From: Oceaniglobus indicus
GTDB lineage: Bacteria; Pseudomonadota; Alphaproteobacteria; Rhodobacterales; Rhodobacteraceae
Length of the DNA stretch: 37,723 nucleotides
NCBI RefSeq assembly: GCF_002751875.1
Contig: NZ_NMZM01000015.1
Location: forward strand, 1 to 37,723
Reading direction: 5' to 3'
Under the pieces are notes generated by a model. The model was not told the DNA's origin, did not search any database, and was given only the letters and a program-made list of their open reading frames with translations. Each line of letters starts with the position of its first letter. The first letter of the stretch is position 1. Both the position numbers and the translations under genes were made by a program. This document shows positions 1 to 37,723 of this stretch, piece by piece.

Positions 1-77
1 GAACCCAACCCGATCACCAGGTGCAACGAGTAGCTTAATTTATGCCAGATCCTGTCCAATGATCGGGGAGTAGCTCA
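1..77 (-). mobile_element. Left terminal fragment of an insertion sequence (IS3-like end)
   Basis: Bases 1-77 are an exact reverse complement of the last 77 bases of the window, and the match stops abruptly at base 78. Read outward-in (minus strand), the element begins TGAGCTACTCCCCGATCATT, the TG start and GGAC-type terminal repeat typical of many IS3-family elements. No transposase is visible because the contig ends inside the element. The boundary 77|78 cuts into a histidine-kinase gene, so this marks an insertion point. The family assignment is from the terminal motif only and is tentative; whether this is the IRL or IRR end cannot be told. Confidence 0.55.
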
Positions 78-1254
78 CATCGGCGAACAGATGCGTCGCG
101 TCCTGCAAACCGGAAAGTCGGTGCGCGGCATCCGCGTCGAGGGCCACACCCCGAAAGACCCCGACCACCTGCGCCATTGGGTCGTCGATTACTATCCGGT
201 CACGTCGGAAGGCGAGGTCTTTGCCGTAGGCACCTGCGTGCGCGAAGTCACCGAGGAATACGCGCTGACCCGCGATCTTGCGCAGAGCGAGGCGCGGTTG
301 CGCATGGCGGCGACGCAGAACCCGGTGCATTTCGTACAGCTGGACCGGCAAGGCGATATCGTCTGGGCCGAAGGCGGGCTTCATGGCCTGCCCGTGATGG
401 GCACGACCCGCCGCGCCCTGCGTCAGGAATTGCCCGAGGAGATAAGCGAGGCCATCGAGACGCAGATCGCCGCGAACCACGAAGACGACCTTCCCAAGGT
501 GTTTGATATCGGTCTTGCGGTCGACGACAAGGCGCTGACGTATCAGGTCAATCTCGACCGGCTGCGCCATGTGGAAGGCTCGGACCAGTACATCCTGGTC
601 TTTACCGATGTGACCGAGCGGCGCGGATTGGAAGATCGCCAGCGCGTTCTGTTGGCTGAATTGCAGCACAGGGTGAAGAACACCCTCGCCACGATCTCGG
701 CCATCGCGCGTTTCCTGGTGAAGGGAACGAAAACCCCCGAGGAATATCGCCAGCGGCTTGATGCCAGGTTGAGTGCCATTTCGCGCACCCACGACCTTCT
801 GACCGGTGCAGGCTGGCGGGGCACCACCTTGGGCGAAATCGTCGAGATCGAGGCCGCGGCCTATGCCGATACTCCCGGCGAGCGTATCGAAGTGACCGGC
901 GACACGCTGACCTTCACCCCGCGCGAGGCCGTCAGGATCGGCATGGGCATGCACGAGTTGCTGACCAATGCCGCGAAGTATGGCGCGCTCAGCACCGAGA
1001 ACGGCAGGATCAGGATCATCACCGAGAACCGCGACGGGCGAAGCCTGATCTGGAAGGAACGAAACGGCCCCCCGGTGGTTAAACCACAAGGTGAAGGGTT
1101 CGGCAGTTTTCTTATCGAAAAGGTCTTGCGCGCCGAATTGCAGGGCGAGATCGACATGAAATTCGAACGCGATGGTCTGAGGTGTCGTATTGACCTGCCA
1201 CCCTTGGCCGCGACATTGGACGGGGACGATGGGCCGAATACTGATACTCGATGA
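78..1254 (+). pseudogene. HWE-family sensor histidine kinase, 5' end removed by IS insertion
   Basis: The reading frame runs uninterrupted from the IS junction to a TGA at 1252-1254, but the natural N-terminus lies on the other side of the IS. What remains starts inside a PAS-like domain, followed by a second PAS-like segment (about 95-255 aa from the junction). Next comes a phosphoacceptor H-box with the motif ELQHRVKNTLA, typical of HWE/HisKA_2 kinases, and an N-box (HELLTNAAKYGALS) with a downstream W-x-E-R element (IWKERNG). The internal ATG at 91 is not a convincing start. The 3' end overlaps the receiver gene at 1229, as expected for a kinase/regulator pair. The truncated product might keep kinase activity, but its sensory input is lost. 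Family call is firm; loss of function is inferred. Confidence 0.8.
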
Positions 1255-1572
1255 CGAGGTGCTGATCGCCCTCGATCTTGCCATGATGCTGGAGGAGGAA
1301 GGGTTCGCGGTCTGCGGCCCCCATCACAAAGTCAATGCCGCCTTGTAGGCGATATCCAGGGATCCGCCCGACGCCGCCATTCTGGATGTCAACCTGGGCA
1401 ATGACCTGACCAGCGTGCCCGTCGCGCAAGCCCTTGACGGCCAGTCCATTCCCTTCGCGTTCCTGACAGGATACGAAAAGATCGAGCAACAGCTCGAACC
1501 CAGGTTTCGCGACCGACCGCGGTCGACCGCACAAAGATCGCCGCGGTCGTGGCGGAGATGCTGAAGGCCTGA
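1229..1572 (+). pseudogene. Single-domain response regulator, inactivated by nonsense and frameshift
   Basis: ATG 1229 overlaps the end of the kinase frame and starts a receiver domain (MGRILILDDEVLIALDLA), with the acidic DD pair at residues 8-9. An in-frame TAG at 1346-1348 stops it after 39 codons. The same frame then continues with the phosphoacceptor segment (AILDVNLG) and the FLTGYE strand. Near 1508-1522 the coding frame shifts: the recognisable C-terminal helix (VDRTKIAAVVAEMLKA) is in the next frame and ends at the TGA at 1570-1572. So there are two independent lesions. Total length, about 114 codons, fits a CheY-like receiver partner of HWE kinases. A sequencing error could explain one lesion but hardly both. 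Confidence 0.8.
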
Positions 1573-1828
1573 GTGGTCCGCGGCGCCCGCTCACGTTTCA
1601 TGATGGCCGAAAGATCGTTCCGCGTCCCGCCAGAACCGTTTCAAGACATGCTGACGAGAGCCGGTTAATCATGATCTTCGCCTGATGTAGGCATCTCGAT
1701 CACGCCGATGCGCGAGGCCATATTGCGTCTGGCCCACACGGCTGACGGCGGACACCCATCGGCATTTCAAATTTCTGCACGCCCCTGCGTGCGACGACCC
1801 CGAGGCGACGCGGCGCCGCATCCAGCGA
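1573..1828. other. Gene-free interval between response-regulator remnant and SDR
   Basis: About 256 bases with no credible coding frame on either strand. The genes on either side point toward each other (+ then -). No clear hairpin with a T-tract was seen. It sits within the decaying left end and may be eroded sequence. Confidence 0.5.
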
Positions 1829-2518
1829 TCAGGCGATGGAATACCCGCCGTCCACCGGCAACACGACGCCGTTGACGTAACTTGCCTGATCGGAGACGAG
1901 GAAATTGATCACGTCGGCCACTTCCGAGGGCTCGGCCCAGCGGCCCATGGGAATGCGTTCGGTGATCTTCGGCCCCCGGGTCGGATCGTTCTTGGCGCCC
2001 ATGGCCATGCGGGTCACGATCCAGCCGGGCGCGACGGCGTTGGCCCTTATTCCACGGGGCGCCCAGGCGGTCGCCATTGACCGGGTCAGGGCAACGATCC
2101 CGTTCTTCGACGCGGCATAGGCGGGCGATTTCGGCGATCCGAAATAACTCCACATCGAGGCGATATTGACGACCGAACCGCCGGCGGCCTCCAGCTTGGG
2201 AAGGGCCGCCGTGCCCGACGCCAGGCATGCGGTAAGGTTGACGTCGAGGACGGTCTTGAAGTCCGCCACCTGCCATTCCTTTTCCTGGCGCAGGATGCCG
2301 GCGCAATGGATCAGTGCGTCGATCCGGTCTGCCGCGCCGATCAGCCGTTCGATGTCGTTCTGGTCGGTCACGTCGGTCTGCACGAATTCGATCTCGGCCG
2401 GGATGTCATCGTCGTGGTCGATGCCGCCCGCGATCACCCGGTATCCCGCCGCCAGAAGCCGCTTGCTGGTCGCCAGCCCGATGCCGGTGCCGCCGCCCGT
2501 TACAACAGCCGTTTTCAT
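1829..2518 (-). CDS. SDR family NAD(P)-dependent oxidoreductase
   Basis: A 229-residue classical short-chain dehydrogenase. It has the N-terminal cofactor motif TGGGTGIG (residues about 8-15), the NxAG-like segment HCAG, a catalytic serine in NIASMWS, the YxxxK active site (YAASK) and a C-terminal PVDGGYS segment. Cofactor preference is not assigned. The start ATG at 2518 is preceded by GGAAGG on the minus strand. The transketolase remnant lies immediately upstream on the same strand (about 25 bases away), which suggests an old sugar or polyol catabolic operon that has decayed around this still-intact gene. Substrate unknown. Confidence 0.9.
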   Translation of the reverse strand: MKTAVVTGGGTGIGLATSKRLLAAGYRVIAGGIDHDDDIPAEIEFVQTDVTDQNDIERLIGAADRIDALIHCAGILRQEKEWQVADFKTVLDVNLTACLASGTAALPKLEAAGGSVVNIASMWSYFGSPKSPAYAASKNGIVALTRSMATAWAPRGIRANAVAPGWIVTRMAMGAKNDPTRGPKITERIPMGRWAEPSEVADVINFLVSDQASYVNGVVLPVDGGYSIA

Positions 2519-2543
2519 GTCGGTATCCTTCCCATGCTTCGGA

Positions 2544-2939
2544 TCAGCCCTTCAGAAACGTCTCCGCGGTTTGCCGGATACCGTCGCCGTCAAGTTCGTG
2601 GTCAGCATACAGGTGCTGCGGCGGGGCGATCAAACTGTATTCGTCCAGAATACCGTGTCGTTTCAGCTTGATGCCCTTGCCTTCATCCGCCGGCACCTTG
2701 GCCACGGCCGATCCGATGCTGCTCGACGGACATCGGTTCGCCGTTACGGGAATGATCGACGCCCTGCCGATCATTCCGACCGACCGGCCCACGTCCCCGG
2801 TCGATGCGGAAACAGATCGGCTGATCCCGGTCGGCCGAGGCCCCCGGCCTGATCGAATTGGCGGCGCGCCGACGGCGGATGAGATCAACGAGATCGCCGA
2901 ACTGACCATGAGGGCCCTCCACGTGGGTCGGCTTTCCAA
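2544..2939 (-). pseudogene. Transketolase C-terminal remnant
   Basis: The minus-strand frame ends with sequence typical of a transketolase C-terminal domain: IGSAVAKVPADEGKGIKLKR, then a HGILDEY segment, a PPQHLYA segment and a LDGDGIRQT segment before the stop at 2544. Further upstream in the same frame a piece resembling the substrate-loop region (IRSGRGPRP) is kept. The roughly 40-60 residues expected between the two are largely missing. An SVEQH segment, matching the conserved VEEH, sits in another frame near 2725. Together these show internal deletion plus frameshift. No N-terminal thiamine-binding half is present. It is most like the C-terminal subunit of split transketolases. The exact upstream limit of homology is uncertain. 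Confidence 0.7.
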
Positions 2940-3117
2940 GGGCGCTTGCCGCCGCCGATATCACCGCCGAGATGTTCTGGACCAAAGACGGGTTCACCGC
3001 GTCCTCGCCAAAATTGAAATGCCGTTCGCACAAACCTCGGTCACGCGGGTCACCCCGAGCGGACCCGGCCGGTTTGCCCGGCCAGACCCGTATCTTTCCC
3101 CGCATCGGCGGGCGGAT

Positions 3118-3615
3118 CTAGCGGATGAACTGATCCACGTAATCGCCGCCGAGGCCGTTCTCTTCATAATGGGCGCGGCACATGTCGATCTTGGTGAACA
3201 CGTCCTCATAACCGACCTGCTTGTTGTCCTCGTCGAGATAGACCATGCATCCGGAAATGTTGAAAAGCGTGATCATCTCGTCGCAATCGTCGGGAACGGT
3301 CAGCGTGTGAATCTCGCCCGGCGGTTCAAAGACGAACGAATCCTTCTCGGCCACCCAGTCATGCTCGAGATAACGCCACGAACCTTTCAGCACGAAGCCG
3401 AACACCGGTGCGGGGTGGACGTGGCGTGACAGCACGCCCGACTTCGTCACCTTCAGAAGGTTGCACCATTGGCCGGTCAGCGTGTTCAGGAACAACGGCC
3501 GGAAAAAGACGTTCGGCGCCTGCGGCACCCAGATGCGGTCATCGGTCGGGATGGCGTTGATGGCGATCTCGGGCGATGCCAGCTGGTGGGTTGAGCCGGT
3601 CATGAATTTGTACAT
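3118..3615 (-). CDS. 2,4'-dihydroxyacetophenone dioxygenase family cupin
   Basis: A 165-residue cupin resembling the 2,4'-dihydroxyacetophenone dioxygenase (DAD) family, whose founding member cleaves a C-C bond next to an aromatic ketone using iron and oxygen. The core shows an HVHPAP motif and a downstream PPGEIHTL motif carrying the likely metal-binding histidines, inside a single beta-barrel. Conserved family blocks IPTDDRIWVPQ and the C-terminal DYVDQFIR are complete. The ATG at 3615 is chosen because GAAAGG lies about 7 bases upstream and the family aligns from there; the longer upstream reading is non-conserved. It is transcribed away from the regulator at 3914. Many family members lack a proven substrate, so the reaction here is not asserted. 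Confidence 0.85.
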   Translation of the reverse strand: MYKFMTGSTHQLASPEIAINAIPTDDRIWVPQAPNVFFRPLFLNTLTGQWCNLLKVTKSGVLSRHVHPAPVFGFVLKGSWRYLEHDWVAEKDSFVFEPPGEIHTLTVPDDCDEMITLFNISGCMVYLDEDNKQVGYEDVFTKIDMCRAHYEENGLGGDYVDQFIR

Positions 3616-3913
3616 CTCGAGCCTTTCACTGGATTGATCTGCCTTGGTGCAGACGCCGGTCCGAAAACCCGGCATCGCGGCGTGCCCGGTTGTGCCTTTG
3701 CGGCGCAGGTTGCCCAGGGCACGAGACAGCTTGTGGCGACCCGGCGGGAAACACAAGGTGGCGAGGGGGGATGAGCGCCACGTTGCCCGGATCCCGCGCG
3801 ATGATTGCCGGTAGCGTCCCGCGCCGCAAGGGTCGGCGCACATCGGGTTGCATTGCCATGCCACCGCTCAGACGCTAGTAGGCGTTCGAGTAAACCACGG
3901 ATCACAGGCCATC
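3616..3913. other. Divergent intergenic region between cupin and ArsR-type regulator
   Basis: About 298 bases separating two divergently transcribed genes, so it should carry both promoters. No credible ORF was found. An imperfect inverted motif (GACGCTAGTAGGCGTTC, around 3872-3888) lies about 30 bases before the regulator start and could be an operator, but this is weak. Confidence 0.4.
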
Positions 3914-4252
3914 ATGTCGCCCCCTGTCGTAAACAAGGATCTGTCCGACGCGGAACTCGAGCGGATGATGGAAAGTGCGCGCAATGCGTCGACCTTCCTG
4001 AAGGCGCTCAGCCACGAAGGGCGGCTGATGATCCTGTGCCATCTGGCGACGGGCGAAAAATCGGTGACAGAACTGGAAACGCTTCTGTCCCTGCGCCAGG
4101 CCGCCGTGTCGCAACAGCTTGCGCGGCTCAGATCCGAGGGCCTCGTCGCGCCCCGCCGCGAGGGCAAGGCGATCTATTACCGCCTGACGGACGCCCGGGC
4201 CATCGAGATCCTCGATCTGCTCTATCGGCTGTTCTGCGAAACGCCCGAATGA
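3914..4252 (+). CDS. sqrR: ArsR-family repressor, SqrR/BigR-like sulfide (persulfide) sensor
   Basis: A 112-residue winged-helix regulator of the ArsR/SmtB fold. The HTH lies in the QAAVSQQLARLRSEGLV segment, followed by the wing (RREGKAIYYRL). Taking ATG 3914 as start, it has exactly two cysteines, C42 in ILCHL and C108 in LFCETPE. This nearly matches the two conserved cysteines (41 and 107) of Rhodobacter capsulatus SqrR, which sense reactive sulfur species through a polysulfide bridge and repress sulfide-oxidation genes. The sqr operon follows on the same strand, about 320 bases downstream. No strong ribosome site is seen, and an upstream in-frame ATG at 3848 is possible but falls outside the conserved domain. 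Persulfide sensing is inferred from cysteine spacing and context. Confidence 0.85.
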   Translation: MSPPVVNKDLSDAELERMMESARNASTFLKALSHEGRLMILCHLATGEKSVTELETLLSLRQAAVSQQLARLRSEGLVAPRREGKAIYYRLTDARAIEILDLLYRLFCETPE

Positions 4253-4300
4253 CGCAAACCGCGGTATGAGACCACGGGCCGCCCGGGGCGTGTGATGCCC

Positions 4301-4336
4301 GATCCGACGCCCTGCCACGGCGGGCGGCGTCGGATC
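4301..4336. terminator. Perfect 11-bp inverted repeat downstream of the SqrR-like gene
   Basis: GATCCGACGCC (4301-4311) is followed after 14 bases by its exact reverse complement (4326-4336), giving a GC-rich stem. It lies 48 bases after the repressor stop codon. There is no T-tract, so it may be a rho-assisted or processing hairpin rather than a canonical terminator; a symmetric protein-binding site is the alternative. Confidence 0.5.
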
Positions 4337-4394
4337 CGCGCGTGCCGACAAGGCGTGTGGCTGTGGAAAAAACCTGTCGCAAAGACGCCGCCGG

Positions 4395-4408
4395 TTGATC
4401 CAGATCAA
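4395..4408. promoter_or_regulatory. FNR/FnrL-type box (TTGAT-N4-ATCAA)
   Basis: TTGATCCAGATCAA is a perfect match to the FNR/FnrL consensus palindrome. It lies 165 bases before the SLAC1 start codon. An A/T-rich stretch, GATAAACATATTA (4428-4440), follows about 20 bases later and could hold a -10 element. That would put the box near -41 to -44, the usual class II activating position. The implied meaning is oxygen-responsive control of the sulfide operon in addition to the SqrR-like repressor. The box is seen; the activation mode is inferred. Confidence 0.75.
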
Positions 4409-4572
4409 CGCCCGTTCGGCGCCTGCGGATAAACATATTACAAAAGCTGAATTTAACTGCTCGCGGAGTCGCCTTTCGAATTCCGCGGCGGAAGACATGA
4501 AAATCGAGGTTGAGGAACCGTTGCGCCTGCGTCCTGCGGCTTCGTTCCGATGAAATATCCGAAAGGTCCGCC

Positions 4573-5550
4573 ATGTCCGTCATCGCACCCGAACCTGCCG
4601 CGCCGTCCCGGCTGGCGCATTTTCCGATCACCTTCTTTGCCATCGGCATGGGCATGATGGGGCTGACCCTTGCCCTGCGGGCGGCGGAGACGAGTTACGG
4701 GACGGGTCACGATGTGTCGCGCGGGGTGCTGGTGGTGTCGGTCGTGATGCTGGGTGCGCTGGGGCTGGGTCTTGTCGCCAAGGCGCTGCGCCATCCGGGC
4801 GAAATCGCGGCCGAATGGCACCATCCTGTCAAGATCGCCTTCTTTCCCGCAATCTCGATTTCGCTGCTGCTGTTGGCGGCGGCGCTGCTGGACGGGGCGC
4901 CGGGCATTGCCGCGCCATTGTGGATGTTTGCCACCGCGCTGCAGGGCGTGCTGGCCTTGTCGGTGCTTTCGGCCTGGATCGGCCACCGGGCCTTTCAGCC
5001 GGCCATGCTGACGCCGGCCTGGTTCATCCCCGCGGTGGGCAACCTGATCGTGCCACTGGCGGGGGCGCGGCTGGGGTATGTCGAAATCTCGTGGCTGTTC
5101 TTTTCCGGCGGGCTGGTCTTCTGGGTGGTGCTGCTGACGCTGGTGGTGAACCGGCTGATGTTCCACGATCCGATGCCCGGCAAGATGGCGCCGACGCTGA
5201 TGATCCTAGTGGCACCGCCGGCGGTGGCCTTCAGCAGCTGGATGGGCCTGACGGGCGAAACCGGCGCCTTCGGGCATTTCCTGATCAGCACGGCCTTTGT
5301 CTTTGCCCTGCTTGTCGCAACCCAGGTGTCGAGGTTCCGCAAGATCCCGTTCGCGCTGTCGTGGTGGGCGCTGTCCTTCCCCCTGGCCGCGTTGGCGATT
5401 GCCAGTTTCGGCTATGCCCGCGCCACCGGCTCGACCGCGCATGGGTGGATCGGCACCGGCCTGCTGGTGCTGTTGGTCGTGGTGGTGGCCGGCCTGATCG
5501 TGCGAACCGCCATGGCCATGCGCGCCGGTCTGATCTGCATCCCGGAATAA
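4573..5550 (+). CDS. SLAC1 / TDT-family anion channel protein
   Basis: A 325-residue integral membrane protein with about ten hydrophobic segments, matching the tellurite-resistance/dicarboxylate transporter (TDT) or SLAC1 anion-channel family (LAHFPITFFAIGMGMMGLTL at the N-terminus, HHPVKIAFFPAISISLLLLA later). ATG 4573 is chosen because AAAGG lies just upstream (4563-4567) and the family starts there; the longer frame from 4510 adds only non-hydrophobic sequence. It is the first gene of the sulfide operon behind the FNR-type box. By context it may move a small sulfur anion (hydrosulfide, sulfite or thiosulfate) across the inner membrane; sulfite export is known for a relative in yeast (Ssu1). 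Substrate is inference. Confidence 0.85.
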   Translation: MSVIAPEPAAPSRLAHFPITFFAIGMGMMGLTLALRAAETSYGTGHDVSRGVLVVSVVMLGALGLGLVAKALRHPGEIAAEWHHPVKIAFFPAISISLLLLAAALLDGAPGIAAPLWMFATALQGVLALSVLSAWIGHRAFQPAMLTPAWFIPAVGNLIVPLAGARLGYVEISWLFFSGGLVFWVVLLTLVVNRLMFHDPMPGKMAPTLMILVAPPAVAFSSWMGLTGETGAFGHFLISTAFVFALLVATQVSRFRKIPFALSWWALSFPLAALAIASFGYARATGSTAHGWIGTGLLVLLVVVVAGLIVRTAMAMRAGLICIPE

Positions 5551-5576
5551 TCACAACGCCCTGAAGGAGTATCAAT

Positions 5577-6017
5577 ATGCGCTTTTCCAAGTTCCTGACA
5601 GCTTCGGTTTTCGCCGTTGGCCTGGCCGGCAGCGCACAGGCCCAGGATGCCAATGCGCTGGTGACGATCCTCACCGCGCCCGAGCCGCAGACACAACTGA
5701 TGGCGATGGTGCTGACCATGAACGCCATCGCTGCCGGGGCGCAGGCCGAACTGCTGTTGTGCGGCCCGGCCGGAGATATCGCCCTGAAGGACGCACCGGC
5801 CACGGCAACCGACGGACAGCCCCCGAAGGGCGCCAGCCCGCAGGGCCTGATGAAGACGATGATGGAACAGAACGACCTCAAGGTTCAGGTCTGCGCGATC
5901 TATCTGCCGGGCAAGGGGGCCGATGCCAGCGTGCTGATCGACGGGGTCACCGCCGCGGCACCCGACGCCATGGGCGCCGCCATCGTCGCGCCCGGAACAA
6001 CGGTGATGAGCTTTTGA
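5577..6017 (+). CDS. Exported DsrE-family protein
   Basis: A 146-residue protein with a clear Sec signal peptide (MRFSKFLTASVFAVGLAGSA, cleavage after AQA near residue 22). The mature part looks like a DsrE/DsrF-like Rossmann-type fold: LVTILTAPEPQTQLMAMVL, then AELLLCGPAGDIAL, and a C-terminal block beginning LKVQVCAIYLPGK. Two cysteines (in LLLCGP and VQVCAIY) are candidates for sulfur handling. Cytoplasmic DsrE/TusD proteins relay persulfide sulfur; here the signal peptide places the protein in the periplasm, next to a sulfide:quinone oxidoreductase. AAGGAG lies 9 bases before ATG 5577, and the gene follows the SLAC1 gene by 26 bases. A role as periplasmic persulfide acceptor is inference. 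Confidence 0.75.
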   Translation: MRFSKFLTASVFAVGLAGSAQAQDANALVTILTAPEPQTQLMAMVLTMNAIAAGAQAELLLCGPAGDIALKDAPATATDGQPPKGASPQGLMKTMMEQNDLKVQVCAIYLPGKGADASVLIDGVTAAAPDAMGAAIVAPGTTVMSF

Positions 6018-6160
6018 CCGATCCGGCGGGGCCGATGGCCCCTGACCGTTGAAGGGGGTGTCGATCCGATCACCCGGTGGAACAGCGTGGCACGGGGCGC
6101 CTTCATGCCGCCCTTGCCGTCAGGGCCTGCGGTGCAGGACATGCAAAGGGAGCTGGAACA

Positions 6161-7477
6161 ATGAAGAACGATCAAGATCTTCGGGCCTCGCGTCGTGCGT
6201 TTCTCGGGCTTGTCGCGGGCGGCCTTGCGACGGCATCTGCCGTACGTCCCGCCGCGGCGGCCAGGGTCCGCACCAAGGCGCGCATCGTCGTCATCGGGGC
6301 AGGGGCCGCCGGCCTCGCGCTGGTCAACCGTCTGGTCGACCGGCTTGAGGGCGCCAATATCACGATCCTCGATCCAAGCGCCGGACATGTCTATCAACCC
6401 GGCCTGTCGTTGGTGGCCGCCGGGTTGAAACCGGCGTCTTACACCCAGTCCCGGACGACTGACTGGTTGTCCCGCGACATCACGCTGATCGCCGAGGCCG
6501 CCGCCGCCATCGACCCCGAGGCGAAGACCGTCGGCACAACCGGGGGTCAGACGCTGTCCTATGATTTTCTGATCGTCGCGGCGGGCCTTGTGTTGGATCA
6601 TGACGCGATCGAGGGATTCTCGCTGGATCTTGTCGGCACAAACGGCATCGGCGCGCTCTATGCCGGCCCGCAATACGCGGCCAAGACCTGGGCCGCGGCG
6701 TCGGAGTTCGTCGAGGCGGGCGGCGTCGGCCTGTTCACCCGCCCGGCGACCGAGATGAAATGCGCCGGCGCCCCGCTGAAGCACACGTTCCTGATCGAGG
6801 ACATCGCCACCCGCGCGGCCGGCAAGGGCAGGCACCAGATGCATTATGCGTCGAACAATGCCACGCTGTTCGGTGTTCCGATCGTGTCCGAAAAGGTGCG
6901 GATGCTGTTTGGGGATCGCGGCATCGCCACCCATTACAACCATGTCCTGCGGGCGATCGATCCGGGCCGCAAGGTCGCGACCTTCGCGACACCCGACGGC
7001 GATGCCGAGATGCCCTATGACTACATCCACGTCATTCCGCCCCAGCGCGCGCCCGACGTGATCCGCCAGTCCGGGCTCAGCTGGGCCGACAGGTGGACCG
7101 ACCAGGGCTGGGTCGAGGTCGACCGCAAGACCCTGCGCCATCTGCGTTATCCCGAGATCTTCGCCCTGGGCGACGTGGCCGGCGTGCCCAAGGGCAAGAC
7201 GGCCGCCTCGGTGAAATGGCAGGTGCCGGTCGTCGAGGACCACCTGGTCGCAACCCTTGAGGGCCGCGACGGCGTTAAGGAATATGACGGTTACACCTCG
7301 TGCCCGCTGGTCACCCGGGTGGGGCGCGCCATGCTGGTGGAGTTCGACTATCACGACAATCTGACGCCGTCGTTCCCCGGCCTGATCGCCCCGTTGGAGG
7401 AGCTGTGGATCAGCTGGTTGATGAAGGAGGTGGCGTTGAAGGCCACCTATAACGCGATGCTGCGCGGCAAGGCCTGA
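6161..7477 (+). CDS. sqr: Sulfide:quinone oxidoreductase (SQRDL-like) with Tat signal
   Basis: A 438-residue FAD enzyme of the sulfide:quinone oxidoreductase family, which oxidises sulfide to sulfane sulfur and reduces quinone at the membrane. Visible are the FAD dinucleotide motif VVIGAGAAGLALVN and the second FAD motif ALGDVAG. The two redox cysteines lie in KCAGAP and TSCPLVT, contexts very close to those of mitochondrial-type (type II) SQR. The N-terminus from ATG 6161 carries a twin-arginine signal (SRRAFLGL plus a hydrophobic stretch ending AAAA), so the protein is probably exported folded with its cofactor. AAGGGAG lies about 8 bases upstream. It is the third gene of the FNR-box operon, flanked by the DsrE-like and DUF5368-like genes. 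Flavocytochrome c sulfide dehydrogenase is less likely because of the cysteine contexts. Confidence 0.9.
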   Translation: MKNDQDLRASRRAFLGLVAGGLATASAVRPAAAARVRTKARIVVIGAGAAGLALVNRLVDRLEGANITILDPSAGHVYQPGLSLVAAGLKPASYTQSRTTDWLSRDITLIAEAAAAIDPEAKTVGTTGGQTLSYDFLIVAAGLVLDHDAIEGFSLDLVGTNGIGALYAGPQYAAKTWAAASEFVEAGGVGLFTRPATEMKCAGAPLKHTFLIEDIATRAAGKGRHQMHYASNNATLFGVPIVSEKVRMLFGDRGIATHYNHVLRAIDPGRKVATFATPDGDAEMPYDYIHVIPPQRAPDVIRQSGLSWADRWTDQGWVEVDRKTLRHLRYPEIFALGDVAGVPKGKTAASVKWQVPVVEDHLVATLEGRDGVKEYDGYTSCPLVTRVGRAMLVEFDYHDNLTPSFPGLIAPLEELWISWLMKEVALKATYNAMLRGKA

Positions 7478-7488
7478 GGAGACAGACC

Positions 7489-7836
7489 ATGGAACAACTG
7501 ACCCCCGAAACCATGATCGCCGTGTTCGAGGAGATTTTCGGACGCACCCTGTTCTGGAGCATGGTCGCGGCGGCGATTGCCGTCACGCTGGCCTATCTCT
7601 ATGTCCTGATCCGCGATCGGGAAATGTCGATGCGCAAGTTCCTGCTGGCGCAGCTTTCCATGCCCGTGGGCGCTGTGGCGGCCGTCGTCTTCGTGCAGGT
7701 CATGACCGATTCATCCCTGCGCGACATCGGCGGGCCGATCGATGTGATCGTCCTTTTGGGTGTTGCCCTGTTGGGCGCGGTGGGCATCGCGATCCTTGTC
7801 TATACCGCGCAATCGCTGTTCCGCCGGCCGCACTAG
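7489..7836 (+). CDS. Small membrane protein, DUF5368-like, of the sqr operon
   Basis: A 115-residue protein with an amphipathic N-terminus (PETMIAVFEEIFGRTLFWSM) and three hydrophobic spans at about residues 20-42, 55-72 and 84-106. It resembles the DUF5368 family, recalled as an alphaproteobacterial family of unknown function. The start is 11 bases after the sqr stop and is preceded by GAGGAGA. Tight linkage and shared direction argue for co-transcription with sqr. Possible roles are membrane anchoring or quinone-side support of SQR, but nothing in the sequence proves this. Confidence 0.75.
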   Translation: MEQLTPETMIAVFEEIFGRTLFWSMVAAAIAVTLAYLYVLIRDREMSMRKFLLAQLSMPVGAVAAVVFVQVMTDSSLRDIGGPIDVIVLLGVALLGAVGIAILVYTAQSLFRRPH

Positions 7837-8092
7837 GTGGATCGCCCGGCCGTGCGCCCCGGCGTGGCGGGCCGGGTGGTAACAAGTCGGCCCGAGGCAG
7901 AGCGGGCGGTCAACCCATTTGGAGGGCAATGGCACCGCGCCGTTCATCGACACCGGGGCCGCGCGCCGGCGGTGCTGTCCGGTATCCGAACGGCGGACGA
8001 TCAGGGGCATGGCCCGGCCCAAACCGAACAGCCAGTGCCGGTCGCGCGCGACGGCATCAGCGGAATGACCGCCGCGCGCACCGGCACACCGC
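7837..8092. other. Convergent intergenic region after the sulfide operon
   Basis: About 256 bases between the end of the sulfide operon (+) and the end of the SDR gene (-). No credible gene is visible. Terminators for both directions would be expected here, but no hairpin with a T-tract was recognised. Confidence 0.4.
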
Positions 8093-8845
8093 TCAATAGG
8101 TGGCGCGACCGCCCGACAGGTCGAACGTGGCCCCGGTGGTGAAGGTGTTTTCGCCCGACACCAGCCAGACGATCATGTTCGCGGCCTCGTCCACCTCGAG
8201 GAAACGTCCGCGCGGGATCTTCGACAGCATGTAGTCGATGTGTTCCTGCTTCATCTGATCGAAGATCGGCGTGCGCGCGGCGGCCGGGGTGACGCAGTTC
8301 ACGGCGACGTCGACGTCGGCCATTTCCTTGCCCAGCGACTTGGTGAAGCCGATGACGCCGGCCTTGGACGCCGAATAGGCCGAGGCGTTGGGGTTGCCTT
8401 CCTTGCCGGCGATCGACGCGATGTTGCAGATCCGTCCATAACCGCGTTCGCGCATGCCCTTCACCACCGCCTTGTTGGTGAAATAGGTGCCGGTCAGGTT
8501 GATCGCCACGATCTGTTCGAACGCGTCGTTGTCGTAGTCGATGACCGGCGCGTTGGGGCCCGCGACCCCCGCCGAGTTCACCAGGATGTCGACGGTGCCC
8601 ACAGTCTTTTCGGTCTCTTCCAGGGCCGCGGTCACGCTGTCCCAGTTCGCCACATCGCACCGCATCGCGGCGTGGGGGCCATCGCCCGGCAGGTCGTTCA
8701 TCGCAGCCTTGCAGGCGTCGGCATTCATGTCCCAGCCCGCGATACGGGCGCCCGAAGCCGCCAGCCGTCGCGCGATCGCCAGGCCGAGGCCCTGTGCCGC
8801 GCCGGTGACGACTGCGGTCTTGCCGGTGAGGTCGTAGGTGTTCAT
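8093..8845 (-). CDS. SDR family oxidoreductase
   Basis: A 250-residue classical SDR with TGAAQGLG near the N-terminus, NSAG, a catalytic serine in NIASIAG, the active-site YSASK, and a C-terminal DLSGGRATY. The ATG at 8845 has AGGAGAC 5 bases upstream on the minus strand; the longer frame upstream is unrelated sequence. The architecture resembles 3-oxoacyl-ACP reductase (FabG) and sugar/polyol dehydrogenases. Conserved family positions do not fix the substrate. It stands alone between the sulfide operon and the divergently transcribed DadA-like operon. Confidence 0.9.
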   Translation of the reverse strand: MNTYDLTGKTAVVTGAAQGLGLAIARRLAASGARIAGWDMNADACKAAMNDLPGDGPHAAMRCDVANWDSVTAALEETEKTVGTVDILVNSAGVAGPNAPVIDYDNDAFEQIVAINLTGTYFTNKAVVKGMRERGYGRICNIASIAGKEGNPNASAYSASKAGVIGFTKSLGKEMADVDVAVNCVTPAAARTPIFDQMKQEHIDYMLSKIPRGRFLEVDEAANMIVWLVSGENTFTTGATFDLSGGRATY

Positions 8846-9126
8846 GAAAGTCTCCTGTCGCTGTGATGTTGGTTCGGCGCGACATTGGCACAGCGGCCGC
8901 CGGGGGAACAGGCGATTTCGCCGCTGACACATGGGGTGGTGGTTGCGCCTGTGGTGATTTCGTGGCCGATGCAGGGGACGGTTGATGGTGTATGGGGGTG
9001 CCATGGATGATCGGGCCGGGCGTTGTCGCAGGGGTCCGGTGCCTCCGGCGGGAGTATTTTCGTCGGTAAGAAGCCATGGGCGGTGTTTTTCGGAAGCGTG
9101 ATGATGTGTGAGGCGGCGAGGGAGCG
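8846..9126. other. Divergent promoter region containing an interspersed repeat copy
   Basis: About 281 bases between the SDR start (-) and the DadA-like start (+). It holds one copy of the short repeat described at 9031-9073. No ORF is credible on either strand. Promoters for both neighbours must lie here, but no clear -35/-10 pair could be assigned by eye. Confidence 0.4.
9031..9073 (+). repeat. Short interspersed repeat, copy A (core GCCTCCGGCGGGAGTATTT)
   Basis: This block shares the core GCCTCCGGCGGGAGTATTT and a following TAAGAAG with 31570-31611, with only a few differences between the copies. The CTCC/GGAG arms can fold into a short hairpin followed by TATTTT, so it resembles a mobile terminator-like element. 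From memory, similar intergenic motifs are common in Roseobacter-type genomes; only the two copies here are seen directly. Confidence 0.65.
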
Positions 9127-10455
9127 ATGATGATGACGGAAGGATCGACTGCGCAGGCGACAGGGCGCCGTCACGTGGCAATCATCGGTGCGGGCATTGT
9201 CGGGGTGTCCTGCGCGATCTGGCTGCTGCGCGATGGCCATCGCGTGACGCTGATTGATCGGGCGGGGCCGGGCGAGGGCACCAGTTTCGGCAACGGGGGC
9301 GTTCTGGCGTCCTGTGCCATCGTGCCGGTGCAGGGGCCGGGGTTGATCGGGCGCGCGCCGGGCATGGTCTTGAACCGCGATCAGCCGCTTTTCGTGCGCT
9401 GGCGGCATCTGCCGCGGGCGGCGCCGTGGCTGGCGAAATACCTCGCACATGCGAATGCGCCCGACGCCCGGCGCATTGCCGCAGCACTGGCGCCGATCGT
9501 CGGCGACTCGCTGGCCGATCATCTGGCGCTGGCGGCGGGCTCGGATGCGGAGCGCTGGATCGTGCCGACCGATTACCTGTATCTTTACCGCGATCGCGCG
9601 GCGTTTCTTGGCGATTCGTTCGGCTGGGATCTGCGGGCCGCCCATGGCTTTGAGTGGCGCGAGATCGAGGCGGGCGCGCTGGATGCCTTCGATCCGGTGT
9701 TTTCGGACGATCTGTCGTTCGCGGTGCAATTGGGCAATCATGGCCGCATTCGCGATCCGGCGGGATACGTGCGGGACCTGGCGGCATATGCCGGAACGCT
9801 GGGCGCGCGGACCTTGCGCGGCGAGGTGGACGCCATCCGGTGCGAAGGCGGCGCGGTTCGTGGCGTGCGAACCGGCAGCGCGACGGTGGACTGCGATGCG
9901 GTGGTCCTGGCGACCGGTGTCTGGAGTGCAAAGTTGGCCGGTTCGCTGGGCCTTGCCGTTCCGCTGGAGAGCGAGCGGGGATATCACATCGATCTGTGGG
10001 GGGCGTCGCCCGTGCCGAAGGTGCCGGCGATGATCGCGGGCGGCAAGTTCGTCATGACGCCGATGGACGGACGTTTGCGCCTGGCCGGCGTGGTCGAATT
10101 CGGCGGGCTGGATGCCGGTCCCTCCCGCGCGCCCTTCGATCTGTTGCTGCGCCAGGCGCGCGCCGCGATCCCGGGGCTGACGTGGGAGGACAAGACCGAA
10201 TGGATGGGCCATCGACCGGCGATCACGGATTCGATTCCCGTGATCGGCGAGATTCCCGGTGTGCGCGGCGCTTTCGTGGGCTTCGGGCATCACCACGTCG
10301 GGCTGACCGGCGGGCCGAAAACCGGCCGCGTTCTGGCGCGGATGATCGGCGGGCGCAAAGCAGAGATTGACCTTGCCCCCTATTCCCCGGCACGGTTCAT
10401 GGGATCACGGCGCGCACGGACAGGGCGCCACCACGAACAGGGAGACCGGAAATGA
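9127..10455 (+). CDS. DadA-like FAD-dependent D-amino-acid dehydrogenase/oxidase
   Basis: A 442-residue protein of the DAO/DadA family: an N-terminal FAD motif (IIGAGIVGVSCAIWLL), the SFGNGG block that follows it in DadA-type enzymes, and the C-terminal GHRPAITDSIPVIGE and FGHHHVGLT blocks that complete the FAD site. Such enzymes oxidise D-amino acids or related N-substituted amino acids to 2-oxo acids and pass electrons to quinone or oxygen. GAGGGAG precedes the ATG at 9127; ATGs at 9130 and 9133 are alternatives. The stop overlaps the next gene start (ATGA at 10452), so it is the first gene of the TRAP operon. The downstream M19 dipeptidase and peptide ABC transporter fit D-residue metabolism. 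Exact substrate unknown. Confidence 0.85.
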   Translation: MMMTEGSTAQATGRRHVAIIGAGIVGVSCAIWLLRDGHRVTLIDRAGPGEGTSFGNGGVLASCAIVPVQGPGLIGRAPGMVLNRDQPLFVRWRHLPRAAPWLAKYLAHANAPDARRIAAALAPIVGDSLADHLALAAGSDAERWIVPTDYLYLYRDRAAFLGDSFGWDLRAAHGFEWREIEAGALDAFDPVFSDDLSFAVQLGNHGRIRDPAGYVRDLAAYAGTLGARTLRGEVDAIRCEGGAVRGVRTGSATVDCDAVVLATGVWSAKLAGSLGLAVPLESERGYHIDLWGASPVPKVPAMIAGGKFVMTPMDGRLRLAGVVEFGGLDAGPSRAPFDLLLRQARAAIPGLTWEDKTEWMGHRPAITDSIPVIGEIPGVRGAFVGFGHHHVGLTGGPKTGRVLARMIGGRKAEIDLAPYSPARFMGSRRARTGRHHEQGDRK

Positions 10456-11423
10456 AACTGACTGCAACGCTTCTGACCGCCACCGCGCTTTGCGCCGCGA
10501 CCGCCGCCCAGGCCGAGGTCTGGGACATGCCGCTGGCCTATTCCGCGACCAATTTCCATTCCGAGAACGCCGCACGCTTTGGCGATTGCGTCACCAAGGG
10601 CACCGACGGCGCGATCGAGATCAAGACCCATCCTTCGGGTTCGCTGTTCGGCGGCGCCGACATCAAGCGGGCGATCCAGACCGGTCAGGTGCAGATCGGC
10701 GAACGCCTGATGTCCGCCCATGCCAATGAAAACCCGCTGTTCGCGGTGGATTCGGTGCCGTTCCTGGCGACCTCGTTCGAGGATTCGGCGAAGCTGTTCG
10801 AGGCCGCGCGGCCCAAGCTTGAGGAGGCGCTGGGCGAGCAGAACCTGACGTTGCTCTATGCCGTTCCTTGGCCGCCGCAGGGGTTGTATTTCGACAAGGC
10901 GGTCGAATCGGTGGCCGACATGGAGGGGATCAAGTTCCGCTCGTACAACACGACGACCGCGCGCTTTGCCGAGTTGACCAAGATGCTGCCGGTGTCGATC
11001 GAGGCGGCCGAGCTTCAGCAGGCGTTCGCCACAGGGGTGGCCGAATCGATGATTTCCTCGGGGGCCACGGGATACGATCAGAAGGTGTGGGAGAACCTGT
11101 CGCACTTCTACACCGTCGATGCTTGGCTGCCCTACAACTATGTCATGGTCAATTCCGACATCTGGGCCGAAACCGCCGAGGACGCGAAAGCCGTGATTTC
11201 GGACTGCGCCGAACAGGCGGCCGCCAACGGGCTGGAGGCGTCGAAGAACTATACCCAGCTGACCCTTGAGGGTCTGCGCGAAGGTGGCATGACGGTGGCG
11301 CCGCCGTCCGAGACGCTGAAGGCGGATCTGGACGCCATCGGCGAGACGATGACGGCCGAGTGGCTGGAAGAGGCGGGCGAGGCCGGACAGGCCGTGGTCG
11401 ATGCCTATCGCGGCGCGAACTGA
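10452..11423 (+). CDS. TRAP transporter substrate-binding protein (DctP family)
   Basis: A 323-residue periplasmic binding protein with a Sec signal peptide (cleavage near AQA, residue 21). It shows DctP-family blocks: an SGSLFGG segment after the first domain, the substrate-carboxylate arginine region (GIKFRSYN) and the LQQAFATGVAESMI segment. It delivers a carboxylate ligand to the QM membrane subunits encoded downstream at 12244 and 12764. The start overlaps the DadA-like stop, and GGGAGA lies about 8 bases upstream. A GC hairpin directly follows the gene. The co-transcribed DadA-like enzyme suggests the ligand is an amino-acid derivative or the oxo acid made from it; this is inferred. Confidence 0.9.
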   Translation: MKLTATLLTATALCAATAAQAEVWDMPLAYSATNFHSENAARFGDCVTKGTDGAIEIKTHPSGSLFGGADIKRAIQTGQVQIGERLMSAHANENPLFAVDSVPFLATSFEDSAKLFEAARPKLEEALGEQNLTLLYAVPWPPQGLYFDKAVESVADMEGIKFRSYNTTTARFAELTKMLPVSIEAAELQQAFATGVAESMISSGATGYDQKVWENLSHFYTVDAWLPYNYVMVNSDIWAETAEDAKAVISDCAEQAAANGLEASKNYTQLTLEGLREGGMTVAPPSETLKADLDAIGETMTAEWLEEAGEAGQAVVDAYRGAN

Positions 11424-11442
11424 GCGGCCTTTACTGAACTGG

Positions 11443-11466
11443 CGCGGCGTCCAGATGGGCGCCGCG
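11443..11466 (+). terminator. GC hairpin between dctP and the MOSC gene
   Basis: CGCGGCG (11443-11449) pairs perfectly with CGCCGCG (11460-11466) across a 10-base loop; TT follows. It lies 20 bases after the DctP stop inside an apparent operon. An attenuator or mRNA-stabilising hairpin that keeps the binding protein more abundant than the membrane subunits is the likely role. Confidence 0.6.
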
Positions 11467-11489
11467 TTCTGCGTGCCGGGAGGGGCTTC

Positions 11490-12236
11490 ATGCGCATACG
11501 TCATCTGTTTCGCTATCCGATCAAGGGGTTGGGGGCCGAAACGCTGGAGCAGGCCGACCTGATCGCGGGGCGCACCATCGCCGGTGACCGTGCCTTTGCC
11601 GTCACCCATGGCGCCAGCGCATACGATCCCGACGCGCCCGCGTGGCAGCGGCGCGGCAATTTCCAGGTGGTGGCGAATTCGCCGGCATTGGCGATGGTGA
11701 CGTTGACGCGCCAGGATGGCCGGTTGCGGCTGGAACACCCCGATGCCGATCCTCTGACCTTCGATCCCGACGAGGCGTCGCAGTATGACACGCTGGCCGA
11801 TTGGGTTGCCGATCTGCCGGGCGCGCGGCCCGGTCCGTGCAGTGTTGCAAGGCTGGCGGATCGGGCGCTGACCGACATGGCGCAGCCCTATGTCTCGATC
11901 CACAACCGCGCCAGCCTGTCGGAACTGTCCGACCGGTTCGGACGCGCGATGGCGATGCACCGGTTTCGCGCCAACGTCTGGATCGACGGTGCCGATCCCT
12001 GGGACGAGGAAGACTGGATCGGGCGCGAGATCACGCTGGGCACCGCCCGCCTGAAGGTGTGCGAACCGGTGGGCCGCTGTGCCGCGCCCTCCGCCGATCC
12101 CGACAATGGCGAGCGTGACAGCGACATCATCGGCGCCCTGCGCGACCTTCGGGGCACCAAGAATTTCGGCGTCTATGCCGAGGTGATCGCGGATGGCACC
12201 ATCGCCCCCGGCGATACCGCCCGGCTGGAGGGTTGA
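11490..12236 (+). CDS. MOSC domain-containing protein
   Basis: A 248-residue protein with an N-terminal MOSC_N beta-barrel (IRHLFRYPIKGLGAETLE, then RTIAGDRAFAVT) and a C-terminal MOSC domain (FRANVWIDG, LKVCEPVGRCAAPSADP, NFGVYAEV). The cysteine in the CEPVGRC region corresponds to the one found in MOSC proteins such as the mARC family, which bind molybdenum cofactor or move sulfur. GGGAGGGG precedes ATG 11490. It is unusual in lying between the P and Q genes of a TRAP transporter, all on one strand with minimal gaps. It could act on the imported compound, for example reduction of an N-oxygenated substrate, but no direct evidence is present. Confidence 0.88.
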   Translation: MRIRHLFRYPIKGLGAETLEQADLIAGRTIAGDRAFAVTHGASAYDPDAPAWQRRGNFQVVANSPALAMVTLTRQDGRLRLEHPDADPLTFDPDEASQYDTLADWVADLPGARPGPCSVARLADRALTDMAQPYVSIHNRASLSELSDRFGRAMAMHRFRANVWIDGADPWDEEDWIGREITLGTARLKVCEPVGRCAAPSADPDNGERDSDIIGALRDLRGTKNFGVYAEVIADGTIAPGDTARLEG

Positions 12237-12243
12237 GGTGCGG

Positions 12244-12762
12244 ATGCTGCGCCGCACCCTCGACGGTCTGTATCTGGGGGCCGGGGTTCTGGCCGCGGGC
12301 TGTCTGATCGCGATCCTGATACTGGTGGTGCTTCAGATGCTGGCCCGCTGGACGGGCGAGGTGTTTCCGGGCGCGCCCGATTACGCAGGCTATGCCATGG
12401 CGGGGGCGTCGTTCCTGGCGTTCGCCCATGCGCTGGACCGGGGCGCGCACATCCGGGTGTCGATCGTGCTGCAACTGCTGGGGCCGCGGGGGCAGCGATG
12501 GCTGGAAACCTGGTGCTTTGCCATCGGATCCGCCGTCGCGTGGTATGTCGCGTATTTTTCGTGGCGGATGATCGGGTTTTCGTTGAAGTTCAACGATATC
12601 AGCCAGGGTCAGGACGCCACGCCGCTGTGGATTCCGCAATCGGTCATGTTGATCGGGGCGGTGATCCTGGCCATCGCGCTGACCGACAACCTGGTTCAGC
12701 TCATCTTCACCGGCCGCCACGCGATCACCCGCGATCTGGCCGATCAGTCGCGGGGCGAATGA
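12244..12762 (+). CDS. TRAP transporter small permease (DctQ)
   Basis: A 172-residue membrane protein with four hydrophobic spans and the DctQ signature region (APDYAGYAMAGASFLAFAHA, then RGAHIRVSIVL). It pairs with the large DctM subunit encoded 1 base after its stop. ATG 12244 is preferred, with GAGG (12235-12238) just before it; GTG 12238 in the same frame is an alternative. The upstream MOSC gene ends at 12236, so translation is probably coupled. Confidence 0.88.
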   Translation: MLRRTLDGLYLGAGVLAAGCLIAILILVVLQMLARWTGEVFPGAPDYAGYAMAGASFLAFAHALDRGAHIRVSIVLQLLGPRGQRWLETWCFAIGSAVAWYVAYFSWRMIGFSLKFNDISQGQDATPLWIPQSVMLIGAVILAIALTDNLVQLIFTGRHAITRDLADQSRGE

Positions 12763-12763
12763 C

Positions 12764-14074
12764 ATGCAGGAAGCTTATGTAATCGTCCTGTTCCTGTTCG
12801 TGCTGTTCGTGCTGCTGGGGTCCGGCGTCTGGGTGGGGCTGGCGCTGATGGGCGTCGCCTGGGTGGGGATGGAGCTGTTCACGACCCGTCCCGTGGGCGA
12901 CACCATGGCGACGGTGATCTGGGCCTCGTCGTCGTCCTGGACCCTGACCGCGCTGCCGATGTTCATCTGGATGGGCGAGATCCTGTTCCGCACCCGCCTG
13001 TCCGAGGACATGTTTCGGGGGCTGTCGCCCTGGATGGCGCCGCTGCCCGGTGGGCTGGTTCACACCAACATCGTCGGATGCACGGTTTTTGCCGCAGTTT
13101 CAGGGTCTTCCGCCGCGACGTTGACAACGGTCGGCAAGATGAGCATCCCGGAACTGCGCAAGCGCAACTATCCCGAAACCATGGTGATCGGCACGCTGGC
13201 GGGGGCGGCGACGCTGGGCCTGATGATCCCGCCGTCGCTGACGCTGATCGTTTACGGGGTCACCATCAACGAAAGCATCACGCGGCTGTTCTTCGCGGGC
13301 ATCGTGCCGGGGCTGGTTCTGGCGGTGATGTTCATGGCCTATGTGGCGGTGGTTTCGCGGCTGTCGAAAACCTGGAACCCCGACGACGAACCGGCGATGA
13401 CCCTTGGCGCCAAGATCCGCAATTCGCGGTTCCTGATCCCCGTGATCTCGCTGATCGTGGTGGTGATCGGGTCGATGTACCTGGGCCTTGCCACCGCGAC
13501 CGAGGCGGCGGCCTTCGGTGTCATCGGTGCGCTGGTTCTGGCGGCGGTGCAGGGATCGCTGACCTGGTCCACCTTCGCCGCGTCGCTGATGGGGGCGACC
13601 CGCACCAGCGCGATGATCGCGCTGATCCTTGCGGGGGCCGCGTTCCTGTCGCTGGCCATGGGGTTCACCGGCCTGCCGCGGGGTCTGGCCGACCTGATCG
13701 CGGGGTGGGAGCTGAGCCGGTTCCAGCTCTTGATGGCGCTGCTGGTCTTCTACATCGTGCTGGGCTGTTTCCTTGACGGGATTTCATCGGTGGTTCTGAC
13801 CATGGCCGTGGTCGAACCGATGGTGCGACAGGCGGGAATCGATCTGATCTGGTTCGGCATCTTCATCGTCGTGGTCGTCGAAATGGCCCAGATCACCCCG
13901 CCCATCGGCTTCAACCTGTTCGTGTTGCAGGGGCTGACGGGCCACGAGATGGGGTTCATCGCCAAGGCGGCGATTCCGATGTTCGTCATCATGGTGGTGA
14001 TGGTCTTCGTGCTGATCCTCGTTCCCGATCTGGCGACCTGGCTGCCCGACAAGATGCGCCAGGTGCCCGGCTGA
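12764..14074 (+). CDS. TRAP transporter large permease (DctM)
   Basis: A 436-residue, roughly twelve-span membrane protein of the DctM family, the sodium-driven transport subunit. Characteristic blocks are PMFIWMGEILFRTRLSEDMF, VSGSSAATLTTVGKMSIPEL, LAGAATLGLMIPPSLTLIVY and a C-terminal ITPPIGFNLFVLQG. The start follows the DctQ stop by a single base. A strong inverted repeat at 14083-14111 follows the stop and probably closes this operon. Confidence 0.93.
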   Translation: MQEAYVIVLFLFVLFVLLGSGVWVGLALMGVAWVGMELFTTRPVGDTMATVIWASSSSWTLTALPMFIWMGEILFRTRLSEDMFRGLSPWMAPLPGGLVHTNIVGCTVFAAVSGSSAATLTTVGKMSIPELRKRNYPETMVIGTLAGAATLGLMIPPSLTLIVYGVTINESITRLFFAGIVPGLVLAVMFMAYVAVVSRLSKTWNPDDEPAMTLGAKIRNSRFLIPVISLIVVVIGSMYLGLATATEAAAFGVIGALVLAAVQGSLTWSTFAASLMGATRTSAMIALILAGAAFLSLAMGFTGLPRGLADLIAGWELSRFQLLMALLVFYIVLGCFLDGISSVVLTMAVVEPMVRQAGIDLIWFGIFIVVVVEMAQITPPIGFNLFVLQGLTGHEMGFIAKAAIPMFVIMVVMVFVLILVPDLATWLPDKMRQVPG

Positions 14075-14082
14075 TCGCCCCC

Positions 14083-14111
14083 TGCGCGGATTGGCCTATC
14101 GCCTCCGCGCA
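14083..14111 (+). terminator. Inverted repeat after the first TRAP operon
   Basis: TGCGCGGA (14083-14090) is matched by TCCGCGCA (14104-14111), and an inner GGC/GCC pair can extend the stem. It begins 9 bases after the DctM stop and ends 40 bases before the chosen dipeptidase start. No T-run follows, so rho-independent termination is uncertain. Confidence 0.55.
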
Positions 14112-14150
14112 ATCATGGTGTAGGCTTTGACGAACAATGACGAGGTTTCC

Positions 14151-15209
14151 GTGTCCGATACTGTTCCCGCGATTTTCGACGGTCATAACGACGTTTTGCT
14201 CAAGCTTTACAATGCCGGCGGGCGGGATGCCTGTGACGGCTTCGTGAACGGGCGCGACGGCGCGATCGACCTGCCCAAGGCCAGGGCGGGCGGCTTTGGC
14301 GGCGGATTTTTTGCCGTCTACGTTCCGTCGCCCGTCGATCGCGAGGCCCGACACGACGAGATGACGCAGGCCACCTATGACCTGCCGCTGCCCGCGCCAT
14401 TGGCGTGGGAGGACGCCGCGCCGGTGGTCATGGCGCAGGCGGCGATCCTGTTCGATCTTCAGACGCGCGGCGCGTTGGTGATCGTCCGGACGGTGGCCGA
14501 GTTGCGGCGCGCGCTGGAGGCCGGCCGGTTGGCCGCGATCTTTCACATCGAAGGAGCCGAGGCGATCGACCCCGACCTGCATACGCTGGACGTGCTGTAT
14601 CAGGCCGGGCTGCGTTCGGTCGGGCCGGTCTGGAGCCGTCCGACGATCTTCGGCCACGGCGTTCCGTTCCGCTATCCGTCAGACGGCGACATCGGTCCGG
14701 GGTTGACGGAACATGGCTTGCGTTTGGTGAAGAGGTGTAATGAACTCGGCATCATGCTGGACCTTTCTCACCTGAACGAGGCAGGATTTTGGGACGTCGC
14801 GCGCCATTCGGATGCGCCGTTGGTGGCGACCCATTCCAACGCCCATGCGATCTGCCCCCATGCCCGCAACCTGACCGACAAGCAGTTGGATGCCATCGCG
14901 GAAAGCGACGGCATGGTGGGGCTGAACTTTGCCGCCGCGTTCCTGCGTGACGACGGGCGGATGCTGGGCGATGTGCCGGTGTCGCAGATGCTGCGCCATC
15001 TTGATCACATGATCGAACGGGTGGGCGAGGATCGCGTCGGCATGGGCTCGGACTATGACGGCGCGGTGGTGCCCGACGGCGTGAAAACCGTGGCCGACCT
15101 GCCGGTGCTGCGCCGGGCCATGGCCGATCACGGCTATGACGCCGACCTGATCGCCAAGCTGTGCCACGGCAACTGGCTGCGCGTTCTGGAAAAGACCTGG
15201 GGGCGTTAA
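14151..15209 (+). CDS. Membrane dipeptidase (peptidase family M19)
   Basis: A 352-residue zinc amidohydrolase of the renal/membrane dipeptidase family. Zinc-ligand motifs are visible: HxD in FDGHNDV at the N-terminus, the bridging glutamate in FHIEGAEAI, histidines in VATHSNAHAI and the aspartate in MGSDYDGAVV. Family members hydrolyse dipeptides and tolerate a D-residue at the C-terminal position. GTG 14151 is chosen because ACGAGG lies 6 bases before it and homology begins at DGHNDV soon after; TTG 14127 is an alternative. It lies directly before a peptide ABC transporter, so imported dipeptides are the natural substrate. There is no signal peptide, so it acts in the cytoplasm. Confidence 0.9.
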   Translation: MSDTVPAIFDGHNDVLLKLYNAGGRDACDGFVNGRDGAIDLPKARAGGFGGGFFAVYVPSPVDREARHDEMTQATYDLPLPAPLAWEDAAPVVMAQAAILFDLQTRGALVIVRTVAELRRALEAGRLAAIFHIEGAEAIDPDLHTLDVLYQAGLRSVGPVWSRPTIFGHGVPFRYPSDGDIGPGLTEHGLRLVKRCNELGIMLDLSHLNEAGFWDVARHSDAPLVATHSNAHAICPHARNLTDKQLDAIAESDGMVGLNFAAAFLRDDGRMLGDVPVSQMLRHLDHMIERVGEDRVGMGSDYDGAVVPDGVKTVADLPVLRRAMADHGYDADLIAKLCHGNWLRVLEKTWGR

Positions 15210-15258
15210 CCCCGGGCGACGACAACAACGACAGACACAACAGAGAGGGAAAACCGAC

Positions 15259-16857
15259 ATGAACATGATGAACCGATATCTCGGCAGTGCCGCAATCGGC
15301 CTGGCCGTCGCCGTCACCGGGGGCGTGGCATTTGCCGAAACGCCGCCCAACATGCTGGTGATCGCCAACCGCATCGACGACATCACCACGCTGGATCCCG
15401 CCCAGAGCTTTGAATTCGCCGGATCTGACGTTCTGCGCAACGTCTATGGCAACCTGGTCAACTTCGATCCCGCCAACCTTGAGGCCGGATATCAGCCCGA
15501 CCTGGCCACCGAATGGTCGGTCAGCGAGGACGGCAAGTCGATCACCTTCACCATGCGCGAGGGGATGACGTTCACCTCGGGCAATCCCGTCACCGCCGAG
15601 GATGCAGCGATGTCGCTGCGCCGGGTCGTGAAATTGAACAAGACACCGGCCTTCATCCTGACGCAGTTCGGCTTTACTCCCGAAAACGTCGACGAGATGA
15701 TCACCTTCGACGACAACACCGTCACCATCACCACCGATCAGCAATACGCCACGTCTTTCGTGTTGAACGCGCTGACAGCCACGGTGGGCAGCGTCATCGA
15801 CTACAAGACGGTGATGGAGAACGAAGTCGACGGTGACATGGGCAACACCTGGATGGCGACCAATTCGGCCGGTTCCTATGCCTACAAGCTGGATTCCTGG
15901 AAGCCGAACGAATCCGTCACCCTGTCGTCGAACCCCGATTTCTATCTGGGCGCCCCCGAGATGGAGCGCGTGATCGTGCGCCACGTGCAGGAAAGCGCGT
16001 CGCAGCGTCTGTTGCTGGAGCGTGGCGACATCGACATGGCCCGCAACCTGAACCCCGAGGACATCGCCGGGATCGAAGGCGCCGATGGCGTCAAGATCGT
16101 GGACGAGTTGAAGGGGCGGTTGATGTATGCGTCGCTGAACCAGAAGAACGAACAATTGTCCAAGCCGCAGGTCAAGCAGGCGTTCAAGTATCTGGTCGAC
16201 TACGAAGGGATGCAGAACAGCTTCCTCAAGGGGAAATACACGATCCACCAGAACTTCCTGCCCCAGACCTATCTGGGATCGGTGAAGGAAAATCCGTTCA
16301 GCCTGGATATCGAAAAGGCAAAGGGTCTGCTGGAAGAGGCCGGTGTTCCCGAGGGTTTCACCATCGAAGCGGGCGTGCGCGAAAGCCAGGAACGCATCGA
16401 GATCGCCCAATCGCTGCAGAACACCCTGGGTCAGGTCGGCATCAAGCTGAACATCACCGTGGGCACCGCGGCGCAGATCCTGGCGCGATACCGTGCGCGC
16501 GAACTCGACCTGTATCTGGGCGAATGGGGGCCGGATTATCCCGATCCGCAGACCAACGCGGGCACGTTCGCCTATAACCCCGACAATTCCGACGAGGCGA
16601 ACGCCACCGGCCTTCTGGCCTGGCGCAACGCCTGGGATACCGGCGGGCTGACGGAAAAGGTGAACGCCGCGGTGATCGAGACCGATACCGACACCCGCAT
16701 CCAGATGTACAAGGACATGCAGGCCGAGTTCCGCGAAATCTCGCCGTTCATCATCATGTTCCAGCAGATCGAACAGACCGCCATGCGCGACAACGTCGAG
16801 GGCTTTTCCACCGGACAGGCGATCACCGCCGCGTCCTATTGGACGGTCACCAAGTAG
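15259..16857 (+). CDS. ABC transporter substrate-binding protein, peptide (DppA/OppA) family
   Basis: A 532-residue SBP_bac_5 family protein with a Sec signal peptide (cleavage near AFA, residue 29). Family blocks include DDITTLDPAQSFEFA near the N-terminus, DLATEWSVSEDGKSITFTMR, the SAGSYAYKLDSWKPNESV block, and the C-terminal GEWGPDYPDPQTN. It is the periplasmic receptor for oligopeptides, dipeptides or related compounds such as glutathione or nickel chelates. GAGAGGG precedes the ATG. The four other ABC genes follow without interruption. The upstream dipeptidase makes di- or oligopeptides most likely. Confidence 0.92.
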   Translation: MNMMNRYLGSAAIGLAVAVTGGVAFAETPPNMLVIANRIDDITTLDPAQSFEFAGSDVLRNVYGNLVNFDPANLEAGYQPDLATEWSVSEDGKSITFTMREGMTFTSGNPVTAEDAAMSLRRVVKLNKTPAFILTQFGFTPENVDEMITFDDNTVTITTDQQYATSFVLNALTATVGSVIDYKTVMENEVDGDMGNTWMATNSAGSYAYKLDSWKPNESVTLSSNPDFYLGAPEMERVIVRHVQESASQRLLLERGDIDMARNLNPEDIAGIEGADGVKIVDELKGRLMYASLNQKNEQLSKPQVKQAFKYLVDYEGMQNSFLKGKYTIHQNFLPQTYLGSVKENPFSLDIEKAKGLLEEAGVPEGFTIEAGVRESQERIEIAQSLQNTLGQVGIKLNITVGTAAQILARYRARELDLYLGEWGPDYPDPQTNAGTFAYNPDNSDEANATGLLAWRNAWDTGGLTEKVNAAVIETDTDTRIQMYKDMQAEFREISPFIIMFQQIEQTAMRDNVEGFSTGQAITAASYWTVTK

Positions 16858-17916
16858 GTGGCGGATGCCGCAAATACCGATCGGGGGCGCGAGCGCGCGC
16901 CCCTGATGCCCGTGCTGTGGAAGATCGCGTCGGTGATCGGGTCGATCCTGGTCACCATGCTGGGCCTGTTGTTCGTCACCTTCATCATCGGACGGGTCAT
17001 GCCCATCGATCCGGTGCTGGCCATCGTCGGCGAACGGGCGTCGCAATCGACCTATGACGCGGTTTATGTCCAGCTTGGCCTGGACAAGCCGTTGATCGTG
17101 CAGTTCCTCTATTACATCGGCGATGTGGTCCGCGGCGATTTCGGCATTTCCCTGCTGAACGCGCGCCCCGTGGCCGAAGACATCGCGCGGGTGTTCCCCG
17201 CGACGCTGGAACTGGCCACCATCGGCGTGATCATGGGCGTCGTGCTTGGCGTGCCGCTGGGCGTAATCGCTGCGGTCAAGCGCGGCTCGTGGATCGACCA
17301 GGTGGCGCGCGTCGTTGCACTTGTCGGATATTCCATGCCGATCTTCTGGCTGGGTCTGGTCGGATTGTTGATCTTTTACGGCATTCTGGGTTGGGTCGGC
17401 GGGCCGGGACGTGTCGGCATCTTCTATGTCGATGTTATGCCGACGATCACCGGCCTGCTGCTGGTCGACAGCCTGATCGACGGCAACTGGGCCGTGTTCA
17501 AGGACGCCTTTTCGCACATCATCCTGCCGGCGTCGCTGTTGGGATATTACTCGCTGGCCTATATCAGCCGGATGACCCGGTCCTTCATGCTGGAACAGCT
17601 TTCGGCCGAATATATCACCACCGCCCGCGTCAAGGGGATGAGCGAATGGAGCGTGGTCTGGACCCACGCCTTCAAGAACATCCGGGTGCAGTTGATCACC
17701 GTGATCGCGCTGTCCTATGCCGGGCTTCTGGAAGGGTCGGTCCTGACCGAGATCATCTTCTCGTGGCCGGGGATCGGCAGCTATATCACCACCGCGCTGC
17801 TGGCGGCCGACATGAACGCCGTGCTGGGCGGGACCGTCGTTGTCGGCGCCGTGTTCATCCTTCTGAACATCTTCTCCGACCTGTTGTACAAGTTCCTCGA
17901 TCCCCGTGCCAAATGA
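16858..17916 (+). CDS. ABC transporter permease (DppB/OppB type)
   Basis: A 352-residue inner-membrane permease of the BPD_transp_1 family with about six spans. The cytoplasmic EAA-type loop is visible in AEYITTARVKGMSEWSVVW. The frame opens with GTG 16858 directly after the stop of the binding-protein gene; no clear ribosome site is seen, so coupled translation or a later ATG at 16906 is possible. The protein is slightly longer than usual for DppB, with an insertion around residues 170-200. Confidence 0.9.
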   Translation: MADAANTDRGRERAPLMPVLWKIASVIGSILVTMLGLLFVTFIIGRVMPIDPVLAIVGERASQSTYDAVYVQLGLDKPLIVQFLYYIGDVVRGDFGISLLNARPVAEDIARVFPATLELATIGVIMGVVLGVPLGVIAAVKRGSWIDQVARVVALVGYSMPIFWLGLVGLLIFYGILGWVGGPGRVGIFYVDVMPTITGLLLVDSLIDGNWAVFKDAFSHIILPASLLGYYSLAYISRMTRSFMLEQLSAEYITTARVKGMSEWSVVWTHAFKNIRVQLITVIALSYAGLLEGSVLTEIIFSWPGIGSYITTALLAADMNAVLGGTVVVGAVFILLNIFSDLLYKFLDPRAK

Positions 17917-17940
17917 TCCCGTAATCCAAAGGAGCGTGCC

Positions 17941-18876
17941 ATGACCGCGACACCGGACACCCCCGGCGGCGCGCCGACGCTGCGATCCTGGCTTTTGACG
18001 GAAACGCCGACCTCGCGGCGCCATGCCCGCTACAGTTCGTTCTACAAGGGCTGGCTGTCGTTCCGGTCGAACACCATGGCGATGATCGGCCTCGGCATCC
18101 TTGTGGCGCTGGTCGCGATCGCAATTTTCGCGCCGCTGATCGCGCCCCACGACCCCTATGCGCAGGATCTGGGGAACCGCCTGCAACCGCTGGGCACCGA
18201 TGGCCATGTGTTGGGCACCGACAGTCTGGGCCGCGATATCCTGTCGCGGCTGATTTTCGGCTCGCGGATCACGCTGTATATCGTCGCGCTGGTGGCGCTG
18301 ATCGCGCCCATTGCCGGGCTGCTGGTGGGCACGGTTTCGGGCTATGCGGGGGGCTTCGTCGATTCCGTGCTGATGCGGATCACCGACATCTTCCTGGCGT
18401 TCCCGCGCCTGGTGCTGGCGCTGGCCTTCGTCGCCGCACTGGGGGCGGGCATCGAAAACGCCGTGCTGGCGATTTCACTGACGGCCTGGCCGCCCTATGC
18501 GCGGATTGCGCGGGCCGAAACGCTGACGATCCGTGGCTCGGACTTCATCAGCGCGGTCCGCCTTCAGGGGGCCGGACCGCTGCGCATCATCATGCGTCAT
18601 ATCTGGCCGCTCTGCGTGTCGTCCCTGATCGTGCGGGTGACGTTGGACATGGCCGGGATCATCTTGGCCGCTGCCGGTCTGGGGTTCCTCGGTCTTGGCG
18701 CGCAACCGCCCAGCCCGGAATGGGGGGCAATGATTTCCGAAGGACGCCGTTTCATCCTTGACCATTGGTGGGTCGCGACGATGCCGGGGCTGGCGATCTT
18801 TACCGTGTCGCTGGCGTTCAACCTGCTGGGCGATGGATTGCGCGACGTTCTGGACCCGAAGGACAGCGGATCATGA
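17941..18876 (+). CDS. ABC transporter permease (DppC/OppC type)
   Basis: A 311-residue permease with an N-terminal OppC_N region (KGWLSFRSNTMAMIGLGILV), the APHDPYAQDL periplasmic segment and LGTDSLGRDILSRLIFGSR, a hallmark of the family. The EAA loop lies in SDFISAVRLQGAGPLRI. AAAGGAG precedes ATG 17941. The stop overlaps the next start (ATGA at 18873). Confidence 0.93.
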   Translation: MTATPDTPGGAPTLRSWLLTETPTSRRHARYSSFYKGWLSFRSNTMAMIGLGILVALVAIAIFAPLIAPHDPYAQDLGNRLQPLGTDGHVLGTDSLGRDILSRLIFGSRITLYIVALVALIAPIAGLLVGTVSGYAGGFVDSVLMRITDIFLAFPRLVLALAFVAALGAGIENAVLAISLTAWPPYARIARAETLTIRGSDFISAVRLQGAGPLRIIMRHIWPLCVSSLIVRVTLDMAGIILAAAGLGFLGLGAQPPSPEWGAMISEGRRFILDHWWVATMPGLAIFTVSLAFNLLGDGLRDVLDPKDSGS

Positions 18877-19727
18877 GCCTTCTGGACGTCGAAAACCTGT
18901 GGGTGAAGTTCCCGACGCGGCAGGGCGTGTTTGACGCGGTGCGCGGCGTCAGCTTTACCCTCGGCAAGGAACGTCTTGGCATCGTCGGTGAATCCGGGTC
19001 GGGCAAGTCGATGACCGGGCGTGCCATCCTGCGGCTGATCCGCCCGCCCGGGATCGTGCAGGCCGACCACATCAAGCTCGGCGGCGACGACCTGTTGCAG
19101 AAGTCCGAAAAGGACATGCGCGCGGTGCGTGGCCAACGGATTTCGATGGTGATGCAGGATCCGAAATTCTCGCTGAACCCGGTGATGCGGATCGGCGATC
19201 AGTTGATCGAAGCCTATCGGCTGGCCAACAAGTCCGACCGCAAGGGCGCGAAAAGCACGGCGATCGAGGCGTTGGAGGCCGTGTCGATCCGCGACCCCGA
19301 ACGGGTCATGCGCGCCTATCCGCACGAGATGTCGGGCGGCATGGGCCAGCGGATCATGATCGCCATGATGCTGATTCCCGACCCCGAGATCCTTATCGCC
19401 GACGAACCCACATCGGCGCTGGACGTCTCGGTGCAACGTCAGGTGCTGTCGATCATGGACAAGCTGGTGACCGACCGGGGCATGGGCCTGATCTTCATTT
19501 CCCACGATCTGAACCTTGTCGCGGACTTCTGCGACCGGGTGCTGATCATGTATTCCGGTCGCGTGGTCGAGGTGTGCCAGGCCGACCGCCTGCACGAGGC
19601 GACCCATCCCTATACCCGCGGTCTGCTGAAGTCGCTGCCCCGTCTGGACCAGCCCCAGGGCAAGCTGCAGGTTCTGAAACGCGACCCGGCCTGGGCCGAC
19701 GCCCCCAGCGTGAGCGGCCGGGCATGA
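18873..19727 (+). CDS. ABC transporter ATP-binding protein (DppD/OppD type)
   Basis: A 284-residue ATPase with Walker [10 protein letters not shown], signature MSGGMGQR and Walker [13 protein letters not shown] followed by the H-loop ISHDL. The signature is a variant of LSGGQ, common in DppD subunits. It is shorter than typical DppD (around 320-330) because the C-terminal oligo_HPY extension is abbreviated after [13 protein letters not shown]. Start ATG 18873 overlaps the DppC stop; the stop overlaps the next start (ATGA at 19724). Confidence 0.92.
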
Positions 19728-20470
19728 GCATGTTGTCGGTCAGCGATCTGAACGTCTGGTTCGGCACGGGGCGCGACCGCGTGGATGCGGTCAGGGACGC
19801 CACCTTCGATGTGCCCGCCGGCGAAAGTTTCGGGCTGGTGGGGGAATCCGGGTCGGGCAAATCCACCATCCTGCGCGCGATCACCGGTCTTGCGCCGACA
19901 TGGTCGGGCCGGATCGAGGTCAACGGCATGACGCTGGGCCCAAGGCGGGATCGCGCGTTCTACAAGACCGTCCAGATGGTGTTTCAGGATCCCTATGCGT
20001 CGCTGCATCCGCGCCATTCGGTCGATGCCGTGCTGGGCGAGACGCTGCATCTGCACGGATTCAAGGACATAGACGCCCGTGTGGTGAAACTGCTTGACGA
20101 TGTCGGGCTGGGCGGACAGTTCCGGTTCCGCTATCCCCACCAGTTGTCGGGCGGTCAGCGCCAGAGGGTGGCAATCGCCCGCGCATTGGCCGGCGAGCCG
20201 GAAATATTGTTGCTAGACGAACCGACATCTGCCTTGGATGTGTCAGTGCAGGCTGAGATCCTCAACCTGCTGACCGACCTGCGTGCCGAGCGGAGCCTGA
20301 CCTATGTCATGGTGTCCCATGATCTTGCCGTGGTCGGCCACATGTGCGGACGGCTGGCGGTGATGAAGGACGGTCGGATCGTGGAAATCATGGATGTGCA
20401 GGCCCTGCGCGACAGACAGGCCACGCATCCCTATTCGCAGGAACTGCTGCGCAATTCGATCGGTGCCTGA
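19724..20470 (+). CDS. ABC transporter ATP-binding protein (DppF/OppF type)
   Basis: A 248-residue ATPase with Walker [10 protein letters not shown], a canonical LSGGQRQR signature, Walker [12 protein letters not shown] and H-loop VSHDL. Like its partner it is short: the oligo_HPY tail after THPYSQELLRNS is nearly absent, compared with about 320 residues in the family. Together with 15259-19727 it completes a five-gene peptide importer. The ATG at 19724 overlaps the previous stop, implying translational coupling. Confidence 0.92.
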   Translation: MSMLSVSDLNVWFGTGRDRVDAVRDATFDVPAGESFGLVGESGSGKSTILRAITGLAPTWSGRIEVNGMTLGPRRDRAFYKTVQMVFQDPYASLHPRHSVDAVLGETLHLHGFKDIDARVVKLLDDVGLGGQFRFRYPHQLSGGQRQRVAIARALAGEPEILLLDEPTSALDVSVQAEILNLLTDLRAERSLTYVMVSHDLAVVGHMCGRLAVMKDGRIVEIMDVQALRDRQATHPYSQELLRNSIGA

Positions 20471-20497
20471 GGGCGCCGGGGGCGGGGAGAGACATTG

Positions 20498-20860
20498 ATG
20501 CTGATGGGGCTGCACCATGTGCAACTGGCCATGCCCAAGGGGGCCGAAGCCAAGGCGCGGGCGTTCTACGTCGACGTTCTGGAAATGCACGAGGTCGCAA
20601 AGCCGGCCGAGCTGGAAGATCGCGGCGGTTGCTGGTTCGAAGCGGGATCGGTGCGCGTGCATCTGGGCGGGGAAGAACCGTTTCGCCCGGCCAAGAAGGC
20701 GCATCCGGCCTTTCAGGTGGCATCGCTGGACGTGACCCGCGACAAGCTGGCCGCGCGCGGTGTGGCAATGGAATCCGACATCGACCTGCCCGACATCCGC
20801 CGCATCTATATCGCCGACCCGTTCGGCAACCGGATCGAGCTTCTCGAACGTCGCGACTGA
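20498..20860 (+). CDS. VOC (glyoxalase/bleomycin-resistance fold) family protein
   Basis: A 120-residue single VOC module: the N-terminal GLHHVQLAMP strand with the metal-type histidine, a VHLGG strand, and the closing DPFGNRIELLE strand with its glutamate. Such proteins bind a divalent metal and a small substrate, but functions vary widely (glyoxalases, epimerases, dioxygenases, drug binding). ATG 20498 follows GGGGAGA; TTG 20495 is in frame. It is the last gene of the peptide-transport run, 27 bases after DppF. No specific function can be assigned. Confidence 0.82.
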   Translation: MLMGLHHVQLAMPKGAEAKARAFYVDVLEMHEVAKPAELEDRGGCWFEAGSVRVHLGGEEPFRPAKKAHPAFQVASLDVTRDKLAARGVAMESDIDLPDIRRIYIADPFGNRIELLERRD

Positions 20861-20950
20861 GTGTCTGGCGCAACGGGTAAGACGTGACAGGTCCGTTATG
20901 CGGACGGGCTTACCAGCGGCGATTTTGCGCGATACCCCTGCAAGTTCGGA

Positions 20951-20979
20951 TTGACAACCCGGTCCCACCCCGACATCGT
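20951..20979 (+). promoter_or_regulatory. Candidate promoter of the IclR catabolic cluster
   Basis: A perfect TTGACA at 20951-20956 stands about 100 bases before the regulator start. At a 17-base spacing the -10 position reads CATCGT, a poor match; TAAATT at 20984 is too far away. Only the -35-like hexamer is convincing. Confidence 0.25.
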
Positions 20980-21053
20980 TTGGTAAATTCAAGGCGATCC
21001 GGATAGCGGACCGCCGAGAGGGAGGATGGGCCGTAGCGAACGGGCAGGGCACT

Positions 21054-21869
21054 TTGCCGGAACGGCGGGCGGGGGCGCAGACCGTGTCGCGTGCCGCATC
21101 GGTCTTGCGCGTCATCGGACGCCTTGGCGATCCGTCGTTCTCCCAGCTTTCGCGCCAGACGGGCCTGGCCAACGCGACCCTGCGCCGGTTGCTGGTTGCG
21201 CTGATCGACGCGCAACTGGCCGTGCAGGACGGTGTATCCGGGCGCTATCGTCTGGGCGTCGAGGCTTACTTGATGGGCCAGCTTGCCGCGCCGCGTTTCC
21301 TGATTCACGACATTGCGCGCGACGGCCTGACACGGCTGGCCCGTCTGTCGGGCGACACCGCCTTCCTCAGCGCATTCGAGGGCATCTCGACCGTCTGTCT
21401 GCACCGCGAAGAGGGGCAATACCCGATCCGCACCCATGTTCTGAGCGTCGGAGACCGCCATCCGCTGGGGATGGGGGCCGCCGGTCTGGCCGTTCTGGCG
21501 GCCTTGCCCGTGGCGCGGGCCGACGCCATCCTTGCCGCCAACGCCGAAGCGATCCACGCCGCGCGCCCCGAAGTCGACATGGACGTTCTGGCCGTTCTGG
21601 TGACGGACGCGCGCGCCACGGGTGTTGCCCTGAATCCCGGCCTGATCTTTCCGGGATCCTGGGGCATCGCCGCCGCGATCCGCACCGCGAGCGGGACGGT
21701 CGTCGGCGCGCTGACCATCGCGGCGATCGAGGACCGGTTGGGACCGGACCGACAGGCCGAACTGTCCACGCCGTTGCTGGAGGAGGCCGCCAGCATCGAA
21801 CGCCGGTTGGCCCGGCTGGACGCCAATGAATCAAAGCACGCGCCGTCGGGCGCCACCGCCGCCGGATGA
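21054..21869 (+). CDS. IclR-family transcriptional regulator
   Basis: A 271-residue regulator with the IclR architecture: an N-terminal winged HTH (FSQLSRQTGLANATLRRLL, then RYRLG) and a GAF-like effector domain (TAFLSAFEGISTVCLHREEG, HPLGMGAAGLAVLAALP, GSWGIAAAIR). It leads a catabolic cluster on the same strand and most likely controls it in response to the imported acid or its CoA ester. The start is problematic. TTG 21054 opens the conserved frame with no obvious ribosome site, whereas an excellent GAGAGGGAGG-ATG at 21026 is in another frame. A start at GTG 21084 is also possible. Confidence 0.85.
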   Translation: MPERRAGAQTVSRAASVLRVIGRLGDPSFSQLSRQTGLANATLRRLLVALIDAQLAVQDGVSGRYRLGVEAYLMGQLAAPRFLIHDIARDGLTRLARLSGDTAFLSAFEGISTVCLHREEGQYPIRTHVLSVGDRHPLGMGAAGLAVLAALPVARADAILAANAEAIHAARPEVDMDVLAVLVTDARATGVALNPGLIFPGSWGIAAAIRTASGTVVGALTIAAIEDRLGPDRQAELSTPLLEEAASIERRLARLDANESKHAPSGATAAG

Positions 21870-21894
21870 CGGCGATCTGAAAGGGAGAAAGACC

Positions 21895-23073
21895 ATGGAG
21901 CGCAGGAACGACGCCGTCATCGTGGGCTGGGCCCACACCCCCTTCGGCAAGCTCGAGGCCGAGGATATCGAGGCGCTGATCGCGTCCGTCGGGACCGAGG
22001 CGCTGGAGCACGCCGGGGTGTCGCCGGGCGATGTCGATCTGGTGGCCGTGGGCGTTCTGAACTCGGGCTTTTCTAAGCAGGGGTTCGAGGCGGGTCTGGT
22101 CTCGGTCGCCGTTCCGGGGCTGGAGCGGACACCGGCGGTGCGCTGTGAAAACGCCTGCGCGTCGGGATCGGCCGCGCTCTATACCGCCATGGATGCGGTT
22201 GCGGCCGGGCGGGCACGGATCGCGCTGGTGATCGGCGCGGAAAAGATGACCGCCACACCGGGCGTCGAGGTGGGCGATATCCTGTTGTGCGGCGCCTATC
22301 GCAAGGAGGAAGACGGTCTTCCCGCCGGATTTGCCGGGATCTTCGGGCAGATCGCCGACAGCTATTTCCAGAAGAACGGCGACAAGTCCGAAGAACTGGC
22401 GATGATCGCGGCCAAGAACCATCGCAACGGTGTCGATAACCCCTTTGCGCACCTGAAAAAGGACGTGGGCGTGGCGTTCTGCAACACCGTGTCCGACAAG
22501 AACCCGCGTGTGGCGGGACCGCTCCGGCGCACCGATTGCTCGCTGGTGTCGGACGGGGCGGCGGCGCTGGTGGTCACCGACCGCGAAACCGCCGAAGCCC
22601 TGGCGCGCGCCATCGCGTTTCGCGCCCGCGCCCACAAGAACGACGTCTTCCCCCTGTCGCGCCGCGATCCCACCGAATTTGCCGGTCCGCGCGCGGCCTG
22701 GGATGCGGCCAAGGAACAGGCGGGCGTGACGCTGGACGATCTGGATCTGGTGGAAACCCATGATTGTTTCACCATCGCCGAGATGATTGAATACGAGGCG
22801 ATGGGCCTGACCCCGCCGGGCCAGGGGTGGAAGGCCATCCGCGAGGGATGGACCGCGAAGGACGGCAAGATGCCGGTGAACCCCTCGGGCGGCCTGAAGT
22901 CCAAGGGACATCCGATCGGAGCGACCGGCGTGTCGATGCATGTTCTGGCGTCGATGCAGCTGATGGGCGAAGCGGGTGGGATGCAGATTCCCGGTGCCAA
23001 CCTGGCCGGCGTGTTCAACATGGGCGGCGCGGCGGTCACCAGCTATTGCTCGATCCTGGAGCGGGTGAAATAG
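21895..23073 (+). CDS. SCP2-type thiolase (acetyl-CoA acetyltransferase family)
   Basis: A 392-residue thiolase-fold enzyme of the SCP2/SCPx type. The nucleophilic cysteine is in ENACASGSAA, the second catalytic block reads ETHDCFTIAE (HDCF in place of the NEAF of classical thiolases), and NPSGGLKSKGHPIGATG supplies the GHP histidine. There is no C-terminal CxG motif of classical thiolases, as expected for this subfamily. Such enzymes cleave 3-oxoacyl-CoA, often branched or bulky. AAGGGAG precedes ATG 21895. The acyl-CoA synthetase starts one base after its stop, pointing to successive steps on one pathway. Confidence 0.9.
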   Translation: MERRNDAVIVGWAHTPFGKLEAEDIEALIASVGTEALEHAGVSPGDVDLVAVGVLNSGFSKQGFEAGLVSVAVPGLERTPAVRCENACASGSAALYTAMDAVAAGRARIALVIGAEKMTATPGVEVGDILLCGAYRKEEDGLPAGFAGIFGQIADSYFQKNGDKSEELAMIAAKNHRNGVDNPFAHLKKDVGVAFCNTVSDKNPRVAGPLRRTDCSLVSDGAAALVVTDRETAEALARAIAFRARAHKNDVFPLSRRDPTEFAGPRAAWDAAKEQAGVTLDDLDLVETHDCFTIAEMIEYEAMGLTPPGQGWKAIREGWTAKDGKMPVNPSGGLKSKGHPIGATGVSMHVLASMQLMGEAGGMQIPGANLAGVFNMGGAAVTSYCSILERVK

Positions 23074-23074
23074 C

Positions 23075-24640
23075 GTGACGCCATTCTCGACCCGCACGAT
23101 GAACCTGGGCCACATCGTGCAGCAACAGGCCCGCCGCAACGCCGCGCGCCCCGCCTTCGTCTGGGGCGACCGGGTGTGGACCTGGGCCGATCTGAACGAC
23201 CGCGTCGCGGCCATGGCGGCGGTGCTGGCCGATCACGGCATCGGCAAGGGCGACCGGGTTTTGGTGCAGTCGCAAAACTGCAACCAGTTGTTCGAAAGCA
23301 TGTTCGCCTGTTTCCGCCTTGGTGCGGTCTGGGTGCCGGCAAACTTTCGTGGCGCGCCCGACGATCTGGCCTGGATGGCGGAATTGTCGGGCGCAAAGCT
23401 GTTGATCTGCAATGCGGCCTTCCCCGAGCACGCGAAGATCAACGCACTTGCCCTGAGCACGCGGATCGCCATCGGACCCGCCGACTTTGGCCCTGACATC
23501 GACGAGCTGATGCAAAAGGCCGGTCCGCCGCCGCCCCTGGCGGCCGTCGATCGGGACGATCCCGCCTGGTTCTTCTTTACCTCGGGCACGACCGGCCGTC
23601 CCAAGGCCAGCGTCCTGACCCACGGCCAGTTGGGCTTTGTCATCAACAATCACCTCTGCGATCTCGTGCCCGGTCTTGGCCCCGACGACGCATCGCTGGT
23701 GGTCGCACCCCTGTCGCACGGCGCGGGGATGCACCAGTTGATGGCGTCGGCCAAGGGCGCGCCGACGATCCTGACCACCGCCGCAAAGTTCGACACCGCC
23801 GAGATCTGGGGCTTGGTGGAACGCTGGAAGGTCACCAATATCTTCACCGTTCCCACGATCCTGAAGATGCTGGTCGAAGCGCCCGAAGTGGCGCAGACCG
23901 ACCATTCATCCCTGCGCTATATCATCTATGCCGGTGCGCCGATGTATCGCACCGACCAGGTCCGGGCGCTGGAAACGCTGGGCCCCGTCCTGGTGCAATA
24001 CTTCGGGCTGGGCGAGGTCACGGGCGCGATCACCGTGTTGCCGCCAGACGCCCATTCCGCCCTTGACGACAGCCGCGCGGGCACCTGCGGGATACCGCGG
24101 ACCGGCATGCAGGTCGAAATCCAGGACGACACGGGCGCCGAGGTGGCCACTGGCGAAACCGGCGAGATCTGCGTGCTCGGCCCCGCCGTCTTTGCCGGAT
24201 ACTGGGACAATCCCGAAGCCAACGCCAAGACCTTCCGCGATGGGTGGTTCCGCACCGGCGATCTGGGCCACATGGACGCAGACGGTTTCGTCTATATCAC
24301 CGGTCGCCAGTCCGACATGTTCATTTCGGGCGGCTCGAACATCTATCCGCGCGAGATCGAGGAGAAGATCCTGACCCATCCGGCGATCACCGAAACCGCC
24401 GTGTTCGGGATGCCCGATCCGAAATGGGGCGAGGTTGGCGTGGCGGTGTCGGTCCTGAAGCCCGGTCACGCGGTGGACGGCGCCGCGTTGTCGGCTTTCC
24501 TGCGAGAGAAAATGGCCGGCTACAAGGTGCCGCGGGCGTTCCATTTCTGGGATGAGCTGCCGAAATCCGGCTATGGCAAACTGGCCAAGCGCCTGATCCG
24601 GGACGAGTTGGAAAAACGCCAGAGCAAGGGAACTCCATGA
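23075..24640 (+). CDS. Acyl-CoA synthetase (AMP-dependent, class I adenylate-forming)
   Basis: A 521-residue adenylate-forming ligase. Motifs visible: the phosphate loop FFTSGTTGRPKAS (about residues 167-179), YFGLGEVTG around the adenine/acyl pocket, GWFRTGDLGHMDADGFVYI with the hinge region, and the C-terminal PKSGYGKLAKR catalytic lysine. It activates a carboxylic acid to its CoA ester with ATP. GTG 23075 is used as start, one base after the thiolase stop, with GGAGCGGG upstream. The stop overlaps the next start (ATGA at 24637). The acid is unknown; family members span fatty, aromatic and steroid side-chain acids. Confidence 0.92.
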   Translation: MTPFSTRTMNLGHIVQQQARRNAARPAFVWGDRVWTWADLNDRVAAMAAVLADHGIGKGDRVLVQSQNCNQLFESMFACFRLGAVWVPANFRGAPDDLAWMAELSGAKLLICNAAFPEHAKINALALSTRIAIGPADFGPDIDELMQKAGPPPPLAAVDRDDPAWFFFTSGTTGRPKASVLTHGQLGFVINNHLCDLVPGLGPDDASLVVAPLSHGAGMHQLMASAKGAPTILTTAAKFDTAEIWGLVERWKVTNIFTVPTILKMLVEAPEVAQTDHSSLRYIIYAGAPMYRTDQVRALETLGPVLVQYFGLGEVTGAITVLPPDAHSALDDSRAGTCGIPRTGMQVEIQDDTGAEVATGETGEICVLGPAVFAGYWDNPEANAKTFRDGWFRTGDLGHMDADGFVYITGRQSDMFISGGSNIYPREIEEKILTHPAITETAVFGMPDPKWGEVGVAVSVLKPGHAVDGAALSAFLREKMAGYKVPRAFHFWDELPKSGYGKLAKRLIRDELEKRQSKGTP

Positions 24641-25503
24641 TGCGCCACGTCACACATCCCGGCCCCGTGGCCGAGGACCGGCTGGATCTGCTGCCGGTCG
24701 AGGGCAAGGCGATCGAGGTCATGCTGCGACCGGGCATCCCGCTTGAGGATGCCGTGGCACAGGCGATGGCCGATGCCGGATGCGACGGTGGATACCTCGA
24801 CTTCAACGCCGCGCCGGTGTCGGCGCTGGAATATGTCATTCCGGCCCATTCCAGCGACGCCGACCACGTCGCGTGGTATTCCGACATCCATTCCTTTGAT
24901 GGCGCGGGGGTGATCGATCACATGGTGATGATCGTCGGCACCCATGACGGCAAGTCTTTCCTGCACGGTCACGGACGCTGGACACCCGAGGGTGGCACCA
25001 CCGCCCTGGGGCATATCCTGGCGCCGCGCACCGTCTTGTCCGAACCTGTCCGCGCCACCGGCATCGGTGTGACCGGCGGCCGGTTCGAACGCCGCCACGA
25101 TCCCGAAACCAATTTCGATCTGTTCCAGACCACCGGCGCGGGCGTGCGCGATGCCGATCACGCGCTGTTGCGGATCCGTCCGAACGTGGATTTCGACACC
25201 GCGCTCGGCGATGCCTGCGCGCGCCTTGGCTGGGACGCCGCCCGCGCCTTCGGCCTGGGCAGTCTGAACGAGACGGATTTCGAGGATGGCAGCCACCTCG
25301 ACAGCCTGCCCAGCGAATTCCTGATTCTGGATGCTCCGGTGGGGCAGACCGTCAATCGCGGCCCGCACATCGACATCGTCGGTGTCGATGGCGGCAAGCT
25401 GTATCGCGGGTATGTCGAACGCGGCGCGAACCCGGTTCTGATCACCGCGGAAATCGTGCTGAAACGCATGCCGGTTGCCGACACGACCAAGGCCGGTTCA
25501 TAA
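24637..25503 (+). CDS. PCC-domain (DUF296) protein
   Basis: A 288-residue protein matching the PCC/DUF296 family (plants and prokaryotes conserved domain). The arrangement suggests two tandem modules: residues about 1-155 (LEYVIPAHSSDADHVAWYSD, then FLHGHGRWTPEGG and ALGHILAP) and about 175-285 (DIVGVDGGKLYRGYVERGAN and a LITAEIVL strand). Several histidines in the HGHGRW and LGHIL segments could bind metal, as in the zinc-binding archaeal/bacterial relatives. There is no signal peptide, so it is cytoplasmic. Its place between the acyl-CoA synthetase and the TRAP transporter genes, with overlapping start, makes it part of the pathway, but the biochemical role of this family is not established. 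Confidence 0.8.
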   Translation: MMRHVTHPGPVAEDRLDLLPVEGKAIEVMLRPGIPLEDAVAQAMADAGCDGGYLDFNAAPVSALEYVIPAHSSDADHVAWYSDIHSFDGAGVIDHMVMIVGTHDGKSFLHGHGRWTPEGGTTALGHILAPRTVLSEPVRATGIGVTGGRFERRHDPETNFDLFQTTGAGVRDADHALLRIRPNVDFDTALGDACARLGWDAARAFGLGSLNETDFEDGSHLDSLPSEFLILDAPVGQTVNRGPHIDIVGVDGGKLYRGYVERGANPVLITAEIVLKRMPVADTTKAGS

Positions 25504-25533
25504 GACCGAAAACGATCTCAGGGAGGAGACAAG

Positions 25534-26559
25534 ATGAAGACTTTGAAACTGCTGTCGCTTGCGCCGTTGGCGTTGTGTGCCGGCATGGCGCAGGCCGAAA
25601 CCATCGAGATGCAGTCGATCTATCCGTCGTCGCTGCCGCTTCTGGGGGCCACGGGCGCCGAGTTGGGCGGGCGTGTGTCGCGGGTGACGGGCGGCGATCT
25701 TCAGATCAACTTCCACAACCCCGGCGAGTTGGTGAACAGCAACGAGATCTGGGATTCGGTCTCGACCGGCGCGATCCAGGCCGGATGGTTTTCGCCCGGC
25801 TTTGCCGAAAGCGTGATCCCGTCGGCGTCGCTGTTCACCGCGTTCCCGTTCGGCCCCGATGCGGTCGAATACACCGCTTGGTGGTATGACGGCGGCGGCA
25901 AGGAGCTGTGGGCCGAGATCACCGCCGATTTCAACATCCATACCGAGCTTTGCACGGTCCTGTCACCCGAGGCGTCGGGCTGGTTCAACAAGGAAATCAA
26001 TTCGCCCGAAGACCTGCAAGGGTTGAAGATGCGCATCTTCGGACTGGGCGCGGCGGTGATGGAAAAGCTGGGCGCACAGGCGCAATCGCTGCCGGTGGCC
26101 GATACGATGAGCGCGCTGAACCTTGGCACCATCGACGCCGCCGAAGTGTCGTTCCCCGCGATCGATCAGGCGCTGGGGATGCAGGAGCATGCGAACCATT
26201 ATTATTTCCCTGGCTGGCACCAGCAAAGCTCGCTGATCATCTTCATCATGAACCAGGATTACTGGGATGAACTGTCGGACCAGCACCGCGCCGTGATCGA
26301 AGAGGTCTGCGCCGCGAACGTCGCCAAGACGACCGCCATGGGCGAAGTGATCCAGCTGAAGCCGCTGGCCGAACTGGAAGAACAGGGCGTCCAGGTGCAT
26401 GAATGGTCGTCCGACATGCTGGCCGCGTTCCAGAAGGGCTGGGACGAGGTGGTGGCCGAGCGCAGCGCCGAAGATCCCGATTTCAAGCGGGTCTGGGAAC
26501 ACGTCAGCGCCTTCCGCGACGAATACAAGGGCTGGCGCAGCATCGGTTATGTCAAGTAA
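25534..26559 (+). CDS. TRAP transporter substrate-binding protein, TakP-like
   Basis: A 341-residue periplasmic protein with a signal peptide (cleavage near AQA, residue 21). It resembles the TakP-type subgroup rather than typical DctP: FPFGPDAVEYTAWWYDGGGK, SPEASGWFNKEI, LKMRIFGLGAAVMEKLGAQA and YYFPGWHQQSS. Characterised TakP-like proteins bind 2-oxo acids or lactate as monocarboxylates through the arginine in the MRxxGLG segment. So the cluster probably imports a monocarboxylic acid, matching the adjacent acyl-CoA synthetase. AGGGAGGAG precedes ATG 25534. A strong hairpin follows the gene. Confidence 0.92.
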   Translation: MKTLKLLSLAPLALCAGMAQAETIEMQSIYPSSLPLLGATGAELGGRVSRVTGGDLQINFHNPGELVNSNEIWDSVSTGAIQAGWFSPGFAESVIPSASLFTAFPFGPDAVEYTAWWYDGGGKELWAEITADFNIHTELCTVLSPEASGWFNKEINSPEDLQGLKMRIFGLGAAVMEKLGAQAQSLPVADTMSALNLGTIDAAEVSFPAIDQALGMQEHANHYYFPGWHQQSSLIIFIMNQDYWDELSDQHRAVIEEVCAANVAKTTAMGEVIQLKPLAELEEQGVQVHEWSSDMLAAFQKGWDEVVAERSAEDPDFKRVWEHVSAFRDEYKGWRSIGYVK

Positions 26560-26568
26560 CAACCAAAC

Positions 26569-26590
26569 GGGGCGGCGGTTCTGCCGCCCC
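26569..26590 (+). terminator. Strong GC hairpin between TakP-like gene and dctQ
   Basis: GGGGCGGC (26569-26576) pairs perfectly with GCCGCCCC (26583-26590) across a 6-base loop, 10 bases after the binding-protein stop and 20 before the DctQ start. No T-tract follows. It is placed like the hairpin at 11443-11466 in the other TRAP operon and probably limits read-through or protects the upstream mRNA. Confidence 0.7.
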
Positions 26591-26610
26591 GCATCCGCGG
26601 GAAACCCGAC

Positions 26611-27159
26611 ATGAACACAATGCTTGGCGTCGCCCGCGTGCTGGAACAGATCTGTGTCTGGGCGGCCCGGCTTGCCGGTGTGCTGCTGCTGATCCTGACG
26701 GCGGTGATCCTCTATGACGTGATCGGTCGGCGCTTCATCAACACCGGATCCGTGGCGTTGCAGGAACTTGAATGGCACCTGCACGGTGCAATCGCGGTGC
26801 TGGCTTTCGGCTATGCCTATACCCGCAACGCCCATGTGCGCATCGACATCCTGTCGCAGAAATGGAGCGAGGCGCGCAAGCTGAGGCTTGAGGTGTTCGG
26901 GATCATCGTGCTTTTGACGCCGTTCCTTCTGGGCGTCGTCTGGTTCGGCTGGGATTTCGCCATGCGCTCGTTCACCCGCGGCGAAGGGGCGGCGGGCCTT
27001 GGGCTGTCGCATCGCTGGATCATCAAATCGACCGTGCCGATTTCGGCCGTGCTGGCGCTGTGCGGCGCGTGGTCGGTGGCGTTGCGCGCGATCGTCGTGC
27101 TGCGCGCCCCCGAGCGGCTGACCTCTCCATTCACAAGGACCGGCCTGTGGAGCTTCTGA
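26611..27159 (+). CDS. TRAP transporter small permease (DctQ)
   Basis: A 182-residue, four-span protein of the DctQ family, including ELEWHLHGAIAVLAFGYAYT and RNAHVRIDILSQK, the usual signature region. Its longer C-terminal tail overlaps the DctM start by 13 bases. The ATG at 26611 follows GGGAAACC, a weak ribosome site. The EWHLHG variant is common among transporters with TakP-like receptors. Confidence 0.9.
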   Translation: MNTMLGVARVLEQICVWAARLAGVLLLILTAVILYDVIGRRFINTGSVALQELEWHLHGAIAVLAFGYAYTRNAHVRIDILSQKWSEARKLRLEVFGIIVLLTPFLLGVVWFGWDFAMRSFTRGEGAAGLGLSHRWIIKSTVPISAVLALCGAWSVALRAIVVLRAPERLTSPFTRTGLWSF

Positions 27160-28511
27160 TCGACGTCCTGCCTGGACTGATGTTCGCCAGCCTGGTTTTC
27201 GGACTGTTTTCCGGTCTGCCGGTGGCGGTTGTGCTGTGCGGCATCACCTTTGTCTTCGCCGTGCTGGCCTATGTGACCGGCGAAATGCGCCTGGTCCAGG
27301 CCAGCCTGATTCCCAACCGCATCTATGGTGGGATCATCGAAAACCCGGTTCTGGTGGCCGCGCCCATGTTCATCTTCATGGGCGTGCTGATGGAAAAATC
27401 CCGCATCGCCGAAGACCTTCTGATCACGCTGCAAAAACTGCTGCGCGTGGTGCCGGGTGGCCTGGCCCTGGCGGTGACGCTGATGGGCACGATCCTGGCC
27501 GCCGCGACGGGGATCATCGGCGCGTCGGTGGTGATGCTGACGGTGCTGGCGGTGCCGACGATGCTGCAACGTGGATACGCACCGGAAATGGCGGCGGGCG
27601 TGGTCGCGTCGGCGGGGACGCTGGGCATTCTCATTCCGCCGTCGGTGATGCTGGTGTTCATGGGCGACATCCTGACGATCAACCTGGCACGCCTGTTCGT
27701 GGCGGCGCTGATCCCGGGGCTGATCCTGGCCGGGGTCTATATCGTCTATATCGTCATTTCGTCGGCGCTGAACCCGGCCAAGGCGCCGCCCGCGCCGCCC
27801 CTGACCGACGCCGAACGCGCCGGCCTGCTGGGCGAGGCGGCGGTGTCCTTTGCGTTGCCGATGCTGCTGGTGATCGCGGTGCTCGGCTCGATCCTCGGCG
27901 GCATCGCGACCCCGACCGAGGCGGCGGGCGTCGGCGCCTTTGCCGCGCTGTTGCTGGGGCTGGTGCGCGGCCGCCTCAGCCTGCCTGTTCTGGGCGATGC
28001 CATGGACGATTCGATCCGCACCCTCGGCATGTTGTTCTTCATCTTCGTGGCGGCCACGGGGTTTGCCTATGTGTTCCGGATGGTCGGCGGTGAGCATTTC
28101 ATCGTCAACACCGCGCGCAGCCTGGACATGGGCGACTGGGGCCTGCTGGGGATGCTGATGCTGATGATCTTCATCCTCGGGTTCTTCTTCGACTGGATCG
28201 AGATCACGCTGATCATGCTGCCCATTGTGGCGCCCATCGTCGAGCTGATGGATCTGGGCACCCATGTCGCGTCGGGCGATCTGATCTACTGGTTCGCGAT
28301 CCTGATGGCGGTGAACCTGCAAACCTCGTTCCTGACGCCGCCCTTCGGGTTCGCGCTGTTCTATCTGAAGGGCGCGGCGGGGGATTCCCTGTCGATCGCG
28401 CAGATCTATCGCGGGGTCGTGCCCTTCGTGCTGATGCAGCTTGGCGTTCTGGCCTTGATCGTGTGGCAGCCGTGGCTGGTGCTGTGGCTGCCCGAGGCGG
28501 TCTTGCGATGA
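27147..28511 (+). CDS. TRAP transporter large permease (DctM)
   Basis: A 454-residue, roughly twelve-span DctM protein with PMFIFMGVLMEKSRIAEDLL, a GIIGASVVMLTVLAVPTML segment, SAGTLGILIPPSVMLVFMGD and the C-terminal FLTPPFGFALFYLKG. GTG 27147 is chosen as start (VELLIDVLPG) with AAGGA upstream; the reading upstream of it is the shadow of DctQ. The stop overlaps the following SDR start (ATGA at 28508). Confidence 0.92.
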   Translation: MELLIDVLPGLMFASLVFGLFSGLPVAVVLCGITFVFAVLAYVTGEMRLVQASLIPNRIYGGIIENPVLVAAPMFIFMGVLMEKSRIAEDLLITLQKLLRVVPGGLALAVTLMGTILAAATGIIGASVVMLTVLAVPTMLQRGYAPEMAAGVVASAGTLGILIPPSVMLVFMGDILTINLARLFVAALIPGLILAGVYIVYIVISSALNPAKAPPAPPLTDAERAGLLGEAAVSFALPMLLVIAVLGSILGGIATPTEAAGVGAFAALLLGLVRGRLSLPVLGDAMDDSIRTLGMLFFIFVAATGFAYVFRMVGGEHFIVNTARSLDMGDWGLLGMLMLMIFILGFFFDWIEITLIMLPIVAPIVELMDLGTHVASGDLIYWFAILMAVNLQTSFLTPPFGFALFYLKGAAGDSLSIAQIYRGVVPFVLMQLGVLALIVWQPWLVLWLPEAVLR

Positions 28512-29278
28512 CCGGCCGACTGGCGGGCAAGCGGGCGCTGATCCTCGGGGCCGGGTCGGTGGGCGAAGGTGTGGGCAACGGGCGCGCGTCGGCCGTTCTG
28601 TTCGCACGCGAAGGGGCGCGGGTGCTGTGCGCCGACCGATCCCTGGCCGCGGCCAGCGACACCGCCGCCATGATCACCGACGCGGGCGGCGAGGCCGTGG
28701 CGATGCAGGCCGATGCGACCGATCCGGCCGCCGGTCCGGCGATGGTGGCGCGCGCCGAGACCCTGTGGGGCGGCATCGACATCGCGCAGCATTGCGTCGG
28801 CATCAGCGTGCCGGGCGGCGCGGTCGATACCGCGCCCGAGGACTGGGACCGGGTGTTCGATCTGAACCTGCGCAGCGCGTATCTGTTCGCGCGTGCGGTC
28901 GTGCCCGGCATGGTGGCGCAGGGTCATGGATCGCTGGTGTTCCTGTCGTCGCTGGCGGCGCTGCGGGGCGGTCCCTATTCCTATGCCGCCTACGAGGCAT
29001 CCAAGGCCGGGTTGAACCGACTGACCGCCTCGCTGGCCCGCGCCCACGCCGCCGACAACGTGCGCGTCAACGCGGTGATGCCCGGCGTGATCGACACGCC
29101 CCATGTGCGCGCCTTCATCACCGGCGCCCAGGCCAGCACCGACCGCGCGTCCCTGGTGCCCATGGAGCGGCAAGGCACCCCGTGGGAGGTGGCCGAGGCC
29201 GCGCTGTTCCTGCTGTCGGACGCCGCCAGCTTCGTCACCGGCGCAATCCTGCCCGTCGACGGCGGGATGAGCGCCTGA
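28508..29278 (+). CDS. SDR family oxidoreductase of the thiolase/TRAP cluster
   Basis: A 256-residue SDR. The nucleotide site is unusual: GAGSVGEGVGNGRASA in place of a plain TGxxxGIG, with the glycines spread out by a short insertion. Catalytic residues are conserved: serine in FLSSLAAL and YEASK. The C-terminus has the ILPVDGGMSA block. ATG 28508 overlaps the DctM stop, so it is the last gene of the cluster. By position it may oxidise a 3-hydroxyacyl-CoA (or the free hydroxy acid) to the keto form before thiolytic cleavage; this is inferred from context only. Confidence 0.87.
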   Translation: MTGRLAGKRALILGAGSVGEGVGNGRASAVLFAREGARVLCADRSLAAASDTAAMITDAGGEAVAMQADATDPAAGPAMVARAETLWGGIDIAQHCVGISVPGGAVDTAPEDWDRVFDLNLRSAYLFARAVVPGMVAQGHGSLVFLSSLAALRGGPYSYAAYEASKAGLNRLTASLARAHAADNVRVNAVMPGVIDTPHVRAFITGAQASTDRASLVPMERQGTPWEVAEAALFLLSDAASFVTGAILPVDGGMSA

Positions 29279-29290
29279 CACCCACCGCCG

Positions 29291-29328
29291 CGCCGTTTCG
29301 GCGTTCGGCCGGGATGCCCGCGTGCGGG
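29291..29328. terminator. Two short hairpins between convergent genes
   Basis: CGCCG-TTT-CGGCG (29291-29303) and CCCGCGTGCGGG (29317-29328) sit in the 50-base gap between the SDR stop (+) and the gph stop (-). Position suggests bidirectional termination; the stems are short and T-tracts poor. Confidence 0.45.
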
Positions 29329-29979
29329 TTATGCGTTGCGCGCGCTGGTCTTGACGATGTCGGCCAGGTCAGCGTGATGGTCGAACAGGAAGGCATGGGG
29401 GATCTCGTCGATCCCGGCCTTGCGATAACCGCCGGTGAACAGGGCAAAGCGGATGCCGGCGTTCACAGCCGTTGCCGCGTCGATTTCACTGTCGCCCACA
29501 TAGAGCGTTTCGCCGCCCCCCAAGGCGTCGATCGTGGCGTGCAGCGGTGCGGGATCGGGCTTGCGCGTGGCCAGGCTGTCGCCGCCGAGGACCGCCGCAA
29601 AGGTATCGTCCAGCCCGAAATGCGCCAGAACGGCGCGGGTCGGTGCGACGGGTTTGTTGGTGCACAATCTCAGCGCGTGACCCTCGCGCGCCAGATGGTC
29701 CAGCATCTCGCGCACACCGGGATACAGCACCGTCAGATCGACCGCATCCTGATAGCGCGCCAGAAACGCGGGATAGAGCGTCTCGTGCAGCGCGGCATCA
29801 AGATCACGCGCCGCCAGCACCCGCTGCATCAGAACGCTTGCGCCGTTGCCGATGAACGACACGATTTCCGCAAGGGGCAGGGGCGCGACGCCGATATCGC
29901 CCAGCGTGGCATTGGCGGCGGCGGCAATGTCCGGCGCGCTGTCGATCAGCGTGCCATCAAGGTCGAAAACGATATTCAT
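29329..29979 (-). CDS. gph: Phosphoglycolate phosphatase (HAD superfamily)
   Basis: A 216-residue HAD hydrolase. Motif I is FDLDGTLIDS, motif II the threonine in LCTNKP, motif III the lysine in RKPDP, and motif IV VGDSEID. It removes phosphate from 2-phosphoglycolate, a product of Rubisco oxygenation or DNA repair. The cap region and length fit Gph. ATG 29979 is chosen because motif I begins at residue 5 and AAGGA lies upstream; the longer frame upstream is non-conserved. A related HAD phosphatase cannot be fully excluded. Confidence 0.85.
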   Translation of the reverse strand: MNIVFDLDGTLIDSAPDIAAAANATLGDIGVAPLPLAEIVSFIGNGASVLMQRVLAARDLDAALHETLYPAFLARYQDAVDLTVLYPGVREMLDHLAREGHALRLCTNKPVAPTRAVLAHFGLDDTFAAVLGGDSLATRKPDPAPLHATIDALGGGETLYVGDSEIDAATAVNAGIRFALFTGGYRKAGIDEIPHAFLFDHHADLADIVKTSARNA

Positions 29980-30258
29980 GCAATGTCCTTCAGCGACAGG
30001 AAGACGACGCAGAGATCCACCTGCCGCGTCACGTGCCACAGCCGTATCACGCCGAAACCGCACGGCGAAGGTCCGATCGGCCGTGAATGCCGCGCGTCGC
30101 CGCCGGCTTTCCGTTCCAATCCGGCACGTCGGCGCATGCAGCGCTGGCTGGTCGCCCCTTCGGGATGTCTTGACGGGTGGATCGGCGGCTGAAACAACCG
30201 CTTTGGCCGCGTGGCGCGTCGCCTGTGCGTCATGGATCAACTTGCAAGGAAAAACACG
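29980..30258. other. Divergent intergenic region between gph and the DUF1330 gene
   Basis: About 279 bases containing the promoters of two divergent genes. No ORF here has recognisable protein features, and no palindromic operator or clear promoter pair stood out. Confidence 0.4.
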
Positions 30259-30546
30259 ATGAAAAAAGGTTACTGGATCGTCCATGTTACCGTCACCAAT
30301 GCCGACGCCTACGGCGAATACGTCCGGCTGGATACGCCCGTGGTCGAACGCTTCGGCGGCAAGTTCCTGGTGCGCGGCGGTCTGTCCGAAACGCCCGAGG
30401 CGCCGCAGAAGGATCGCCATGTGATCGTCGAATTTCCCAGCTACGACGCGGCGCGCGATTGCTATCACTCGGATGACTACCAGGCGGCGGCCGCGATCCG
30501 GCGGGCCAATTCCGACAGTGACATCGTCATCATCGAAGGCACCTGA
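30259..30546 (+). CDS. DUF1330 family protein
   Basis: A 95-residue protein of the DUF1330 family, a dimeric ferredoxin-like (alpha/beta) fold of unknown activity. Family blocks: GYWIVHVTVTNADAYGEYV near the N-terminus, FGGKFLVRGG and HVIVEFPSYDAARDCYHSDD. ATG 30259 is preferred, with AAGGAAA upstream, because the family starts at the YW motif; upstream ATGs are not conserved. It is a single gene between convergent/divergent neighbours, giving no hint of function. Confidence 0.88.
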   Translation: MKKGYWIVHVTVTNADAYGEYVRLDTPVVERFGGKFLVRGGLSETPEAPQKDRHVIVEFPSYDAARDCYHSDDYQAAAAIRRANSDSDIVIIEGT

Positions 30547-30615
30547 AACGAGGCCCGGCCGTCGGTCCGCTGACGGCACCGCACCATGCCGGCCAAGGTC
30601 GCGCGTCGGCGGCGT

Positions 30616-31545
30616 TCACGGCAAAAGCGCAAGCCAGACCCAGACGGTGAAGATCGACAGCAGCGTGCCGATCAGAACACCCGAGGCCGCCACGCGCCGG
30701 GCGGCGCCATACATGTTCGCAAAGATATAGGTGTTGACGCCGGGTGCCATCGCCCCCGTCAGCACCGCCGCGCGCAAGGCGCCATCGGACAGGCCGAACG
30801 CCAGTCCGAGCCCATAGGCCACGGCGGGGTGCAGGACCAGCGAACAGCCACAGACCCACAGGATCGCGCGCATGTCGCCTTCGGGGCGATAGCGCACCAG
30901 GACACCGCCCAGCCCGAACAGCGCGGCGGGAAGCGCGGCACGCACCATCAGGTCGACCGCGTCGGTCAGAACGGCGGGCAGCGGCACCGACAGCAGGTTC
31001 ACGGCAAACCCGAGTGCGATCCCGATCACCAGCGCATTGCGGAACATCGCCCGCATCACCTTGCGGGCAGTGTCGAGCGGACGGCCGCCCCGGTTCAGCG
31101 TGATCTCCATCAGTGTGACGCCGATGGCATAGCAGAACGGCGCGTGGATCGCGATGATCGCATAGTTCAGGCTGAGCGATTCGGTGCCGAACGCGCGCTC
31201 GGCAATCGGCAAACCCAGCAGGACCGAGTTCGAGAACAGCCCGCAAAAGCCGATGGCCACGCAATCCGGCCAAGGGCGGTGAAAGACGAACCGTGCGCCC
31301 AGAAAACCGGCGCCAAATCCGGTGAGCGCGCCAAGGTAGAAGGCGGCAAGCATCGGCACCGGAAATTCCTGGGCCAGGTCCAGGTCGGCAATGGCGCGGA
31401 ACAGAAGGCAGGGGATCGCGAAGTTCTGGGTGAACCGCATCAGGCCGTCGACGCCGGTTTCGGGAAACAGCTTTTTCCACACCGCGACATAGCCGAAGCC
31501 GATGACCAGAAAGACGGGGAGGATGACGTCGATCAGGGCCTGCAT
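30616..31545 (-). CDS. AEC family transporter (auxin efflux carrier-like permease)
   Basis: A 309-residue membrane protein with about ten spans in two halves, matching the AEC family (malonate/malate-type permeases and relatives): LIDVILPVFLVIGFGYVAVW at the N-terminus, FTQNFAIPCLLFRAIA, and the C-terminal TGAMAPGVNTYIFANMYG. Substrates are typically small organic acids, but none can be assigned here. ATG 31545 has AAAGGTG upstream; an ATG at 31563 is an alternative. A copy of the short interspersed repeat lies just upstream. Confidence 0.87.
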   Translation of the reverse strand: MQALIDVILPVFLVIGFGYVAVWKKLFPETGVDGLMRFTQNFAIPCLLFRAIADLDLAQEFPVPMLAAFYLGALTGFGAGFLGARFVFHRPWPDCVAIGFCGLFSNSVLLGLPIAERAFGTESLSLNYAIIAIHAPFCYAIGVTLMEITLNRGGRPLDTARKVMRAMFRNALVIGIALGFAVNLLSVPLPAVLTDAVDLMVRAALPAALFGLGGVLVRYRPEGDMRAILWVCGCSLVLHPAVAYGLGLAFGLSDGALRAAVLTGAMAPGVNTYIFANMYGAARRVAASGVLIGTLLSIFTVWVWLALLP

Positions 31546-31569
31546 GATCGCACCTTTGCGCAAATTGCC

Positions 31570-31611
31570 GGGGTCGGAGCCTCCGGCGGGAGTATTTGGA
31601 TCAGTAAGAAG
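31570..31611 (+). repeat. Short interspersed repeat, copy B
   Basis: Second copy of the 43-base repeat at 9031-9073, in the same orientation: identical GCCTCCGGCGGGAGTATTT core, then a few changes, then TAAGAAG. It lies in the 166-base gap between the AEC transporter start and the MBL gene stop, both on the minus strand. On the transcribed strand it does not look like a terminator, since its T-tract is on the opposite strand. Confidence 0.65.
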
Positions 31612-31711
31612 ACCAGAGCGCGCGCCCTTGTGCGAAGCGAAGCGGATTGGGTCGGGACAGCGGCGTTGCGCCGTGATCGAAGCGCATGACGGTCTGCCGG
31701 GCGAACGCGCA

Positions 31712-32515
31712 TTATCCGTCGGACGGCAGGATCAGGACCATGCCATCGTGGGCGGGGGTGATATAGTCGGGGGTTTCGGCATCCAGGGTGGCATGGTCGA
31801 GATCGATGTGCATGTCGGTCAGGATCGCGCGTTTGGGGCGGGCGCGTGCGATCCAGGCCAGCGTGCGGTCGAGATGGGCGTGCGACGGATGGGGCGTGCG
31901 GCGCAGGGCGTCGACGATCCAGATGTCGAGGTTTTCCAGCGTTGGCCACGCCGATTCCGGGATCTCGTTCACGTCCGGCAGATAGGCGAGGCCGGCAATG
32001 CGGAACCCGAGAGCGGGGATGGAGCCATGGCCCACCTCGAACGGGGTCAGCGTGATCGGGCCGCCCGCGCCGTCGACGGTGAAGGGACCGTCGATCGTGT
32101 TCATGGCGCAGATCGACGGATAGCTGGAGCCCTTGGGTTGTTCGAAGATATAGCCGAACCGGCTCAGCAGGCTGTCGCGGGTCGGGGCATCGGCCCATAC
32201 CGCAAGGCGCACGCGGGTGTTGAAGACGATCATCCTGAGATCGTCGATCCCGTGGACGTGATCGGCATGGGCGTGGGTGAAGGCGACGGCGTCGAGGCTG
32301 CCGATGCCGGCATCCAGCAGTTGGGCGCGCAGGTCGGGCGAGGCGTCGATCAGCACGCGGGTCGTGCCGTTCGGGCCGTCGCGTTCCACCAGCAATGAAC
32401 AGCGGCGGCGCGTGTTCTTCGGATTGTCGGGATCGCAGTCGCCCCAGTGTCCGCCGAGACGCGGCACGCCGCCCGAGGATCCGCAGCCGAGAATGGTGAA
32501 GCGATAGCCGGTCAT
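31712..32515 (-). CDS. MBL-fold metallo-hydrolase (PhnP-like)
   Basis: A 267-residue metallo-beta-lactamase-fold hydrolase with the dinuclear metal motif THAHADHVHGIDDLR, a later EVGHGS histidine and LTDMHIDLDH near the C-terminus. The N-terminal ILGCGSSGGVPRLGGHWG, next to DCDPDNPKNTRRRCS, is typical of the PhnP-like group that hydrolyses cyclic phosphodiesters. The usual genomic partner TatD lies directly upstream, with a 4-base overlap of start and stop. Substrate in this context is not known; a nucleotide or nucleic-acid housekeeping role is likely. Confidence 0.88.
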   Translation of the reverse strand: MTGYRFTILGCGSSGGVPRLGGHWGDCDPDNPKNTRRRCSLLVERDGPNGTTRVLIDASPDLRAQLLDAGIGSLDAVAFTHAHADHVHGIDDLRMIVFNTRVRLAVWADAPTRDSLLSRFGYIFEQPKGSSYPSICAMNTIDGPFTVDGAGGPITLTPFEVGHGSIPALGFRIAGLAYLPDVNEIPESAWPTLENLDIWIVDALRRTPHPSHAHLDRTLAWIARARPKRAILTDMHIDLDHATLDAETPDYITPAHDGMVLILPSDG

Positions 32516-33312
32516 CGCGCGCGCCACGCTGCGGCCTTGGTGAACAGGCGGTCGAAGTTGCGTTCGGTCCGGGCCGCGAAATCGGCATGGTCGAGGCCGA
32601 AGGTTTCGGCGGCGCGCCTCGCCGTATGGGCGGTGAACGCCGGTTCGTTCCGCTTGCCGCGGCGGGGCGGCGGGGCAAGGTAGGGGCTGTCGGTTTCCAC
32701 CAGGATCCGGTCGAGCGGCGCGGCGGCGAAGATGTCTCGCAGCGCGCCGCTTTTCGGAAAGGCGGTGATGCCCGACATCGACAGGTAGAACCCGAGGTCG
32801 AGCGCTGCGGCGGCCAGGTCGGCCGAACTGGAGAAACAGTGCATGACGCAGCCATAGGGTGCGGCGCGGTGTTCTTCGGTCAGGATGCGGGCCATGTCGG
32901 CGTCCGCGTCGCGGGCGTGGATGATCAGCGGCAGTCCCGTGCGCCGGGCCGCTTCGATATGCACCCGCAGGCTGTCTTGCTGGGCGGTCGCGCTGTCGGC
33001 GGTATAGTGATAGTCCAGCCCCGTTTCGCCGATCCCGACGCATTTCGGATGGCGCGCGACGGTTTCCAGCTGCTCCACGGTGACCATGGGTTCGCTGGCC
33101 ACGCTCATCGGGTGGGTGCCGGCGGCGAAGAACACCGGATCGTGGGCTTCGGCCAGGGCGCGGACCTGCGGTTCATTACGCAGTTTCGTGCAGATCGTGA
33201 CCATGCGGTGCACGCCCGCGTCACGCGCGCGCGCGATCAGCGCGTCGTGTTCGCCATCGAAGTCGGGAAAATCAAGGTGGCAGTGACTGTCGGTGATCAG
33301 GGGTTGGGTCAT
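32512..33312 (-). CDS. tatD: TatD family hydrolase (putative Mg-dependent DNase)
   Basis: A 266-residue TIM-barrel amidohydrolase with TatD motifs: DSHCHLDF at the N-terminus, GIGETGLDYHY, LIIHARDADADM, an MHCFS motif and VETDSPYLAP. Family members act as 3'-5' exonucleases or deoxyribonucleases. It starts 6 bases after the holB stop and overlaps the MBL gene, so it is embedded in the DNA-replication operon. Gene symbol is used for the family; YcfH-type is an equivalent name. Confidence 0.92.
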   Translation of the reverse strand: MTQPLITDSHCHLDFPDFDGEHDALIARARDAGVHRMVTICTKLRNEPQVRALAEAHDPVFFAAGTHPMSVASEPMVTVEQLETVARHPKCVGIGETGLDYHYTADSATAQQDSLRVHIEAARRTGLPLIIHARDADADMARILTEEHRAAPYGCVMHCFSSSADLAAAALDLGFYLSMSGITAFPKSGALRDIFAAAPLDRILVETDSPYLAPPPRRGKRNEPAFTAHTARRAAETFGLDHADFAARTERNFDRLFTKAAAWRAR

Positions 33313-33318
33313 TTAGCC

Positions 33319-34443
33319 TCAGGCGGTGGCGCGTGCCGCGCCTTCGTTCAGGGTCAGTCCCATATCAAGGATAAGCGCCGAAGGGTCAAGGTTGACCGCC
33401 TTGCCGTGGGCCATGCGCGCGCCGAGCGTCTGTTGCAGGTCCGCCCAGATGCGCGCGGCACCGATGTCGGGCGCCAGACGGTGCAGCATCGCCAGTTCGC
33501 TTTCGGTGATCGCCGCGGCGGGGGGCAGGCCGGCACCGGTGCGCGCGAGGCGCGACAGCAGGCGCAGGATCAGCTGCACCGTCAGATCGAAGCGTTGTTC
33601 GTTCTGACGGCCGTTGACCGTGCCCGCCAGCGCCAGCAGGGCGGCCCGGTCGATGTTCGGCGCGGTGCCGGTCAGCCGCACGAGGCTGTGGTAGAGCGCG
33701 AGCCCGTCGAGGTGCAGCAAGCTCATCGCTTCGCCGACGGATCCTTCGGCCAGTTCGGCCAGCGCCGCCGTATCGCCACCCGGATCCACGCCGGCCGCGT
33801 GCAATGCCTGCGCCATGTCCGGCGGCGGCAGGGGCGTGCAGCGCAACGTGCGGCACCGCGACCGGATCGTGGGCAGCAGGCGCGACGGCGTGTGCGAGAT
33901 CAACAGAAGGGTCGCGTTCTTCGGCGGCTCTTCCAGCAGTTTCAGCAGGGCGTTCGACGCGCTGGTGTTCATGTCGTCGGCCGGATCGATGATGACGACA
34001 CGGCGTCCGCCGTCACTTGCCGACAGGTTGAAGAAGTCGTGCAGCTTGCGGATTTCGTCGACCGTGATGACGGTTCTGAGCTTTTTGTCCTTCTGATCCC
34101 ACGGGCGGCGGACCAGCAACAGACCCGGCTCGGACAGCGCCCGTGTGCGCCGCGCCACGGGATGGTCCGGCGCGATGTCGAGGCTGGTGGGCGGATCGCC
34201 TGCAAACATGCCGCCGTCGTTTCGGGGGGTGGCAAGAAGGAAGCGCGCGATCTTCCATGCCAGCGTGGCCTTGCCGATGCCGCGCGGCCCGCTGATCAGC
34301 CATGCATGGTGCTGACGACCGGCGTTGAAGGCGTTCAGGAACGCGGCCTCGGCAGTGGATTGGCCAAACAGCACTGCCGTTTCGCGGGGATGGGGCGCGC
34401 CGTCGCGGCGGTCGGGCTCGGGCGGGACGTCGTCGTCAGCCAT
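33319..34443 (-). CDS. holB: DNA polymerase III subunit delta'
   Basis: A 374-residue clamp-loader subunit. Features: a P-loop-like SGPRGIGKATLAWK with the usual HHAWL lead-in, VVIIDPADDMNTSASNALLK around the Walker B region, LLEEPPKNATLLLISH, and the SRC motif in TIRSRCRTLRC. It loads the sliding clamp as part of the gamma complex. ATG 34443 is chosen: it overlaps the tmk stop by 8 bases and places HHAWL at the expected distance; the longer frame upstream is non-conserved. tmk-holB-tatD is a widely conserved gene order. Confidence 0.93.
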   Translation of the reverse strand: MADDDVPPEPDRRDGAPHPRETAVLFGQSTAEAAFLNAFNAGRQHHAWLISGPRGIGKATLAWKIARFLLATPRNDGGMFAGDPPTSLDIAPDHPVARRTRALSEPGLLLVRRPWDQKDKKLRTVITVDEIRKLHDFFNLSASDGGRRVVIIDPADDMNTSASNALLKLLEEPPKNATLLLISHTPSRLLPTIRSRCRTLRCTPLPPPDMAQALHAAGVDPGGDTAALAELAEGSVGEAMSLLHLDGLALYHSLVRLTGTAPNIDRAALLALAGTVNGRQNEQRFDLTVQLILRLLSRLARTGAGLPPAAAITESELAMLHRLAPDIGAARIWADLQQTLGARMAHGKAVNLDPSALILDMGLTLNEGAARATA

Positions 34444-35098
34444 GGAACCGCCCGGGAAGATGCGCGGCCAGCGCGGTTCGGATCGCGGCGGCGGTCGTGT
34501 CGACGTCGGCGTCGCCGGCAATCGTGACGAAGCGGTCGGAGGCCGCGCGCGCCAGGTCCAGAAACCCCGCCCGCATCCGTGCCTGAAGATCGGCGCCGAA
34601 CGCCTCGAACCGTTCCTCGCTTGTTTGTCGTGACAGCGCCCGCGACAGGCCTATCTCGGGATCCATGTCGATCAGGAACGTCAGGTCGGGTTCGAGCCCG
34701 ATCATCAGGTCATGCAGCCGGTCGACCAGGTCGCGCAGATCGCCGCGCGACTGGCCCTGGTACATCCGGGTGGAATCGGCGAACCGGTCCGAGATCACGA
34801 TCTTGCCGGCGGCAAGGGCCGGCTGGATGGTGCGTTCCACATGGTCGCGGCGTGCGGCCGTGAACAGCAGGATCTCGGTCTCCGCCGACCAGCGGTCAGG
34901 CTCACCCTCAAGCACCAGCGCACGGATCTGTTCGGCGCCGGGGCTGCCGCCGGGTTCACGCGTCAGCACGACCTCATGGCCCGCGGCGCGCAGGCTTTCG
35001 GCCAGGCGGCGGGCCTGTGTCGATTTTCCCGACCCGTCGATGCCTTCGAACGTCAGGAACAGGCCGCTGCCGGAACGCTCGAACGGGGGGCGTGTCAC
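34436..35098 (-). CDS. tmk: Thymidylate kinase
   Basis: A 220-residue dTMP kinase that makes dTDP for DNA synthesis. The P-loop is FEGIDGSGKSTQ; LTREPGGSPGAEQIR and ISDRFADSTRMYQGQ form the dTMP site; the LID region contains SRQTSEERFE. It begins with GTG (35098-35096), which overlaps the TGA of the upstream carboxypeptidase gene, so translation is probably coupled. The neighbours on both sides are housekeeping genes. Confidence 0.95.
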   Translation of the reverse strand: MTRPPFERSGSGLFLTFEGIDGSGKSTQARRLAESLRAAGHEVVLTREPGGSPGAEQIRALVLEGEPDRWSAETEILLFTAARRDHVERTIQPALAAGKIVISDRFADSTRMYQGQSRGDLRDLVDRLHDLMIGLEPDLTFLIDMDPEIGLSRALSRQTSEERFEAFGADLQARMRAGFLDLARAASDRFVTIAGDADVDTTAAAIRTALAAHLPGRFHG

Positions 35099-36291
35099 TG
35101 GGCGGGGGCCGGGGCAGTGGCTGTATCCTCGGCCCTCAGATCTTCCAGAAGGCGGTTCGCGGCCATCTTGAGGTGTGGCAGGAACCCGCCCTTGCCGACA
35201 TCGCGGTCGGCGAGCAGGGTGACGCGCACCTCGGGCAATTCGCCAAGGTCGATCAGCAGCTCTCCGATGGGTTCGCCGGCCATGATCGGCGCTTTCAGCG
35301 GCCCGTTGTAGATCGCGCGCGCCTTGATGTCATCCTGCAGAAGGGCAGGCACCAGCCCCGAGACATCTTCCGATGCGACCAGACCGACCTGATCCGACAG
35401 GCCCAGCCAGACGTCCGCCTGCGCGACCTGCTGGTCCTTCTTCACGATCGTCTTTTCCACGAACTGGCGGAACGCCCAGTTGACGATGCGCTCGGCCTCT
35501 TCGGCGCGGGCCGTTTCGCTTTGCAGACCGGTGATCACGAACACCACCCGGCGCGGACCTGCCACGGCCGAGCCGACAAGGCCGTAACCCGCTTCCTGCG
35601 TGTGGCCCGTCTTCAGACCATCGGCGCCGATGCCAAGACCCAACAGCGGGTTGCGGTTGTTGTGATTGGCTGGCACGCGACCGTCGTATTCAAAGGTTTC
35701 CTGGGCGAAATAGCCGTAATACTCGGGAAATTCCTCGATCAGCCGGGTCGCGAGCGTTCCGAGATCGCGCATCGACATCCGGTGGTTCGGATTCGGCCAG
35801 CCGCTGGAATTGGCAAAGGTCGAATCCGACATGCCCAAGGCCTCGGCCCGCTGGTTCATCATCCGCGCAAAGGAATCCTCGCTTCCGGCAAGTCCTTCGG
35901 CCACCACGACACAGGCGTCATTGCCCGATTGCACGATGATTCCCTGGATCAGATCCTGGACCGTGGGCCGATCGGTTACCTGCAGATACATCGAAGACCC
36001 CCCCATGGCCGTCGCCCGCGACGACACGCCGAACTGCGTGTCCAGGGTGACGCGGCCGTCGGCCAGCGCCTCGAACAGCATGTTCAAGGTCATCAGCTTG
36101 GACATCGAGGCCGGGGGCAGGGGCGTCGTCGCCTCCTTTTCCAGAAGGACGGTGTCGGTCGTGACATCATAGACATACGCCGCGCTGGCGCGTGTCTCGA
36201 ACGCGCGGGCGGGCAGCGCGGAGGCGACGACCAACGCCAGGGCCGCCGCAAACGGGGTTGCGGTGCGGTGGAAGAAACGCAAGCGCGGCAT
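35095..36291 (-). CDS. dacC: D-alanyl-D-alanine carboxypeptidase (PBP5/6 family)
   Basis: A 398-residue low-molecular-weight penicillin-binding protein that trims the terminal D-alanine from peptidoglycan pentapeptides. It has a signal peptide (hydrophobic FAAALALVVASALPARA, cleavage near residue 31), the SxxK nucleophile in PPASMSKLM, the SxN motif in VQSGNDA and the KTG triad in DGLKTGHT, then a C-terminal PBP5_C domain. AGGAGAC lies upstream of ATG 36291, whereas the longer frame adds 26 non-conserved residues. dacC versus dacA naming cannot be settled from sequence alone. Confidence 0.92.
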   Translation of the reverse strand: MPRLRFFHRTATPFAAALALVVASALPARAFETRASAAYVYDVTTDTVLLEKEATTPLPPASMSKLMTLNMLFEALADGRVTLDTQFGVSSRATAMGGSSMYLQVTDRPTVQDLIQGIIVQSGNDACVVVAEGLAGSEDSFARMMNQRAEALGMSDSTFANSSGWPNPNHRMSMRDLGTLATRLIEEFPEYYGYFAQETFEYDGRVPANHNNRNPLLGLGIGADGLKTGHTQEAGYGLVGSAVAGPRRVVFVITGLQSETARAEEAERIVNWAFRQFVEKTIVKKDQQVAQADVWLGLSDQVGLVASEDVSGLVPALLQDDIKARAIYNGPLKAPIMAGEPIGELLIDLGELPEVRVTLLADRDVGKGGFLPHLKMAANRLLEDLRAEDTATAPAPAQ

Positions 36292-36346
36292 GGCCTGTCT
36301 CCTGCTGTGACGGTTCTGGTCGAACCGTGGTGCCATTGAACGACGC

Positions 36347-37156
36347 CTAGTTCGAGACGAAATACGCATCGTTGAAGCCCATATCCTTCACCTTTGCGAG
36401 AAGGGACGTTTTTTCGGCCGCGCTGGCGGCCGGTCCGGCCAGGACGCGATAGAACGTCTTGCCCTGGGTGGTCTGCTCGTTGACCGATGCCGTCATGCCG
36501 GCCCCCCGCAGCGCGGTGGCGGTATCGTTGGCGTTGGCTTTGACGCTGAAGATGCCGATCTGCACATAGGGGCGTGCGACCTTGCTCTCGGCCTGCGCGG
36601 GCTTGGCCTCGGGCGGACGGGCGGGGGCGGCGACTTCGGTGTCGGTGGCGGATCCGTCCAGCGACAGCGCCTCGATCTGTTCGGGGGCTTCGATCAGACC
36701 GTCCGTCGCGGGTTCGGGCGCTTCGGCCACGTCTTCGCGACGCAGGGCGGTGACGTTCAGCGTCGCCGGCGCCCCGGCAAGCATGCCCAGGGCTTCGGCC
36801 GCATCGGACGACACCTGGATCGATGGGCCGGGATTGTTGCGCTCGCGCCGGAACAGGGCGCCGATCACGAACTTGTCGTTGTCCTGGTTGCGGATGATGA
36901 CCCGCTCGGGGTCTTTCACGTCGGCATGGGCCACCCACACCCCCCCGAGCGACGGGCGTCCATCCCACAGCCCCTGGTCGGTCAGTTGAAACGCCTCCGG
37001 CGCCTCGATGTCACGATCGACGCGCCGCATGCTGCGCGCATCGTCCGCGCCGCCTGCCTCGGTCGAGCGCGTTGCAAAACCCTGCCCGTCCTGACAGGCG
37101 GCGGTAAGCGCAAGAAGCCCGCCCAGAACAGCGGCCTTCGCTAAGAGTGATGTCAT
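36347..37156 (-). CDS. SPOR domain-containing lipoprotein
   Basis: A 269-residue envelope protein. The N-terminus has a lipoprotein signal (hydrophobic LGGLLALTAAC, lipobox LTAAC with the cysteine at residue 21). Residues about 60-135 form a conserved domain (SLGGVWVAHADVKDPERVII), followed by a low-complexity, Pro/Ala/Glu-rich linker and a C-terminal SPOR domain (YVQIGIFSVKANANDTATAL, RVLAGPAASAAEK). SPOR domains bind denuded glycan strands at the septum, so a role in cell-wall remodelling at division is likely, fitting the D,D-carboxypeptidase downstream (55-base gap). It resembles RlpA-type proteins only in the SPOR part; a 3D RlpA catalytic domain is not evident. Confidence 0.88.
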   Translation of the reverse strand: MTSLLAKAAVLGGLLALTAACQDGQGFATRSTEAGGADDARSMRRVDRDIEAPEAFQLTDQGLWDGRPSLGGVWVAHADVKDPERVIIRNQDNDKFVIGALFRRERNNPGPSIQVSSDAAEALGMLAGAPATLNVTALRREDVAEAPEPATDGLIEAPEQIEALSLDGSATDTEVAAPARPPEAKPAQAESKVARPYVQIGIFSVKANANDTATALRGAGMTASVNEQTTQGKTFYRVLAGPAASAAEKTSLLAKVKDMGFNDAYFVSN

Positions 37157-37172
37157 CGGTTGCCCCCATGAC

Positions 37173-37192
37173 GGTGCGGTCGTTGCCGCACC
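37173..37192 (-). promoter_or_regulatory. Hairpin in the leader of the SPOR lipoprotein gene
   Basis: GGTGCGG and CCGCACC (7 bp, 6-base loop) lie 16-36 bases upstream of the SPOR gene start, close to its ribosome-binding site. A role in mRNA stability or translation control is possible; no known riboswitch was recognised. Confidence 0.35.
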
Positions 37193-37235
37193 ATTGTGCC
37201 TGTTTCAGGATGCCTGTCGCGGCATTGCTGCTCAT

Positions 37236-37254
37236 GCGCGGATCGCCTCCGCGC
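37236..37254. repeat. Perfect inverted repeat GCGCGGA-N5-TCCGCGC
   Basis: A 7-bp stem with a TCGCC loop, in the region between the SPOR gene (-) and tRNA-Ser (+). Its arms and part of its loop resemble the terminator-like repeat at 14083-14111 (both contain GCGCGGAT and CGCCTCCGCGC). It may be a terminator or a dispersed hairpin. Confidence 0.4.
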
Positions 37255-37367
37255 GCGCACTCTAGCGTCTCGCACCCGCCATGAAAAGCACCGCCGCACC
37301 GCACCGCGAGATTCCGCACGCATGCCTCTTCCCGAATCGTCGCGAACCGCGTAGCCAGACCCGATCC

Positions 37368-37457
37368 GGAGGAGTGGCAGAGTGGTCGATTGCACCGGTC
37401 TTGAAAACCGGCGTGCGTGAAAGCGTACCGTGGGTTCGAATCCCACCTCCTCCGCCA
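37368..37457 (+). tRNA. tRNA-Ser (anticodon TGA)
   Basis: A 90-base serine tRNA. The acceptor stem GGAGGAG pairs with CTCCTCC before discriminator G and an encoded CCA (37455-37457). The anticodon stem CCGGT/ACCGG encloses the loop CTTGAAA with anticodon TGA at 37402-37404. A long variable arm (GCGTGCGTGAAAGCGTACC region) and the T-loop GTTCGAATC complete a class II serine tRNA that reads UCA-type codons. No integrase or phage gene lies inside the window, but the 3' side runs into an IS end after about 190 bases. Confidence 0.95.
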
Positions 37458-37600
37458 TTATCCCCATTGCGAACCAGTGACACCGCCCCGATGGGAACGG
37501 ATTTTTCCGTGTTATCAAAGGGGTTTGCGTGAACCCACCGAACCTCATAGACGCGCCGTCTGGCCGAAGCTTGGCTCAGAATGACCCTTAGTCTCAGTTT

Positions 37601-37620
37601 GGGCGAACCTCGCCCGTTTC
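37601..37620 (+). terminator. Possible terminator downstream of tRNA-Ser
   Basis: GGGCGA-ACC-TCGCCC (37601-37615) followed by GTTTC. The 6-bp stem is 144 bases beyond the tRNA and 32 bases before the IS end. Weak, but the only hairpin of this kind in the stretch 37458-37646, which otherwise shows no gene. Confidence 0.35.
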
Positions 37621-37646
37621 GGTTCGGTCTCGTTTTCTCGTTACCT

Positions 37647-37723
37647 TGAGCTACTCCCCGATCATTGGACAGGATCTGGCATAAATTAAGCTACTCGTTG
37701 CACCTGGTGATCGGGTTGGGTTC
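37647..37723 (+). mobile_element. Right terminal fragment of the same insertion sequence, inverted
   Basis: These 77 bases are the exact reverse complement of 1-77 and begin TGAGCTACTCCCCGATCATT at the junction 37646|37647. So the same IS end borders the window on both sides, in opposite orientation. Flanking bases (ACCT before it, CATC after the left copy) do not match as a target duplication, so the two copies look like separate insertions. No transposase sequence is included. Confidence 0.55.

Follow-up and report, generated by a model that had tools for sequence, protein, structure and literature searches.

The 37,723-nucleotide stretch of Oceaniglobus indicus DNA analysed here (the window) carries a compact eight-gene operon that probably (we estimate a likelihood of about 55%) forms a substrate-induced module for uptake and CoA-dependent catabolism, in which a tandem PCC (DUF296) protein acts at the stage of the CoA ligase, followed by an SDR and a thiolase. 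In the proposed order of events, the IclR-family regulator would induce the module in the presence of the substrate, the TRAP P-Q-M transporter would import a short monocarboxylate and the AMP-forming acyl-CoA synthetase (ACS) would convert the imported acid to its CoA thioester. In our view an obligate partner of the ligase, the tandem PCC protein would act on the substrate of the latter or on its acyl-CoA product. One or more SDRs would oxidise a hydroxyl group to yield a 3-oxoacyl-CoA, which the SCP2-type thiolase would cleave to acetyl-CoA and a shorter acyl-CoA.

Organization of the operon

The eight same-strand open reading frames lie where a preliminary description of the sequence had placed them, in the order IclR, SCP2-thiolase, ACS, PCC/DUF296, TRAP P-Q-M and SDR (Table 1), and the families it had assigned agree with the Pfam and NCBIfam matches of the IclR, thiolase, ACS, TRAP P-Q-M and SDR proteins. 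The tight packing it reported is equally apparent, with gaps of 25, 1, -4, 30, 51, -13 and -4 bases in gene order, using GTG or TTG starts where needed. The IclR start is ambiguous (TTG 21054 or GTG 21084), that of ACS is GTG 23075 or ATG 23099, and the nearest NCBIfam model of the IclR protein is BhcR (86 bits, far under the cut-off of 350). The hairpin and ribosome site claimed for two of the gaps are both present: the hairpin lies between DctP and DctQ, in a 57-nt stretch with a fold energy of -27.1 kcal/mol (z -3.1), and the 30-base gap upstream of DctP holds the ribosome-site-like GGGAGGAG and shows no unusual fold (z 0.2). The search for a sigma-70-like promoter returned 0 against 0.9 expected.

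Table 1. Features of the operon, in window coordinates
Feature	Position	Strand	Basis of assignment
IclR-family regulator	21054..21869	+	Pfam HTH_IclR, IclR_C
SCP2-type thiolase (THL)	21895..23073	+	NF005704 649 bits (cut-off 412), motifs, PDB matches
AMP-forming acyl-CoA synthetase (ACS)	23075..24640	+	NF005676/PRK07470, motifs, PDB matches
Tandem PCC (DUF296) protein, 288 aa	24637..25503	+	Profile, alignment, split-gene comparisons
TRAP solute-binding protein DctP, TakP-like	25534..26559	+	Pfam DctP; PDB TakP match; ligand-residue comparison
DctP-DctQ hairpin	26568..26591	+	Perfect 9-bp arms; z -3.1
TRAP small permease DctQ	26611..27159	+	Pfam DctQ
TRAP large permease DctM, GTG start, overlaps DctQ	27147..28511	+	Pfam DctM; TIGR00786 273.6 bits (cut-off 268.5)
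SDR oxidoreductase	28508..29278	+	Pfam adh_short_C2; motifs, SDR grouping

Conservation of the gene neighbourhood

The neighbourhood recurs well outside the window. ACS, IclR, SDR and TRAP genes were found together in 67 of 80 loci (the best 80 of 128 relatives, recruited by their PCC proteins only), which supports the earlier notion of one regulated uptake and CoA-catabolism module and answers the question, raised along with it, of whether the arrangement is kept elsewhere; all five, thiolase included, occur in 50 loci. Counted singly, ACS lies within 9 kb in 75 loci, SDR in 72, TRAP P+M in 72, IclR in 71 and the thiolase in 52. The recruiting alignment (A2) comprised seven consensus-like PCC proteins, the one of the window not included, and the 80 loci are therefore biased toward that PCC type; two of them (L050 and L100) are one locus found twice, and genes were predicted with our own codon-score caller, which missed or mis-started some. 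Since the arrangement recurs across many genera, it goes beyond chance. The module is conserved and patchy in distribution: it extends past the Rhodobacterales to the Hyphomicrobiales and to one genome of another class, and it occurs in bacteria that are amenable to laboratory work, such as Paracoccus denitrificans PD1222 (PDEN_RS23975-24005).

Among additional gene clusters the most frequent, an ABC ATPase, reached 21 of 120 sequences; the clusters present in more than 14 sequences were all assigned, with no recurrent OB-fold (DUF35) partner gene among them. An aromatic substrate, hinted at by an MhpA-like gene beside three Paracoccus loci, was dropped as not recurrent, and acrylyl-CoA chemistry, hinted at by an AcuI gene, was dropped as confined to a single locus (L200).

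The CoA ligase as partner of the PCC protein

The ligase has intact motifs (TSGTTGRPK, GYGK), scores 858.7 bits with NF005676/PRK07470, above the NCBIfam equivalog cut-off of 774, and has as best PDB matches 8weu and 8wev, named fatty-acyl-CoA synthase / feruloyl-CoA synthetase. Its occurrence follows that of the PCC protein closely. A survey of 394 genomes from the family to which the window belongs (about one per genus) gave PCC in 32, ACS in 33 and both in 31 (Fisher 1.6e-42, a test that ignores shared descent). The two genomes with ACS and no PCC match (G030, G325) are fragmented assemblies of 340 and 660 contigs, the second 70% complete, which could explain the missing match but need not; the match in a further genome (G369) is weak and partial. 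On the Hyphomicrobiales side, six of ten picked genomes have both genes, which in three of the six (G415, G436, G477) are far apart or on different contigs, and four have neither. ACS was present in all eight genomes picked for an unlinked or sparsely linked PCC gene.

ACS is directly upstream of PCC in 43 of the 80 loci, and in 12 of these it is fused to the PCC-PCC protein; one or two SDRs stand between the two in 20 loci, and a 4-base overlap was seen in 16 of 32 measured unfused pairs. The 12 fusions belong to related genomes of the Rhizobiaceae type and could trace back to a single event; the fused protein has 831-835 aa. Comparison of gene-distance matrices over 51 loci gave the highest correlation for ACS and PCC (0.958; 0.87-0.95 for other pairs). 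The fusions, set against a thiolase that is adjacent in only 52 of the 80 loci and was never seen fused, indicate that the partner of the PCC protein is the ligase rather than the thiolase, and the idea that a thiolase-PCC complex forms the principal link was rejected. The preliminary description had placed the PCC gene between ligase and transporter and regarded its product as a possible pathway enzyme or sensor. A role in the pathway is supported and the position is correct, but the near-perfect co-occurrence and the fusions single out the ligase as its partner.

Fusion to the C-terminus of the ligase and translational coupling are as compatible with a bound subunit as with an enzyme. One could envisage a non-catalytic tandem PCC protein that, as part of the ligase, stabilises it, adjusts its activity in response to the acyl-CoA or keeps the product bound for the SDR. 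We consider this rather unlikely: a PCC gene unlinked from the ligase gene, as in the three genomes above, would be unusual, though not impossible, for a stabiliser, and the residues described below also bear on the question.

A tandem PCC protein with the histidine signature in one domain

The PCC protein of the window gave no Pfam match even at E 10 and no NCBIfam match at 0.001, and is the only one of 22 aligned PCC homologues that PF03479 fails to match at E <= 1 (21 of 22 matched, best 2.1e-18). A profile of the 22 proteins retrieved seven PPC structures from the PDB (2dt4, 3htn, 3hwu, 2hx0, 2nmu, 2p6y and 2h6l; E 1.9e-8 to 6.3e-5) ahead of the first unrelated match at E 0.044. The N-terminal half alone matches 2dt4 (1e-5) and 2h6l (1e-3) over residues 27-159, the C-terminal half alone matches 2p6y (2.6e-8), and the direct likeness of the halves is weak (hhalign probability 52%, E 1.5e-4). 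By these sequence comparisons the protein is composed of two PCC domains. Besides the ligase fusion it exists as one protein, in most lineages, and as two adjacent genes in some, with PCC-N and PCC-C following right after ACS (L158, L159, L200, L201, L202, L206); ten of ten split proteins tested match PF03479, nine of them above the cut-off.

The N-terminal domain retains the PCC signature H-x-H…GH, represented in the window by H110-x-H112 and G125-H126 and accompanied by D155-x-E157, while the C-terminal domain is devoid of the histidine signature. H110, H112, H126, D155 and E157 are invariant in all 72 rows of alignment A3, built from the window and 71 of the 80 loci (omitting L085, L087, L111, L117, L123, L128, L129, L140 and L144), and are retained in the split N-subunits. 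In the tandem protein of L140, outside the alignment, Asn replaces the third His (GN), meaning that this His is not universal. The C-domain without its signature would fit the non-catalytic subunit, whereas five polar residues conserved to this extent look more like a reactive site.

Trimeric assembly and metal binding are features generally ascribed to the PCC/PPC family. The tandem PCC protein would most likely be a metal-dependent enzyme with its site in the N-terminal domain, the C-terminal domain serving as a structural or co-catalytic half. A more specific formulation, in which the fold makes a heteromeric (PCC-N + PCC-C) metalloenzyme that teams up with the CoA ligase to act on a small acyl-CoA bearing oxygen, is put forward tentatively. 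A single-sequence fold prediction was discarded (mean pLDDT 35.5).

Many annotations name PCC a DNA-binding protein: single-domain homologues appear as "PPC domain-containing DNA-binding protein" and the PDB relatives as putative DNA-binding proteins, in line with a sensor or regulator of the operon. Such a role seems quite improbable in view of the IclR gene already present in 71 of the 80 loci, the fusion to a CoA ligase and the lack of any Pfam match to a DNA-binding domain among the 22 aligned proteins. The single-domain PCC/PPC proteins (PF03479; 2dt4, 2h6l, 2p6y) are matched by both halves of the module protein, but differ from it in that the latter is a tandem, has one half without the signature and is tied to a ligase by operon, co-occurrence and fusion.

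Transporter and predicted substrate

In Rhodobacter sphaeroides, alpha-keto acids are taken up by the TRAP transporter TakPQM (PMC1839085). TakP (2hzk/2hzl) is the closest solved structure to the window DctP (E 2e-48), so that the label TakP-like holds in this respect; as regards the ligand residues it holds only in part. The equivalents of Arg177 and Glu214 are kept in seven of seven module DctP sequences, but two other contacts are exchanged throughout the seven, with Glu in place of Gln156 and Gln in place of Glu240, Trp215 (a backbone-only cation contact) is replaced by Val, Leu, Ile or Met (Val in the window), and Tyr100 is lost from the window protein in a region not conserved among the module sequences. 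Unlike TakPQM, moreover, the transporter stands beside a CoA ligase module. The two kept residues together with the Gln156/Glu240 swap could preserve a cation site suited to an acid with alpha-oxygen, and the substrate is probably a short monocarboxylate, probably with oxygen next to the carboxylate.

The binding proteins of 76 relatives are 59-81% identical to 4oan, which we take to be RPB_2686 of Rhodopseudomonas palustris HaA2 and to contain a modelled 2-acetolactate; the window DctP is of a different type. A review mentions 2-acetolactate as a TRAP ligand from a structural-genomics screen (PMC5812351). A CoA ligase also lies in the 4oan operon, in its own genome and in 10 more of 17 regions, but this ligase belongs to PRK08162 (NCBIfam, L170) and shares 30-32% identity with the ACS of the module. 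In four genomes (G523, G621, G423, G510) neither the module ACS nor its PCC protein reached the thresholds applied.

The preliminary description suggested a 3-hydroxy acid, handled directly by SDR and thiolase with PCC as accessory enzyme or sensor, and the lack of acyl-CoA dehydrogenase and enoyl-CoA hydratase, which a complete beta-oxidation operon would include, was indeed confirmed among the 16 window proteins scanned. This reading is unlikely, and a 2-oxo or 2-hydroxy acid is favoured over it: the closest relative of the window DctP by structure is a receptor for alpha-keto acids, part of whose alpha-oxygen site it retains, and the binding proteins of the 76 relatives resemble one with a presumed 2-acetolactate ligand. 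The two views would be reconciled by a 2-oxygenated acid of the 3-hydroxy or 3-oxo type.

Thiolase, SDR and direction of the pathway

The thiolase motifs are intact (C88, HDCF 289-292, GHP 338-340), and where one is missed among 87 relatives, the gene call is truncated or broken (L042, L066). Its best PDB matches, 4bi9 and 7yvy, are 3-ketoacyl-CoA / SCP2 thiolases; it keeps the Cys, HDCF and GHP of SCP2-type thiolases but, unlike these, has no recurrent OB-fold partner gene in the module. It is the looser member of the module, adjacent in 52 of the 80 loci. An orthologue occurs elsewhere in 25 of 25 searched genomes with a thiolase-less or unlinked locus (L095, L074 and L104 not included), at a 59% identity line set after viewing the values for 34 of 78 genomes listed. 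The SDR presents an intact YEASK motif (162-166) and an unusual nucleotide loop, GAGSVGEGVGNG.

In principle, both the thiolase and the SDR can run in reverse, and the module might thus make a 3-oxo or 3-hydroxy acyl product from the imported acid. This biosynthetic direction is very improbable, given that a compact operon coupled to an importer and to an IclR regulator is how catabolic genes are usually laid out and that nothing indicates a product-using enzyme or an exporter.

Relation to known pathways

The Cou and HpeE/HpeF (acetovanillone) systems are CoA-dependent aromatic side-chain pathways in which, too, an AMP-forming CoA ligase acts first and a 3-oxoacyl-CoA is then cleaved, releasing acetyl-CoA, but HpeF/CouO are hydrolases where the module has a thiolase (PMC9618137). 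The passages of that paper on the pathway show no PCC protein, and its text gives 0 matches to 'DUF'. A literature search for a pathway like the one proposed found none, in part only among the matches listed. Overall, the preliminary interpretation retains its regulated module, pathway role for PCC and conservation, and is revised as to the partner of PCC, the tightness of the thiolase link, the full likeness to TakP, the kind of acid and the spread beyond Rhodobacterales.

Significance

We know of no reaction assigned to bacterial PCC/DUF296 proteins, although structures have been solved. The co-occurrence with the ligase, the three physical forms and the short operon offer a concrete place to seek the PCC reaction, and the near-constant company of the ligase makes the job of the family testable. 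If the PCC protein is an enzyme, bacterial DUF296/PCC proteins would gain their first catalytic role, and an undescribed degradation pathway would come to light across Alphaproteobacteria. Identification of the substrate would allow a recurring, unnamed route for small organic acids to be annotated in many genomes.

Layout and conservation of the module

The preliminary description of a compact, one-strand operon was confirmed. Its eight genes follow one another as IclR regulator, SCP2-type thiolase, AMP-forming acyl-CoA synthetase (ACS), PCC (DUF296/PPC, PF03479) protein, TRAP binding protein P, TRAP permeases Q and M, and SDR, with successive intergenic distances of 25, 1, -4, 30, 51, -13 and -4 bases and a strong hairpin inside the P-Q gap. 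The neighbouring genes are listed in the table; roughly 190 bases separate the end of the upstream ABC importer stretch from the IclR gene.

The search for DUF296 neighbourhoods proposed in the same description, performed with seven PCC proteins against genomes of 84,980 species, returned 128 relatives and revealed that the gene set is conserved elsewhere. In the best 80 of these 128 loci, with neighbours counted within 9 kb of PCC (TRAP anywhere in the locus), the partners were ACS (75), SDR (72), TRAP P and M (72), IclR (71) and thiolase (52); ACS, IclR, SDR and TRAP occurred together in 67 of the 80, and all five partners, thiolase included, in 50. The distance correlations of all gene pairs over 51 loci were high (0.87-0.96; ACS-PCC 0.958), which would be expected of co-travelling genes. 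PCC relatives were also present on 49 plasmid records. In a phylum-wide sample, the PCC profile matched 23 of 398 genomes at 1e-20, 22 of them in the class of the window, and genome G1004, from another class, had IclR, thiolase and ACS genes grouped with split PCC, SDRs and TRAP components. Alpha/beta hydrolase genes were found near the module in two clusters (L094, L108, L118, L126, L129 and L134; L031, L073 and L076), one tested member of each matching 3-oxoadipate enol-lactonase models well below the cut-off.

Coordinates of the module, its surroundings and particular loci of relatives
Locus	Coordinates	Feature	Remarks
Window	14127-20860	Peptide-type ABC importer (binding protein, two permeases, two ATPases)	Preceded by an M19 dipeptidase gene, trailed by a VOC/glyoxalase-fold gene
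Window	21054-29278	Eight-gene module	All on one strand
Window	30259-30546	Gene for a small DUF1330 protein	Downstream of the module
L035 (rhizobial)	9909-10761	Tandem PCC gene plus split PCC-N/PCC-C pair	Pair adjoins the tandem gene, opposite strand
L127 (rhizobial)	10909-11761	Tandem PCC gene plus split PCC-N/PCC-C pair	Pair adjoins the tandem gene, opposite strand
L042	6301-7466	Module thiolase gene	Broken, lying in two frames
L200	8011-10004	Split PCC pair, then AcuI (acrylyl-CoA reductase) gene	440.5 bits, cut-off 440
L078-L089		ACS-PCC fusion	Agrobacterium, Neorhizobium, Rhizobium, Xaviernesmea, a Rhizobiales

A tandem PCC protein tied to the CoA ligase

The window PCC protein (288 residues) is composed of two PCC domains. 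It gave no Pfam match of its own up to E 10; a PF03479 match at E <= 1 was obtained for 21 of 22 relatives, the profile built from these 22 matched only PPC structures below E 0.04, and either half searched alone matched PPC structures, the two halves being weakly similar to one another when compared directly. Y81, H110, H112, H126, D155, E157, G208, S209 and E227 were invariant in all 72 aligned rows. In one tandem protein outside this alignment, L140, the third His of the N-domain signature is replaced by Asn.

The two halves also exist as adjoining genes immediately after the ACS gene (L158, L159, L200, L201, L202 and L206), with the His signature present in the N-subunits and absent from the C-subunits; all ten split proteins tested matched PF03479, nine of them above the cut-off. 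In 12 of the 80 loci the tandem PCC is fused to the C-terminal end of ACS, and in L203 an 831-residue ACS gene stands at the place of the PCC match. Across all 80 loci, ACS position varied: directly upstream of PCC in 43 (the 12 fusions included), separated from it by one or more SDR genes in 20, otherwise placed in 12 and absent nearby in five.

The family of the window was sampled with 394 genomes, close to one for each genus; PCC was matched in 32 and ACS (E <= 1e-140) in 33, with both in 31 (Fisher 1.6e-42); the exceptions were G030 and G325, fragmented assemblies with ACS only, and G369, with a weak partial PCC match. G183, the sole other genome of the same genus, had no PCC, ACS or thiolase at the thresholds used. 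Ten further, hand-chosen genomes comprised six with both genes and four with neither; G415, G436 and G477, which belong to the six, have the two genes far apart or on separate contigs. A set of eight genomes in which the PCC locus was unlinked or sparse likewise had ACS without exception.

Thiolase and SDR

The window thiolase carries the Cys, HDCF and GHP motifs that characterise functional SCP2-type enzymes. With the orthologue line at 59% identity, set after the results were seen, it was found in 34 of the 394 family genomes, 29 of these with PCC. When the PCC locus lacked a thiolase, an orthologue (61-69% identity) was found elsewhere in the genome in 25 of 25 genomes searched; it lay outside the module in 13 of 15 fetched regions, and in the other two (Azorhizobium-type L158 and L159) it was part of another copy of the module, one whose PCC genes are split. 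The SDRs formed three groups of 52, 50 and 41 members, the window protein belonging to the first.

Transporter and substrate

The binding proteins of the modules are of three kinds. That of the window (seven sequences) is nearest to TakP, the alpha-keto-acid receptor of Rhodobacter sphaeroides, whose described ligand contacts include Arg177, Tyr100 and, for the cation, Glu214, Glu240, Gln156 and the Trp215 backbone (PMC1839085). The seven sequences keep the Arg177 and Glu214 equivalents, but Tyr100 is lost and Gln156 and Glu240 are replaced by Glu and Gln, so that the "TakP-like" label of the preliminary description holds for overall kinship and only partly for the ligand site. A third kind is nearest to 4p8b.

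The commonest kind (76 proteins, 59-81% identical to 4oan) was the sole one in 66 of the 80 loci and stood beside another in one. We take 4oan to come from Rhodopseudomonas palustris, 2-acetolactate having been modelled into its density. A different CoA ligase was found inside the 4oan-type operon of G523, the genome whose gene is identical to 4oan, and likewise in 10 others among the 17 regions fetched; TRAP operons of the 4oan type at L170-L180, from 11 genomes, end with a different acyl-CoA synthetase (PRK08162 for L170). The pairing of TRAP with a CoA ligase is thus seen in two contexts, as would suit an acid needing activation. A review lists 2-acetolactate among new TRAP ligands (PMC5812351). 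A short alpha-oxygenated acid is the better guess for the substrate, and the SDR and thiolase would likewise be compatible with a 2,3-oxygenated one.

Proposed pathway

The TRAP system would import the acid, ACS would activate it with CoA, the tandem PCC would act on the acid or on its CoA ester, and the SDR would oxidise the product before thiolysis; the whole is probably executed in this order. The arguments for placing PCC at the ligase step are its fusion to ACS, their co-occurrence and the gene order, and its putative role as an enzyme, proposed from conserved polar residues, is the weakest step.

In the open-licence literature, no paper among the matches listed joins DUF296/PPC to thiolase, TRAP, ligase or the NCBI family names; the DUF296/PPC matches listed were mostly plant AHL papers, some being prefix-only (DUF2961). 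The operon is as first observed; the initial reading is supported in part and has been sharpened. A catabolic operon with TRAP and CoA ligase is of a known kind; the surprising part is the ligase-bound tandem PCC.
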